The position numbers and the translations under genes were made by a program. From a virus, in IMG/VR virus record IMGVR_UViG_3300025543_000034, positions 1 to 54,412 of that record: a DNA stretch of 54,412 nucleotides. One strand, written 5' to 3'. Below, one piece after another: positions 1 to 54,412 of the stretch (position 1 is the stretch's first letter; the number at the start of each line of letters is the position of its first letter). The notes under the pieces are model-generated. The model was not told the DNA's origin. It saw nothing but the letters and a program-made list of their open reading frames with translations, and did not search any database.

Positions 1-40
1 TTACAGGAATGTTTGGGTATGGTGCCCATTTTGTTATTCC

Positions 41-370
41 TTACTGTGTGGTTATCATTATTAACTCGGCTCGTGCGTAATAACTACCACTTTTCTTTGC
101 CCAATCCATAGCATTATAGCCTTCATCGCACATATCTACATAAGGCTGTGCTCCTCTTAAACATAATAAGTAAACAATATCAGCTTTATCCGCTATAATA
201 GCATGGATTAGCAATGGTTTACCATCAATAATTTCAGTCGCATGGATTCGATTTACTATCAACATTGAATTTACTTTGTTGTAATTTCCTTCATTAATAG
301 CTTTTAACAGTTCTGTTTCAATATCGTTTGACATATTGAAAAATAACAAGAAAGATAAAATTAAGTTCAT
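41..370 (-). CDS. Small ankyrin-repeat protein
   Basis: A 109-residue protein with about two ankyrin-type helix-turn-helix units: residues 17-45 (ELLKAINEGNYNKV then a turn) and 50-85 (GKPLLIHAIIADKADIVYLL, then a GAQP turn and YNAMDWAKKSG). Ankyrin repeats bind other proteins; no catalytic residue is visible and no target can be named. The chosen ATG at 370 sits behind an A/T leader like other genes here. An alternative ATG at 334 would remove a 12-residue hydrophobic lead (NLILSFLLFF), which is short and has no basic residue, so it is a doubtful signal peptide. It is the last full gene of the leftward block, separated from the preceding thioredoxin-like gene by about 80 bp carrying two AAGTGATT sites. 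The fold is likely; the role is unknown. Confidence 0.6.
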   Translation of the reverse strand: MNLILSFLLFFNMSNDIETELLKAINEGNYNKVNSMLIVNRIHATEIIDGKPLLIHAIIADKADIVYLLCLRGAQPYVDMCDEGYNAMDWAKKSGSYYARAELIMITTQ

Positions 371-399
371 TTATAATAATTAAAGCGTTACATTATTAT

Positions 400-440
400 A
401 ATCACTTGATTCCCTGTTATTTACACCCTTAAAATCACTT
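400..440 (-). promoter_or_regulatory. Paired AAGTGATT sites upstream of ankyrin gene
   Basis: The 81-bp gap between two minus-strand genes holds AAGTGATT twice (400-407 and 433-440), 33 bp apart. Nearly the same octamer (AAGTGATA) occurs in the gaps at 12295-12302 and 35693-35700. This could be a regulator or promoter element. It is inferred only from recurrence in short non-coding gaps. Confidence 0.25.
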
Positions 441-451
441 TTGCAAATGTC

Positions 452-805
452 TTAATTTGTCGATCTTCTTGTTGAGGGATTAGCAGCTTCTTGGGCTATT
501 AATTTATCAATATGATCTTGAACATCTTGTTTTGTTATCTTTAATTTTAATGCAATACCTCCATTCCAAAGACCTCTAGTCTTTTTATTCTTATCTAAAA
601 CTAGTATAGTTGGCACAGACTTGATTTGCTGTTTAAAAGAAGGTGGTTGATCTTCTAAAAACACATATTTTACCTTAGCATGTTTAAGCCCACTTAAATC
701 TAAATTATGTCTAGAGTTCCATGCGCTGTTGATGTGTAATACTTCGTATTGTGCACTTGAAAAATAACCACACATTAAAGTAAATATAATTAAAAGCTTT
801 TTCAT
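452..805 (-). CDS. Secreted thioredoxin-fold protein lacking the CxxC
   Basis: A 117-residue protein with a clear signal peptide: MKK, a hydrophobic core (LLIIFTLMCGYF), then cleavage after SAQ, the typical flavobacterial end. The mature part follows the thioredoxin pattern: a strand and NSAWNSRHN where active enzymes have AxWCxxC, a middle strand (VKYVFLED), and KSVPTILVLDKNKK, matching the cis-proline SVPT loop and next strand. Both active-site cysteines are missing; the only cysteine (position 12) lies in the signal peptide. It therefore cannot be a classical disulphide oxidoreductase. It is presumably exported to the periplasm or cell surface late in infection. Its neighbours are a membrane coiled-coil protein and a lipoprotein, so an envelope role (superinfection exclusion, lysis aid, partner binding) is possible but unproven. 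Confidence 0.6.
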   Translation of the reverse strand: MKKLLIIFTLMCGYFSSAQYEVLHINSAWNSRHNLDLSGLKHAKVKYVFLEDQPPSFKQQIKSVPTILVLDKNKKTRGLWNGGIALKLKITKQDVQDHIDKLIAQEAANPSTRRSTN

Positions 806-809
806 TTGA

Positions 810-1094
810 TTATTTGTTGTTTATAATTGTGAACAGTTTGTCGTCGATTTTATCTAGCTTTTCACTATTGTCTTGAACTTTTTCGTCAATGTCCATGATA
901 GTAGATCTTACTAGCTCATCTTTAAGATCGTATTCTGTTCTACTTACCTCTGGTTTAGGTAGTTCTTTTGCAAGATCAATATCTTTTTGCAAAGTAAAGT
1001 ACATAGCAGCTAAACTAACTGCACCTGCAACTAGCATACCAATTGTTTTTAAGTCTAGTTGTACCTCTGTGTTTTCTGAAATTTTTTGAGCCAT
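810..1094 (-). CDS. Single-span membrane protein with coiled coil
   Basis: 94 residues: a short polar N-terminus, one transmembrane helix at about residues 17-34 (IGMLVAGAVSLAAMYFTL), then a charged helical tail with heptad-like spacing (DIDEKVQDNSEKLDKIDDKL, about 68-87). The start codon directly follows the stop of the upstream lipoprotein gene (1095), so the two are probably translationally coupled. An N-terminal span plus a periplasmic coiled coil, next to a lipoprotein, is the architecture of an inner-membrane spanin; small membrane proteins of unknown role look the same. The topology is well supported; the spanin idea is inference from neighbours. Confidence 0.55.
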   Translation of the reverse strand: MAQKISENTEVQLDLKTIGMLVAGAVSLAAMYFTLQKDIDLAKELPKPEVSRTEYDLKDELVRSTIMDIDEKVQDNSEKLDKIDDKLFTIINNK

Positions 1095-1466
1095 TTAATT
1101 TTTCATTTTCAGTTTAGAGTTGTTGACATCTAATCTTGATATATCTTTAGATTCAGCTTTACCCTTACTATTATTGTTGTTATTATTGTTATTAGAATTG
1201 TTATTGCTAGGTACATAAATAGGTTCACTCCTATGTCTGTAATAGCCTTCATTGTACCAGTTGTTATAATATCTAGGATAACTGGGATACGATACAATAT
1301 TATAATAAACATTTGGTTTAATCATGTTTATAGGTAATCTCAAGGTGTCACCTTGCTCTGTTACAGCTAACACGTGAGTTATCTGTATTTTAGGTTTTTT
1401 AGTGTGTGTTCCGCAACTACTTACAATAGCAGCTAGAACAAAAAGGACAATTTTCCATAATTTCAT
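1095..1466 (-). CDS. Lipoprotein with asparagine tract
   Basis: 123 residues beginning MKLWKIVLFVLAAIVSSCGT, a type II signal with a lipobox cysteine at position 18. The mature protein has a short beta-rich stretch (QITHVLAVTEQGDTLRLPI), then a Tyr/Asn/Pro-rich segment with several aromatic pairs, an Asn homopolymer (eight Asn, Ser, three Asn) and a basic C-terminus. It should be anchored to a membrane, probably the outer one. The gene follows the 2508-aa protein by one base and abuts the membrane coiled-coil gene, as an outer-membrane spanin would. Superinfection-exclusion lipoproteins are an equally possible class. The sequence does not resemble a family I can name. Confidence 0.55.
   Translation of the reverse strand: MKLWKIVLFVLAAIVSSCGTHTKKPKIQITHVLAVTEQGDTLRLPINMIKPNVYYNIVSYPSYPRYYNNWYNEGYYRHRSEPIYVPSNNNSNNNNNNNNSKGKAESKDISRLDVNNSKLKMKN
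1170..1205 (-). repeat. AAT/AAC trinucleotide tract
   Basis: Eight Asn codons, one Ser codon and three more Asn codons in a row inside the lipoprotein gene. This is a short low-complexity tract that could vary in length by slippage without changing frame. Confidence 0.7.
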
Positions 1467-1467
1467 A

Positions 1468-4400
1468 TTATTTATTTGTTAATTCAATTATTTTATTAAC
1501 TCTATCATCTTCGTATTTAAGCTCTTTTATTTCTTTTTTAGTTAAACCTAGATTTATTAAAGATTTTACTTGATCAGATTTATTAGTATCAACTATAGAG
1601 TCTCTACGTTTCATCTGTTTTATTTCTTCTTTAGTTTTACCTTTATACTTTTCAAGTTCTTTTAGCCTTTTTCTTTCGGCTCTATCATCTATAACTTTTT
1701 GTTTTCTAGCTTTTTCTTTAGCTTCTTTAGATTCTATCTTGACAAGATCTCTTTCTTCATTTTTAGTACCAACATCCCATGTTCTATAACCTAATGCTAA
1801 TGCTATCCTTTGAAATGTAGTGTTTCTAGCATCTAATGTTTCTACAATAGCGTCTATTTCTACAACCGCTCTTTCAAGTGGTAAGTTAGTTATTGCTTCA
1901 GCAAGTGATGCTACAACTTGATACGAAGGGCTAAGGTTTACTTTACCTTTTAGTGTTATATCCCAACCTTGCTCTTTTATAACTTCTTTATTATAATCTT
2001 TAGCTTTTATAGCGTTGTTAATTTTTCTAAGCTTAGAACCAACAGGTGGACTTAAATTTAAAGCTTCTAATAATGTATTTCTATGATCTTTACCAAATGC
2101 ATCTTTTTTCTCTTCTTTAAAATATGTCATTATAGTATTTTTAAGAGTAGCTACAATAGCTCCATATACTCCAGAACCTCTAAGCATAGTGTCAACCATA
2201 CTGTTAACTATTCTTTCTCCTTTTTTATCAAGAGTTTGTTTTTTCTTTTCTTCATCTTCTTCATCACTAAATCCAGGTATAGTAGCAAATAAAGCATTTT
2301 GCAATGTAGCAAATATCATACCTTGAATAGCACCGTAGTATATCATTTTAGATACATTAGTTTTTTGATCACCTCTTCTATTGATAAAGTCTCTTGATGC
2401 TTTGTTAAATATTCTAGTAACCTGAGCAGGTGTATTTTGAAATGCTAAAAGTAATCTACCTAATGTGCTAGCTTGTTGTTGCGATATTAACATAGGATCA
2501 GCTGACTGTTGCGACACGTCTGATGTTGCAGAAAAATCTTCAAAAGCTTTATTAGCAGCTTCTTGCTCTGATAAACCTTGTTTTTTATAAGTATTTAGTC
2601 TGTTTCTATAAAACGTAGCACCACCTGATGCAATAGCAAAACTATCCGCAAGCTGTGTTGGTGTAAAACCTATTTTAAGTAAATAACTTAATATTGCTTG
2701 TGGCTTGTTTAAAGCACCTTTAGCAGCATTAGCTAGTTCAGCTTCATTAACATCTTTTCTTAATCCTGATCTTCTTTGTTTTAGCTTAGGTGAGTTCCAC
2801 AATGTAGCAAAATCTTTCCAATACTGAGGTTGATTTCCAAAAGCTAAAGCAGCTTTATATGGATTGTTATCTGACCAGTTTAAAAAATTCACAGAAGATA
2901 TGGTTTGTAACAATGCTGATTTTCTGTTAAAAAACATTATAGCACCAATAGAGTTGTTTACCCAGTTGTTAAATTGATTAGTTAATTTATTGGTACCAGA
3001 AGGTCTGTTAGTACCATTTTTCATACGATACAATGAGTCTTCCATTGCTTCTCTCCAATTTGTACCTAAAGCAACTTCCATTTTATTTAGGTTTTCTTTA
3101 GAAAATATTACATCAGAGTTTGCTATAAATTCAGCTAAAAATTGTTTTCTACCAACTTTGTTTGTTAAATTATTTAAATCAGATATTAAACTTTCAGAAT
3201 CCCAATAAGCACTAGGTTCAACCCATTTATCTCTTTTACTAATTAATAGAGTTGAGTCGTTAAATAAATTTAACTGAGGGTCATTTGTAACAACACTATT
3301 TAATTTTTTAATATCACGTTTAGATAAACCTGGTATTTCAAAACCAGCTCTGGTCCAAAGATTAACTCTCAAAGCCTGATCAAAAGTAAACTCAGTACCT
3401 GGTACAATTTTACCTAGTTTTTTAGCTACTTTAGGATTTTGTTTTAATAAAGTGGCATAATCATTTTTTAAAGCTTGCCTATACTTGTCTATATCTGCAA
3501 TACCTTTTTGATATGGTTTTACTAAATTATCTTGTACCCATTTTTGTTGTTGTTCACCTTTTCTACCTTTACCATATAAATCATACATTAAACCTTGAAA
3601 ATCCTGAGCACCTGAAGCAATTAATTTAAAGTTTCTTACCCCTGCGCCACGTCTTTTAGCTACAATATCAGAAAACCTTTTTCTTGCATCAATACCTTTA
3701 GTATCGCTAATTATATTGTTTATATCCACATCTAACTGAACAGTATCTGGTAATGAAGGTTTTAGTTTAGGGTTTTTAGCTAAAGCATCTTGACCTTTTT
3801 TTATTGTATTGTTTGCTTTTTGTATAGAAGGAGCTATTTTTATAAAATTATTTAAAGATTCTGCATTATCTAAACTTACATCTGATTCTACTACATTAAA
3901 TGTTACTCCTTTTATAGCCTGAGGAACAACTCTCATAGTTATTTTAGCAGTTCCTTTGCTTTTACCCGTCACACCTGGTCTTATATAAGCATTTAAAGGT
4001 TGTTTACTAATGTCTGGTAGATTATAAATATTATTTTGACCCATGTTAAAAGTTCCTAAACCTTGAAACTGTATATCGTGTACTGGTATTTTTTTAGCAG
4101 CGTAAACATCACCAACATTTCCAAAATTTAAACCTAAAGAACCACTAGCATCATCAAAACTAATTAATCTTAAAGCTCCTTCAGCTTTTAGTTGATCATA
4201 TACTTTAGCTGGTATAGGATCTCCAATTTTATTCATTGTAACTCCATATTTAGCAGCAGCAGCTTGAAAACCTTTAAAGTCTAAATTTTTTATTTTTTCT
4301 ATTACAGCATCTGGCAAACCATTAGATTTTTTTATAGTTACTTTACCAGTATTTATATCAACATCATTTATTGTCCAACTACTATATTGAGCATTGGTCA

Positions 4401-7400
4401 TTTTTATTTCTACATTCCAAGGTGTGCCTTCTATTGTTGACTTAAAGTCTGGATCAAATGAACTTTTTGGAGGTGTTATACTTAATACTTTAAAAGCAGG
4501 ATTTTTTTTAGAAACATCTATTGCTACAGCTATATTTTGAGCTTCATATATAGTTCCTTTAATTCCTTTTTCAGCTAATCTTAAAACTTCAGTTACAAAT
4601 TCAGGAGTTCCTTGTAAAATATCCATGTTTTTAGCTGAATCTTGTAAAATATTTTCTACTATATCTCTTGCATCTTTTTTAGATAAATTAGCATCATTAG
4701 CTAAACTAAACATTAGTTTAGATTTACCTCTTTCAAGATTAGCTTTAGCTAAAATAGTTCTACTAACTTGAGGTTTTGTTTCAATTATATTTCTAGCACC
4801 TCTGTTAGCCATCTGTTCTGCAACACCTTTTAACAATCCTTTTATTGTTTGTGACTCAGAAGCTCTAGGAACATAATTAGGATCAACCTTACCATCCTTA
4901 ATACCTATAGCGGCATCGTAAACCTTGTTATCAAACTTTTTAGGAGTTCTAACTAAATTATTACCAACTCTTTTAGGTGGATTAAAAAATGTATTTAATA
5001 TGTTTCTACCTAGACCTAAACTTTCACCACCTACTTTTACAGGTTTACCACCTTTCTTTTTAGACGCAACAGTTTGTACTTGTTTATTAGCTTGGCCTAA
5101 AACTACATTTTTAATAAATGGTTTAGCAGTTAGTAATATTCTTTGTGCTTTTAAAGATTCAGACTTAGATAAGTTGTCTGCAGCATTAGATAATTTATTT
5201 GCAGGTATACCTATGGCTTTTGCTAAAACGTCATAAGGTGTTATAGCTTGTAATTGTTTAGATGTTAAGTTAGGACTAGTTATATCAATACCTTTTTCTT
5301 GTGCTAGTTTGTTTACACCATCTGTAAAATTTTTTTCAAATTGTTTTACATCAATTGATGGATCAGCTTTTTTAGCAAAATTCATTACATCAATTATAGG
5401 CTTAGTATCTGGAGTTGTTTCTGTTTCTGTTGTAGTATCCGCAACTTGTTGTGCTTGTGGACTATCTAAACTCTGTGTAACACCTTGTTCTGATGATTCA
5501 ACACCTAGTTTAGTTGCTAAAGCATTTAATCTTTGCATACCTGTGTTAGCCATATATCTATCAAAAGAAACTTGATTACCGTCTTTATCTTTTTTAGTTG
5601 GATCATATTTTTGTGCAATTTCAGCCAACTCTGTTTTAGCACTATCTAAATATGTTGCTTTATCTAATCCAGCTTTTTCTCTTATGTTTTTAGGTATACC
5701 TCTATAATATTTTGCAACAGCTCTATTAGCTACTTTACCAACCATTGTTTCAACTTGTGTAGCATCTACACCTTTAACTGTAGGTAAACTAGCTTTAGTT
5801 GTTGTTTTAGTTTGAGTTGCTGGTTTAGTTAATTTACCTTTTGCACCTTCTTTAGCGACTTGTAATGTTTGAGTACTTAATTTACCTTTGCTAATATCTT
5901 TTTGAAAGTTTTTAACAAAACTAACTACATCACTACCTTTATTAAATTTAGTTTGCCAGCCTAATTTACCAGCTGCATCAGTAATTAGTTTACCTATTTT
6001 TCCTAAAAAAGTTTCAGGTAATTTAATATCTTTTGTAGCTATAGCATCACCTAATAAGTTCATAGCTTCTTCATAAGCATCTGCTTCACTTATTTTACCA
6101 GCTTCTACAGCTCTTTGATATTGATCTATTCTACCAGCAAACTTAGATGTATCTATACCTTCTATTTTACCTAATTCAGATAAAACACTTTTACCAAAAG
6201 CTTTTTGTGCAGCAGGGTTACCTTTAAAGGTCTGAGCCATAATACCATGTAAAAACTCATGAGCAGCAACATTTACCTGTTTGTTTTTAAGCGCAGCGGC
6301 TTTGTTTATTATTATCTCACCTGTTTCTGGATTAAATGAACCAGGTAAGTTAGGATCTAACATGTCTTCTAATTCTACTGAATCAGAGTCTTTTGCCATA
6401 GATAGCTTTTGATTATTTCTTTTTTGTCTTTCTATATTTTCTTTACTTACATCTTCTATTTCTGTAACACTAACTCCATCAATATCTTGAGCCATGTCTT
6501 GTATAGTTTCAGTAGTAGCTTTATAATGTGCTTCAATAGCTGGTTCCATTATAGCATCTCTTTCTTGTGAAAGCTTACCATTTTCAAACTCTAAGCCATT
6601 GATTATTTCACTTTTCGCTGCACCATCTAAATTATTATCTGCTCTTATTATTTCAATAGATCTATTGTTATCAAACTCTTTTTTATGTATACTTATTAAT
6701 TCAGACTTTTGTTCTGGAGCTAAATAATCAGTGGACATAGCTTGATCAACTCTTATTTCTGAATTAGCAACAACTAAGTCATCTATTTTAGTTTCTATTA
6801 TATTTTTTGTTTTTGGATCAAGATTTTTATTTTTTAACTGATCAGATAAATTTATTATACTTGCAGCGTTAGCATCAAAACTAGCGTTTAAATTTTTAGT
6901 TTTAAAAGGCGCTAACATTTTGTTACCAATAGATGGTGCTCTAAATAATACACCACTCATGAATACACCACCAACGTACATCTCTTCTAAACCATCATAA
7001 AGATTTACATCTTTACCAAGAATATATCTATCTGCTAAGTTTTCAGAAAATCCAGCAAACATTTCACCTAAACCTTCTTCATTTACATCAAAAGCAAGCG
7101 CTTTGGCTTTGTTAAAATTGAAAATATTTTTCTTTAATCCTTCTGTAAAACTAGTTTTAACTTTATTTACTGGTATGTTTTTTACTTTTAATCTTTTTAA
7201 TTGGCCTAAAGTTAATCTTTCAGATAAAATTTCACCACCCGCAGTCATTAAAGCACCTCCATACATTTGCCAAGGTGAATAAGTGGCACCATCTTTCATT
7301 TCAAGTTCCATAGATCTAAACTTACCACCACCTGAAGCGGCACCTAATAAAGGTAATGCAGCTTGTGGTGCAAGAACCATAAGACCTATTTGAGGACCTT

Positions 7401-8994
7401 GAGTAGCGGCAAACTGTAAACCCCAATTAGCCCAATCTTTAGCACCATTTATATCATCATAAGATATAGGTTCAGCTACAGCAGATCTTAAATAATCACT
7501 ATAACCATATAATTCATCAAACTTATCTTCATCATTCCATAGTTTATCAAATTCAGGACTAGCTTTTGCTAAAGCATTAACAGCCATTTGAGCTGGACCA
7601 AACTTTTCTGGCAATGCAGAACTCATAGCTGGTAAAATTATATTTTTAACTATATTTTTAGTACTAAATTTATCAGCAAATTTTGTTATATTTATTCCTA
7701 AATCAAGAGCAGACGCACCAAGTAAACCGCCTAATTGAGTTATTCCGTTATGGTTTCTACCTATTAAATTACCATACTCTGCTATCTCTTCTACATTATT
7801 TACAATAAACTCATTATCTAATTGATTTTGCTCTAACACAGCCATGTGTTTATTTCTTTCTTTAGCTAGTTTCTCTAAATCAATTTTTAATTGTAAGTAC
7901 TCTTCTGTTGTTTCAGGCTTTTTCTTTGTTAATTTTTCAAATTTTTTGTTTATTAAATTTATATTATTAGCAGCATTTTTACTTGTAACTGTTAACTCAG
8001 CAGATGCTTTTTCCATCTTTCCGCTTAACATATCATACATTTCGCTTAACTCTTCCTGTTCTTCTGGCATACCTAAACCATATTTACCATCTGAGTTTTT
8101 AGCTTTTATAATATTATCAACAACATTTTTTTTATATTTTTTTACAGTTAAATCATCTGTATAAAGCTTGCGAGCTTCCATTAATATTTCTTGCTCCGTA
8201 AACTCTTTTTTAGGATCAGATAATTTTAATTTTTCTTTTGCTTTTTTTATAAAATCTTTTTGAGTATCTATTTTGTCTTGTGACTCTGAATCTAACGCAA
8301 TATCTTCACTACGGAATAAATCACCTACATCATCAATTAATTCACTAAGACCCGCTGCAATTCCGAAAGCCTCGTAATCATCACCTTTAACTTGTTCATC
8401 ATAATAATCTTGATCTCTTAAATTCTTAGGATTTAAATCAACATTATTAACACTACCGTCTTCATTTAGTTTAAATATTTCGTTAACACTATTATTAACT
8501 TCTTTTACTTGATCAAGTGTTAAATCACTTTCAGATTCAGCTTCTTGAAACGCTTTCCATTTATCATAATCTTCACCAAATATTTTTTTATTTAATTTTT
8601 CTGGATCTAATTTTGCTTTAGAAACATACTCTTCTAGTTTTATCTCTGGTACACTGGGTTTTGTTGGTACAAAATAATTAGCTTGTTGGCCAAAAGCACC
8701 TTGTTCTATATTAGATAAACCATATTGTCCTGGTAAATCTCCAAAAACCATATTATCAGGATTATTAGTTTCTACAGCTTGTTGATTAACAGTATCTTGC
8801 TCTTGTTGTTGTTCTTTTTCTTCAGTTGTTTGAACATCGCTAAAACTATTTATGTTTAGTGGCTCTGCACCAAGGTTTTTAGTTAAAAAACTATTTATGT
8901 TTAGTGGCTCTGCACCAAGGTTTTTAGTTAAAAAACTATCTACCTTTTCATCAGGAATATTGTATGTCTTACCATTAAACGTGTATCTTGGCAT
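1468..8994 (-). CDS. Giant internal/ejection (cargo) protein with zincin motif
   Basis: 2508 residues, the largest protein here and the last of three genes after the neck/muzzle genes, where podoviruses encode internal proteins injected with the DNA. Visible parts: an N-terminal module (MPRYTFNGKTYNIPDEKVD) followed by a duplicated 15-residue unit (20-34, 35-49); charged helical and coiled-coil stretches; a Gly/Ala-rich segment around 520-600; a zinc-peptidase-like HEFLH at 912-916 in an alpha-helical context (NVAAHEFLHGIMAQ); a Lys/Thr-rich linker near 1050-1090; a mixed region; and a helical C-terminal domain with a hydrophobic stretch starting about 2217 (MIYYGAIQGMIFATLQNALF). The C-terminal part resembles the terminal domain of very large phage virion proteins. 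No lysozyme motif is evident. The internal-protein role is inferred from size and position; peptidase activity is only suggested. Confidence 0.65.
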   Translation of the reverse strand: MPRYTFNGKTYNIPDEKVDSFLTKNLGAEPLNINSFLTKNLGAEPLNINSFSDVQTTEEKEQQQEQDTVNQQAVETNNPDNMVFGDLPGQYGLSNIEQGAFGQQANYFVPTKPSVPEIKLEEYVSKAKLDPEKLNKKIFGEDYDKWKAFQEAESESDLTLDQVKEVNNSVNEIFKLNEDGSVNNVDLNPKNLRDQDYYDEQVKGDDYEAFGIAAGLSELIDDVGDLFRSEDIALDSESQDKIDTQKDFIKKAKEKLKLSDPKKEFTEQEILMEARKLYTDDLTVKKYKKNVVDNIIKAKNSDGKYGLGMPEEQEELSEMYDMLSGKMEKASAELTVTSKNAANNINLINKKFEKLTKKKPETTEEYLQLKIDLEKLAKERNKHMAVLEQNQLDNEFIVNNVEEIAEYGNLIGRNHNGITQLGGLLGASALDLGINITKFADKFSTKNIVKNIILPAMSSALPEKFGPAQMAVNALAKASPEFDKLWNDEDKFDELYGYSDYLRSAVAEPISYDDINGAKDWANWGLQFAATQGPQIGLMVLAPQAALPLLGAASGGGKFRSMELEMKDGATYSPWQMYGGALMTAGGEILSERLTLGQLKRLKVKNIPVNKVKTSFTEGLKKNIFNFNKAKALAFDVNEEGLGEMFAGFSENLADRYILGKDVNLYDGLEEMYVGGVFMSGVLFRAPSIGNKMLAPFKTKNLNASFDANAASIINLSDQLKNKNLDPKTKNIIETKIDDLVVANSEIRVDQAMSTDYLAPEQKSELISIHKKEFDNNRSIEIIRADNNLDGAAKSEIINGLEFENGKLSQERDAIMEPAIEAHYKATTETIQDMAQDIDGVSVTEIEDVSKENIERQKRNNQKLSMAKDSDSVELEDMLDPNLPGSFNPETGEIIINKAAALKNKQVNVAAHEFLHGIMAQTFKGNPAAQKAFGKSVLSELGKIEGIDTSKFAGRIDQYQRAVEAGKISEADAYEEAMNLLGDAIATKDIKLPETFLGKIGKLITDAAGKLGWQTKFNKGSDVVSFVKNFQKDISKGKLSTQTLQVAKEGAKGKLTKPATQTKTTTKASLPTVKGVDATQVETMVGKVANRAVAKYYRGIPKNIREKAGLDKATYLDSAKTELAEIAQKYDPTKKDKDGNQVSFDRYMANTGMQRLNALATKLGVESSEQGVTQSLDSPQAQQVADTTTETETTPDTKPIIDVMNFAKKADPSIDVKQFEKNFTDGVNKLAQEKGIDITSPNLTSKQLQAITPYDVLAKAIGIPANKLSNAADNLSKSESLKAQRILLTAKPFIKNVVLGQANKQVQTVASKKKGGKPVKVGGESLGLGRNILNTFFNPPKRVGNNLVRTPKKFDNKVYDAAIGIKDGKVDPNYVPRASESQTIKGLLKGVAEQMANRGARNIIETKPQVSRTILAKANLERGKSKLMFSLANDANLSKKDARDIVENILQDSAKNMDILQGTPEFVTEVLRLAEKGIKGTIYEAQNIAVAIDVSKKNPAFKVLSITPPKSSFDPDFKSTIEGTPWNVEIKMTNAQYSSWTINDVDINTGKVTIKKSNGLPDAVIEKIKNLDFKGFQAAAAKYGVTMNKIGDPIPAKVYDQLKAEGALRLISFDDASGSLGLNFGNVGDVYAAKKIPVHDIQFQGLGTFNMGQNNIYNLPDISKQPLNAYIRPGVTGKSKGTAKITMRVVPQAIKGVTFNVVESDVSLDNAESLNNFIKIAPSIQKANNTIKKGQDALAKNPKLKPSLPDTVQLDVDINNIISDTKGIDARKRFSDIVAKRRGAGVRNFKLIASGAQDFQGLMYDLYGKGRKGEQQQKWVQDNLVKPYQKGIADIDKYRQALKNDYATLLKQNPKVAKKLGKIVPGTEFTFDQALRVNLWTRAGFEIPGLSKRDIKKLNSVVTNDPQLNLFNDSTLLISKRDKWVEPSAYWDSESLISDLNNLTNKVGRKQFLAEFIANSDVIFSKENLNKMEVALGTNWREAMEDSLYRMKNGTNRPSGTNKLTNQFNNWVNNSIGAIMFFNRKSALLQTISSVNFLNWSDNNPYKAALAFGNQPQYWKDFATLWNSPKLKQRRSGLRKDVNEAELANAAKGALNKPQAILSYLLKIGFTPTQLADSFAIASGGATFYRNRLNTYKKQGLSEQEAANKAFEDFSATSDVSQQSADPMLISQQQASTLGRLLLAFQNTPAQVTRIFNKASRDFINRRGDQKTNVSKMIYYGAIQGMIFATLQNALFATIPGFSDEEDEEKKKQTLDKKGERIVNSMVDTMLRGSGVYGAIVATLKNTIMTYFKEEKKDAFGKDHRNTLLEALNLSPPVGSKLRKINNAIKAKDYNKEVIKEQGWDITLKGKVNLSPSYQVVASLAEAITNLPLERAVVEIDAIVETLDARNTTFQRIALALGYRTWDVGTKNEERDLVKIESKEAKEKARKQKVIDDRAERKRLKELEKYKGKTKEEIKQMKRRDSIVDTNKSDQVKSLINLGLTKKEIKELKYEDDRVNKIIELTNK
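8842..8939 (-). repeat. Perfect 45-bp tandem repeat
   Basis: The period is exactly 45 bp with no mismatch over 98 bp (about 2.2 copies). It lies in frame in the 2508-aa gene and duplicates 15 residues (SFLTKNLGAEPLNIN). The lack of any divergence points to a recent duplication. Confidence 0.95.
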
Positions 8995-9005
8995 AAAATT
9001 ATATT

Positions 9006-10082
9006 TTAATTTTCTACAAACTCAGCAAATTCATCAACTTCTTCAACCACTTCTTGGCTTTTAGGTTGTTGTTTTGGTTTAGGATCACCTAGTGGAAACT
9101 CTGTTCCTACTTGTGTTTCTAAAAACCATTTTTTATAATCTTCTTGAAATCTTTTTTGTTGGTTATCTTTCAATGCTTTAGCTGGTTGTAAATAGTTATC
9201 TGTAACTTCAGCTAATATATTGTTGTTAAAAGCTATAACTTGATCAAAACTTTGAAACTCTTCAAGTAAACCAGATGTTATTTTATCCATTTCAGTATTA
9301 AACTGTAAACTATTACCTATTAAATCTTTATCTACAATGTAAAAGTCTTGAACCATGTTAGCATCTAGATCTTTTGTTTTTATTTCTAATTGACCATCAG
9401 CTTTCTTTTTTCTATAAACTTCAGTAACACCACCTGTTAATGTTTTATTTTCTTGATCACCACCAACTTGTTTTTGTTCAAATATTTCAGGGCTAGCTAA
9501 TTTAAAACCTTCATTTTGATCTAACGTGTTAGGTATGCTTACAAACATATCTTGAGTTTCCGACAACTCATTGAGTTTATTTAAATATATTCTTTCAACA
9601 AACGAACCGTCTTTTTCATATATTTCCCAAGCTAGTTTATTTATATCACCATCAACTGCTTTTATATCTACTTTACCTCCAAGATCTCCATTTAATATGC
9701 TTAAAGCTAAAAATCTACTTACAGGTGTACCCATTAAATCAAGACCACCCATTAAACCTGCGCTTTGTACCATTTCATTCCAAACCTCGGTATTACCAAG
9801 CATGTTTTCTAAACTAACTTTTATGTTCTCAACACTAGCCATTATTAAATCGCTAAACTTTCTGTCATATACAGGATTTTCACTAGTACCATTTGTAAGT
9901 GCTAGTTGCATATCTGCATATTGTTTTATAAAAGGATCAAACAAAGATGCATAATCAATAGGCTCTACCTTACTATCACTATAACCAAGTTCATAAGAAA
10001 GTCTAGATTGTTGTTCTGATATAGCAAACTTAATCTGCTCGTTGGTTTTTTTGTTTTCTATTAGTTTTTCTTTTAATGCCAT
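9006..10082 (-). CDS. Putative internal virion protein, acidic C-terminus
   Basis: 358 residues with no family I can name. The N-terminal 60 residues are helical and charged (MALKEKLIENKKTNEQIKFA). Next comes a glycine/leucine patch (AGLMGGLDLMGTPVSRFLAL, about 109-128), then mixed alpha/beta sequence, and a Pro/Gln-rich linker leading to a very acidic tail (EVVEEVDEFAEFVEN). It lies between the Ala/Gln-rich 285-aa protein and the 2508-aa giant protein, separated by 6 and 11 bp, so the three probably form one group of internal or ejected proteins. No signal peptide or transmembrane segment is seen. It could also be an assembly factor for the giant protein. Confidence 0.5.
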   Translation of the reverse strand: MALKEKLIENKKTNEQIKFAISEQQSRLSYELGYSDSKVEPIDYASLFDPFIKQYADMQLALTNGTSENPVYDRKFSDLIMASVENIKVSLENMLGNTEVWNEMVQSAGLMGGLDLMGTPVSRFLALSILNGDLGGKVDIKAVDGDINKLAWEIYEKDGSFVERIYLNKLNELSETQDMFVSIPNTLDQNEGFKLASPEIFEQKQVGGDQENKTLTGGVTEVYRKKKADGQLEIKTKDLDANMVQDFYIVDKDLIGNSLQFNTEMDKITSGLLEEFQSFDQVIAFNNNILAEVTDNYLQPAKALKDNQQKRFQEDYKKWFLETQVGTEFPLGDPKPKQQPKSQEVVEEVDEFAEFVEN

Positions 10083-10088
10083 AGTTTG

Positions 10089-10946
10089 TTATATTAAGGC
10101 TGTTAACGCTTTACTTGTTTCATCAGACATTGGATTAGCTGCATCATATGATTTAAAACCACCGGCAGCACCAACCGCACCAATTTGTGTTAAACCACCA
10201 ATTGCACCCATCATAGCTTTTGTACCTTGATTATATGCGGCAGTTTCTCTTTGTTGTGCACCTGTTATTTGTTGTCTTGTGTATCCAATTTTACTATCTT
10301 CTCTTCTTTCTTGAGCGTTAAACATAAATGTTTTACCCATAGCATCAGCTTGTTGTGTTCTTCTGCCTTCTTGAATATCTACGTTTTGTAATCTTCTTTG
10401 TTCTTGTATTTGAGCTTGTTGTAAATACTGTTCACCTTGCGCTCTTAGTTTTTCATTAGCAGCTTCTTGTTGTTCTATACTTGCAGCAACACCTTTTTTA
10501 CTTTGTAAAGCAGCTTGAGCTAAAGCGGTTGCTCCACCAGCGCTAGCACCTGTAGCTCTTAATGTATCTAATGTATTAGCCAAAGCAATGTCAGCTTCTT
10601 CTACTTGCATAGCTGCACCAGCTGTAGAAACACTTAAATTACCGTATGGATTACTTAAATTACCACTAAGATCTTTAGCTAATGAACTTAAATCTTTTGT
10701 GTTTGAATATGGGTTTACTATTTTTTGCCTGCTTTTTTCTAAACTGTTTAGTTCACCTTTTAACCTTCTTTTTTCAGCAGCAGCTCTTCTTCTGGCTCTT
10801 CTAGCTCTACCAGCGCCAAATAAACCACCAACCAATGATCCAACACCTTTTACTATACCTGCAGCAGCTAAAGGTCCTATCCCCATGGTCACACCATCAG
10901 GCCCAACAAATAAAAATTCGTATAATATATTTAAAACTTCTTCCAT
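10089..10946 (-). CDS. Internal virion / ejection protein, Ala/Gln-rich
   Basis: 285 residues. A hydrophobic, glycine-rich segment at about 22-46 (MGIGPLAAAGIVKGVGSLVG, then GLFGAG) is followed at once by a strongly basic patch (RARRARRRAAAEKRRLK) and a long Ala/Gln/Glu-rich helical region (about 110-215). A second Gly/Ala-rich hydrophobic stretch follows (MMGAIGGLTQIGAVGAAGG). This composition, with amphipathic or membrane-active helices plus a long coiled coil, matches the small internal core/ejection proteins of podoviruses (gp14-type). It sits immediately downstream of the neck and muzzle genes. The assignment rests on composition and order. Confidence 0.55.
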   Translation of the reverse strand: MEEVLNILYEFLFVGPDGVTMGIGPLAAAGIVKGVGSLVGGLFGAGRARRARRRAAAEKRRLKGELNSLEKSRQKIVNPYSNTKDLSSLAKDLSGNLSNPYGNLSVSTAGAAMQVEEADIALANTLDTLRATGASAGGATALAQAALQSKKGVAASIEQQEAANEKLRAQGEQYLQQAQIQEQRRLQNVDIQEGRRTQQADAMGKTFMFNAQERREDSKIGYTRQQITGAQQRETAAYNQGTKAMMGAIGGLTQIGAVGAAGGFKSYDAANPMSDETSKALTALI

Positions 10947-10952
10947 AATATT

Positions 10953-12284
10953 TTAATATGATGATTCAACAGTGTCAGAAGATACTGCAAACAATTCTCT
11001 TTTTTGGTTTATACTATTGTCTAAGTTAAACTTAAACGTGCTAAAAAATCCTTTTACACCTGTCATACTTGCTCCCCACAATATCTCTCCTTTCCCTGGT
11101 GATGAATTATTTATAATATTAGCAAAGTATTTATTTTCTTTTCTTTTAAATTTATTAGAAAACATTTCGCTTTCTAAATCAGTTAGGTTACTTGGTAAAC
11201 TGTATTTAGATATTGGTACTAAAGCTATGTCACCAGAACTAGCAACTATACTACTAACGGTCCAGTCATTATTACCTTCATAATTAACTGTTTTAAATAC
11301 TTTTACCGTAGATGGTGAAGAGTTTAAAACAACTGTTACATCAGATGGAAATATATTGTCAGGCGCATCGTAAAAACGACCATATGCACTATTGCCATAA
11401 TGACTATATAACTTACCAGCGTTTGTAGAAAAGAAAGTAGATGTTAAACTAAACATAAAGCTTGGTTTAAAACTAAAGAAACTAGTCCAACCTTGCACGC
11501 CTTCATCAAACGAAGTTGTTTTATAACTTGAAGCGGTTTGTATAGACAGCATATAATTTTTAGTATGATTATCCCAACCACCTACTATTCTAGTTATACC
11601 GTCTTGTGTAAGTTGATCTCTAAAGAAATCATGCATACCATAACCTGATATTTCTATAATTTCACCACCTGTTGTTAATCTTAATACACAACCTCTTTTT
11701 CTATCTGTAAAGTATTTTCTATAACCATAAACAGCAAAACTAAAAGGATCTGTAGCTATACCATACTTACCAGCAAATGGAACTATTTGTCCTATAACCA
11801 TTCTACCTGAAGCTGTTAAAGCTTGACCTTCAGCTGTATATATAGCATCTTTATCTATTAAAGCTCTATTAACTTTATCTTCTTGAAATATAATTAAGTT
11901 AGTATCTTCTGCAAATAACTTCTGTATAGAGCCATGTGCTGGATCTACGCTTCTAGTTATGTCTTCACCTACTGAAAATTCATTTGTTTGATTAATACCT
12001 GTTCTAGAGTTAAACACTCCTGAGTATATGATTGTGTTAAACCTATTTTGATTATTAGGATTATCTTCAACTATATGAGCTTTAACGCCTAGATCAGTTA
12101 TAGTGTTGTTATAACCACCTCTTATTCTAGCTTCTTCAATAAACCAATCAGTTGCATTGTCATTAGCATAAGCTTGAGGTACAGTTGCATAAGGCGCTGT
12201 TGGTTGTGGATTAGCATCTACAACGTTTGACATCTTCTTCAACCAGTATGAGTTAAAATATTTTAGTTCTAAAGTAGCGCCCAT
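10953..12284 (-). CDS. Tail/neck structural protein (muzzle-associated)
   Basis: 443 residues, beta-rich, with short motifs I associate with podovirus-like marine and crAss-like phage tail proteins: WFIEEARIRGGYNNT, YSGVFNSRTGINQTNEFSVG, LIIFQEDKVNRALIDKDAIY, and a propeller-like blade (AVYGYRKYFTDRKRG). It follows the 1405-aa protein and looks like a companion to it, possibly the distal part of the same tubular structure. There is no signal peptide. Its 35-bp upstream gap contains AAGTGATA (12295-12302), also found in other gaps. The structural role is well supported by context; the exact position in the virion is not. Confidence 0.65.
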   Translation of the reverse strand: MGATLELKYFNSYWLKKMSNVVDANPQPTAPYATVPQAYANDNATDWFIEEARIRGGYNNTITDLGVKAHIVEDNPNNQNRFNTIIYSGVFNSRTGINQTNEFSVGEDITRSVDPAHGSIQKLFAEDTNLIIFQEDKVNRALIDKDAIYTAEGQALTASGRMVIGQIVPFAGKYGIATDPFSFAVYGYRKYFTDRKRGCVLRLTTGGEIIEISGYGMHDFFRDQLTQDGITRIVGGWDNHTKNYMLSIQTASSYKTTSFDEGVQGWTSFFSFKPSFMFSLTSTFFSTNAGKLYSHYGNSAYGRFYDAPDNIFPSDVTVVLNSSPSTVKVFKTVNYEGNNDWTVSSIVASSGDIALVPISKYSLPSNLTDLESEMFSNKFKRKENKYFANIINNSSPGKGEILWGASMTGVKGFFSTFKFNLDNSINQKRELFAVSSDTVESSY

Positions 12285-12319
12285 ATTCTTTTATTATCAC
12301 TTATTTTTATATATTATTA

Positions 12320-15300
12320 CTATGGCCAAACATAATCACCTGGCACTGGTCTAGCGCAAGAAGTATTACCTGATACACAACCTCTTGCATACGTATCACT
12401 ACACGTATTACTATCACCACTAATCTTTATGCCATCAGTTCCAAATTTAGCACTTACTCTTATCTGATCAAAAGGTTTTTTAGGTGAAGTAGTTGAAACC
12501 TTAAAGCTTAAAAAGTTAGGGAAATTAGAACCAACCGTAGCACTTGTCCAAGGGCTTGATAACGTGGAATTCGTATAAAATAAATCAACATACTGCGCAT
12601 AAGGCATTGGTGCATATCCAGATGTGTTTCCAGTAGCACAATTATAACTAGTTTGAAAACCAGAAACATCATACTTGTAATACTTAGGATTAGCTGTACT
12701 TACTTCATTTACTCCATTTTCAATAACACAAGTACTATAATATAAATCATTAGAGTTTACCCATAAACATAATGAATCTGAATAAGCACCAGCGGTTTGA
12801 TTGTAGGCATCTTTTGCAATAATTACATATTCACCGGGTTGATCAAAAGCAAAAGCTGTAGAAGCATACTTAGTTGTATTAAGCGAGCTGTTTAATAAAT
12901 TAGCATCAGCCTCTATATTAGAATTATTTACATCATTTATTCGTGAGCTATTTAAACTAGTCCAATCACCAGATCCGCTTGATCTATGAAAAACAAGCCA
13001 TTCAACATAAGAGTTAGTAAAGTTAGTTCCACCAGCTCCAGTATATGTTTGCTGCATGTTACATTGAAATACCACTGTACCTTGTGTAAGTGCGCTTCCT
13101 AGTTTGTAGACATAATTTGAATTACTGTTATCTGCTGGTATATTATTAATACCTGGTAAACTATTAAAATTTGTTCTAGTATAGGTGTTATTAGAAATAT
13201 ACCAAGCTGCAGAAATAGGAGCTGAACTTGTAACAGTATCAGGTATTATAGATTGTTGTGTAGCTGGTATTCCAGCACTTACAACACCTTGAGCTTTACA
13301 ATTTGAGATAATACCACTATTAACAGCTACAGCACCTACAGTTATAACCTGTGGTTTAGTTACGCTTAAAGAATTACTCTGCGCAACTCCATTTACAATT
13401 GCATCTTCTATTTTTAAACTTAAAGTATAAACACCTATAGGTGTAGATGTATTTTTGGTCACAATACCTGTTGTTGAGTCAACTGAAAAATATGAACCAG
13501 GAGACTGTGAAACTATACTATATTTTAATTGAGCAGCACTATTTGTTGCTGAGCCATTATATCCATTTCTAGTAACACCAGTTGCATCACCAGCGCTAAC
13601 CGTAACATTTGGTAAACTAGAACCAACCGCGAAAACTGGTGGTAAATTAGTAAGCGATTCAGTTACTACAGTAGAACTAGTGTCGCCACCTACAGTTGTC
13701 CATGTAAATGTAAAAGTATAAGTTTCTTTTGAATTACCATTATTTTCATAACCTGCGTTAGAATAAACGAATGTATTAACAGCTGTTTGTAGTTTATATC
13801 CTGTTCCAGATGTTATTAATTTAAAATCACCTGTAAAACCATCAGCTAAGTTTCCTGTAGCTCTAGTTTGCTGAGCACCATCAATCACCGTCATACTAAC
13901 AGCGCTTATATTTGTATTAGAAAAATTACTACCTTGATTGTTTTGTGGATAAAAAATAGCAGTTATATCTGTGTTAGCAGCCATACCTTCATTGTGTGAA
14001 TAACTTAAAGCAGATAAAGCAGATACACCATCAAACCCAGTATTTATGTCAGCATTTAAATCAGCTATTAAACCAGCTGTAGATGTTTCATAAAATAATT
14101 GTAATAAGCTTTCAACAGGTTCTGTTTCAACAATAGAAAGAAAAGGTGTAGTTAAATTTGCTGTTAAAACACCTATGTTAGTTGTTCCTGCGTTAGAACT
14201 AGCTAATCTACTTATTAAAGGGTTTGTATCTAACTGATAAAAATTATCTATACCTGAGTTTGATAATTCATTGAAACCCATGTTTAAATCTACAGCTGTA
14301 GCAATTGTATCAGCTGTCATATTTAATGGTAGTATTTGAGTACCACTTATGCTTACTGGAAAGTATTGAACATTGTCTGTTGCGGTATTGTTTACTCTAC
14401 CATATAATCTAACAGAACTTCTAAATTGTTTTTGTTGATCAGAGGTTTCATTTAAATCTCTAGGTATTTTGTTTATGTTATCATTAAGTAAAACAACATG
14501 AGCGGTTTTATTATTTTCATTCGTGGGATAAGGTGATGTTCCGCCGTGATCCGGATAACCATTTAAAAATCCTGGTAAATAGCAATTGTAATAATCTTGC
14601 TCTTGTTGTTTAACAACAACTTTATATGAATACCAACCTAAAGTATTAGGTAAAGTATAAGCAAATTTTGTATCAGGATCATTAGTTGTAGCAGAATATA
14701 AAAAATCATTTACTCTTCCTTCTGTTGTAACAACATATGGAGCTGTTCCAGTTACATTAGTTACTTTTACAAAATCTACATATTGACCTCTTAAGTATGA
14801 ATTGACAGTTGGTATACCAGTTGTTGGTGCACCACCAGCTAAAGTAAAACTATATGTAGTATCTGTTATTGTTGGAGTTCCCGTTATATTAAAACCATTA
14901 CTCATTTGTTCAGCATACAAACCTGGTGTTCCAGTAGTTGAATCAGCCGTACTTGATATAGCTGTGTTTATAACAACTTTTAAAGCATCACCAAACCACT
15001 GTTTTAAGTTTTGAGTTGTTGAAGAATAAGGGTGATAAAAAGTTGAACCACCAAAAAAGTCAGAACCAACAGTGGTTCCTTGATCAACAGAAGATAATAT
15101 AACTGAAGATTGTCTACCAAACTTATCTGATAAAATAAAACCTACTTGATAGTTTCTATTTTGTTTTAACGTGTGGTTAGGATATTCAGCCCAGTTAGTA
15201 AAAACTGTAGAGTTTTTTACACTAGCACCAACGTTATAATCTAATGTTGCAGGTGGAGTATGTTGGCTTTGAAAATTACCATACATAACTCTATTACCAG

Positions 15301-16537
15301 CTATTTCTTGAGATAAAGCTCTTACGGGAACTCTATCATAAACTCTTACAGTTTGTCTTTCTGGTAGTGTTTTATATGGTTTTCTGGATTGATAATCATA
15401 CGTGTAAATATTAGAGCTTGAAGATAAGTTTTCAGTTTTAACAGTATCTAAAACTTTTACAGCTCGACCATCTGACTCTTTATATAGTATATCTATTTCA
15501 GTTATTTTATATGTATCACTTGCTTGAGCTCCAAGTTTATTTTGCGCATCGGGTAAAGGTATTAATAACTCTACATTTTGTACACCATTTTGCATAAATC
15601 TTAATATGGTACTTCTATAAGCAGCATCCTCATCTTCAGCTAAAAAATAACCTTTTTGTTGTGGAATAAAAGCTGGTTGAGTAAACGGTGCCATTAAAGA
15701 ATATTCCTTATCATCAAACTTAAATCTATAACTAAATCTTACAAATAAATCTTCTAAAAAATCTGGATCACCAGGCCAATCTGCACCACCATTAAAATCG
15801 TAAGTAATATCTTTACCTGTCATGGTTGTAGTCAAAAATGTTAAAACATCTAAGTTTGCTACTGTTGCTGCGGCGTTTATAGTTATAGTTACACCAGATA
15901 CATTTGTTACATATATGTATTGATCAGCTGTTATACTAGGACCAATAACGTTCATGCCTTTAGTTATAGCTGTGTTAGCTGCTGATAACGTTATAGTTGT
16001 AGAAGAACTAGCTGCTCCAGCTATACTAGTTGTAGACTTTAATAATTCTAATGGTTTGTATGGATTATATTTAGCAACTGATATTTGATTTTCTTTTGTA
16101 TAATAACCTAATTGTTTATTAACATTTATTTTTCTAGGTTGATTTCTATTATCTGTAAAAAACAATAAATCTTCTACAAGATTAATACCACTTATTAAAT
16201 TTTCATTACTAAAGTTTAAAAAAGCACCTTCAACTATTTTTGTGTATGAGTTGTTAAAATATTTATATATTCTATGGTCATTAACACTGTCTGTTAAAAA
16301 TAAATAAATAGTTTCAGAGTTGTTATCTTTTAAATAACCTATAACTTCTAAAGCTCCAACATTAGTTCCAGGAACTAAAGTATTACCTTTTACGTTTTCT
16401 AATGCACCTATATCATCATCTTCAGATTTACCTACAGATATATTATTTGCATCTCTATACTCACCGTTAGGAATTAGTCTATCGTCTAAGTCCTTATTCA
16501 TTTTGGACTTTAGAAAACTATTTTTAATTTCTGCCAT
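12320..16537 (-). CDS. Muzzle / tail stabilization-type structural protein
   Basis: 1405 residues. The N-terminus is characteristic (NSFLKSKMNKDLDDRLIPNG followed by EYRDANNISVGKSED), a signature I recognise from tail stabilization/tubular proteins of marine and crAss-like podoviruses. Residues about 80-160 look like propeller blades (ETIYLFLTDSVNDHRIYKYF, DLLFFTDNRNQPRKINVN). Near 165-235 lies a small inserted beta domain (SSTTITLSAANTAITKGMNV) also seen in two other virion proteins of this window. The middle is long and beta-rich. The C-terminal part has Ig- or cadherin-like stretches (FSVDSTTGIVT, YTLSLKIEDAIV) and ends in a Cys-rich segment (CSDTYARGCVSGNTSCARPV). It probably forms the distal part of the short tail. 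The gene starts 3 bp after the preceding ring-protein gene ends. Confidence 0.7.
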   Translation of the reverse strand: MAEIKNSFLKSKMNKDLDDRLIPNGEYRDANNISVGKSEDDDIGALENVKGNTLVPGTNVGALEVIGYLKDNNSETIYLFLTDSVNDHRIYKYFNNSYTKIVEGAFLNFSNENLISGINLVEDLLFFTDNRNQPRKINVNKQLGYYTKENQISVAKYNPYKPLELLKSTTSIAGAASSSTTITLSAANTAITKGMNVIGPSITADQYIYVTNVSGVTITINAAATVANLDVLTFLTTTMTGKDITYDFNGGADWPGDPDFLEDLFVRFSYRFKFDDKEYSLMAPFTQPAFIPQQKGYFLAEDEDAAYRSTILRFMQNGVQNVELLIPLPDAQNKLGAQASDTYKITEIDILYKESDGRAVKVLDTVKTENLSSSSNIYTYDYQSRKPYKTLPERQTVRVYDRVPVRALSQEIAGNRVMYGNFQSQHTPPATLDYNVGASVKNSTVFTNWAEYPNHTLKQNRNYQVGFILSDKFGRQSSVILSSVDQGTTVGSDFFGGSTFYHPYSSTTQNLKQWFGDALKVVINTAISSTADSTTGTPGLYAEQMSNGFNITGTPTITDTTYSFTLAGGAPTTGIPTVNSYLRGQYVDFVKVTNVTGTAPYVVTTEGRVNDFLYSATTNDPDTKFAYTLPNTLGWYSYKVVVKQQEQDYYNCYLPGFLNGYPDHGGTSPYPTNENNKTAHVVLLNDNINKIPRDLNETSDQQKQFRSSVRLYGRVNNTATDNVQYFPVSISGTQILPLNMTADTIATAVDLNMGFNELSNSGIDNFYQLDTNPLISRLASSNAGTTNIGVLTANLTTPFLSIVETEPVESLLQLFYETSTAGLIADLNADINTGFDGVSALSALSYSHNEGMAANTDITAIFYPQNNQGSNFSNTNISAVSMTVIDGAQQTRATGNLADGFTGDFKLITSGTGYKLQTAVNTFVYSNAGYENNGNSKETYTFTFTWTTVGGDTSSTVVTESLTNLPPVFAVGSSLPNVTVSAGDATGVTRNGYNGSATNSAAQLKYSIVSQSPGSYFSVDSTTGIVTKNTSTPIGVYTLSLKIEDAIVNGVAQSNSLSVTKPQVITVGAVAVNSGIISNCKAQGVVSAGIPATQQSIIPDTVTSSAPISAAWYISNNTYTRTNFNSLPGINNIPADNSNSNYVYKLGSALTQGTVVFQCNMQQTYTGAGGTNFTNSYVEWLVFHRSSGSGDWTSLNSSRINDVNNSNIEADANLLNSSLNTTKYASTAFAFDQPGEYVIIAKDAYNQTAGAYSDSLCLWVNSNDLYYSTCVIENGVNEVSTANPKYYKYDVSGFQTSYNCATGNTSGYAPMPYAQYVDLFYTNSTLSSPWTSATVGSNFPNFLSFKVSTTSPKKPFDQIRVSAKFGTDGIKISGDSNTCSDTYARGCVSGNTSCARPVPGDYVWP

Positions 16538-16539
16538 GT

Positions 16540-17949
16540 TTAATATTTAATCCATTTAGATTGGTTTCTAAACACTTGAACTATTTGATCTAGTTTTATA
16601 TTTGATAATCTTATCTTAGCATTTCTCAATTTAGCACTTCTTTCTCTTTTAAATCTTTGTACAATATATTCTTGAACCCCTACACTAGTTGAAAGTATAG
16701 AATATAATATGTGAGAATATAAAGCTTCTTCAGCTAGTTTAGGTATTTTAACATCTAAGTCATAAGCATTACCATCAGATATGTATTCTAACACTATTAA
16801 CTTGTCTTTTAAGTCACTAGAAAAACCAAACTGACCTCTTCTGTCATCTATAACAAACCAACCGTTTCTTTGGCTTGTAACAGGGTTTAAACCATATCTT
16901 TGGCCTAACGCATTGTTGTAATAGTTTTGCCAATATAAATCAGCTACATTATAATCATTTAGAAACGCACCGCTTAATTTTCTAGGATTATTATCATTCC
17001 AAGCTTTTTCTGTTTGTGATGTGCCTTCTAAATTAGAATCAAAATTATCTTGTGTTGGTGAACCTGAATCATCTTGTACAGGATTCATATAAGGTCTAAG
17101 TGTTAATTCATTAGCTGGATATATAGTGTGTTGAACACCCATTTGATCTATCCATGAAAACCTAACATAATTAACATAATCTTGAGGTATAGTTAAAGTT
17201 AAACTTAAAGGTACTGTTAACTCTTGTGAACGCACACTTTTTAATGTGTCATAACTAAATTCTTGCAAACCACGTTTAGCGTGAAATATAACATCAGTTC
17301 TTTTTACACTAGGTATAAGTTTACCAGCTCCTACGTATGCAATTAAAAAATTATCAATTACATCATCAAGACTAGTGTACTCATAATTACCGTAGTTATT
17401 TTCTATAGAAGATTCTACTAATTGTATTTTTAAATATGTACCTAATGGTAAATAAGATTTTACAGTAACTATATTATTAATTTCTGTGTATGGTTCTGCA
17501 AATTTAAACACTAGTGCTGCGTTTGCAGGTATTTGAATAGCTACAGCGCATGTAAATGTTGTTGTAGATAAAACTTGAGTTACAGTTCCATATGTTTGTG
17601 TTCCTGCTGAGTTTTGTATTAACATACCAGCTACAATGTTTACATTAGCAACTGTAATTGTTAAGGTTTGATTACCTACGACAACGTTAGCATTTACATT
17701 AATAGCTGTTGTTTGAGAACTGTCAGATGTTAATTCAGTCCAAGTTAAAGCATCTGGACTAGTAAATATGTGAAAGTTGTTTAATCCGTATTGTGCGCTA
17801 GCTTTATCTGAACTACCATATATTAAATCAGTATTAAAAGTACTAGTAAATGTTTTACCTGCACCTGCTGCGTCTATATAAAACTGCTGAGCTCCAGCGT
17901 AGTATTGTCTATTAGTTTCGGTGATTAATCCACCATCTGGTCTAGGCAT
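16540..17949 (-). CDS. Neck ring / tail tubular adaptor protein
   Basis: 469 residues. The first 165 residues are beta-rich and include a module (TLTITVANVNIVAGMLIQNS) like those in the 1405-aa and 172-aa proteins. A helical and beta domain follows (SLDDVIDNFLIAYVGAGKLI, RTDVIFHAKRGLQEFSYDTL), then a strand-rich part containing a WIDQMG motif and a helical, basic C-terminus (IVQRFKRERSAKLRNAKIRL). The DVIDNFL...HAKRGLQEFSYD pattern resembles gp4/gp11-type head-to-tail adaptor rings. It lies between two other neck genes. The function is inferred from gene order and helical pattern. Confidence 0.6.
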   Translation of the reverse strand: MPRPDGGLITETNRQYYAGAQQFYIDAAGAGKTFTSTFNTDLIYGSSDKASAQYGLNNFHIFTSPDALTWTELTSDSSQTTAINVNANVVVGNQTLTITVANVNIVAGMLIQNSAGTQTYGTVTQVLSTTTFTCAVAIQIPANAALVFKFAEPYTEINNIVTVKSYLPLGTYLKIQLVESSIENNYGNYEYTSLDDVIDNFLIAYVGAGKLIPSVKRTDVIFHAKRGLQEFSYDTLKSVRSQELTVPLSLTLTIPQDYVNYVRFSWIDQMGVQHTIYPANELTLRPYMNPVQDDSGSPTQDNFDSNLEGTSQTEKAWNDNNPRKLSGAFLNDYNVADLYWQNYYNNALGQRYGLNPVTSQRNGWFVIDDRRGQFGFSSDLKDKLIVLEYISDGNAYDLDVKIPKLAEEALYSHILYSILSTSVGVQEYIVQRFKRERSAKLRNAKIRLSNIKLDQIVQVFRNQSKWIKY

Positions 17950-17955
17950 ATTTTA

Positions 17956-18882
17956 TTAACTTTTTTGATTCATTTCTTGTTGTTGCACTTGTGAAGCTGC
18001 AACTTGTACTATTTCAGGATCTCTAATTACAACCCCAGCATATAATAATATTTTTAATATTAATTCAGTTTGTTCTGAACTATGTAATTCAAAGTTATTA
18101 GATGACGTAGGGCTAAATACATATTGATTTGTTCCTGTAAAATTCCATATAGGAGTAATTGGTTTTCTTAAGTAATTAACTGATATTCCGCTTTGTATAC
18201 TTGTAGGATAAACGTTTATATAATTGTTTTTATAAGTATATATTGGGTATTTAGTAGAAGGTTTGGTAAGATTAGATCCCAGTAAATGATATAATTCACT
18301 TGAACCAACTCTTTGCAACTCTTGTATAGGTAAAGCTCCTGCAGAATAAATGACTGTTCCTAATCTATAAAACTGTTTAGGATATATATTTATAACAATT
18401 ATTTGTCCAGCGGTTGGTTGAGAATTTAAAGTTAATGTTGCTCCGCTTAATGAAAAATCATTATTAGAAAGTTGAACATTATTTAAAAACACAACTGGTA
18501 CACCACCAGAGTTTGATAAAGCTAAAGTATCTCCAGTTAATGTATATGTTAAACCAGGGTTAGTTGCTGTAAATTGTTGACTCGAGGAAGAAAGTCCTGA
18601 GTATTGTGAAGGAATTTGAAAGCCACTTGTTGTATAAGTAGCTGTATCTATTTCTTTAAATATAGATATTTTTTCATCTATATTAATTTGTCTATCAGAA
18701 TAATCTAAATCGACTTGCGGCACACGCAATTGCTGATTCATATCTTCAGCGTATTTTTCAAATATTTCTAATTGAACTTGACCACCTATTTTATTAAACT
18801 CAACAGGCGTCATATAACCTCTCTGCTCTTTATTTAGTATTAATAAAACGGTTTGATATACAGTGTTTACGTTTATTGCCAT
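17956..18882 (-). CDS. Neck ring protein
   Basis: 308 residues. The N-terminal helices (VYQTVLLILNKEQRGYMTPV then EFNKIGGQVQLEIFEKYAED) match a signature I recognise from crAss-like and other Bacteroidetes podovirus structural proteins assigned to the ring below the portal. The middle is an inserted beta domain (about 90-160). The C-terminus is helical and ends in a Gln-rich tail (VQVAASQVQQQEMNQKS). It is the first gene after the 254-aa post-capsid gene and precedes the 469-aa adaptor, where the collar is expected. The gap upstream holds a stable hairpin (18899-18934). The exact ring number is not determinable here. Confidence 0.6.
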   Translation of the reverse strand: MAINVNTVYQTVLLILNKEQRGYMTPVEFNKIGGQVQLEIFEKYAEDMNQQLRVPQVDLDYSDRQINIDEKISIFKEIDTATYTTSGFQIPSQYSGLSSSSQQFTATNPGLTYTLTGDTLALSNSGGVPVVFLNNVQLSNNDFSLSGATLTLNSQPTAGQIIVINIYPKQFYRLGTVIYSAGALPIQELQRVGSSELYHLLGSNLTKPSTKYPIYTYKNNYINVYPTSIQSGISVNYLRKPITPIWNFTGTNQYVFSPTSSNNFELHSSEQTELILKILLYAGVVIRDPEIVQVAASQVQQQEMNQKS

Positions 18883-18898
18883 TTTAATATTTTAGTTA

Positions 18899-18934
18899 AT
18901 AGTGATTTGGGCCACCTAAGTGACCCTTCACTAT
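18899..18934 (-). other. Intergenic RNA hairpin before ring gene
   Basis: A two-part inverted repeat: outer arms ATAGTGA/TCACTAT (7 bp) and inner arms GGGTCAC/GTGGCCC on the minus strand (6 Watson-Crick pairs plus a G-U) around a TTAG loop, with a small internal loop between them. The G-U pair forms only in minus-strand RNA, the transcribed strand. No U-tract follows, so it is not a standard intrinsic terminator. It may stabilise, process or partly terminate the transcript between the 254-aa and 308-aa genes. Confidence 0.6.
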
Positions 18935-18949
18935 AATTATAGTTACATA

Positions 18950-19714
18950 TTATTGTAACTTTTTATTTATTGTTTTAAAAACTTCAACACCTTCATCAGT
19001 TTTAAACCAAGCAGCTAAAGCTGAATATGGTTGTTCATCAAAAGGTATTGTCATTAGTTTTCTATCATTAGTTCCCCAGTGGAACGTTCTTTGATCTTGA
19101 GATATTTTAATTATCCCTTGTTCTACAGCTTTAATACCTACGTTTCTTAATCCAACATTTTCGTCATTAGCTATTGCTATAAATCCTGCTGGATTTTTCT
19201 TAGCCATTAAAAGTAAATCTCTTTTAATCTCTTTAGAACTCATTTCACTAACCGCAGATCCTTTCTCTACTCTTAACACAGATTCTGCTTGATCAATATC
19301 CATTTGTTTAGCAGCTAATAAAGCTTCTATTTCAAAGTTTATTTCATCTATTTCATCAGTTGCTACAACCTCTGGTTTAAACTCTGCATAAACATGATCT
19401 TTTCTTGGGTGATATAATGAAAGTAATTTTTGTAAATTTTGTTTTTGCTTTGGAACAAACAACATTCCTTCTTCAAATATAACGTGACCTAATGTAACCT
19501 CTCCTTTTTGTTCATCTACAAATGGTGAGTTTTGATTGGTTGCGTATCTTAATTCTCTTTGTTCACCTGTTGATTCATCAAAATGTAACAACGGGTATCT
19601 TCTTGAGTGTCTTGTTCCTAAAGTATATGTTAAAGGTGATATATTATTTGTTAAAAAATATGTTCTATCCTTGATCTCCCATTCAGGGGCTAATTTTTGT
19701 TTTGTCTTTGACAT
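18950..19714 (-). CDS. Post-capsid virion or head-completion protein
   Basis: 254 residues, soluble, no signal peptide. The N-terminal half is mixed beta (WEIKDRTYFLTNNISPLTYT, SRRYPLLHFDESTGEQ) with a plausible strand-turn-strand (GEVTLGHVIFEEGMLFVPKQ). The middle is helical and acidic (DEIDEINFEIEALLAAKQMD). The C-terminus contains FHWGTNDRKLMTIPFDEQPY and a final helix. I do not recognise a named family. It lies directly after the major capsid gene but beyond a strong terminator, so its level should be well below that of the capsid protein. This suits a minor capsid, head-closure or auxiliary protein. Role inferred from position only. Confidence 0.5.
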   Translation of the reverse strand: MSKTKQKLAPEWEIKDRTYFLTNNISPLTYTLGTRHSRRYPLLHFDESTGEQRELRYATNQNSPFVDEQKGEVTLGHVIFEEGMLFVPKQKQNLQKLLSLYHPRKDHVYAEFKPEVVATDEIDEINFEIEALLAAKQMDIDQAESVLRVEKGSAVSEMSSKEIKRDLLLMAKKNPAGFIAIANDENVGLRNVGIKAVEQGIIKISQDQRTFHWGTNDRKLMTIPFDEQPYSALAAWFKTDEGVEVFKTINKKLQ

Positions 19715-19732
19715 GATATAATATAATATAAT

Positions 19733-19773
19733 TAATAAAAAAAATAAAGGGCTAGGCGCCGAAGCGCCTAACT
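19733..19773 (-). terminator. Intrinsic terminator downstream of major capsid gene
   Basis: On the minus strand the arms TAGGCGC and GCGCCTA (19753-19770) close a UUCG loop, the very stable C(UUCG)G tetraloop. The stem extends by a G-U and a G-C pair. It is preceded by an A-rich stretch and followed by a U-rich run of about 18 nt (positions 19750 down to 19733). It begins 15 bp past the capsid stop codon. It should end or strongly reduce transcription after the capsid gene, giving high capsid mRNA relative to the neck genes. Confidence 0.85.
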
Positions 19774-19787
19774 CTTTAAAAGTAATT

Positions 19788-21266
19788 CTAGCTTTGGAAT
19801 AACACGAAGTTATTAGCAGCTTGAGTAACTAAACATCTCTCTGATAACCAGTTTACGATCATCGAGTCAATTTCAGAAGTGTAAGCACCACCAGCAGTAC
19901 CAGTGATCCAGTTTTTGTATCTTCTGTCATCTCCTTGAGAAGCTCTATATCTTACGTGTAAGAATGGTCTTCTAATGTTTGTACCTAAAATTTGGTCATA
20001 AACTGTAGAAGTTCCCGCAGGAATTAATACACCATCGATATTGTTTACAGCTACTGCACCTCTTGTTGAAGCATCATTTAAGTATTTCCAGCTAGTTTTG
20101 TAGAAGTCATAAGAACCTCTTCTGAAACCAGAGAAACCTAAATTTAAAGCCATATCCTCAGAATTTTCAAATAAACCGTAAGCAGTTCCACCAGATTGTC
20201 CAGCAGAAATTTGGCTTAGCATATCATCGAATTCTAAGTCTGTATCTCTATTTAAGAATAACATGTTTTCTTCAATAGCACCTTGTGTATCAAGGTTTTT
20301 AAGTATTTGATCGAAATCAGAAATACCCGTAGCACCTTGGAATCCACTCATGATATTACCTCTATTAGTAATAGCTTGGAAAAGACCTTCAGTACCGTGA
20401 GCGTTGATAGTAGCTGAGAATCCAGGTACGTTAGCTGCTTGAGCAACAAAACCACCATTAGCATCAGCTAGTTCACCTTCAACCATTGCCATTTCTAAGT
20501 AATCGTCGAAACGTAATCTTGTTTCAGACTCAGACTTTAAATACCATAAGTATCCCGATGTTCCATCCTCTGTAGCAACTTCTACCCATCCAATCTGTGC
20601 CATATCAGAACCATTGATTTCAAATCTATCTTTGATAATGATTGGTTGATTAGAGTATTGAGTAAATTGTGGCTGTACTGAGAAGTTTCCGCTTCCAGTT
20701 CCTTTAGCAAATAAAGAACCATAAACGAATATCTTTAATCCAGCAGCACCTGCAGCAGCAGCAATACCTAAAGTATCCCAGTTAGCAGCAGTAAATGGAT
20801 AAGCAGTAACGTTAGTTAAAGCACCATTTGCAGCTACGGCACCAACAATACCTTTTAATGTAACGCCAGTAGTTGGGTTCATTACAACGATAGTATCGTT
20901 AGGAGCAATTGCATTTTTAATAGAAGTTGCACCAACAGCAGCGTTAGTAGGTACACTGAAAACAAAAGTTCCAGCACCAGGTCCTGTTAATGTACACCCT
21001 GTATAAGAGATGTGTAATCTATTTTGTTCTGACCAGATAACTTGATCAGACGTCATTGGCATTTCAGCGCCAACCATTTTTAAGAAACCACCTAAAGTTC
21101 TGTTTCCATATCTTTCTACCTCAGCTTCATATACTTCAGGTAAATACTGTTGTGCGAAATCGTTTGCACCTGCAGCAGCAGTGTTAAACGCTAGGTAGTT
21201 ATTAGCTAGCGGTAGTTGAGTTTGAGAAGGTACTATACTTCCAAACACCGGAGCGATTTGTCCCAT
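19788..21266 (-). CDS. Major capsid protein
   Basis: 492 residues, HK97-fold capsid protein by size, context and pattern. The N-terminal region has AQQYLPEVYEAEVERYGNRT followed by LGGFLKMVGAEMPMTSDQVI and WSEQNRLHI, which I associate with crAss-like capsid proteins. An inserted Ala/Gly/Thr-rich domain follows (about 90-190), then RFEINGSDMAQIGWVEV and a long helix-and-strand body ending NFVLFQS. It lies directly after the scaffold gene (15 bp) and is followed by a strong terminator. Its codons are visibly richer in G and C than the neighbours, as expected of the most abundant phage protein. There is no obvious fused protease. The neighbouring scaffold and portal make this call firm. Confidence 0.85.
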   Translation of the reverse strand: MGQIAPVFGSIVPSQTQLPLANNYLAFNTAAAGANDFAQQYLPEVYEAEVERYGNRTLGGFLKMVGAEMPMTSDQVIWSEQNRLHISYTGCTLTGPGAGTFVFSVPTNAAVGATSIKNAIAPNDTIVVMNPTTGVTLKGIVGAVAANGALTNVTAYPFTAANWDTLGIAAAAGAAGLKIFVYGSLFAKGTGSGNFSVQPQFTQYSNQPIIIKDRFEINGSDMAQIGWVEVATEDGTSGYLWYLKSESETRLRFDDYLEMAMVEGELADANGGFVAQAANVPGFSATINAHGTEGLFQAITNRGNIMSGFQGATGISDFDQILKNLDTQGAIEENMLFLNRDTDLEFDDMLSQISAGQSGGTAYGLFENSEDMALNLGFSGFRRGSYDFYKTSWKYLNDASTRGAVAVNNIDGVLIPAGTSTVYDQILGTNIRRPFLHVRYRASQGDDRRYKNWITGTAGGAYTSEIDSMIVNWLSERCLVTQAANNFVLFQS

Positions 21267-21280
21267 AATTAATAATTGTT

Positions 21281-22468
21281 TTAGTTAAATTTTCTTGTTT
21301 TAATTTTCAATTTTGAAGAATCAAGACCACTGATCGATTTAACTTTTAATCCGCCAATATAAACATCACTTGGAGCAGTAGCTCTAGCTTCATTGCTTAT
21401 ATTTTTAGATTTAGCAGCAACATCTCTTATAGCATCGGCTTTACCTTGCTCGTAAAAATGTTGTGCAATAGTATCTGCATTTTCAGCGGCATACATAGCT
21501 TTGTGATAACCCTGAACATCTGTTACATCTCCTTTATCGTTTAAGAACTTCTTAATTATATTAGAAATGTTTGATTGGTTATCCGCAACTTCACTAGGGT
21601 TTTTAACTCCATATCTAAATTTCTTTTCTCCTAATTTAAAATCAAAACCTTTGAATTCATTAGTAAAATAATCTTTAGTATTAGATTTAAAAGTTTCATG
21701 CTGTTGCTGAGCTACATCTTGCTCTTCGTTGTAGCGATTGAAAAAATCCATAGCCTTTTTTTGTTCTTGAGTTACTCCGGGTCTCAACTTGATTTCGTCG
21801 TAATATTGACTCTTTAAACCATCTAAATGCTTGCGGGCTTTTGCAACCTCTTCTTTGTATGCAAGTTTCTTCTTTCGAATATCTCTTGCTTCATCTAACT
21901 CTTCATCATATTTAAAATTATCTTCCATAAGGAAACTAATTTCTTCTGAATCTAAGTGAGATTTAGTTTGTTTATAATACTCTCTTAATAAAGTATCATT
22001 GTCTACATTAGAATAATCAGCGTTTAATCTTACGTAATCTTCTAACGTTCCACCTGTTTCTTTCATAAAGTCTACGACTTTTTCAATGTTTTCAGGTAGA
22101 TTAATATCTTGTTTAGGTAACTCATCAGATACTTTAGCCACTGGCTTTTCTGATGTTTGTACCATTTCTTCGCCTATGTTTACGATCTCTTCTTCAGGTT
22201 TTTCTTCAATTATTTCTTCAATAACTGGTTTTACTTCTTCGGTGGACCGTACTTCTTTAGCCACTTCTTTGCTGTCGACACTGTTTTCTTGCTTTTCGAC
22301 AACAACATCGCTATCATTTGTCTCTTGTGTTTGAATGGCATCTTGTTCTTCTATTTTAGGTTGTGATAAATCTACTTTTATAGGTTCATCATTTCTTGAT
22401 AAATTTTTAGGTTTAAGCATTTTAGCTTTTACCTTAAGCTTTCCAGCTTTTTCTTGTGTTTGTGACAT
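21281..22468 (-). CDS. Capsid scaffolding protein
   Basis: 395 residues, highly charged and mostly helical, lying between portal and capsid genes. The first 120 residues are low-complexity and Glu/Val/Lys-rich (EVKPVIEEIIEEKPEEEIVN). Long amphipathic helices follow (DIRKKKLAYKEEVAKARKHL), then a conserved-looking part (FKGFDFKLGEKKFRYGVKNP) and a basic C-terminus (LDSSKLKIKTRKFN) of the kind that contacts coat protein. No cysteine and no transmembrane segment. The role is inferred from position and composition, which are typical of scaffolds that guide procapsid assembly and are then removed. No separate prohead protease is recognisable in the window; the small zincin at 28878-29186 is a candidate. 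Confidence 0.7.
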   Translation of the reverse strand: MSQTQEKAGKLKVKAKMLKPKNLSRNDEPIKVDLSQPKIEEQDAIQTQETNDSDVVVEKQENSVDSKEVAKEVRSTEEVKPVIEEIIEEKPEEEIVNIGEEMVQTSEKPVAKVSDELPKQDINLPENIEKVVDFMKETGGTLEDYVRLNADYSNVDNDTLLREYYKQTKSHLDSEEISFLMEDNFKYDEELDEARDIRKKKLAYKEEVAKARKHLDGLKSQYYDEIKLRPGVTQEQKKAMDFFNRYNEEQDVAQQQHETFKSNTKDYFTNEFKGFDFKLGEKKFRYGVKNPSEVADNQSNISNIIKKFLNDKGDVTDVQGYHKAMYAAENADTIAQHFYEQGKADAIRDVAAKSKNISNEARATAPSDVYIGGLKVKSISGLDSSKLKIKTRKFN

Positions 22469-22496
22469 AATAAAATAATATAAAAATTAATATAAA

Positions 22497-24866
22497 TTAC
22501 GCAGGTATTTCTCCTTGCGTTTCAAAATTAGTAGGCGGAAGATCATTTTGTCTTTGACTAATTAATTTTGACTGTTGTGTAGCTTGCATTTCAGTTCGTT
22601 TATCTTTACGATCCTCTATTTGAGCTTCTTTTTTGGTGTTTGTATCTACATCCATTTGTTTAAGTTTCATATCATACTCAAATTCTTGAGCCATTAATTG
22701 TAACTTAAGTTGGTTTTCAGTTTGCATTCTTTGAATTTCAAACTGGGATTTTGCTTGTTCTATTTGTGTTTGAGTTTGAGCTAAGGCTTCACCTTTCTGC
22801 ACCTCTTGCATAGATGCTCTTTCAGATGCTTCAGCATTTGAATCAGCTTGTGCTTGTATATTAGCCATTTGAGCTTGTTGATCAGCTTCTTGCTTTTTAA
22901 CTCTTTTGTATTTTAATACTTGATTAGCTAATGTTAAGTTTCTTATTTCTCTAATATCAATAGCATCTTCAAGATATATTTGATTTTGTTGCAAAGCCAT
23001 TTGAATATTTTGTTCAAGCATAGCTTTTTCTTCTTCTTCTGGTTCTAAATCTAAGTATATACCAAAATCATAAAGATGTAAATCATCTATTTCATGTAAA
23101 GTTGCTACATTAAATTTACCTATTGCCGCTTTTAAAGCATTATTAGTTAAATCAAAATCAAGCATATCAGCTATTCTTAGCGATATATTTTCACATGTTC
23201 TTAATGTTAGATATAAACTAGCATTTAAAATATGTTTAGTAGCTATATTAGAAGCATTGGCAGCCATTTTTTGCAATCCGACTAAAGCGTCTTTGTCTGG
23301 TAAACTGCCGTCTCGCGCTTCATTAAGACCTGTTACGTCTCTTATCATCTGTAAATAATACTGATAAGTATTAATTAATGATGCTATTTTTCCATTAGCA
23401 CTAGATGTTTGTAATTCTTGAATAGGTACTTTACCTCTGTTAGGATCACCATCTTGTGTTAATGATCTACCAACTATACTACCAGTTTGAAAATACATGT
23501 TTAATGCCTCCTGTGGATTGTAATTAGTACCATTACCTAAATCAACCTCTGCTAAACCATCTACATCTACAAACACACCATCTGGAACCATTCTAGCAAT
23601 CACCTGTTGTAATTTAAGTGATGTAAGCTGTATCATATCAGCAAAACCAGTTATACGTCCCACAAGTGAATCTATACGACCTTGATACATATGAGGTGCA
23701 ACAATGTTGTAATTCATATTTACCTTAGTTAAATCACTTTTAGGTCTTGTCATGTTCTCTGACATTTCCCATCTTAACATTTGTTCAACACCCATAACTT
23801 TAGCTCCAGTAAACAATACCTCTATTGTTCTTGAAACTCTTTCAAAGTTATCATTTTCAGGTGGATTAAACGTATCTGGTTTTTCTAACACTTTTTCTAA
23901 ACCATTATCTGTATTTTTAACTTTAAATACTTGGTCTATGTAAGATTTATATTCAAAATAAATAACCTGAACTAAATCATTATCTGAATTAGGAGATCTC
24001 ATGTAAGCTTCTCTACCAGGATATTTTTGTATTTTTTTAAGTTCTTCGTTAGTTAAATTAGGAAATTCCTTTTTTAACTCAGGTATTGTAATAGATTTTA
24101 TTTCACCTACATAATAAAGATCTTGAAAATTAGGATCATTTGTATATGAATAAACTAAATTAGCAGGATCAACATAGTCAATTACCACTCCTTCAGCTTT
24201 GTTAAAACTAGTTTTTACAGCTCCAATACCTACTGTAACTATATCTTCTGTAACTCTTTTGTTAATTAATTCGTATTTATTAAAATCTAATACGTTGTTA
24301 ATAACTTCTTCTTCAGCAATTTCTACAGATTGTTTATAGTTTAATTGCATATGCACCTCAAGTTCTTCTTTTGACTGTGGTAAATTAGTAGGATCAACTA
24401 CATTATAAACATCCACACCTAAATTTTGCTTTATATTATCAAGTAAAGGCTTTGATAACATGTCTCTTAATATAGACGAAGCATAGTTAGTTCTTTGTTT
24501 TTGTGAAAAAGGATCTTGAGCGTAAGCTTTTATATCATAATTTTTTGATGATATACCGTTAACAACTATATCCACAAATTTTGGGATAATAGGTACTGGC
24601 TTCCAGTCTAAATTTAAATAAGATAAATCACCGTTAATTGATAATTCATCTTTATATTTTTGTACAGGTTGTTCACCTCTAGCGTATAATCTTAATCTAT
24701 TAAAGTTTTGAAAACCTTTTTGCCATCTCGTCCCGTTAACTCTTCCACCTCTAAACCATTCATATTCAATGGCTTGCCCTACTTGCAGACCATACTCTAA
24801 ACTAAGCTTTTCTGCGACAGGTACCACCTGACTAGGAAAGGAACTATTAGTACTCGTATTAATCAT
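22497..24866 (-). CDS. Portal protein
   Basis: 789 residues, the size of crAss-like portals. Near the N-terminus it has WFRGGRVNGTRWQKGFQNFN, RLRLYARGEQPVQKYKDELS and LSYLNLDWKPVPIIPKFVDI, a stretch typical of these portals. The middle carries the clip and wing regions; around 520 a loop (GLNEARDGSLPDKDALVGLQ) precedes the long crown helices. The last 150 residues are a Gln/Glu-rich coiled coil (QIEQAKSQFEIQRMQTENQL). It forms the dodecameric DNA gate at one capsid vertex and docks TerL. Its start codon directly follows the TerL stop, and the scaffold and capsid genes come next. Confidence 0.85.
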   Translation of the reverse strand: MINTSTNSSFPSQVVPVAEKLSLEYGLQVGQAIEYEWFRGGRVNGTRWQKGFQNFNRLRLYARGEQPVQKYKDELSINGDLSYLNLDWKPVPIIPKFVDIVVNGISSKNYDIKAYAQDPFSQKQRTNYASSILRDMLSKPLLDNIKQNLGVDVYNVVDPTNLPQSKEELEVHMQLNYKQSVEIAEEEVINNVLDFNKYELINKRVTEDIVTVGIGAVKTSFNKAEGVVIDYVDPANLVYSYTNDPNFQDLYYVGEIKSITIPELKKEFPNLTNEELKKIQKYPGREAYMRSPNSDNDLVQVIYFEYKSYIDQVFKVKNTDNGLEKVLEKPDTFNPPENDNFERVSRTIEVLFTGAKVMGVEQMLRWEMSENMTRPKSDLTKVNMNYNIVAPHMYQGRIDSLVGRITGFADMIQLTSLKLQQVIARMVPDGVFVDVDGLAEVDLGNGTNYNPQEALNMYFQTGSIVGRSLTQDGDPNRGKVPIQELQTSSANGKIASLINTYQYYLQMIRDVTGLNEARDGSLPDKDALVGLQKMAANASNIATKHILNASLYLTLRTCENISLRIADMLDFDLTNNALKAAIGKFNVATLHEIDDLHLYDFGIYLDLEPEEEEKAMLEQNIQMALQQNQIYLEDAIDIREIRNLTLANQVLKYKRVKKQEADQQAQMANIQAQADSNAEASERASMQEVQKGEALAQTQTQIEQAKSQFEIQRMQTENQLKLQLMAQEFEYDMKLKQMDVDTNTKKEAQIEDRKDKRTEMQATQQSKLISQRQNDLPPTNFETQGEIPA

Positions 24867-27071
24867 CTAATTAATTATTTTTGATTTATAACCTTTGTTG
24901 TCATATTTAGAAAAATTTAAACTTACTTTTTCTTTTATAATTTCAGGCACAGGTCTATATTTATTTTTATTACAAGCCATGATAGCTAAGCCAGAGCTTA
25001 TAGATGCATCATGTTTTGTTCTTTTGTTTATATCAAATGCAGCCCAGTCTTCTAATGTTCTTTGAAAATACATTGTTCCATATTGTTCGTTATTATAACC
25101 AACAAACATTTCAATATAAGATTCAATAGCCGCAGCGTGAGCTTGCTTAACATCTTCACTTGAATTAGGTATACCACCTATTTCTTTTTCAGTTACAGAT
25201 AATTTATACATTGTTTTATCTGGTCTGTTCATAGAGTAACCTCTATAACCTCTTCTTTTTAAATGATATAATAATCTAGGTTTATTATTTTCAGCAAGTA
25301 TTGGCATACCATAAAAATGTAATGCCATAAGTACATCTTCAAAAAATGTTTCAGCTGTTTGTGGTCTAGCTATATATTCTAAAAAAAATAAGTTAGGTGG
25401 ACAAGTGTCCATAGTAAACTTAGTTAAACCATGTAATGCACCTTTTGATCCTCTACCATCTACTGTTCCTGATATATCATATGAGTCACATCCAAACGCT
25501 CCCATGTGTTCATTAGCAGGATATTTCATACCATTTTTAACAATAAATCTATTTTGTTGTTGAACATCTGGTACCCAAGAAACTAAAAATCTACCTTGTT
25601 TGCTAGGAACAAACTGAACGCTTGTATCTCTAATCCCACCTTCCCACATAAAATTACCTTGTGTAACAACATTAGAATTTTTTAAATCTTCATTATAATC
25701 TATTTGTTCGTAGATTTTTGTTAAATTAAATAAAGATTGTTTTGTCTCATCTCTAAAAGCATGTTTTTCTGTACGTGGAAACTGTCTATATAATTCATTA
25801 AGTGCATCAGGATCATTCTTAAGGCCATCTACTTCATTTTCCCAGTGTTCGATAACACCGATTTCAATGGGGAAACCATCTGGCCCTTTTTTAGGTTTTT
25901 CCGGTGTCTCAAAGACAGGTAATCCATAAGAATCAATGTATCCTTCGTAATTCCACTCCATAGGAATGAACAGGCTATATAATCCCGAGCTAGTCTGCCC
26001 GTTGCGGTTTCTTCTGGTAACGTCTGAGTCATCATATAATTTTTTATAATTTCTACCTCCTTTATCTAAAGCATTTGACGTTGAGCCCATCATACACTTA
26101 CCTATAATTCTAGAACCTAATCGTAAACAAGTTTTTGTAACCCTCCAGTTATTTAGTATATTGTCAGGTTTTTCCCATTTACCAGACTCATCGTGTACAA
26201 GTAGTTTTAATTTTTCACCATCATAACTGTTGTCTCCTGTATTTTTCCAGTCAATAGTTGTATCTAATCCTTCTAATTCTTCAAGTTGTTCGTTACTATC
26301 TAGTTTACGTCTTGTAAACCTACTAGCAGGAACCCTGTAAGCAAGTTCTGTTTTTGGTCGATCCATACCGTCTTGAATCGGTTTGAAGAAAAACGGATAG
26401 TTGACGGAAATTGGTACGATTTTATCGGTAAACATTTTTTTCGCATCAGCCCCTGACTTTGATAAGACACCGTATCTAGCATCACTAGAGATAGTGGCAA
26501 GGTTGACAGTTTCGCCTGATGCCATGAATGAAAAACCAGACCGTCTGTTTTTGAGGTAGCACATTCCGTAGCAACGTTTATCTGCTTTACAAGCTTCCCA
26601 GAATATAAAGAATAATCTGTTTGCTTCCCTAAAATCTGCTTGCCCAACATCAATCTTGGACCACTGCAGGTACATGTAATGAGTACCAGTAATATAAGTA
26701 GCTTTACCTTTATTAGTGAACCAATAGCCTTCGTGGCGCCTGGCAAATTCTCTATCAATATACGCATACCATTTTTCTTTAAAATCATCTGGATATTGTT
26801 TCCAGTCAAATATTGTTTTAATTTTTTTTAATGCTTTTGGATACTCATGTACTTGCCATTTATCGTAATCCTTATTAACATCTTTTTCTTTTGGTAATGC
26901 TATTTTTAAATTTTGTATTTCATAAACTTCACCTATTTGACCACTCTTAGATATAACTATAACATCGTGTTCTTTGTTATAACCGTACTCCCATTTTTTA
27001 GATTTATTTAATCTTTTTATTACATGGGGTTTTATATGGTCAATTACCTTATATAAAGTTTGCTTATACAT
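24867..27071 (-). CDS. terL: Terminase large subunit
   Basis: 734 residues. ATPase part: a Walker A-like loop at about 174-181 (KNRRSGFS, a terminase-type deviant P-loop), Walker B LLVHDES at 290-296 with the Asp-Glu pair, and a coupling-type MGSTSN at about 328-333. Nuclease part (RNase H-like): first acidic strand GCDSYDIS at about 528-535, later acids near 594 (PILAENN) and in the C-terminal helices. It packages DNA through the portal and cuts it. The length and the extended N-terminal region (about 165 residues before the P-loop) fit crAss-like TerL. The gene overlaps the 91-aa gene upstream by one base (TAATG) and abuts the portal gene downstream. Confidence 0.9.
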   Translation of the reverse strand: MYKQTLYKVIDHIKPHVIKRLNKSKKWEYGYNKEHDVIVISKSGQIGEVYEIQNLKIALPKEKDVNKDYDKWQVHEYPKALKKIKTIFDWKQYPDDFKEKWYAYIDREFARRHEGYWFTNKGKATYITGTHYMYLQWSKIDVGQADFREANRLFFIFWEACKADKRCYGMCYLKNRRSGFSFMASGETVNLATISSDARYGVLSKSGADAKKMFTDKIVPISVNYPFFFKPIQDGMDRPKTELAYRVPASRFTRRKLDSNEQLEELEGLDTTIDWKNTGDNSYDGEKLKLLVHDESGKWEKPDNILNNWRVTKTCLRLGSRIIGKCMMGSTSNALDKGGRNYKKLYDDSDVTRRNRNGQTSSGLYSLFIPMEWNYEGYIDSYGLPVFETPEKPKKGPDGFPIEIGVIEHWENEVDGLKNDPDALNELYRQFPRTEKHAFRDETKQSLFNLTKIYEQIDYNEDLKNSNVVTQGNFMWEGGIRDTSVQFVPSKQGRFLVSWVPDVQQQNRFIVKNGMKYPANEHMGAFGCDSYDISGTVDGRGSKGALHGLTKFTMDTCPPNLFFLEYIARPQTAETFFEDVLMALHFYGMPILAENNKPRLLYHLKRRGYRGYSMNRPDKTMYKLSVTEKEIGGIPNSSEDVKQAHAAAIESYIEMFVGYNNEQYGTMYFQRTLEDWAAFDINKRTKHDASISSGLAIMACNKNKYRPVPEIIKEKVSLNFSKYDNKGYKSKIIN

Positions 27072-27346
27072 TATTTAGATCTTCTTTCTGCAAATCCTCC
27101 AAAAGCTTCTTTTTTCTTTTCTTCTTTTGGTTTATCATTTAACATATCTTCTTCTTCTTTAATACGATTAAGTATTTCAAAAGCATCAAATATAGCTAGC
27201 TTTTTTGTTGCCGCTGCATTTTTTAATCTATCAGCTGATATGTCATCATCAGAATCAACTATAGCTTCTTTAGCTACCTTTATAAGTTCTTCAACCGCTC
27301 TGTGCCCAGCTTGGATTATATTCTTTTTCGTTTCCTTGACGTTCAT
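27071..27346 (-). CDS. Putative terminase small subunit
   Basis: 91 residues, helical, with a Lys/Glu-rich C-terminal tail (NDKPKEEKKKEAFGGFAERR). The helices (KETKKNIIQAGHRAVEELIK, LKNAAATKKLAIFDAFEILN) suit a small oligomerising protein, but no sequence-specific DNA-binding motif stands out. It overlaps the start of TerL by one base (TAATG) and the end of the preceding GroES-like gene by 56 bp. Small terminase subunits usually sit just upstream of TerL, and that position is the main argument. It might instead be another small packaging accessory protein. Confidence 0.5.
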   Translation of the reverse strand: MNVKETKKNIIQAGHRAVEELIKVAKEAIVDSDDDISADRLKNAAATKKLAIFDAFEILNRIKEEEDMLNDKPKEEKKKEAFGGFAERRSK

Positions 27347-27896
27347 ATTTAATTACAATATCATTTGATTTCATACAATAAAGACGCTTGCCATCCACTA
27401 TAAAATCATATTCACCAAACGGTGTGTAACCAACTAGGTCTCCCTCGTATATTTCTAACGCTTCTAAGGAACTATTACCATATTTTAGTATACCAATGAG
27501 TCTTTCTTCTAAATTAGCGTCTAGATCGTCATTGTTATGAATCGGATTTATAAAGCATCTATCACCAAAAGCTTTCCATTTGTCTTTAGATTTATATAAA
27601 TAAACTTGATTTAATTGAACAAAATACATACCGTCTTTAAAATAAGACTTACTATTTTTCTCTTGCCCTCTTATATCAAAAAATCTTCTAAACACATTAT
27701 GATGAATCATAATTAAATCACCTGGTTTTACAGGTGTTTTATAAGCTTTGGGTACAGCTATAACTTTAGCTATGTTATTAACAGATTTAAAACTTTCTGA
27801 TTTAGTGTTAATTATTAGGCTTTTGTCACCTACCTTAACTTCATTATTATATCGCTGGCCGTAAGGCTCAACGATAAAATCAAAAATACTTTTCAT
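27291..27896 (-). CDS. Tandem GroES (Cpn10)-like protein
   Basis: 201 residues. The second half reads like a Cpn10 barrel: an entry strand (CFINPIH), a variable insert, GILKYGNSSLEALEIYEGD, then GEYDFIVDGKRLYCMKSNDI followed by VIKYE. This aligns with the GroES ending (GD, strand, a VDG turn, an S/N-D-I/V closing strand). The first half repeats the plan: an N-terminal strand (IFDFIVEPYG), a Ser/Lys-rich flexible loop (NTKSESFKSVNN), AKVIAVPKAYKTPVKPGDLI and a closing strand (GMYFVQLNQVYLYK). Two Cpn10 units in tandem recall chloroplast Cpn20. It would act in the cytoplasm as a chaperonin lid or, given its place just before the terminase genes, have a specialised head-assembly role. Overlaps (TAATG upstream, 56 bp downstream) suggest coupling. 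Fold is likely; lid function is inferred. Confidence 0.6.
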   Translation of the reverse strand: MKSIFDFIVEPYGQRYNNEVKVGDKSLIINTKSESFKSVNNIAKVIAVPKAYKTPVKPGDLIMIHHNVFRRFFDIRGQEKNSKSYFKDGMYFVQLNQVYLYKSKDKWKAFGDRCFINPIHNNDDLDANLEERLIGILKYGNSSLEALEIYEGDLVGYTPFGEYDFIVDGKRLYCMKSNDIVIKYERQGNEKEYNPSWAQSG

Positions 27897-28123
27897 TAGT
27901 ATTCTAAATCATACTCAACGGATATAGCCATGTTAGAATTAAATTTCTTCCATGGCAATACCTCGTTGTTTTTTTTAATGTAAATGTTATAAGAATTATC
28001 TTCTGAGTCAAAAAGTATATGAGATATAGTGTGACCTCCATATACTGATTGAGTTAGAGAATAATGCATTGCATCAGTTTTATAATCAGATCCAATGCTG
28101 ATCTTTCTAATAACAGATGACAT
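27896..28123 (-). CDS. Small conserved-type phage protein, unknown
   Basis: 75 residues, beta-rich (ISIGSDYKTDAMHYSLTQSV, YNIYIKKNNEVLPWKKFN) with an acidic C-terminus (VEYDLEY). No membrane segment, signal peptide or metal site. It overlaps its neighbours on both sides by one base (TAATG), so it is probably translated together with the coiled-coil protein before it and the GroES-like protein after it. I do not recognise the function. Confidence 0.6.
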   Translation of the reverse strand: MSSVIRKISIGSDYKTDAMHYSLTQSVYGGHTISHILFDSEDNSYNIYIKKNNEVLPWKKFNSNMAISVEYDLEY

Positions 28124-28377
28124 TACTCCTTAACTTCTTCTTCTTTTTCGATAGGAGTATAAGAACCGTCTTCAAGATTAATGTTAATCGAACCGTATTC
28201 TTCTTCTAGTTCTTTTTTAAAGTCTTCAGTTTTTTTGTTAACTTCATGGAACTTAGCTAATACTGCGGTTTTTTGGGCTTCTAAGAAACCTGTTTCATTT
28301 AAAAGTTTGTTTAACTCTTTTTGAAAATCTTGAATCTTTTCTAATTGGTCTTTGGAAATTGATTTTACTTCACTCAT
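28123..28377 (-). CDS. Small coiled-coil protein, unknown
   Basis: 84 residues, almost all helix: two Lys/Glu/Leu-rich segments (QLEKIQDFQKELNKLLNETG and ALVAK-like VLAKFHEVNKKTEDFKKELE without the first four letters) and an acidic C-terminal tail. It probably forms a dimeric or trimeric coiled coil. Its leader carries a repeated AATTAAATTAAATTAAA stretch, also found before groEL, possibly as an A/U-rich translation enhancer. It begins a sub-cluster leading into the terminase genes, about 50 bp after the holin gene. Function unknown. Confidence 0.6.
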   Translation of the reverse strand: MSEVKSISKDQLEKIQDFQKELNKLLNETGFLEAQKTAVLAKFHEVNKKTEDFKKELEEEYGSININLEDGSYTPIEKEEEVKE

Positions 28378-28429
28378 TTTAATTTAATTTAATTGGTTAT
28401 TAATGTATTAATATAGTTACAGGTTTTAT

Positions 28430-28891
28430 TTATTTTTTAAATATACTTGTAACTTTTTCACTACTTCGTCCACCGAAATAAGCTAAAACAACAGCCATCA
28501 TTACTTTTTCAAACGTGTCGTTCCAGGTTACTCCTATGTGAAATGGTATTGATTCAACGCTGTCTAATATACCAGCTAATGAAAATATAACAATACACCA
28601 CACTAATACTAATGGGCGTACGTTTTTAGAAAGCCATGAATCTGATATTGAATCGGCTTGCCATCTTGATGTAACAGCTTCCATTTCTTTATTTTGTTGT
28701 TCAAATATAAGCTGTTGTAGTTTTATTTTATCTTCACCACTTGCATCAGATTTACCGATAGCAGCAATAGCTTCAGCTGGTGAAGTTACACCACTTAGTA
28801 CACTACCTAATGCAGGGTTGACTAATGATGCGGCACCAAACAATAGTTTACCTACTGTTGTATCTTTAAATTTTTTTTTAGGATCTGGCAT
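28430..28891 (-). CDS. Holin-like protein (3-TM type)
   Basis: 153 residues from the ATG at 28891; a longer reading from 28996 would run deep into the zincin gene, so the internal start is preferred. Segments: a basic N-terminus (PDPKKKFKDT), a Gly/Ala-rich hydrophobic stretch (VGKLLFGAASLVNPALGSVL), a polar helical middle (KLQQLIFEQQNKEMEAVTSR with WQADS after), then SWLSKNVRPLVLVWCIVIFS leading into a span, and a last hydrophobic helix (KVMMAVVLAYFGG) before a basic end. This matches the GTA/phage 3-TM holin family, including the WLSKxxRPL motif. It should open the inner membrane at lysis. It overlaps the preceding zincin gene by 14 bp. Confidence 0.75.
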   Translation of the reverse strand: MPDPKKKFKDTTVGKLLFGAASLVNPALGSVLSGVTSPAEAIAAIGKSDASGEDKIKLQQLIFEQQNKEMEAVTSRWQADSISDSWLSKNVRPLVLVWCIVIFSLAGILDSVESIPFHIGVTWNDTFEKVMMAVVLAYFGGRSSEKVTSIFKK

Positions 28892-29186
28892 AAGCTTCTT
28901 TTTCCCAAGGAAGATTTTTAGCACCTTCCTCCATTGTTTTTCTTGAGTAACGTTTACCTCTCCAGTAAACATTATTATCATCATAATCCAAATCACCTCG
29001 CTTCATTTGATCTATATGAATCTTTTCATGAGCGACTACACCTTGTATTTGCTTTGGATCTTTAATATCTTTATTAATTAAAATACTTCCGTTTCTGTCT
29101 GCTTTTCCTAATACACCTTCTTCTAAACTTACATTGTAAATTGGAGTGTTATCGATAACGTATGGTGGATTTATTTTAAAAGCCAT
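28878..29186 (-). CDS. Small zinc metallopeptidase-like protein
   Basis: 102 residues containing VVAHEKIHIDQM with HExxH at 53-57 and a downstream PWEKEAY (about 93-99) that could supply the third, glutamate zinc ligand as in gluzincins. Between them lies DLDYDDNNVYWRGKRYSRKT. There is no signal peptide, so it is presumably cytoplasmic or virion-associated. Possible roles are maturation of phage proteins (no other prohead protease is seen) or cell-wall/lysis work, since it overlaps the holin gene by 14 bp. Its start overlaps the stop of the 50-aa gene before it. The motif is clear; substrate and activity are unknown. Confidence 0.6.
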   Translation of the reverse strand: MAFKINPPYVIDNTPIYNVSLEEGVLGKADRNGSILINKDIKDPKQIQGVVAHEKIHIDQMKRGDLDYDDNNVYWRGKRYSRKTMEEGAKNLPWEKEAYARS

Positions 29187-29338
29187 TACTTTCCAGGAAA
29201 TAATTTATTAAGTTTTTCTTTACGCTGTTGACAGCCACAGGGTATGTTTAAACCCTGTGATACTGAATCAACAACTTTTTTAATTCCAGTTGCCTTAGTG
29301 AAATCTTCTATTCTATCACCTAAGCCTTTTGGTTTCAT
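29186..29338 (-). CDS. Small CGC-motif phage protein
   Basis: 50 residues from ATG at 29338 to TAA at 29186. It begins KPKGLGDRIEDFTKATGIKK and ends CGCQQRKEKLNKLFPGK. The pattern GLGDxIExxTxATGIKKVV...CGCxxRKEKLNKLFP is one I recognise from many marine phage genomes, always as a very small protein near lysis or head genes. The CGC could bind metal or form a disulphide. It overlaps both neighbouring genes by TAATG. Function unknown. Confidence 0.65.
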   Translation of the reverse strand: MKPKGLGDRIEDFTKATGIKKVVDSVSQGLNIPCGCQQRKEKLNKLFPGK

Positions 29339-29625
29339 TACGACCAAACAACGTTTGAAACTTCTATTCCTGATGGAAGCTTAACTTTAGCTTTTACACC
29401 ACCTGGATTAGCAGTTAATGCGTAGTTGATCGCGTCTCTTACAGACGGAGTAGTTCCTGTTGAACCGTGAGTAATTGTACATTCGTCGATTACACCACCG
29501 TCTAATTTGATAACTGTACTTGTTCCTGAAGCTGCGTCAACACCTACGATGCCGTCAACTCCGATTAAAACATCACCTCCATCAAGACCTGATCCTGATG
29601 AATGAATTGAGATAAATTTTGCCAT
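29338..29625 (-). CDS. Putative head decoration / abundant small structural protein
   Basis: 95 residues, beta-rich and Gly/Val/Thr-rich (FISIHSSGSGLDGGDVLIGV, VKAKVKLPSGIEVSNVVWS), with no charged helices. Codon choice is visibly more GC-rich than the surroundings, like the major capsid gene, suggesting high expression. Small beta proteins of this kind recur in marine phages next to structural genes. A decoration or other abundant virion role is inferred. Its stop overlaps the next start (TAATG). Confidence 0.45.
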   Translation of the reverse strand: MAKFISIHSSGSGLDGGDVLIGVDGIVGVDAASGTSTVIKLDGGVIDECTITHGSTGTTPSVRDAINYALTANPGGVKAKVKLPSGIEVSNVVWS

Positions 29626-29667
29626 AATAATTGATTTTTGTTTGTTGTTAATGTTTATTGATTGTTG

Positions 29668-30360
29668 TTATTTCTTATGTTTATACATACTATATGGGCT
29701 TGATCCATATTTTTTACTATATTTTTTTTCTTTCTTTTCAAGTTTGTCTTCTACTCTACCTAGTTTATCCATATCTACTTTTTGACCTTGCTCGTAAGCA
29801 TCATAAAGTTTTTTATGTTTTCCTGAAAGTTTATTTATTTTACCTTTTAGTTTTTTTTTAGGATCACCTTCCATTTTATATGGAGACTTAGATCCACCAC
29901 CACTTGTGCAACCAGATTTTTCTAATGGAGTATCTGGATATACGGTTCTCACCATTGTCGCCCGCTTTGGCTGTTTAGCCGGCATCACTGGAGCAGTTTT
30001 TGCACTTAAACCTTTCATATTACCTTTTGGTTCAGAAGCTTTAGAATCTACTCCATGAACTTGATGCTTTCTTTTATACATTGGCGATCCTTTCATCTCT
30101 AACATAGATTTTGCTTTTTCATAATCACCTCCAGCTTTTTGCATAGCATGACCAAAAGCATTACCATGTAAAGGTCCGTACTTTTCCATAGGTGAACTAT
30201 ACCTTTGTTTAAATGCACTTCCGTTATATTTATAATTTGGACTGTTTGAATCACCCATAGCATTATAACCACCAGACATATCTTTAAACAAGTCTTTTCT
30301 TTCTTGGCCACCACTTACTGAGATGTTTCGGCCTTTTCCTTCGTGTTTATATTTTCCCAT
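29668..30360 (-). CDS. Basic low-complexity protein with SPYK-like motifs
   Basis: 230 residues, very rich in Lys, Gly, Ser and Tyr and predicted to be largely disordered. It repeats short motifs: EMKGSPMYKRKH, GSKSPYKMEGDP and GSSPYSMYKHKK at the C-terminus. One helical basic segment (KKKLKGKINKLSGKHKKLYD) precedes the C-terminus. It heads a row of similar small basic proteins (30363-33022). Possible roles are binding packaged DNA or acting as tag-bearing virion cargo. There is no enzyme motif. Confidence 0.55.
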   Translation of the reverse strand: MGKYKHEGKGRNISVSGGQERKDLFKDMSGGYNAMGDSNSPNYKYNGSAFKQRYSSPMEKYGPLHGNAFGHAMQKAGGDYEKAKSMLEMKGSPMYKRKHQVHGVDSKASEPKGNMKGLSAKTAPVMPAKQPKRATMVRTVYPDTPLEKSGCTSGGGSKSPYKMEGDPKKKLKGKINKLSGKHKKLYDAYEQGQKVDMDKLGRVEDKLEKKEKKYSKKYGSSPYSMYKHKK

Positions 30361-30362
30361 GA

Positions 30363-30521
30363 CTATGAACTCATATGTTTAGAAATCCAAGAACCGTGTT
30401 TTGAATCAGATTTAGAACCTGCTTGTGCGTTTTCTGCGTAATGTTTTCTTGCACTTTTAGAAAGTGATTGATTGCTAGCTTCTTTTACGTCGTAAGCTAC
30501 TTTTTTACTAATGTTTGGCAT
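30363..30521 (-). CDS. Small basic protein, unknown
   Basis: 52 residues, ATG at 30521 to TAG at 30363: begins PNISKKVAYDVKEASNQSLS and ends HGSWISKHMSS. It is basic and Ser-rich with no cysteine. It fits neatly between two other small genes in the same direction with an A/T-rich leader, and belongs compositionally to the same basic-protein row. Function unknown. Confidence 0.55.
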   Translation of the reverse strand: MPNISKKVAYDVKEASNQSLSKSARKHYAENAQAGSKSDSKHGSWISKHMSS

Positions 30522-30538
30522 AATATTGTTTTTTTTAT

Positions 30539-30709
30539 TTATTTTTTAGACATTTTTCTAAAGGTCTTTGCTAAGTTGTATCTTTTACTTCCTGGAGGAC
30601 AAGATGGTCCACCAAATTTAGATCCCGTGCAAACACCTTTTGTACCTCTTTTTTTTATACTTTTAGTTACATCTTGTATCCAACCGGTTTTGTAAAATGG
30701 TTGATTCAT
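30539..30709 (-). CDS. Small basic Cys/Pro-containing protein
   Basis: 56 residues, ATG at 30709 to TAA at 30539: begins NQPFYKTGWIQDVTKSIKKR and contains GVCTGSKFGGPSCPPGSKRY. Two cysteines in a Gly/Pro context suggest a metal site or a disulphide. The basic C-terminus ends MSKK. It is one of several tiny basic proteins in this part of the late operon. Function unknown. Confidence 0.55.
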   Translation of the reverse strand: MNQPFYKTGWIQDVTKSIKKRGTKGVCTGSKFGGPSCPPGSKRYNLAKTFRKMSKK

Positions 30710-30713
30710 GATA

Positions 30714-31232
30714 TTAACTTAATGCAATTAGATCTGTTACACCACCGCTTGTACCAGTTGAATAAACTTGTACAACGCTAACTGGTAATACAAAACCTTG
30801 AGCAGGTTTTACAAATGTTACCACTTCATCGTTTACAGTGTGTACTTTTAAAATAGCCTCTGTATCATAACTATATGTAAGAGTTGCATCAGCAGCTATA
30901 GTGTCAGCTTGTGCTAAAACGTAATTACTAGCATCTGTTACGCTAGCTATTAAAAGACCATCAGCTGGTAAACCAGCACCTGTTACTCTCATACCAACCT
31001 TAATTTGTGGGTTAGGTGATTTTAAACCAACGTTAGCTGAGTTACTTACAGCATTGTTATCGCTAGTTGTTGTTACAGGTAGTGTAGTTGGTGAATTACC
31101 AACATATAAGTTATATTGTTTCCACGAGCTTTGCGGTGTTGTTGATTTTGTTCTGCCGTCCAATAATAATGTATCACTTGGTGTTACAGCTATTCCAGAC
31201 TTATAAGAATCAGTGTAATAATTTCTAATCAT
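30714..31232 (-). CDS. Small beta-rich virion protein with GM-type inserted domain
   Basis: 172 residues. The first 45 (MIRNYYTDSYKSGIAVTPSD) and last 40 residues look like one beta domain. Between them lies a module (VGMRVTGAGLPADGLLIASV, then SNYVLAQADTIAADATLTYS) closely like modules in the 1405-aa and 469-aa virion proteins. It has no signal peptide. A head-surface or decoration role is likely from the context of small structural genes. It ends 4 bp before the next small gene starts. Confidence 0.5.
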   Translation of the reverse strand: MIRNYYTDSYKSGIAVTPSDTLLLDGRTKSTTPQSSWKQYNLYVGNSPTTLPVTTTSDNNAVSNSANVGLKSPNPQIKVGMRVTGAGLPADGLLIASVTDASNYVLAQADTIAADATLTYSYDTEAILKVHTVNDEVVTFVKPAQGFVLPVSVVQVYSTGTSGGVTDLIALS

Positions 31233-31252
31233 TTTTTTTTATTTTTTTTTAT

Positions 31253-31528
31253 TTAACATTTCCACCTTCTTCTAGCAGCTCTACCTCTTTCACCGGTCCA
31301 GCCTTTTGATCTAGCGCAGAATGATTTTCTTCTTTTAGCAGCTTTGCTTCCTGGTTTAACTTTACCAGTTACTGCAGTTTTTAATTTACTTCCAGGGTTT
31401 TCTCTTCTATATTGTTTAACACCTGTTTTAGTCATACCAGCACCCTCTTCTGTTTTTCTAAAAGTTCTACCTTTGCCTTGGGTAGTTTTTCTCATTTCAA
31501 ATGGACTGCCTGGTAATTTAAATGCCAT
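31253..31528 (-). CDS. DUF6321-like basic protein
   Basis: 91 residues, very basic. The C-terminal half KAAKRRKSFCARSKGWTGER then GRAARRRWKC matches a pattern I recognise from marine and algal-virus proteins (DUF6321-like: spaced NPGS, KRRKSFCAR, final RW.C). The N-terminus has GSPFEMRKTTQGKGRTFRKT. Function is unknown; the charge suggests nucleic-acid contact. Its start overlaps the stop of the upstream 41-aa gene by one base (TAATG). Confidence 0.65.
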   Translation of the reverse strand: MAFKLPGSPFEMRKTTQGKGRTFRKTEEGAGMTKTGVKQYRRENPGSKLKTAVTGKVKPGSKAAKRRKSFCARSKGWTGERGRAARRRWKC

Positions 31529-31653
31529 TACTTTTTCTTTTTCTTAGGAACACAGTTAGGTACTTTTCTACCGTTTTTAGTTTTCATACCATAAGCCTCA
31601 TAGCCTTTCCAGCACGGGTTTTTCATCATTTTTTTAAAAAAAGGTGAGTTCAT
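31528..31653 (-). CDS. Tiny VPNCVP-motif protein
   Basis: 41 residues, ATG at 31653 to TAA at 31528: NPCWKGYEAYGMKTKNGRKV followed by PNCVPKKKKK. The NPCWxGYExxGMKxKNGxxVPNCVP pattern recurs widely in marine phages, alone or at the end of larger proteins. Two cysteines 24 residues apart may hold a small fold or metal. Its start overlaps the stop of the M15 peptidase gene (ATGA). Function unknown, but the family pattern makes the gene real. Confidence 0.7.
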   Translation of the reverse strand: MNSPFFKKMMKNPCWKGYEAYGMKTKNGRKVPNCVPKKKKK

Positions 31654-32114
31654 ATTATTTTGTATTTAGTTTTACCGTTTTCTTTATAAGCTTGTAAACA
31701 TCTTCTTCTGTTAGCATCTTCAGATACGTAACTCACATGTACCCAATTAGGGTTTTCCTCTGTGCCAAATTCCCAAATAATCTGATCGAAATCTAAATTA
31801 TTTTTTATATACTCATACATCTCTGCATTAGTCTTATAACCATAGTTATCATCTAGGTCAAGTGCGCAACCTATACAATGTTGTGAGGTTGTGCTTCCGC
31901 CAATAGCAGAATTTAATTTGGGTGAGCGATAGAAACTATTAATAGCAATTGGACCACCTACCCATTTACGTAGAGGTTCAAACACTTGTTCTGCAATAGT
32001 TTTCATGTTAATTAAATCTATTTCTCTAGGTGTGTTATCAATACCAAGCCTAGTAGCTGTGTGAGATTTAATCCCTTCTTTAAGCGAGATGTGTTCACTT
32101 ATTCTATCACTCAT
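31650..32114 (-). CDS. M15-type peptidase endolysin
   Basis: 154 residues, the zinc D-Ala-D-Ala carboxypeptidase/L-Ala-D-Glu endopeptidase family M15_3. The zinc ligands appear as His79 and Asp86 in SQHCIGCALDLDD and His126 in WVHVSY; the preceding INSFYRSPKLNSAIGG is also typical. It should cut peptide cross-links in the host wall at lysis. There is no signal peptide, so release would depend on the holin at 28430-28891, which lies 2.8 kb downstream rather than adjacent. The family call is firm; the exact bond cut is not. Confidence 0.85.
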   Translation of the reverse strand: MSDRISEHISLKEGIKSHTATRLGIDNTPREIDLINMKTIAEQVFEPLRKWVGGPIAINSFYRSPKLNSAIGGSTTSQHCIGCALDLDDNYGYKTNAEMYEYIKNNLDFDQIIWEFGTEENPNWVHVSYVSEDANRRRCLQAYKENGKTKYKII

Positions 32115-32129
32115 TTTAGTGAAATTTTA

Positions 32130-32294
32130 CTATCTTTTAGCAATACTGCTAATTGGTCCTGCTTTATATGGAAGATCTGCTTTTAAAACCTGCATTGGAT
32201 CCATACCATATCTTGGATTACCTTTTTTTAAGTTTGATGGTGTATGAGGTCCACTCCATACCGCATCGCTACCATATTGTCCTTTTTTGCTCAT
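32130..32294 (-). CDS. Small protein, unknown
   Basis: 54 residues, ATG at 32294 to TAG at 32130: KKGQYGSDAVWSGPHTPSNL then KKGNPRYGMDPMQVLKADLP and a short basic end. Gly/Pro/Lys-rich and probably extended. It lies 15 bp upstream of the endolysin gene and 4 bp after the 204-aa gene, in phase with the dense packing here. No function can be given. Confidence 0.55.
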   Translation of the reverse strand: MSKKGQYGSDAVWSGPHTPSNLKKGNPRYGMDPMQVLKADLPYKAGPISSIAKR

Positions 32295-32298
32295 AATA

Positions 32299-32913
32299 TT
32301 ATGTTTTATTTACGTCTTTTGCAAAATCTTCAAAATCACTTTCATCAATCATTTCACCCACTTTGTAATCTCTACCTGTATAGTGTTTTGCACCTCTAGG
32401 AAATCTTAATGTATCTTTAGATGATCCTGTTTTCATTTCATCAGAATTAACAACGTATTTACCTTTTTTATCAGACTTAACTCTTCCCATATCTTCTAAA
32501 TCTTGCACGTTTACTCTTTTGTACTTAGGATCGTTTTGGTTTAAAGGTGGATTTTTTTTAGAATATCTTTTTACTTTACCGTATTCTATATCATCACCTT
32601 TTTTATTATATCTACCTTTTTCATAACCATCATAGCTATAATTTTCTTGACCTTGTTCTTTTACACCTTTAGCTCTTTCTCTTCTTGAACTACGTAAAGC
32701 TTTATTAGCCATTCTAATGTTTTTTCTTTCTTGTCTTCTAGCTTCTCTACTTTCTTTGTTCATTATAGGATTCATATCACCATAAGGACCTGGAGGAGGA
32801 ACCGGTTGATCCAATTGCTTGTTAGCCATTTGCTGAGCCATTTCTTCTCCTTGAAAAAGACTTTTACCTAATTCTTGGATTTTTTGATTAGCAAATTTAT
32901 TAGGATTAATCAT
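32299..32913 (-). CDS. Basic, largely disordered phage protein
   Basis: 204 residues with many Lys/Arg and Asn/Gln. A helical N-terminus (QKIQELGKSLFQGEEMAQQM) is followed by a Pro patch (DQPVPPPGPYGDMNP), a strongly basic helix (SREARRQERKNIRMANKALR), a Tyr/Lys-rich linker and an acidic C-terminus (IDESDFEDFAKDV). Composition suits a DNA-binding virion or assembly protein. It shares Lys/Tyr/Gly-rich style with the 230-aa protein at 29668-30360. No known family recognised. Confidence 0.5.
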   Translation of the reverse strand: MINPNKFANQKIQELGKSLFQGEEMAQQMANKQLDQPVPPPGPYGDMNPIMNKESREARRQERKNIRMANKALRSSRRERAKGVKEQGQENYSYDGYEKGRYNKKGDDIEYGKVKRYSKKNPPLNQNDPKYKRVNVQDLEDMGRVKSDKKGKYVVNSDEMKTGSSKDTLRFPRGAKHYTGRDYKVGEMIDESDFEDFAKDVNKT

Positions 32914-32917
32914 ATCT

Positions 32918-33022
32918 TTATTTTTTAGATTTTAAAACTTTGATTTTAGCTTCTAACTTAGCAATCTTTTTGTCAATAGGAGATAATTCTTTTACCTCTA
33001 CTTTTTTTTCTTTTTTTCCCAT
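32918..33022 (-). CDS. Tiny lysine-rich helical protein
   Basis: 34 residues, ATG at 33022 to TAA at 32918: starts GKKEKKVEVKELSPIDKKIA and ends in a heptad-like KLEAKIKVLKSKK. About 40 percent lysine. It fills the only gap between the winged-helix gene (2 bp away) and the 204-aa gene (4 bp). A short coiled-coil or DNA-coating peptide is possible. Confidence is moderate because of its size. Confidence 0.5.
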   Translation of the reverse strand: MGKKEKKVEVKELSPIDKKIAKLEAKIKVLKSKK

Positions 33023-33024
33023 GA

Positions 33025-33468
33025 TTATCGGTTTTTATCTTTGTTAACGTTGTTAATGGATGTGATCATTACTTTATCCATATAGGTTTTACCTTTCATT
33101 ATTTTATTACGATGTAAACTTGTAGGTATATCCTCTGTTCCTAGCATAATTCGGTACATACGACTTATTAGTTGTTTACACTTGAAGGAAACTTTATAAA
33201 TATTATACTTTTGGGTTGTGCGATTATGTTTTCTCCAAACCGTTATCCAACCTTCTTTAAGTAATCTGTTCCAGCGTCTATTGTCCCAACTATAAGAATA
33301 CGTACCGATTTTAAAATCTTCTCGTGTAAAAAGATCCATGCAATCGAAATATATTAATAACTCTAAGTCTGCATCATTTAACTCGTAATTTTTACAAGCC
33401 CACTTTCTAATAATTCTATAATGTTTTAAAAGGTTTAACTCTCTTATGTCACTAGGTTCTATTCTCAT
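33025..33468 (-). CDS. Winged-helix (MarR-like) DNA-binding protein
   Basis: 147 residues. Helices LLKHYRIIRKWACKNYELND and ADLELLIYFDCMDLFTREDF are followed by a recognition-helix-like RRWNRLLKEGWITVWRKHNR and a beta wing (TTQKYNIYKVSFKCKQLISR), the order of a MarR-type winged helix. The C-terminus is basic. It may regulate late transcription or bind DNA in packaging. The gene follows groES with an ATGA overlap, so it is likely co-translated with the chaperonin genes. Fold likely; target unknown. Confidence 0.6.
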   Translation of the reverse strand: MRIEPSDIRELNLLKHYRIIRKWACKNYELNDADLELLIYFDCMDLFTREDFKIGTYSYSWDNRRWNRLLKEGWITVWRKHNRTTQKYNIYKVSFKCKQLISRMYRIMLGTEDIPTSLHRNKIMKGKTYMDKVMITSINNVNKDKNR

Positions 33469-33725
33469 AAAACAATAACTACATGATCTAGCTTAACTAC
33501 ATTATAGATTTCGTCTTTAACTTCTATTTGATGTGAATTATTTTTATCAAAATAAATAACATCATTTGTTTTTAAACCACCTGCATCAGCTCCCGCTGAT
33601 ACTACAGTTCCTTCAGCATATCTTATATCTTCTCTTTGTTTTTCACCTAATAGTAAACCACCTTGAGTTTTAGATATACCGGCTTTTGATATTTTAACCA
33701 CTAAGTTTTTACCTATTGCTTTCAT
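33465..33725 (-). CDS. groES: Co-chaperonin GroES (Cpn10)
   Basis: 86 residues from the ATG at 33725; a GTG one codon earlier is possible. It has the full Cpn10 plan: an N-terminal strand (MKAIGKNLVVKI), a flexible mobile loop with a hydrophobic tripeptide (SKTQGGLLLGEKQ, matching GIVL), GTVVSAGADAGGLKTNDVIY, and a closing VKDEIYNVVKLDHVVIVL. It is slightly shorter than the usual 95-97 residues. It caps GroEL rings to enclose substrate. The start lies inside the end of groEL (17 bp overlap) and its stop overlaps the winged-helix gene (ATGA). The order groEL-groES is the reverse of most bacterial operons. Confidence 0.85.
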   Translation of the reverse strand: MKAIGKNLVVKISKAGISKTQGGLLLGEKQREDIRYAEGTVVSAGADAGGLKTNDVIYFDKNNSHQIEVKDEIYNVVKLDHVVIVL

Positions 33726-35268
33726 CACCTATTCTTAAGTTATTGATTACACAATCAGTTGATAAAATAGTAGTAGCTACAGAAGCTGCATTGTTTAAAG
33801 CACTTTTAGTTACAAGTAAAGGATCAATAATCCCTGACTCAATCATATTTACCATATTTCCTGTAACAACATTTATTCCATATCCTGTAACACTAGGCGT
33901 TTCATATTGTTCTATACCTGCATTATGTAATATGGTCTTAAAAGGCGCCTTAATAGCTTCTAGTAGCGCTTCTTCTGACTTATCACTAGCTTCTATATCA
34001 TTAGCTGCGTTTAACAAAGCGATACCACCACCAGAAACTATACCTTGTTTGATAGCAGCTTTAGTTGCGCATATAGCATCTTCAACTCTAGCTTGTTTTT
34101 CTTGTAGTTCAACCTCTGAATTAGCACCTACTTTTACAATAGCTACTTTAGCTGATAATCTAGCTAATCTTTTTTCTAATTTAACAGTTAAGACAGGATC
34201 AGTACATTCTACTAATTCTTTTTCCATCTTGTTAATCATAGATTTAACCTCTTCAGTTGTTTCTATTAAATGTAAAACTGTTTCATTTTCTTCAGTAACA
34301 CTTTTTTTAATTTCACCTAAATGCTCAGGGCCAATTAAATCAATGTCATCACCTAGGTCTTCGTTTATAATTGTTGCTCCTGTTAACATAGCAAGATCAT
34401 CTAATGTTTCTTTCTTACTTATACCGTATACAGGTGCATCTATTACGTTTACTTTTATATTACCTTTAACTTTATTCATAGCTAAAGCTGATAACACTTG
34501 TTGGCTAACGTCAGCTATAATAAGTAAAGATCTGTTATTTTTAATAGCATGTTCTAAGACATTTTGTATTTTTCTTATGTTTTCTATTTCTGATTCAACT
34601 AATAATACTAATGGCTTATCTAGTTCAGCAGTTTTAGATTCTTTGTTTGTTACAAAATGTATATTCTTTAATCCTCTATTATAAGGAACACCATCAACTA
34701 ATTCAAATGTAGTTTCTGGTAATTCTGTTGGTTCTAACACAACAACCCCGTTTTTACCTACAGATCGAAATGCATCAGCTATAATTTTACCAAGCTCTGG
34801 ATCGTTGTTTGTAGATATAGTTGCAACTTGATCTATCATATCTCCTTTAACAGGTATAGAGTTTTCTTTTAAATGATCAATTACTTTTTGTGTTGTTGAT
34901 AAAATACCTTGTTTTATTTCTCTGGATGTAAACTTTTTTTCTAGTTTATAAGCTTCTTCTAGTATTGAATGAGCTAATACTGTAGCTGTTGTAGTTCCAT
35001 CTCCAGCTTCTTTAACAGTTTTTCTTGCAGCTTCTTTTAATAAAGTCGCACCCATGTTTTCTACTGGATCTAAAAGTATAACTGATTCTGCTACTGTTAC
35101 ACCATCTTTTGTAATAATTGGTTTGCCTGTTGTATCTTCTAAAATAACACACTTACCGCTAGCCCCTAATGTGGAGCTAACAGCTTGTGTAAGTTTCGTA
35201 ATACCAGCAAACACATTGTTTTTAGCATCCGAACCAAAGTTCAGATTTTTTACAATTGCATTTGACAT
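33709..35268 (-). CDS. groEL: Chaperonin GroEL (Cpn60)
   Basis: 519 residues, near the bacterial 540-550. The ATP site is kept: ITKDGVTVAESVILLDP, GDGTTTATVLAH (Asp90 in the position of E. coli Asp87), a VEDAICATKAAIKQGIVSGGG-type segment holding the catalytic Asp, and IDPLLVTKSALNNAASVATT. The apical domain is full length. The C-terminus ends INNLRIGDESNR and lacks the Gly-Gly-Met tail. It is divergent throughout, so this is a phage-adapted chaperonin rather than a recent host copy. It should fold phage proteins such as capsid or fibre subunits. It follows a Cys-rich 106-aa gene; a 9-bp dyad upstream of that gene (35657-35679) may control this group. An A/T-rich leader precedes the ATG. Confidence 0.92.
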   Translation of the reverse strand: MSNAIVKNLNFGSDAKNNVFAGITKLTQAVSSTLGASGKCVILEDTTGKPIITKDGVTVAESVILLDPVENMGATLLKEAARKTVKEAGDGTTTATVLAHSILEEAYKLEKKFTSREIKQGILSTTQKVIDHLKENSIPVKGDMIDQVATISTNNDPELGKIIADAFRSVGKNGVVVLEPTELPETTFELVDGVPYNRGLKNIHFVTNKESKTAELDKPLVLLVESEIENIRKIQNVLEHAIKNNRSLLIIADVSQQVLSALAMNKVKGNIKVNVIDAPVYGISKKETLDDLAMLTGATIINEDLGDDIDLIGPEHLGEIKKSVTEENETVLHLIETTEEVKSMINKMEKELVECTDPVLTVKLEKRLARLSAKVAIVKVGANSEVELQEKQARVEDAICATKAAIKQGIVSGGGIALLNAANDIEASDKSEEALLEAIKAPFKTILHNAGIEQYETPSVTGYGINVVTGNMVNMIESGIIDPLLVTKSALNNAASVATTILSTDCVINNLRIGDESNR

Positions 35269-35297
35269 AATTTAATTTAATTTAATTTGATTTAGTA

Positions 35298-35618
35298 TTA
35301 TTTGAATGTTTTGACAACTTTAGGTCCTTTGATAAAGTCCACTTTCTTTTGATAGTGATCAACACTACCGTCGATAGCAGCTTCAGCAGATTCTAAAGTT
35401 TCACGTCTAGTTACATCGAACCATCTGTCGCAACATTCGTCTTCGTTACAATCACAGCTGGGGTCTTTGTACTCGGTTTGAAAATAACCATTAGGTAACT
35501 GAACTATTCTCCAGTTTTTCTTTTCAGCTAAATGCTTCCAAGCTTTAATAGTTTCTTCTGAAATTTGTGGTGTTTTGGGTTGACCCATTGAAGAGGTCAA
35601 CGAATAAAAATAAGTCAT
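35298..35618 (-). CDS. Cys-rich small protein upstream of groEL
   Basis: 106 residues, or 96 from an internal Met (MGQPKTP) at position 11. A helix-rich first part (ISEETIKAWKHLAEKKNWRI), then VQLPNGYFQTEYKDPSCDCN and EDECCDRWFDVTRRETLESA. The cluster CxC...CC in an acidic context could bind a metal such as zinc. It ends basic (KKVDFIKGPKVVKTFK). It lies 29 bp upstream of groEL in the same direction and is the first gene after an operator-like dyad. I do not recognise a function; an accessory to the chaperonins is only a guess from position. Confidence 0.6.
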   Translation of the reverse strand: MTYFYSLTSSMGQPKTPQISEETIKAWKHLAEKKNWRIVQLPNGYFQTEYKDPSCDCNEDECCDRWFDVTRRETLESAEAAIDGSVDHYQKKVDFIKGPKVVKTFK

Positions 35619-35656
35619 CGTTTTTTGGTTTTAAGGGTTAAACATTATTTTTGGTT

Positions 35657-35700
35657 TATATCACTACCACAGTGATATAGGTTTAGTTATACTATCACTT
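35657..35700 (-). promoter_or_regulatory. Operator-like dyad before the groEL gene group
   Basis: A perfect 9-bp inverted repeat, TATATCACT / AGTGATATA (35657-35665 and 35671-35679), around ACCAC. A further half site TATCACTT is at 35693-35700, 34 bp from the first arm start. It lies in the 101-bp gap between the fibre-associated 119-aa gene and the 106-aa/groEL/groES genes. No U-tract follows on the minus strand, so a terminator is unlikely; a repressor or activator site is more plausible. It is not CIRCE, the usual HrcA operator of groE operons. Confidence 0.5.
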
Positions 35701-35719
35701 GTTTTTTACAAAACTTACA

Positions 35720-36079
35720 CTACTCAGCTGGTGGTGGTGTTGGGTTTTGCCATGTAAAGTATAAATCTTCATTTACAGGTGTAATTTGTTTTGCTATTTG
35801 TGCTTCAATACTAGCTGCCATTGAAGCTACATCTAACGCATCTTCAAGCCATCCTATTACTACATTTTCAAAAGCTTCAGTATTTTCATAAGGTGTAAAA
35901 GGTTCACCAGCCACATAAGTAAAGCTTTGAGCACCTATTTGTGATGCGCTGTAAGTTTGCCCTCCAGATTCTTCAGAACCTGAGTAAGTCCAATGCACTG
36001 TGTATATCACGTTATCCTCACCTTCAGATTGGATATGTGCATTCATTTGGTTAATCGTCCATTTGTAAGTAATTGCCAT
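35720..36079 (-). CDS. Fibre-associated small phage protein (DUF7936-like)
   Basis: 119 residues. MAITYKWTINQMNAHIQSEG, VIYTVHWTYSGSEE, then ASQIGAQSFTYVAGEPFTPY and FENVVIGWLEDALDVASMAA followed by SIEAQIAKQ and PVNEDLYFTWQNP. This matches a small protein family (IxYxWxIxxM..., VxxVHWxY, VIGWLExxLDVxxMxxxLxxQIxxQxxP) seen beside tail-fibre genes of marine phages. It follows the 1673-aa fibre gene by 4 bp, so a role in fibre attachment or assembly is likely, but no function has been shown that I know of. Confidence 0.65.
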   Translation of the reverse strand: MAITYKWTINQMNAHIQSEGEDNVIYTVHWTYSGSEESGGQTYSASQIGAQSFTYVAGEPFTPYENTEAFENVVIGWLEDALDVASMAASIEAQIAKQITPVNEDLYFTWQNPTPPPAE

Positions 36080-36083
36080 AGTT

Positions 36084-39000
36084 TTAATTTTCTAATTGTT
36101 CTATTCTTAATTTTAAATTATCTATTATCTCTTGTTGTTCTTGCATAGCTTTTACAAGCATTGGAACTAAAACAGAGTATTTTACAGATTTATATACTTC
36201 ACCTTCTGGTCCATTTTCTATATCAGGTTGTTTATCTTCATCAACTAAACCAGGAAAAACATCTTCTACTTCTTGTGCTATTAAACCTATTTGTTTTAAA
36301 TTATCACCTCTAAAATTAAAGTTTTTAACTCTTAATTTTTTAATATCTTCTAGTTTTGGGGTAGCATCAACAACGTTTTCTTTTAATCTTATATCTGACA
36401 ATTGACCATAGCTGTTATTAAGGTTATTTATATTACCATTACCGTATATAATAATTGTATTTACGCTATTAGCTTGGTTAACCATCCAATACCAATTAGT
36501 TGCTGCGGTTTTAGAGGTATACATTAACATTTGCTCTACAGTTGTATTAGAATGTCCTTGTAATTTAAAAGGAACACCATTACTGGCTGTAGCTGTTAAA
36601 TGTAATGTGGCACTTGGAGACGCGTTATTTATACCAACTTCACCATTTGACTCAATATAAACTCTTCCTGAGCCATTAGTTCCTAATGTCATTTTGTTAT
36701 TACTGTGATCATAATCCACATAACCACCTAACCCATTTTCGTCTTCAAAATGAAAATGACCAACTGTTGAAGAGCTAGAGTTTAATATTAAATCAGAAGT
36801 ACCAGAAGTTGTCCCACATATTAAATTACCTGAAACCTGCAGTTTAGCATTAGGACTTGTCACACCTATTCCAACATCCCCATTTTGATCAATAGTTAAT
36901 CTTTGTTGAGGACTAGAACCTATACTGTTGCTAGAAGTAAAAAATTTTAATATACCACCACCACTAGATCCTTGACCGGGTCCTTGTGCTACTGAAGCTA
37001 TTATTTGAGAACTACAATATCCGTTTGTTGAGTCATCTTTTCCAACAAATTGAATAACTCCTAAATCATCACCTGCTGATATAACCGTTTCTTGATTTAC
37101 AAAAGTAGCAACCCCGGCAAAACCTCCTAAACCACTACTCATAAAACCTCCTATAACAAGATCACCATTACCATTAGCCCAATTAGTAGGAGAATATCCA
37201 TATGTTGGCTTATTTAATAATGTACTTTTTATAGATATAGAACCTGTATTTGTAGAACCAACTGATGAATTACCACTTGCAAATATTCTTCCGTTAACTT
37301 CTAACTCTCTACTAGGACTCGATGTTTGAATACCTAAACGCTTGTTGCTGTTGTCCCAATAAAAATCATTATCACCTGAAATATTGGTAGAGCTTGTCCA
37401 AAATGAAGCTTGACCAGCAGCACCTGTTCCTGTAACCGTTCCAGTGTTATTTGTAAAAGGTAAATCAGAAACATTAGCTCTAGATATTATTTCTTGATTA
37501 CTCGTTCCTAAATAAATAATTTCACCTTGTGTTGGCACTGTTGTTCCTCTATCATCTGCTGGACCATTTTTTATAAAGTTATTACTACCACTATAACTTA
37601 TATAATTTATATCAGCATTTATTTGAGTTGCTGGATTACCACTAAAATTAATTCCATTACCCGCTGTATATGTTGTATTATTATCTGTCCAAGGAACATT
37701 GACAAACATTTTTTCACTACTCAACTCAACAGGGTAATTTTTTCCGTTTTCAGAATAACCTATTTGGACGCCTCCTCTAGTTCCATTAGCAGCTAAAGGT
37801 AATGAGTAAACTGTATCAGGTGATGTTAGTGTCATTACAAATGGATCACTTGTACTGCCCACACCTGTAAGGTTTGTGCTTAACGCACCTGTTGCTGTTA
37901 CAAATTTTAAATATTTTGCGTCGTTAATAGTTTTATCATCATCACCAGAATCTCTTACATACCATTTTGTATTTTCTTGAGTATTTTCATATTCAGGTAT
38001 ATTTAAAACACCTGCGCTAAGCGTTGAAGCCCCTGAAGTTCCTGTTGTTGTTAAACTTGTTACAAGACCATCTCCAGTTCCAGCACCAATTTTTGTTCTA
38101 ATAGTCGCAGCTGTTACATTTGCGTTTCCAAACGACATATTTCCCTGCGCATCATCTACTATTATAGCTGGTAAACCTGTATCACTTATTGCTGTACTTG
38201 CTATTGTTATCGTGCCATTATTACCAGATATTGATATATCATTACCATCAGCAAAAGTAACTGTACTAGTAGAACTATCACTACCTGTTAAAGTTATTAC
38301 TTTAGTATTACCACTTCCTATAGTATATGTTGTATTATCATTATCTGAATAGCTAGGCACGTCCCACGTATTGTCTTTGCTTAAAAATCTTGTAGATGTA
38401 CTAGAAGTTCCATCAACAGCTGATAAATCTATAGTACCCATTGTTACAGCTCCTGTGGCTGTTGAATTTTCAGTAGCTGAAATATAAGTTCCATTAGTAT
38501 TTGTAAAAGTTTCTACACCTTGGTTGTCAGGTGGAGTAGCCCAAGTACCATCACCTTTTAAAAATTTAACATTATCCGCAGCTGCGGGAGCAGGCACTAA
38601 ACCTGATGTACCCGCGTTTGTACCATCAGCACCTGTAAACGCACTATATGTTGTTTCATTTACCCACGTGGCATCTCCTCTTAAAAATTTACCTTCTGCA
38701 CCAGCTGGTGGGGCTACAACTAAACCGCTTGTTCCAGCCGTATTAGCACTAGCTCCTGTAAAATTACTATATGTTGTGTTTGTATCTGGCGATGTCAATG
38801 TCATTACAAAATTACCAGCACTAGGTTCTGTTAATACTGTACCTAAAGGTCCTGTCGCAGTTACAAATTGTATTGTTTCTCCACTATCAACTACACTTGA
38901 AGCTGGATTTGTCGCATTGTCTTTTATAGTCCAATTATATGTTCCACCACTTGACCAAGGCACGTTAACAACCAATTGATCACTAGCATTTTTTGTTACA

Positions 39001-41105
39001 CCATAAGTTCTACCTGCCGTTTCTGATTGAGCTTCTGCAGCTGGTGTAGAACCAAAATCGTATCTAATTTTACCAAGACCAAGTGTGCTAGTAGTCATTG
39101 CACTGTATGTGGTATCTGTATCTACCCAAGGTACGTTAACAACTAAGTTACTACTATTGTTATCTAATTGTACTGCATAAGTTCTGTTAGCCGTTGTAGA
39201 TAAGCTTTCAGGTGCGTTACCAGCTGTTGCATCTACATTAACATCAAACTCTAATGTGTTTAATGTTAAACCAGTTCCAGCTGTATATTCTGTATTAGTA
39301 TCTGAAGCTGCAATAGTAAAGTTATTAGCATCAGTATATGTAAAAGTTATATTAGCACCTTTAACTATTTTTATGTCTTGCGTTCCACTTCCAGCACCAC
39401 TTAAAACTTTTCTTAATATTATATCGTTTGTAGATTGTTGCCAAGAGTTTGTATATATGTTTTGTGTATTAGTGTCTGTTGTATAAGCAGGCACCGCCCA
39501 AGTATTATTTTTTGTTAAGAATCTTTGTGATGTACCAGTATTGTTTCCATCAGCAGCACTTAGATCAGCTGTAACTGTTACAGCGCCTGTTGTTGCATTA
39601 TTAGGTGTTAAATCAATAAAAGTGCCATCAGTAGTTGTTATACTAGTTACACCGGAGTTTGTAGCCGGTACTCTAGTCCAAGCGGTTCCATCATAAACAG
39701 CCCAATCACCTAAATTCCACGTGCTAGGTGGGTTTGTACCACCATTAGGATATGCAGTTCCAGCCACATCACATATCCATAAAAAACCAGCACCTTTATT
39801 GGAAGCATCAGTTAAATCTGGTGTTCCACCGCCACCGCCTGAAGCATCCCAAGTTCCTTTAAACTGTAAACCAGTAGGTATTGCAGCCCAAGTTCCATCA
39901 CCTTTTAAATAAGTTGTTCCAGTTCCACCCTCTGGTACGTAACCTACGTTAGCCCCACCAACGTATTTTGCCGATGTTAATGTTAATTCTCTATTTGTTA
40001 TACTTTCCGAAAGAGGTGCACCTGTAGAATCTGCTGTAGCTAAAGTAACTCCAGTTACACCAGTGTCTGTACCAGTTAAAGTTATTGTATTTCCCGTTTG
40101 TGAAGCTGCAACATTTCCAGAACCTAGTATTAAAACAGTTCCACCACTATCACTTAATAATACACCAGAGTCAGTGTTGTCTGATCCAGTACCTGTAATA
40201 GTTTGAACAGTTTGAGTATCTGTCCAAGGTACGTTAACATACATTTGATCTGAGTCAAGCTCTACGGGATAATTTTTAGCATTTTCTGTATATCCAATTT
40301 TAACACCACCTAAATCTGAAGATGTAGCAACCGGTAATACATAAGGTGTGTCAGTCCAAGGAACGTTAACAAACATTTTTTCACTACTAAGTTCTACAGG
40401 ATAATTTTTACCGTTTTCTACATAACCTATTTGTACACCACCTCTTGTACCATCAGCAGCTAAAGGTAAAACATATGGTGTATCAGTCCAAGGAACATTT
40501 ACATAAGCTTGTTCATTGCTTAATACAACAGGGTAGTTTTTTGCATTTTGAGTGTAACCTATTTTTATACCACCAAGTGCTACAGTTGTTGCAACTGGTA
40601 AAACATATGGTGTTGGTATAGTTGGAAAAGTAACTAAGTTACCTAAACCATTTATATATTGAGCAGCTGTACCCGCACCTGTAACTGTTAACGTTCCAGA
40701 CTGAGTTATTGGTGAATTAGCCACTGTAAATGCAGCTGGCATTGACAAACCAACACTTGTCACACCTTGAGCAGCAACATTGACCCATTGCGTTCCTGTA
40801 GCTGTAGAACTTAACAACTGACCTGCTGTCCCTGGTTGATTGCTTGAATCATAGTATCCACCTGCAACTTTTAAACTATTAGATATAACAATAGAGTTAG
40901 TTGTTGTATTACCTATATTCGTAACTTGTTGCAGATTTTGTGCTGCACCTTGGGCCGCAACTAAATCAAGCAATGACCCAACCGTAAAACTAACTGTAGG
41001 ATTACCAACAACTGGATCCTGCGCATTTTCATCATAAGTTACAGTACCTATAAGTAAATCATCTCTTTTCGGTGTGTTTAAAGGATACGAATATATTATT
41101 GCCAT
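36084..41105 (-). CDS. Tail fibre with S74 chaperone domain
   Basis: 1673 residues. The N-terminal anchor is MAIIYSYPLNTPKRDDLLIG then GNPTVSFTVGSLLDLVAAQG, shared with the 1236-aa and 207-aa proteins. Next come three tandem 44-residue repeats (consensus TPYVLPVAT...GG.KIGY..N.KNYPV.L......VNVPWTD), a GTWDA/GDWAVYDGTAWTRV module, long beta-rich Thr/Ser/Asn repeats, then GIGxTSP motifs. The last about 105 residues are an intramolecular chaperone (peptidase S74): SDIRLKENVVDATPKLEDIK, GLIAQEVEDVFPGLVDE and a terminal coiled coil. The S74 domain trimerises the fibre and then cuts itself off at the Ser-Asp. The protein binds the host surface. Confidence 0.85.
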   Translation of the reverse strand: MAIIYSYPLNTPKRDDLLIGTVTYDENAQDPVVGNPTVSFTVGSLLDLVAAQGAAQNLQQVTNIGNTTTNSIVISNSLKVAGGYYDSSNQPGTAGQLLSSTATGTQWVNVAAQGVTSVGLSMPAAFTVANSPITQSGTLTVTGAGTAAQYINGLGNLVTFPTIPTPYVLPVATTVALGGIKIGYTQNAKNYPVVLSNEQAYVNVPWTDTPYVLPLAADGTRGGVQIGYVENGKNYPVELSSEKMFVNVPWTDTPYVLPVATSSDLGGVKIGYTENAKNYPVELDSDQMYVNVPWTDTQTVQTITGTGSDNTDSGVLLSDSGGTVLILGSGNVAASQTGNTITLTGTDTGVTGVTLATADSTGAPLSESITNRELTLTSAKYVGGANVGYVPEGGTGTTYLKGDGTWAAIPTGLQFKGTWDASGGGGGTPDLTDASNKGAGFLWICDVAGTAYPNGGTNPPSTWNLGDWAVYDGTAWTRVPATNSGVTSITTTDGTFIDLTPNNATTGAVTVTADLSAADGNNTGTSQRFLTKNNTWAVPAYTTDTNTQNIYTNSWQQSTNDIILRKVLSGAGSGTQDIKIVKGANITFTYTDANNFTIAASDTNTEYTAGTGLTLNTLEFDVNVDATAGNAPESLSTTANRTYAVQLDNNSSNLVVNVPWVDTDTTYSAMTTSTLGLGKIRYDFGSTPAAEAQSETAGRTYGVTKNASDQLVVNVPWSSGGTYNWTIKDNATNPASSVVDSGETIQFVTATGPLGTVLTEPSAGNFVMTLTSPDTNTTYSNFTGASANTAGTSGLVVAPPAGAEGKFLRGDATWVNETTYSAFTGADGTNAGTSGLVPAPAAADNVKFLKGDGTWATPPDNQGVETFTNTNGTYISATENSTATGAVTMGTIDLSAVDGTSSTSTRFLSKDNTWDVPSYSDNDNTTYTIGSGNTKVITLTGSDSSTSTVTFADGNDISISGNNGTITIASTAISDTGLPAIIVDDAQGNMSFGNANVTAATIRTKIGAGTGDGLVTSLTTTGTSGASTLSAGVLNIPEYENTQENTKWYVRDSGDDDKTINDAKYLKFVTATGALSTNLTGVGSTSDPFVMTLTSPDTVYSLPLAANGTRGGVQIGYSENGKNYPVELSSEKMFVNVPWTDNNTTYTAGNGINFSGNPATQINADINYISYSGSNNFIKNGPADDRGTTVPTQGEIIYLGTSNQEIISRANVSDLPFTNNTGTVTGTGAAGQASFWTSSTNISGDNDFYWDNSNKRLGIQTSSPSRELEVNGRIFASGNSSVGSTNTGSISIKSTLLNKPTYGYSPTNWANGNGDLVIGGFMSSGLGGFAGVATFVNQETVISAGDDLGVIQFVGKDDSTNGYCSSQIIASVAQGPGQGSSGGGILKFFTSSNSIGSSPQQRLTIDQNGDVGIGVTSPNAKLQVSGNLICGTTSGTSDLILNSSSSTVGHFHFEDENGLGGYVDYDHSNNKMTLGTNGSGRVYIESNGEVGINNASPSATLHLTATASNGVPFKLQGHSNTTVEQMLMYTSKTAATNWYWMVNQANSVNTIIIYGNGNINNLNNSYGQLSDIRLKENVVDATPKLEDIKKLRVKNFNFRGDNLKQIGLIAQEVEDVFPGLVDEDKQPDIENGPEGEVYKSVKYSVLVPMLVKAMQEQQEIIDNLKLRIEQLEN
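40222..40617 (-). repeat. Three 132-bp tandem repeats in fibre gene
   Basis: Units start at 40222, 40354 and 40486, exactly 132 bp (44 codons) apart, each beginning with GTCCAAGG on the plus strand. A fourth diverged copy starts at 37687. They encode beta-rich units of the fibre shaft. Confidence 0.85.
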
Positions 41106-41106
41106 A

Positions 41107-44100
41107 TTATTTATTTTCTAATTCTTTTACTCTTGCTTCTAATTCTTGTACTGCCGCTACCAATAGTGGTACTAATTTAGCTTGATCTATACCTTGTGGT
41201 ATAATACCACCTTCTTCATCAACTTCATCTTTTTCTCCTACAATAGCTTCAGGAACTATATCTTGCACTTCATGTGCTATAAATCCATCTACTACTTTAC
41301 CAGGCTCTTCTATAAAATTAAATCTACTTGGTTTTAATTGATTAAGTCTAGATATAGAATCACTTATTGGAATAATATTTTCCTTTAATCTATAATCAGA
41401 ACTTGTAACATATGAAGTTGCTGAACCGGATGTAGATATTCGCCCTACATAAGCTTGACTTGTTCCTGGATTTTTATGGTAAAATTCTATTTGATTAGTT
41501 CCAAATTGATTACTACCAAACATCATTATATTTGCAGCTGTATCAGGAACATAAAACATACTATTTCCACCACTAGCAAAAAAGTTACTTGCAGCAAATC
41601 TAGCTGTAAATACATTAGTAATTGTGGTTGTAGGCCCAGTATGTAAAGTTGTTTGCGGAGATGTATTTCCAATCCCTACGTTTCCATCATTCAACACGGT
41701 CATTTTTGTAGAATAAGTAGTTCCATCATAGCTACCAATAGTTAATACACCTTGCCCAGTTGAGGTTTTGTTTGGAAAATAAATACTATGTTCATAAGCA
41801 GCACCACCCATATCTGTACCTAAACCCATCCAAGCATCTGCATCCGCATCTAAACCATAAGTTTGTATTCTTGGGCCACCAAAGAAAGCTCCACTGACCA
41901 TAATAGCAGGTGTAGCAGCATTAACTTTAGCTACTGATAATCTATAATCTGGACTTGTATCTCCAATCCCGACATTACCGCCAGATAGTATAGACATTCT
42001 TTGTATGCCAGATGTAGCAAAAACTAAATTTTGAGCTTCAGTGGTCCACAAAAAAGCATGAGAATCATTAACACCTAATCTTAATCCGTGAGTTTGTGTA
42101 CCTCTTGTAATCTTCATTCCAATATTACCACTAGCGGATGAAGTATGTAAATTTAATTTATCTTGAGGCGAATTCGTCCCGATTCCTACGTTGCCTCCAC
42201 CTTTAACTACCATTCTTGCAACACCACTTGTTCCTAAAACAACAAAGTCTTGTCCATTTCTAGGCTCAACAACTAAATTACCAGATGTTCCCGTAAATGG
42301 ATATGCACTACCCGTATTTTCAGTAGAGTATATTGTAGAATATGTTAAATTAGAAGCCGCTACTATATTATTTCTAATACCTATTCTTCCTCCATTTATA
42401 TCTAATTTACTAGCAGGCGAAGAAACTCCAATTCCTAAGTTCCCTCCTAATACATTTATAAAACTATTAGCACCATCATTTGTTAATCTATAAGCGTAAT
42501 TACCTTGTGGACTTGTGTCAAAACCTGCTAAATATCCAGAAACAAAAATACTTCCTCTAACGTCTAATTTAGTTAGTGGACCAGTCGTTCCAATTCCTAC
42601 ATTATAATCAGAAGCAAATTTACCCATTGTAAGCATATTGGTTATATTACCACCTGATGAAATTACATCAAAATATGCAACCTCTCTATCGCCATCTTTT
42701 CTTCCAGCTTTTATTAATAAACCTCTGTCATTTGAATGATTAATAAGTATTGCTGAACCAGTATTATTACTATCGTTTCCTGCTTGAAATCTAGCTGCTA
42801 AATTATAAGTGCCTGCTGTGCTTGGGCCAACAACGTGTAGCTTTGGGACATTTATTGTTAAATCACCATCATTAGGCGATGTAGTTCCGATTCCTACGTT
42901 ACCATCACCGTTGATACGCATTCTTTCTGCATTATTAGTTCTAAAAGCCATATGGTTGTCAGCGTGGTCATAACTAATTCTACCAATATCATTATCACTT
43001 GCATCACCAAAATCAATAAAAGTTTCTAAGCCGTCAGCACAATTAAATCTTAAACCATCTTGGTCAGCGTGGCTAATGTTTAATTTCATATTTGGCGAAG
43101 GAGTTCCAATTCCTACGTTTCCAGAACTGTCTATACGCATTCTTTCTGAACCATTTGTTACTATTCTATAAGGATGATTAGATAAAGTACCATTAGTCAT
43201 TCCATTAGTCGAATCAGGATAAATATAAGCATCGACAGAATTATCTGAACTTCTTAATCTTATTCCCCCTGCTTTTGAAGTGACTGTACCTTTTATATGT
43301 AAAGTTGTAGCACCAGATGAAATTGAAGATGGGTCTGTTTCATTTATTCCTACATTCCCTCCAGAAGCTATACGCATTCTTTCTGCTCCCCCAGTATAAA
43401 ATTTCATTGGTACACTTCCGTCAGCAAGCAAACTTACTTCATCACTATCAGTATATACTCTAAAAAATCTTGTACCATCGCCGAATCTTGCAACATTACC
43501 TGAAACTTGTACGTCTAATTTATGTGCAGGCGAAGTCGTTCCGATACCTACGTTCTGATTAAAATAAGTATTACCATTTTGCAGCATTACCATATGATAG
43601 TAATTAGCAGTACCTAATCTATACGATTCATCAGCTAAAACTAAAGCAGAACCCATTACAGTATCGGTTGCTGGTTTTGTAATAAATAAACCTGATCTTG
43701 TGTTTTCTGACCTTAATTGCAAAGAAGCATCTGTATTTCTTTTTAAATAATTTAAACCATTTGCTGTTATAGGTCCATAAAAAGTAGATGTAGCACTAGT
43801 GCCATATGCAAAATTTGAACCACCATAAACTGAAAGACCTTGGTTAGGGGTACTAGTTTCTCCTTGGCCCCAACCTGCCGGATTTCCAATACCTACTTTG
43901 TTATATAAATGCATGAACTCATTGGTAAATTGGCCTCTAGCACCTTTAAAATGTATAGATTCAGAAGCTGTAAATGAAGTTAATGTTGAAAAAGTTTTAT
44001 TGGCGGTTATTGTTTGAGCTGTACCAATGGTTACATAAGGACCACCTGGTGGACTCAAATTGTCTACATAATCTTTAGTTGCAAAATTTGCAGCAGCAGT

Positions 44101-44613
44101 AGGTGTTATACCACTTACTAATCCTGTAAAAGTTGTAGTGCCTCCAGTGGTCATCTCCATTATGTTTGTAGTGTTATGCCTTATACTAAACAAATTAGAG
44201 TTTGCTGCTGGATACCTAACTAATGTCCATTGACCAACGCCACTTCCACTTGTTCCACTAACTGCACCAAGAACTAAACTAGAATAATCATTAGAACCAG
44301 GAAACATTCTAATGTTTTCATTATAACTATTACCATTTGATATTTGAACCGTTGAAAAGGTTGCGGTTGTTCCAGTTAAAACTCCACCAACAGTAAATGA
44401 TATACCAGAAGCCGTAGCTGTAGCACCAGTAAGCGTACCTCCAGATAAAGGTAAATACGGTCCACCAATAACGGTTGAAGCGTCAACCCAAGTTGGGGCT
44501 GCATTACCGTTTGATTTTAATATCTGTCCACTAGTTCCATGAGATGTACTGAATAGTATAGCCCCAGTGGAATGGACGTCAAATAATCCGTTTATATTAG
44601 ATAATGATGCCAT
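41107..44613 (-). CDS. Tail fibre with S74 chaperone domain
   Basis: 1168 residues. The N-terminus MASLSNINGLFDVHSTGAIL is the second anchor type, shared with the 704-aa and 612-aa proteins. The shaft contains about nine GNVGIGxTSP units, each followed by a KLxV strand and a 50-100 residue beta segment. The C-terminal S74 domain begins SSDYRLKENIIPISDSISRL and continues DGFIAHEVQDIVPEAIVGEK to a coiled-coil end (LEARVKELENK). It differs clearly in sequence from the S74 domains of the other two fibres. It lies 1 bp from the 1673-aa gene and abuts the 704-aa gene. Probable receptor-binding fibre. Confidence 0.83.
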   Translation of the reverse strand: MASLSNINGLFDVHSTGAILFSTSHGTSGQILKSNGNAAPTWVDASTVIGGPYLPLSGGTLTGATATASGISFTVGGVLTGTTATFSTVQISNGNSYNENIRMFPGSNDYSSLVLGAVSGTSGSGVGQWTLVRYPAANSNLFSIRHNTTNIMEMTTGGTTTFTGLVSGITPTAAANFATKDYVDNLSPPGGPYVTIGTAQTITANKTFSTLTSFTASESIHFKGARGQFTNEFMHLYNKVGIGNPAGWGQGETSTPNQGLSVYGGSNFAYGTSATSTFYGPITANGLNYLKRNTDASLQLRSENTRSGLFITKPATDTVMGSALVLADESYRLGTANYYHMVMLQNGNTYFNQNVGIGTTSPAHKLDVQVSGNVARFGDGTRFFRVYTDSDEVSLLADGSVPMKFYTGGAERMRIASGGNVGINETDPSSISSGATTLHIKGTVTSKAGGIRLRSSDNSVDAYIYPDSTNGMTNGTLSNHPYRIVTNGSERMRIDSSGNVGIGTPSPNMKLNISHADQDGLRFNCADGLETFIDFGDASDNDIGRISYDHADNHMAFRTNNAERMRINGDGNVGIGTTSPNDGDLTINVPKLHVVGPSTAGTYNLAARFQAGNDSNNTGSAILINHSNDRGLLIKAGRKDGDREVAYFDVISSGGNITNMLTMGKFASDYNVGIGTTGPLTKLDVRGSIFVSGYLAGFDTSPQGNYAYRLTNDGANSFINVLGGNLGIGVSSPASKLDINGGRIGIRNNIVAASNLTYSTIYSTENTGSAYPFTGTSGNLVVEPRNGQDFVVLGTSGVARMVVKGGGNVGIGTNSPQDKLNLHTSSASGNIGMKITRGTQTHGLRLGVNDSHAFLWTTEAQNLVFATSGIQRMSILSGGNVGIGDTSPDYRLSVAKVNAATPAIMVSGAFFGGPRIQTYGLDADADAWMGLGTDMGGAAYEHSIYFPNKTSTGQGVLTIGSYDGTTYSTKMTVLNDGNVGIGNTSPQTTLHTGPTTTITNVFTARFAASNFFASGGNSMFYVPDTAANIMMFGSNQFGTNQIEFYHKNPGTSQAYVGRISTSGSATSYVTSSDYRLKENIIPISDSISRLNQLKPSRFNFIEEPGKVVDGFIAHEVQDIVPEAIVGEKDEVDEEGGIIPQGIDQAKLVPLLVAAVQELEARVKELENK

Positions 44614-46728
44614 TTATACTTTTCTTGTTAATCTTAATATCTGACCACTACCAACTGTTCCTGCATAACCACTTACTGTTAAATAAATAACTGATTGGTC
44701 TTTATTAGCAATTGATTGCTCATCACTAGCACTTCCATTATATAACATATAAACATTTAAATTTAATTGAATATTACTTGATCCTCCTCCGTCTTGTGCA
44801 GTTACATGTTTTGTTATTCTTAAAAACACTGATTTTGCAAATGTATAATCAACTGCAATAGTAATTAAACCTGCTTGTAAACTTCTGTAAGCGGCTGAAC
44901 CAGCTGCATTTGGATTTCCTTGTAGATAATATTCATAAATTCCTGGTTCTGGTATTAAAGTGGTTTGTACGACAGAAGATGAACCACTCGTTGCTGTTTG
45001 AGGCCAAAGTCTATTAAAAGTTCCACCATTAGAATCTATAGAAAATAATGCTGTTCCATCACTATAACCTAAACCATTCTTTAAAAAAGTAAAACTCCTT
45101 CCAGTTGCTCCCGCACTTCCTACTTGAAATGCCATAGATTGTTGTGTTGAAATAGTTGCATTATCCGCACCAGTTGCTCCACCTCTTAACTCTAAAGTTG
45201 AAGTTGTACTTCCTCCACCATAAACAGTTAATGTACTGCTAGGCGATGTCGTTCCGATTCCTACAGATATACTTCCAGCGCCAGAGTTTGTAAAATTAAC
45301 TGTTCTTGGTTGGCCACTACTCCATCCTATTTGTGCTATTGTTCCTTGTGATTGTATTTGAAATATACTTGAACCGTAAGTATACATCAATAATGATGTT
45401 GAATTACCCGCGGTTGTTTCTAATAAAAGCTGTCCAGAAGTAGGGTTTATAACAGCCGAATCAGTTCCAAAATGAACTGAACCATTCACGTGCAATTTAG
45501 CATTAGGGGATGTCGTCCCGATCCCGACGTTGCCGCCTGATAGGATAGTCATTTTTGGTGAATTATTTGTTCCAAAAGTTAATGGATGGTTTGATATTGC
45601 AGTTAAATTTAATCCTCCAGTATCCATTGCCAAATACCCTTTAGTAGAATCTGTAAAACCTGAAAGCCATATACTTGAACCTGACGATGGATTACTTACT
45701 TCTAAAGCTGTATACCCACTTCCTACTGGTCTTGGCGAAGTTGTTCCGATCCCGACGTTGCCTGATGAGTCTATTACCATAACATTAGAACCACCTCCGT
45801 TGACTCTAAATCTAACTCCATTGCCTGTTGCTGCATTTATGTAAATTCCGTCAGTTGTATTTGTTGCTGCAAAAATTCTATTGTAACCATTTGCATTGCT
45901 TCCAAAAGCAAATGTTCTATATGGATTTCCAAATGTTTGGTCACTTCCTATTATTGTTCCGTTTACTGCAACGTTACCTGTAAAATTACCGGTTGTTCCA
46001 TTTAAAGCTCCCCCAAAAGTTACATTTCCTGAAAAAGTTGCGTTTTGACTATCATCTAAAAGTAATGCTCTTGTTAATGCTGATCCTGATTCTGTAAAAA
46101 ATCCTAAGCTACTTTTAGCTGAAGTTGTTCTAAGTGCTTGTATTCTTGACATAAATCTGTTAGCAGTGTCATTAGAGCTTGATTTAAAATCAATATTATA
46201 ACCTCCACTATCATCTATATTGTTATTGTCAAAAAGAAGTTGTGTTTCAGGAGATGTTTGTGATCCTGATATATTTGCTATTGTAACAGCTTTTGCAAAA
46301 GTTGCGTTTCCAACGCTATTTATAGTTAATCTTGTAGTTGAACTTGTTTCTAGTTTTAAATTAGCCGAAGATGAATTTGATGTTATTTTAAAATCAGTGC
46401 CATCAAAATGTAAATTTGCATTTCCTGAAGAAGCAGTTGGAATATTAATATTGCCACTATTACCTACGGTTACATTTCCTCCAAAAGTAGAGTTTCCAGA
46501 ACTGTCTATAACTAATCTATCTGCATTTGCTGCAACATCAAATAAACTAAAAGCACTAGCACCAGATATAGCAAATCTATATGTTTTTTGACCAGTTCTA
46601 GTCATATCAATCATATCAGCTCCAGCTGACTCAATATCTAATTCACTTGGCCCTGTATTGTTTTTATTTATTCCTACGCCTGAGCTAGATACTCGTAATA
46701 TATTATTTATATTTGATAAATTTGCCAT
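44614..46728 (-). CDS. Tail fibre / adhesin without S74 domain
   Basis: 704 residues. The anchor MANLSNINNILRVSSSGVGI is of the second type. Three GIGTTSP motifs and beta-rich shaft repeats follow. In place of S74 it ends in a separate beta-domain (IPEPGIYEYYLQGNPNAAGS, AVDYTFAKSVFLRITKHVTA, QSVIYLTVSGYAGTVGSGQI), probably a C-terminal receptor-binding or trimerisation head. Its ATG overlaps the stop of the 612-aa gene (TAATG) upstream. It may be trimerised with help from the S74 domains of neighbouring fibres or be self-sufficient. Confidence 0.75.
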   Translation of the reverse strand: MANLSNINNILRVSSSGVGINKNNTGPSELDIESAGADMIDMTRTGQKTYRFAISGASAFSLFDVAANADRLVIDSSGNSTFGGNVTVGNSGNINIPTASSGNANLHFDGTDFKITSNSSSANLKLETSSTTRLTINSVGNATFAKAVTIANISGSQTSPETQLLFDNNNIDDSGGYNIDFKSSSNDTANRFMSRIQALRTTSAKSSLGFFTESGSALTRALLLDDSQNATFSGNVTFGGALNGTTGNFTGNVAVNGTIIGSDQTFGNPYRTFAFGSNANGYNRIFAATNTTDGIYINAATGNGVRFRVNGGGSNVMVIDSSGNVGIGTTSPRPVGSGYTALEVSNPSSGSSIWLSGFTDSTKGYLAMDTGGLNLTAISNHPLTFGTNNSPKMTILSGGNVGIGTTSPNAKLHVNGSVHFGTDSAVINPTSGQLLLETTAGNSTSLLMYTYGSSIFQIQSQGTIAQIGWSSGQPRTVNFTNSGAGSISVGIGTTSPSSTLTVYGGGSTTSTLELRGGATGADNATISTQQSMAFQVGSAGATGRSFTFLKNGLGYSDGTALFSIDSNGGTFNRLWPQTATSGSSSVVQTTLIPEPGIYEYYLQGNPNAAGSAAYRSLQAGLITIAVDYTFAKSVFLRITKHVTAQDGGGSSNIQLNLNVYMLYNGSASDEQSIANKDQSVIYLTVSGYAGTVGSGQILRLTRKV

Positions 46729-48566
46729 TATTTGCTTTTAAGTAATTCTATTTCAGCTTTTAGTTCTTGTATTGCTTTTATAAGCATAGGAACGAATACT
46801 GAATACTTAACTGATTTTGTTATTTCCTCACTATTTTTTTCTTTTGTATTTTCTACTAAACTTGGAAAAACTTTTTCAATTTCCTGCGCTATAACCCCTA
46901 TCTGTTTATTGTCATCTCCTATTAAATTAAAGTTCCGAATCTTAACTTTCATTAAATCATTTAATTTAGGGGTAGCATCAACTATGTTTTCTTTTAACCT
47001 TGCATCTGAAATAGCTCCATACGAGTTATTTTGATTTTGAACATTACCATTTCCCCAAATAATAAGCCTATTAGCAGAGCTATCACTACAAAGGAAAAAA
47101 TAATTATCTGTTATATTTGGAGCTACTTGAGAATATCTTATTTGTAGTCCATAAGGAACAGTTCCTTTGTGTGTGAATTTAGCTATTTGACCTCCATTAG
47201 AATTACTTACTAACTCATGCACAGTTGAGGTAGCGTTGTCATACGAACCATTATTACTTGCTTTTAAAAACCCCGCAGAATTTATACGCATTTTTTCTGT
47301 TGCCGCTGTTGTTTGCGTACCACCGGGATTTGTCCAAAAACTTAAAGCTGTAGCTGAGTTTCTTGAACTACCAGCTTCATTAACAATTGCAATTCTTCCT
47401 GCATCTAATTGACCTTGATTATTAGAATCATCTACTGTAGAAAATCCTAAATAACCATTTGAAGCATTACCTGTTGTTAAGCTTTGTCGAACAGCAACTA
47501 ATTGTAAAATAGAATGATAAGCATTATCAGTCATTTCTTTAGAAATAATACTTACTGTTGATGTTTGGATTGTAGAATTAAATCCACTACCAGTATCTCT
47601 TACTACGAATTTATTTTGAACTGTAGTCGTCCCGATCCCGACATTGCCGGAATTTAAAACTGTTACAAAAGCATTATTAGCTCTTGCAGCTTCTGTATTT
47701 AAAGAAGCATTTGTTGCACGACCAATAATAAACCTGTCTGCGTTATTATAAGTAGTTCCTGTGTACCAAGTTGTGTCTGTTCCTTGATTATACATAAATA
47801 CTCCTTGACCTCTAACTTCTGGAGTAGATTCATTAGAACTTTGTAATGTAATAGCACCTTGTGTATAATTTGATCCATTTCCGTTAAAATAAGCTGCTAT
47901 ACCACCGCCAGTGTTTACCGTAAGCCTTCCTGTTGCAGTTACATTTCCTGCAAAAGTTGCTCCCCCTGTATGTGTAAAAGTTATTTTTGGTGTTGTAGCT
48001 GCATTATGGTAAAAGTTTAGAATAGTACTTGCACCATTTGTTGCGCCTATATCCCAATAACTTGATGCGCCAGTATTTTCTATTATTCTTAATGCAGAAT
48101 GTAACCCAGCTGAAACTGTTGTAGAATAAGCATTAATTGTTGCTGCCGCGGTTGATCCTGTGCCTGCTACAACTTTTCCTGATAGGTATATGTCTTTAAA
48201 ACGTATAAGATCTCTACCTAAGCTGATATTAGAACTATAAGCATTAGTAGTCATGTTATGAGGGGTAAGAACGTCTCTAATTGAATCAAAGAAAACACCA
48301 GTAGTACCAGAACCAATTGCTATTCTTCCTGATAAAGAATTTATTGCCCCGTCTGTTAAGGTGTCGTGTTGAAATCTTATGATTTCACCATCAGTGCCTA
48401 ACCTATTAAATCTAGCTACAGTATCTCCACTAACAGTTGGATTAATATCACCCGTACTCATTATTTGAGTACCAACGGTTGCATTATTTGCAGCTGTTTT
48501 ACCAATTAATACATTACCTCCAGTTGTTACTAGGAACTTATTATTTATATTAGATAAATTAGCCAT
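46728..48566 (-). CDS. Tail fibre with S74 chaperone domain
   Basis: 612 residues: second-type anchor MANLSNINNKFLVTTGGNVL, a beta-rich shaft with one GNVGIGTTT unit, and a C-terminal S74 domain (ISDARLKENIVDATPKLNDL, IGVIAQEIEKVFPSLVENTK, VPMLIKAIQELKAEIELLKS). This S74 domain is much closer to that of the 1673-aa fibre (both read LKENVVDATPKL or a near variant) although the two proteins have different anchors, which suggests exchange of modules. It is a probable host-binding fibre. Confidence 0.82.
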   Translation of the reverse strand: MANLSNINNKFLVTTGGNVLIGKTAANNATVGTQIMSTGDINPTVSGDTVARFNRLGTDGEIIRFQHDTLTDGAINSLSGRIAIGSGTTGVFFDSIRDVLTPHNMTTNAYSSNISLGRDLIRFKDIYLSGKVVAGTGSTAAATINAYSTTVSAGLHSALRIIENTGASSYWDIGATNGASTILNFYHNAATTPKITFTHTGGATFAGNVTATGRLTVNTGGGIAAYFNGNGSNYTQGAITLQSSNESTPEVRGQGVFMYNQGTDTTWYTGTTYNNADRFIIGRATNASLNTEAARANNAFVTVLNSGNVGIGTTTVQNKFVVRDTGSGFNSTIQTSTVSIISKEMTDNAYHSILQLVAVRQSLTTGNASNGYLGFSTVDDSNNQGQLDAGRIAIVNEAGSSRNSATALSFWTNPGGTQTTAATEKMRINSAGFLKASNNGSYDNATSTVHELVSNSNGGQIAKFTHKGTVPYGLQIRYSQVAPNITDNYFFLCSDSSANRLIIWGNGNVQNQNNSYGAISDARLKENIVDATPKLNDLMKVKIRNFNLIGDDNKQIGVIAQEIEKVFPSLVENTKEKNSEEITKSVKYSVFVPMLIKAIQELKAEIELLKSK

Positions 48567-48574
48567 ATTTTATT

Positions 48575-51500
48575 TTAATTCATTACAACTGTTGCATTGT
48601 TTTGTCCAAAACCTAAGTCAATTGTAATACCTATTTTCTGTGCACCAAGACCAGTTGGTGTTATAGTACATTTTATTCTTGTATTAGATGTGTCATCTTC
48701 AAAAGCTACTGTAAAATCATTTGAACCATCTGGTCCTGTATCTAATATTTTATTATATATTGGAAATCCTGGTCCATATGTGCAAACAACTGTATATTTT
48801 TTTGCAACAGCACAAACTGTAGATGTATCACTAGTAAGCATTACATCAAATACCATAGAACCTGTTGTTGCTCTATCTATTGTAAAAGCGACTCCTGCTA
48901 CACCAGCATTTCCAGTTGTATATAGTTTAGTAAATTGTCCGCCTTTACCTGTTCCACCACCACCACCACCATGGATTATATGACCATCAACAGTTAAGTT
49001 ACCGTCGATTTCTACGTTACCTGTAAAAGTTGAATCCTTGTAAAAAGTTATAGTGTCAGCAGTGTCTTCTGTAAATCTCATAAATTCAGAACCACCAACG
49101 AAAAATCTTAATCTATCAGCTATGTCTTCAGAAATATAAGTATTACCTCCATTATCAAAAAATAGTTGACTACCAGTTGCTATATTTACATTTCCTGTAA
49201 AAGTACCAGCTCCTGTTACAGTAACCCCTGTACTTGTAGTTGCAAACTTTACTACATTATTAAAATAAAGTTGTACTGCATCATCTGTGTCAGCCCTTAA
49301 CATTTGCTCACTACCTGCTGCGTTTAATACCCTAAAAGTATCTGTTTTAATTAAAAGACCACCTGTACTATTTATTATTTGGCTATTAGTTCCATCGTGG
49401 TAGATTTGAAGGTCTTGCGATGCGCCAAATTTAATCTTACCATTAGCACCGTCATTGTACATCAATATATCTTTATTGACCATTAATGATGTAATTCCAC
49501 CATCTAATCTTAAGTATTCAGTAACACCACCACTACCATCATCGTTTCTAAATATTATATCTCCGTCATCAGTATTTTGTGTAAAATATAAATCACCTGT
49601 ATAATTTTCTATGTTACTGTTATTTGTAGTACCGTTGTGATATAATCTAAGATCATCAGAAGTACCAAATTTAGCTTTTTTATCATCATCCCACTTTACA
49701 TCTTGTAAAAACCTACTTTGAGCTTGACCACCATCTAATTGAAAATAAATAGTATCTCCACCTGATCCATCATCTGAAGCAAAGCTAATATCTCCATCAT
49801 CTTGCAATTGTGTAAACTGTAAGTTACCTGTTAGGTTTGTTATTTGAGAGTCTGTTCCATTATGTTGAATACTTAAATCATTTCCAGCGCCAAACTTTAC
49901 AGCTTGACTATCAGCCATAAGTATATCATTAGCACCTGATGTATTACCAACAGCTAATACTGCTGATAAAGATCTAGCAGGGTCTAATGCAATTAAGTTT
50001 GCAACTGTAGTTTTCTTTATGTTATTATCTGTAGCATCACTAAACCAAACCGTGTCTGTTGTAGCAATCGCATTTTCTTGAGGCGCTGATAATATAGCAT
50101 TGTCAGTACCTAAATAATCTATAGCTACAGTAGGATCTGCAGCGGTACCACCAATTGTAATACCAGTTCCAGCTGTTACACTTGTAACTGTACCTGTAGT
50201 AGGTGTTGTCCATGTGTTAACTGAAGCAGAGCCACCACCTGATGTTAGTACTTGACCAGCTGTACCGTAAGTGTTAGCGCCTAAACTAATTCCTTCGTTT
50301 ATTCTAACCGCTTCTTCAAATACAGCAGGACCTTTAACAGTTGTACTATCTGTATCAGCATCACCAAGCGTTGTATTACCTTCAACTACTAAATTACCAG
50401 AGTTGCCTATAGTAACAGTAGAACCATCATCAGCTATTAGACCAGTTGCTAAAGTATTAGATCCAGTCCATTTAGCTATTTTATTTGCTGTACCACTTCC
50501 AAGTATAGCAGAAGTGTTATCTATTTTTTGCCAAGTATCAGTTGCCCCGACTTCTACAAATATAGCCCAGTCACCAACTTGCCAATCTGTAATACCATCT
50601 AAGTTCGTAGTACCAGCAACGCTTACAATATAAAATTCACCTGTAACACCAGTACCACTAGTAAGCGTCGGTGTATTAGTACTAGCATTCCATGTTCCTT
50701 TATATACAAGACCTTGTGGTATACCAGTGATTTGACCTTGTAATTTTGCCATTGCATCAAGTATGCTATCAGACGCGGCGATTGCAGCAGATGTTGGAGT
50801 AGGTAAGTTTGTTAAAACTTTACTAGTAACAGTTGTATCAGCTATTGTAGTTGCTATATTAAGTGCACCACCTGATGTATAAGTATAAGGACCACCGGTT
50901 GATGTTGTGTCACCCGTAAGCGCTATTGCTCCAGAAGTAGCTAAAGCTGTCGCTGTACTCGCATTACCAGTTAAAGCACCTACAAAAACAGTGGATGTAA
51001 TACTTGCATAACCTGTGTATGTACCAGCTGAACCAGTAAATGTACCATCTGTTAATACACCACCAACTTCTAATTCACCACCTATAGCTACTTTACCAGT
51101 TGCACCACCTGCAAACGTAAAACCTGCAGCACCTGTCAATGTATCAGTGTCAGACCAGTATGTAACTTGATTAGCTGCACCAGAACCATCTGGCACACCT
51201 GTGGTAGCAATTGTTAAATCATAGTTAGCAGCATCCCAAGTTGTTGTTATATTAGTACCATCGGTTACAGTCATTGCTGTACCGCTTGGTATACTAGTTC
51301 CTTCGTAACTCCAAGTGTATAAAGGTAGTTCAGTCACCCAGTTTGTACCAGAACCTGTAGAAGATAATATTTGACCTGCAGTTCCTACATCACCACTTGA
51401 ATCTGTATATGTACCTGAGTTTACTAAGCTAGCAAATGTACCTGATGTTGTAGCTTGAAAAGCTCCAGTTACCTTAGCACCACCTGCTAATGTTTCTATT

Positions 51501-52285
51501 TTCTTATCACCCGCATGGTATAATTCTACAGCACCAGCAGCGCTAGCACTTATTGTTTGAGTTGTATCTGCTTCATCTCTTACAGATAATAAACTAGTTT
51601 GTAATTTTAAAGCACCAGGACTTCTGTCTATTACTATACTATTAGCACTATCACTGTATATTTCAAAGTTATCAACAGCTGTAGTACCCATTAATATTTT
51701 CGATGTGTCAGTAAAAGTAATATCGTCACCTGCAGAAACCACTATATCAGAACCACCAGTCGTATTACCATTAGCTAATACCTCTTGTAATGTATCGTAC
51801 AGCCCTACTTTATTATCTACATATGTTTTAATAGCTAGCGTACTTACTACATTGTCATTTTGAGCTCCAGTTAAATTAGAGTTAGTTATTAAACCAGTTC
51901 CAGATATTGGACCACTTATAACTAAAGCGCTTAATGTACCTAGCGATGTAATGTTTGGTTGAGCAGGTGTTGCTATCGTACCTGTAAATTCAGTAGATGT
52001 TATGTTTGTAAATCCAGTACCTGTTGTTCCAGATACTGTTACGCCTCCTGTTGTCACAAAACCTCCACCTCTAAAAGAGTTGTTTGTTAAGTTTATATCT
52101 ACACCTGTAGCTGTATTACCAAGATTTAAAACAAACTGCAAATCTCCAGTTGCTGTTGTTACAAGATCAATAATACTTTGTACTGTGAAATTTTTTGTGG
52201 GTTTACCAGGCACACTAACATCTGTTCCTAATACAAGGTCTGTTTTTTCTGGAGTAACCGTAGGATATGAATATATTATCGCCAT
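48575..52285 (-). CDS. Large tail fibre / adhesin without S74 domain
   Basis: 1236 residues. Anchor MAIIYSYPTVTPEKTDLVLG with KPTKNFTVQSIIDLV, the first type. The shaft holds Thr/Gly-rich beta repeats, a GLVYKGTWNAS...WQVGDWAIF module also found in the 1673-aa fibre, and DLRLYHNGTT/DLQIYHDGTNSQI units. A Gly-rich hinge (HGGGGGGTGKGG) leads to a C-terminal beta head of about 110 residues (AFTIDRATTGSMVFDVMLTS, IKCTITPTGLGAQKIGITID). The terminal head is the likely receptor-binding part. The gene is the second of the block, 1 bp after the 207-aa gene. Confidence 0.78.
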   Translation of the reverse strand: MAIIYSYPTVTPEKTDLVLGTDVSVPGKPTKNFTVQSIIDLVTTATGDLQFVLNLGNTATGVDINLTNNSFRGGGFVTTGGVTVSGTTGTGFTNITSTEFTGTIATPAQPNITSLGTLSALVISGPISGTGLITNSNLTGAQNDNVVSTLAIKTYVDNKVGLYDTLQEVLANGNTTGGSDIVVSAGDDITFTDTSKILMGTTAVDNFEIYSDSANSIVIDRSPGALKLQTSLLSVRDEADTTQTISASAAGAVELYHAGDKKIETLAGGAKVTGAFQATTSGTFASLVNSGTYTDSSGDVGTAGQILSSTGSGTNWVTELPLYTWSYEGTSIPSGTAMTVTDGTNITTTWDAANYDLTIATTGVPDGSGAANQVTYWSDTDTLTGAAGFTFAGGATGKVAIGGELEVGGVLTDGTFTGSAGTYTGYASITSTVFVGALTGNASTATALATSGAIALTGDTTSTGGPYTYTSGGALNIATTIADTTVTSKVLTNLPTPTSAAIAASDSILDAMAKLQGQITGIPQGLVYKGTWNASTNTPTLTSGTGVTGEFYIVSVAGTTNLDGITDWQVGDWAIFVEVGATDTWQKIDNTSAILGSGTANKIAKWTGSNTLATGLIADDGSTVTIGNSGNLVVEGNTTLGDADTDSTTVKGPAVFEEAVRINEGISLGANTYGTAGQVLTSGGGSASVNTWTTPTTGTVTSVTAGTGITIGGTAADPTVAIDYLGTDNAILSAPQENAIATTDTVWFSDATDNNIKKTTVANLIALDPARSLSAVLAVGNTSGANDILMADSQAVKFGAGNDLSIQHNGTDSQITNLTGNLQFTQLQDDGDISFASDDGSGGDTIYFQLDGGQAQSRFLQDVKWDDDKKAKFGTSDDLRLYHNGTTNNSNIENYTGDLYFTQNTDDGDIIFRNDDGSGGVTEYLRLDGGITSLMVNKDILMYNDGANGKIKFGASQDLQIYHDGTNSQIINSTGGLLIKTDTFRVLNAAGSEQMLRADTDDAVQLYFNNVVKFATTSTGVTVTGAGTFTGNVNIATGSQLFFDNGGNTYISEDIADRLRFFVGGSEFMRFTEDTADTITFYKDSTFTGNVEIDGNLTVDGHIIHGGGGGGTGKGGQFTKLYTTGNAGVAGVAFTIDRATTGSMVFDVMLTSDTSTVCAVAKKYTVVCTYGPGFPIYNKILDTGPDGSNDFTVAFEDDTSNTRIKCTITPTGLGAQKIGITIDLGFGQNNATVVMN

Positions 52286-52286
52286 G

Positions 52287-52910
52287 TTATTGTAATTTTG
52301 TTATGATTAGTTGTGCAGGTGGTACATCTGTTCCCCACGCAGCGTCAGTAACTTGATTAGCTAACTGACCAGCAGCACCTGATGTTGGGTTTTGCATCCA
52401 TAAATAGTAGTATGCTGTAGAAGGTATCTGTATATAACTGTTTATTTCTATACGATGCCTTTCTAGTGTATTATTTGATAAGAACCTTGTTGTGGATGTT
52501 GGTCCTACTTGAGTACCATTTGAATCCACCATTTTAAAGTTTAGTATAACATTGTTATTAATAGCTCCTTGGCCATAATATATCTGTTGTATGCTGTATG
52601 CACCTTTAAGGTTGAACGTTATTCTACCATCAGCTCCCAACATGACTGCACTTGTGCCCGTACCCTGCGCTGCACCAAACGTAATTATAGATCCAGTGTT
52701 GTTATTTCCTGGGTCAAACGTATTGTTTGGATTAAATGCTGATAATTGCTGTACATACTGTTGATCAACTAGTAGTTTTATGTCGTTTAGAGTGTATTGT
52801 ACCGTGGGATTGCCTTCTACTGGTTGCCCAATGGAATCTACGGTGTTAGATCCTAGTACTTTGTCGCCAAGTTGTGGAGTTAATACAGGATATGAGGAGA
52901 TTATTGCCAT
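52287..52910 (-). CDS. Short tail adhesin with fibre anchor
   Basis: 207 residues. The N-terminal 65 residues are the first-type anchor (MAIISSYPVLTPQLGDKVLG, EGNPTVQYTLNDIKLLVDQQ). The remainder is a compact beta domain (ILNFKMVDSNGTQVG, RHRIEINSYIQIPSTAYYYL) of a TNF/C1q-like jelly-roll style. It is thus an anchor joined directly to a head with no shaft. It is the first gene of the leftward block; its ATG at 52910 follows an A-rich leader and the divergent control region. Confidence 0.7.
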   Translation of the reverse strand: MAIISSYPVLTPQLGDKVLGSNTVDSIGQPVEGNPTVQYTLNDIKLLVDQQYVQQLSAFNPNNTFDPGNNNTGSIITFGAAQGTGTSAVMLGADGRITFNLKGAYSIQQIYYGQGAINNNVILNFKMVDSNGTQVGPTSTTRFLSNNTLERHRIEINSYIQIPSTAYYYLWMQNPTSGAAGQLANQVTDAAWGTDVPPAQLIITKLQ

Positions 52911-53277
52911 TTTTCTTTTTTTTATTGCATTATTCTAAAACGGGCTTGTGTTGAAGCGCGCTATGGTTAGTAATATTACAGGTTTTGCACTGATTTTACT
53001 ACTATATAGAGACGTATATCCCAATAGTGTGACAATAGCCTGTTACTATTATACCTTAATAGCCTTATGTCACAGTTTTCATTCTGAAAAGCTGTTATTT
53101 ATATAGAAGTATTGTGTTGCTACTATCCTCCTGACTATCAGCCTGTTACGGAAAACGCATATTTTTTAGCCCACGGGCCTCTTTTTCTCACTATTTCACA
53201 AAAATGTTTTACCTTTTTACAAACATAATACGACTACATGTAGATAATATAAATGTAACTAAAAAACAATATACAAT
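52911..53277. promoter_or_regulatory. Divergent control region without genes
   Basis: A 367-bp interval between the leftward fibre block and the rightward small genes; no credible coding sequence. It holds TGTGACA (53028-53034) facing TGTCACA (53068-53074), AATAGCCT twice (53034-53041, 53058-53065), AGCCTGTTAC twice (53037-53046, 53140-53149), several TACTA words, an A/T-rich leader before the fibre gene, and a short GC patch flanked by A and T runs at 53165-53190. The plus-strand promoter-like element begins at 53217. It probably carries the promoter of the late block and could also include a replication signal. Confidence 0.5.
53217..53258 (+). promoter_or_regulatory. 42-bp promoter-like element, copy 1
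   Basis: Identical to copy 2 (53504-53545) at 36 of 42 positions, without gaps: TTACAAAC, three variable, ATACGAC, seven variable, then AGATAATATAAATGTAA. It lies 19 bp before the ATG of the 45-aa gene. GATAAT and TTACAA look like -10 and -35 boxes but about 20 bp apart. The end contains ATGTAA, an immediate start-stop. Confidence 0.6.
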
Positions 53278-53415
53278 ATGACTAATCATTTAAACAATCA
53301 AGATATTCTCACTCAAATCAGAATACTATTTCCATACGACAATACAATGTGTAAAGAAAAGTACAATGAAACAATACAAGATTATCTATATGAAGAAATA
53401 ATAAGTAAATTGTAG
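53278..53415 (+). CDS. Small acidic protein, unknown
   Basis: 45 residues, ATG at 53278 to TAG at 53415: TNHLNNQDILTQIRILFPYD followed by a Cys-containing NTMCKEKYNETIQDYLYEE and ISKL. Mostly helical and acidic, soluble. It directly follows a 42-bp promoter-like element and is the first gene of the rightward set, as small early or host-takeover proteins often are. No family recognised. Confidence 0.55.
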   Translation: MTNHLNNQDILTQIRILFPYDNTMCKEKYNETIQDYLYEEIISKL

Positions 53416-53503
53416 TAATTAATTAAATATAATGTAAGTTAATTAGCACTCGCGTGCCATACCTCTTACACACTAATGTTAACTAAACAAATATACACTA
53501 ACA

Positions 53504-53545
53504 TTACAAACTAAATACGACAACAACAAGATAATATAAATGTAA
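53504..53545 (+). promoter_or_regulatory. 42-bp promoter-like element, copy 2
   Basis: Same layout as copy 1, with differences only at positions 9, 10, 19 and 23-25. It starts 287 bp after copy 1 and ends 25 bp before the ATG of the 75-aa gene. The strict conservation of the flanking words and the free middle are typical of a protein-binding or polymerase site. Confidence 0.6.
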
Positions 53546-53570
53546 ACTAATAATAAATAAATATAATAAT

Positions 53571-53798
53571 ATGAGTAATTTAATTTCAAAAAGATTTGTC
53601 ATCAGACAGTCACTAGTAGGTAAAAATGTAACTATCGAATTCACTAACAAAAAAGGTAAAAAGTATGTGTACAATCACGACAAAGCGTACAACATTATGA
53701 AAAGTAATCTAGAAAAAATGGCGTGTTTCAACAAATACAAGTCTTACACTGCAACTAATAATATTCCAGTTGTACTACGTGATAAAGAATTAGTGTAG
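53571..53798 (+). CDS. Small basic protein, unknown
   Basis: 75 residues: SNLISKRFVIRQSLVGKNVT, IEFTNKKGKKYVYNHDKAYN, then helix IMKSNLEKMACFNKYKSYTA and a short C-terminal strand (NIPVVLRDKELV). Strand-turn-strand followed by a helix; net basic. It could bind nucleic acid or a host protein. It follows the second copy of the 42-bp element and has an A/T leader (ATAATAATATG). No family recognised. Confidence 0.65.
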   Translation: MSNLISKRFVIRQSLVGKNVTIEFTNKKGKKYVYNHDKAYNIMKSNLEKMACFNKYKSYTATNNIPVVLRDKELV

Positions 53799-53850
53799 TC
53801 ACTACTGCGAGTTCCACTTGTTTCTAACAGTATAAATTGCGAACAAGTAA

Positions 53851-53891
53851 TGACATAATGGTTTATGTGAGTTCGATTCTCACCATGTCAA
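53851..53891 (+). other. tRNA-like T-arm/acceptor minihelix
   Basis: GTGAG-TTCGATT-CTCAC (53867-53883) is a perfect tRNA T-arm, including the G-TTCRA-NN-C consensus. It is followed by CATGTCA plus A, as a 3' acceptor strand and discriminator would be. TGACATA at 53851-53857 pairs with that strand at 6 of 7 positions. Only 9 nt (ATGGTTTAT) stand where the D and anticodon arms would be; ACATA/TATGT there could form an alternative small hairpin. No full tRNA can be folded. It lies 23 bp before the ATG of a small gene. Confidence 0.5.
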
Positions 53892-53913
53892 CTAACAATA
53901 TAAATATAATAAT

Positions 53914-54048
53914 ATGAGATGGACACTTAATACCCATTACGCTAAAGATATAGATCTTACTTGGGCAATAGTTCGCCAAATGTCTGGTGAACTAACAAGA
54001 GCAGACGTAGAAGGCATAATTTTAACACACCAATTTAATTCAATATAA
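53914..54048 (+). CDS. Small protein, unknown
   Basis: 44 residues, ATG at 53914 to TAA at 54048: RWTLNTHYAKDIDLTWAIVR then QMSGELTRADVEGIILTHQF and NSI. A helix-turn-helix-like spacing (ARxMSGELTRADVEGIIL style) is possible but too short to call. It is preceded by the tRNA-like minihelix and an AATATAAATATAATAAT leader. Its stop lies one base before the next ATG. Confidence 0.6.
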   Translation: MRWTLNTHYAKDIDLTWAIVRQMSGELTRADVEGIILTHQFNSI

Positions 54049-54049
54049 T

Positions 54050-54244
54050 ATGGAAGAAATAAAAACATTTACAGGTGCAGAACTAGAAACGATGTTAAAA
54101 ATGGATGAAGCGATCAACGCTGTTCATAATCATGAAGTATTTATGCATCACTTACCAGATAACGGTTCACTAATACTATCAATAATAAACACTATTGCAT
54201 TAATATATGTAATTTACAAACAGAATACGAATAAAGTAAGATAA
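54050..54244 (+). CDS. Small C-terminally anchored membrane protein
   Basis: 64 residues: an acidic, helical cytoplasmic part (EEIKTFTGAELETMLKMDEA, then INAVHNHEVFMHHLPDNG) and one hydrophobic span near the end (SLILSIINTIALIYVIY) followed by a polar KQNTNKVR tail. A tail-anchored small phage protein that may act on the host membrane or replication site. Its last codons overlap the third copy of the 42-bp element. Confidence 0.6.
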   Translation: MEEIKTFTGAELETMLKMDEAINAVHNHEVFMHHLPDNGSLILSIINTIALIYVIYKQNTNKVR

Positions 54245-54255
54245 TATAAGTATGA
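54214..54255 (+). promoter_or_regulatory. 42-bp promoter-like element, copy 3 (diverged)
   Basis: Keeps TTACAAAC, ATACGA and AGATAATATAA at the same spacing as copies 1 and 2. It lies over the end of the 64-aa gene, and its final positions contain the ATG (54252) of the next gene. That it is retained inside coding sequence supports a functional signal, though it then lies unusually close to the start codon. Confidence 0.45.
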
Positions 54256-54412
54256 ATAAACAATTTAAAGACTATCCCGCTTCACAAATCAAAGCAAAGT
54301 TACAACAATGTCTTGACTATGAAGCAAAATACGGTGAAATACCACAAGTTACTGCTGTGAAAAAATGGTGTCAAAGCTATGAGTATCGCAAGCGTGAGTG
54401 GCAATGGCGACA
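54252..54412 (+). CDS. Partial gene, small basic protein (cut by window end)
   Basis: 53 codons are visible before the window ends: NKQFKDYPASQIKAKLQQCL, DYEAKYGEIPQVTAVKKWCQ, SYEYRKREWQWR. Aromatic and basic, helical, with two Cys; no stop reached. Its ATG lies within the third copy of the 42-bp element. Function cannot be judged from this fragment. Confidence 0.6.
   Translation, partial: MNKQFKDYPASQIKAKLQQCLDYEAKYGEIPQVTAVKKWCQSYEYRKREWQWR

Follow-up and report, generated by a model that had tools for sequence, protein, structure and literature searches.

A Bacteroidota phage lineage with its own GroEL, a gp31-like trimmed GroES and a second, predicted two-barrel Cpn10-like protein

A chaperonin gene string on the minus strand

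The stretch of DNA analyzed here, referred to as the window, is the whole of IMG/VR virus record IMGVR_UViG_3300025543_000034, a linear record of 54,412 bases on which nearly all long genes lie on the minus strand, and its source is an uncultured flavobacterium-type phage. The following genes are discussed below.

33709-35268, minus strand: groEL, a group I chaperonin (Cpn60) of 519 aa and 55.7 kDa (PF00118, phrog_5725)
33465-33725, minus strand: groES (Cpn10), 86 aa from an ATG start (PF00166)
33025-33468, minus strand: orf147, 147 aa, no assigned function (phrog_17028, unknown)
27291-27896, minus strand: second Cpn10-like protein, 201 aa, two predicted barrels (phrog_13932, "co-chaperonin GroES")
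27071-27346, minus strand: 91-aa ORF from the ORF listing, between the second Cpn10-like gene and the terminase
24867-27071, minus strand: terminase large subunit (phrog_6681, E 4.8e-163)
22497-24866, minus strand: portal protein (phrog_6547, E 1.3e-147)
19788-21266, minus strand: virion structural protein, candidate major capsid protein, 492 aa, 52.8 kDa (phrog_13704, E 3.4e-94)

Tail, holin, endolysin, terminase, portal and structural genes run in the same direction as groEL and groES. The terminase is 63% identical to that of Manatee Spring podovirus and 44% to that of Elemovirus, and Pfam and PHROG searches with the adjoining 91-aa ORF returned no match. Relatives of the 492-aa protein bear a structural-protein annotation, and we take it to be a candidate for both the major capsid protein and the chaperonin client. 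Elsewhere in the window, positions 36084-48566 hold four successive large tail-fibre-like genes, three of which resemble one another C-terminally, with PHROG tail-fibre hits in common, and look like duplicated receptor-binding modules, and positions 1468-8994 hold a 2508-aa ORF with neither a Pfam nor a PHROG match.

The groEL and groES genes overlap by 17 nt, counted from the groES ATG at 33725, which is a likelier start (86 aa) than the in-frame GTG at 33728 (the listed 87 aa); groES in turn overlaps orf147 by 4 nt (ATGA). A scan of viral contigs identified a GroEL of the window type on at least 570 IMG/VR contigs, and our locus statistics rest on the best 80 of these relatives, in all of which groES lies downstream of groEL and overlaps it. 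Counted from the longest groES start, the overlap over these 80 loci is 17 nt (28 loci), 23 nt (24), 20 nt (19), 1 nt (4), 4 nt (3) or 26 nt (2). This conservation is consistent with the translational coupling proposed in a preliminary description of the locus, although an overlap alone is no proof of it. A homologue of orf147 is found in 79 of the 80 loci, and the 4-nt overlap with groES is identical in 78; judging from this arrangement, the chaperonin unit may include orf147 as its third gene. We considered and rejected orf147 as a known regulator, a Pfam search having returned no family, and its PHROG match, phrog_17028, is of unknown function. In Manatee Spring podovirus, a distant relative of orf147 (29%) is encoded at 16224-16700 on the other strand and overlaps groES at its end.

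The phage GroEL is near-standard

The groEL ORF runs without an internal stop, and its product matches PF00118 (E 3e-55, profile positions 1-487 of 490 covered), phrog_5725 (E 2.6e-134) and, along its full length, bacterial GroEL structures (best E 6e-113). We read individual residues, in E. coli numbering, from an alignment of the protein with 80 relatives and E. coli GroEL. At the ATP site, D52, D87, T89-T91, D398, G414-G415 and D495 are all kept and the catalytic residues are invariant among the 80 family members, bearing out the full-length Cpn60 with its ATPase residues that had been described from the sequence. P33 is replaced by Ala, as it is in every relative with that column, and the inter-ring contacts E434, S463 and V464 vary in the alignment. 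Among the apical residues that bind clients and GroES, F204 and L237 are unchanged from E. coli, while Y199L/I, S201N, Y203H/N, L234Q, V263A and V264M are fixed in the family, and this surface, set family-wide in a form different from that of E. coli, suggests specialization. The GGM tail, already noted as missing from the window GroEL, is absent from 80 of the 80 nearest relatives too.

As a group I GroEL, the protein is near-standard and comes with a GroES of its own. It shares with the giant-phage chaperonins (phiEL gp146, OBP gp246, AR9) the property of being a phage-encoded Cpn60, but gp146 of phiEL, at only 22% identity to GroEL, shows no interaction with the GroES of E. coli (PMC7185714).

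The phage GroES has a longer mobile loop and no roof

GroES matches PF00166 (E 1.9e-10) and carries a mobile loop with its hydrophobic tripeptide (GG-LLL), so that the overlapping Cpn10 with a mobile loop also stands as first described. The tripeptide takes the form L-(L/F/I/M)-(L/I) in every family member, and G23 and L24 are invariant. We then compared loop lengths by counting the residues between fixed positions in one alignment of all GroES sequences. The roof segment (E. coli G44 to D63), 18 residues long in E. coli, spans 12-18 residues in 32 Bacteroidota hosts, ten of which have 13, and is down to 9 in the family (105 of 106 members), whereas the mobile-loop segment (K13 to G38) has 27-28 residues in the family against 24 in E. 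coli and all hosts. In the window GroES, the roof hairpin is absent (9 residues) and the mobile-loop segment has 27. Since the roof segment of flavobacterial-type hosts is already shorter (13), part of the roof loss predates the phage. The segment also has 9 residues in Elemovirus, Manatee Spring podovirus, Maribacter phage Panino and Bacteroides phage DAC19, and the missing roof of DAC19 GroES means that this change is not unique to the window lineage.

These two changes are reminiscent of T4 gp31, a phage co-chaperonin with longer mobile loops and missing roof loops that give a larger chamber with a wider opening; they are generally believed to allow folding of the 56-kDa capsid protein gp23 (PMC6318259). 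Gp31 works with host GroEL, whereas the window GroES has a phage GroEL encoded beside it, and gp31 and the window GroES have no special kinship of fold. An AlphaFold model of GroES (pLDDT 87.4, with lower confidence at residues 11-30) matches Cpn10 structures in Foldseek (E 2e-6, TM up to 0.78), and 1g31 (gp31) comes 15th among the matches (E 1.7e-4), below bacterial Cpn10. The window GroES resembles gp31 in design, through its loop lengths only; its modelled fold is no nearer to gp31 than to bacterial Cpn10, and we do not class it as a gp31.

Phage GroEL-GroES pairs are widespread and their order follows lineage

A complete phage-owned pair in the groEL-groES order is present in the window, as the preliminary description had it, and in its 80 best relatives, but the earlier view that such a pair is uncommon has to be given up. 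Beyond the IMG/VR contigs counted above, this order is annotated in 68 Elemovirus records (cultured) and in Manatee Spring podovirus. Panino has it as well; the record table carries no annotation for its GroES, but the Panino paper does name homologues of GroEL and GroES (PMC11590407). Altogether 268 phage records contain a GroEL, 210 of them covering at least 80%, a count that includes some bacterial DNA under phage names. One record, CAKLQH020000021 (Acinetobacter phage MD-2021a), in which groS-groL lies between lipid kinase and diacylglycerol kinase genes, looks like bacterial chromosome and inflates phage GroEL counts. In the literature, GroEL is reported in 36 of 78 genomes of one marine Bacteroidetes phage group (Nishimura et al. 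2017, PMC5332604), and some phages are stated to have GroEL plus GroES (PMC7185714). Phage GroEL/GroES pairs and the groEL-groES order are therefore already known in deposited isolates, and as a headline they are ordinary.

Bacterial operons had been said to run groES then groEL, and groES does precede groEL in 32 of 32 Bacteroidota host genomes sampled. The groES-first order is also that of Immutovirus, DAC19 and Pervagoviridae. Given that groEL comes first in 80 of 80 relatives, Elemovirus, Manatee Spring podovirus and Panino, in contrast to these hosts, the order is a lineage trait rather than an oddity. Subunit gene order was reportedly linked to GroEL phylogeny by Marine et al. in 2017. 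In DAC19, positions 3718-3981 encode an unannotated roofless GroES upstream of an unannotated GroEL, so roof loss occurs with the groES-first order too. The Crassvirales phages cr108_1 and phi14:2 have a GroEL and, by PF00166 across their whole records, no Cpn10; the GroES of the host, or a strongly diverged lid, may serve instead. On a further contig, IMGVR_UViG_3300050343_000104, GroEL (3674-5191) and the terminase (10823-13038) are split over several frames. TAG recoding was rejected here, as reading TAG as sense restores neither gene, and the broken genes are likely frameshifts or assembly errors.

Among cultured and named phages, Elemovirus (e.g., vB_FspP_elemoF_6-3D, MT497071) and Manatee Spring podovirus (MW202828) resemble the window in having overlapping genes in the groEL-groES order, a roofless GroES, a second Cpn10-like protein upstream of the terminase, and related terminase and structural genes. 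Unlike the window, they have no same-strand orf147 relative directly after groES; the Elemovirus GroEL is far diverged (~39% identical to that of the window), and the Elemovirus pair lies on the strand opposite the structural genes. Pervagoviridae (Cellulophaga phi38:1, Calle_1), of which cpn10 is listed as a core protein (PMC8776804), share with the window a GroEL, a single Cpn10 and a two-domain Cpn10-like protein adjoining the terminase, but place groES before groEL, and Calle_1 GroES keeps 16 roof residues.

A Cpn10-like protein with two predicted barrels is encoded upstream of the terminase

The second Cpn10-like gene, separated from the terminase by one small ORF, matches phrog_13932 with an E of 5.3e-26. 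AlphaFold predicts two barrels for its 201-aa product (pLDDT 86.9), and the best PDB match of this model in Foldseek is 7ekq_R, a two-domain Cpn20 (E 4.9e-6), with a TM of 0.57 to Cpn20 over both domains compared with ~0.30 to single Cpn10. By hhalign, domain 2 is a Cpn10 (P 6e-8) from which the mobile loop is deleted. Domain 1 gave a P of 0.017, no better than controls; we rejected it as a Cpn10 by sequence, and the tandem nature of the protein accordingly rests, for domain 1, on the predicted fold. This domain does contain a lower-confidence segment, probably flexible, in which an L-I-x-N motif is conserved, the kind of feature that a mobile loop would show. Chloroplast Cpn20 likewise has two Cpn10-type barrels per chain beside a separate Cpn10 (7ekq_R; PMC5780408), but it is 16% identical to the window protein, whose domain 1 is Cpn10 by predicted fold only and whose domain 2 has no mobile loop throughout the lineage. 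The two-domain co-chaperonin, which forms seven-barrel hetero-rings with Cpn10, has been called unique and placed in chloroplasts (PMC5780408). In the literature searched we found no paper describing a phage tandem co-chaperonin, and depositors have labeled the two-domain proteins only as cpn10, GroES or hypothetical.

The gene is present in 67 of the 80 family loci and in 49 of the 49 that show the terminase. Conversely, GroEL and GroES are encoded at every locus that was retrieved by the second Cpn10-like protein and extends ~6 kb upstream of it, and this protein occurs together with GroEL in Elemovirus, Panino, Manatee Spring podovirus and Pervagoviridae. GroEL is encoded by all nine long contigs (57-64 kb) outside Pachyviridae that were found through the two-domain protein, and by neither of two further, Pachyviridae-type contigs. 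The Pachyviridae Cellulophaga phi46:3 and phi13:2 encode, like the window, a two-domain protein one ORF upstream of the terminase and a single Cpn10, but no GroEL was found in them, and they would use that of the host. Their domain 2 differs from that of the window in aligning with the bacterial mobile loop (SLIYIPEDNKEKT), a canonical loop of the GroEL-binding type being kept. Gundel_1 has none of GroEL, single Cpn10 and two-domain protein, and profile searches revealed no two-domain homologue in the Crassvirales phi14:2 and cr108_1, in DAC19 or in immuto.

From its position always closely upstream of the terminase, the two-barrel protein might be a Cpn10-derived component of the head or packaging machinery rather than a co-chaperonin. 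A Cpn10-like domain 2 devoid of its mobile loop, a domain 1 unrecognizable as Cpn10 by sequence, and the presence of the protein in the GroEL-free Pachyviridae would all fit such a role, which we consider a real possibility, if a somewhat doubtful one. The canonical loop retained in domain 2 of Pachyviridae argues against it, as does the probably flexible L-I-x-N segment of domain 1. We regard a second, specialized co-chaperonin as the likeliest role. It is possible, from the one GroEL-free lineage, that the tandem lid first used host GroEL and lost one loop after the phage gained a GroEL of its own. A full two-lid virus chaperonin, in which a roofless Cpn10 is matched to its own GroEL and a tandem Cpn10 in the packaging module has been re-tuned from use with host GroEL, is a tentative and rather unlikely extension of this idea.

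A probable late folding chamber with the capsid protein candidate as its likely client

What the analysis shows is the genes, their overlaps, conservation and loop lengths, and the predicted folds; that the genes are co-transcribed and their products assemble, how large the cage is, what it folds and what the second protein does, we infer from these. The groEL/groES pair very probably works as a folding chamber. The earlier idea of a self-contained chamber is upheld insofar as the pair is complete, but it falls short in that lid-like proteins number two in this set; neither the likeness of the lid to gp31 nor the second Cpn10-like gene had a place in that account, and the minus strand and the 4-nt overlap of orf147 were left out as well.

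On balance, we favor as probable a late, phage-owned GroEL/GroES cage with a gp31-like lid that folds phage late proteins, the capsid protein first. GroEL, GroES and the orf147 product would be made from one overlapping gene string, co-directional with the lysis, packaging and head genes. GroEL would combine a preserved ATPase core with a family-specific apical surface for binding clients and lid, and the phage GroES, with its longer mobile loop and no roof hairpin, would cap it. By analogy with T4 gp31, the capped chamber may be roomier or open-topped, and its most likely client would be the 52.8-kDa capsid protein candidate; the ground for this proposal is that GroES repeats the two changes of gp31 in a phage with a capsid candidate of this size. 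The two-barrel protein and GroES may form mixed seven-barrel rings, after the fashion of chloroplast Cpn20 and Cpn10, or the former may attend to a single head or packaging client. In phi38:1, a cultured relative carrying all three of GroEL, single Cpn10 and two-domain protein, mass spectrometry detected GroEL peptides both in infected cells and in samples of free virions (PMC13288928), indicating that such genes are expressed.

Alternatively, the phage chaperonin could support the infected cell without any special client, by folding host and early phage proteins or by replacing a host GroEL that slow-growing marine flavobacteria might have in short supply or have turned off. An intact ATPase core and the broad conservation of the phage GroEL are compatible with such general service, and gp31 can take the place of GroES for every GroE-dependent protein of E. 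coli (PMC6318259). The family-wide apical changes, and the place of groEL/groES among same-strand lysis, tail and packaging genes, speak against it, and we regard it as unlikely while still giving it some weight. It is far less credible that the phage GroEL acts outside folding, for instance as a virion-associated or host-interaction protein: its peptides do appear in the phi38:1 free-virion samples, but these derive from lysates and may contain cell proteins, and throughout the family GroEL retains its ATPase residues alongside a matched, overlapping GroES.

The phage GroEL is not a recent host acquisition

In a maximum-likelihood tree, the window GroEL and its IMG/VR relatives form a clade with other Bacteroidota phages (SH-aLRT 95) that attaches near Bacteroidota GroELs, host GroELs falling outside it, although long branches leave the order of the deep phage lineages unsure. 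Among solved structures, the one nearest to the window GroEL in sequence is that of a reconstructed ancestral Fibrobacteres-Chlorobi-Bacteroidetes chaperonin, which fits a Bacteroidota origin. Identity of the window GroEL is 36.8-40.3% to hosts and up to 94.4% to phage relatives. The data reject a topology in which a single branch sets the hosts apart (p-AU 0.0018), a result that would follow from repeated acquisition of GroEL by phages; the GroELs of Vibrio phages phiKT1024 and Va1 branch apart. The GroEL phylogeny, one of the checks that the preliminary description called for, places the protein in a phage clade, and together with the low host identity it rejects recent capture. That the genes are a recently captured host operon or a decaying passenger has next to no probability, as their affinity to Bacteroidota is only general, while host identity at or below 40.3%, the phage clade, the conserved gene order, loops and overlaps, and a GC content of 32.0% against 33.2% for the window all contradict it.

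Ten contigs from bacterial or archaeal genomes encode a window-like GroEL, and the tree puts each of those included in it within the phage clade. The metagenome-assembled genomes with phage-type GroEL/GroES are labeled Flavobacteriaceae, Aliivibrio, Euryarchaeota, Chloroflexi, Maricaulis, Alphaproteobacteria, Sphingobacteriales and Rickettsiales. A separate, ordinary GroEL is present in four of five checked, which together with the phage-clade placement suggests that these contigs are probably mis-binned phage.

Discussion

What is less expected than the gene pair itself is a gp31-like lid encoded alongside a phage GroEL and a two-barrel protein in the packaging module, both of putative function. 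In this large flavobacterium-phage lineage, the phage's own GroEL is joined by a GroES with the two gp31-type alterations and by a two-barrel Cpn10-like protein. Cultured members with and without GroEL (Elemovirus, Callevirus, Pachyviridae) exist, which makes it testable why phages bring folding machinery and for which client. The two-barrel protein is a natural candidate for a two-barrel co-chaperonin outside plastids, where this form has been called unique, and, if it does enter mixed seven-barrel rings of Cpn10 and a Cpn20-like protein, these would be an independent invention in viruses.
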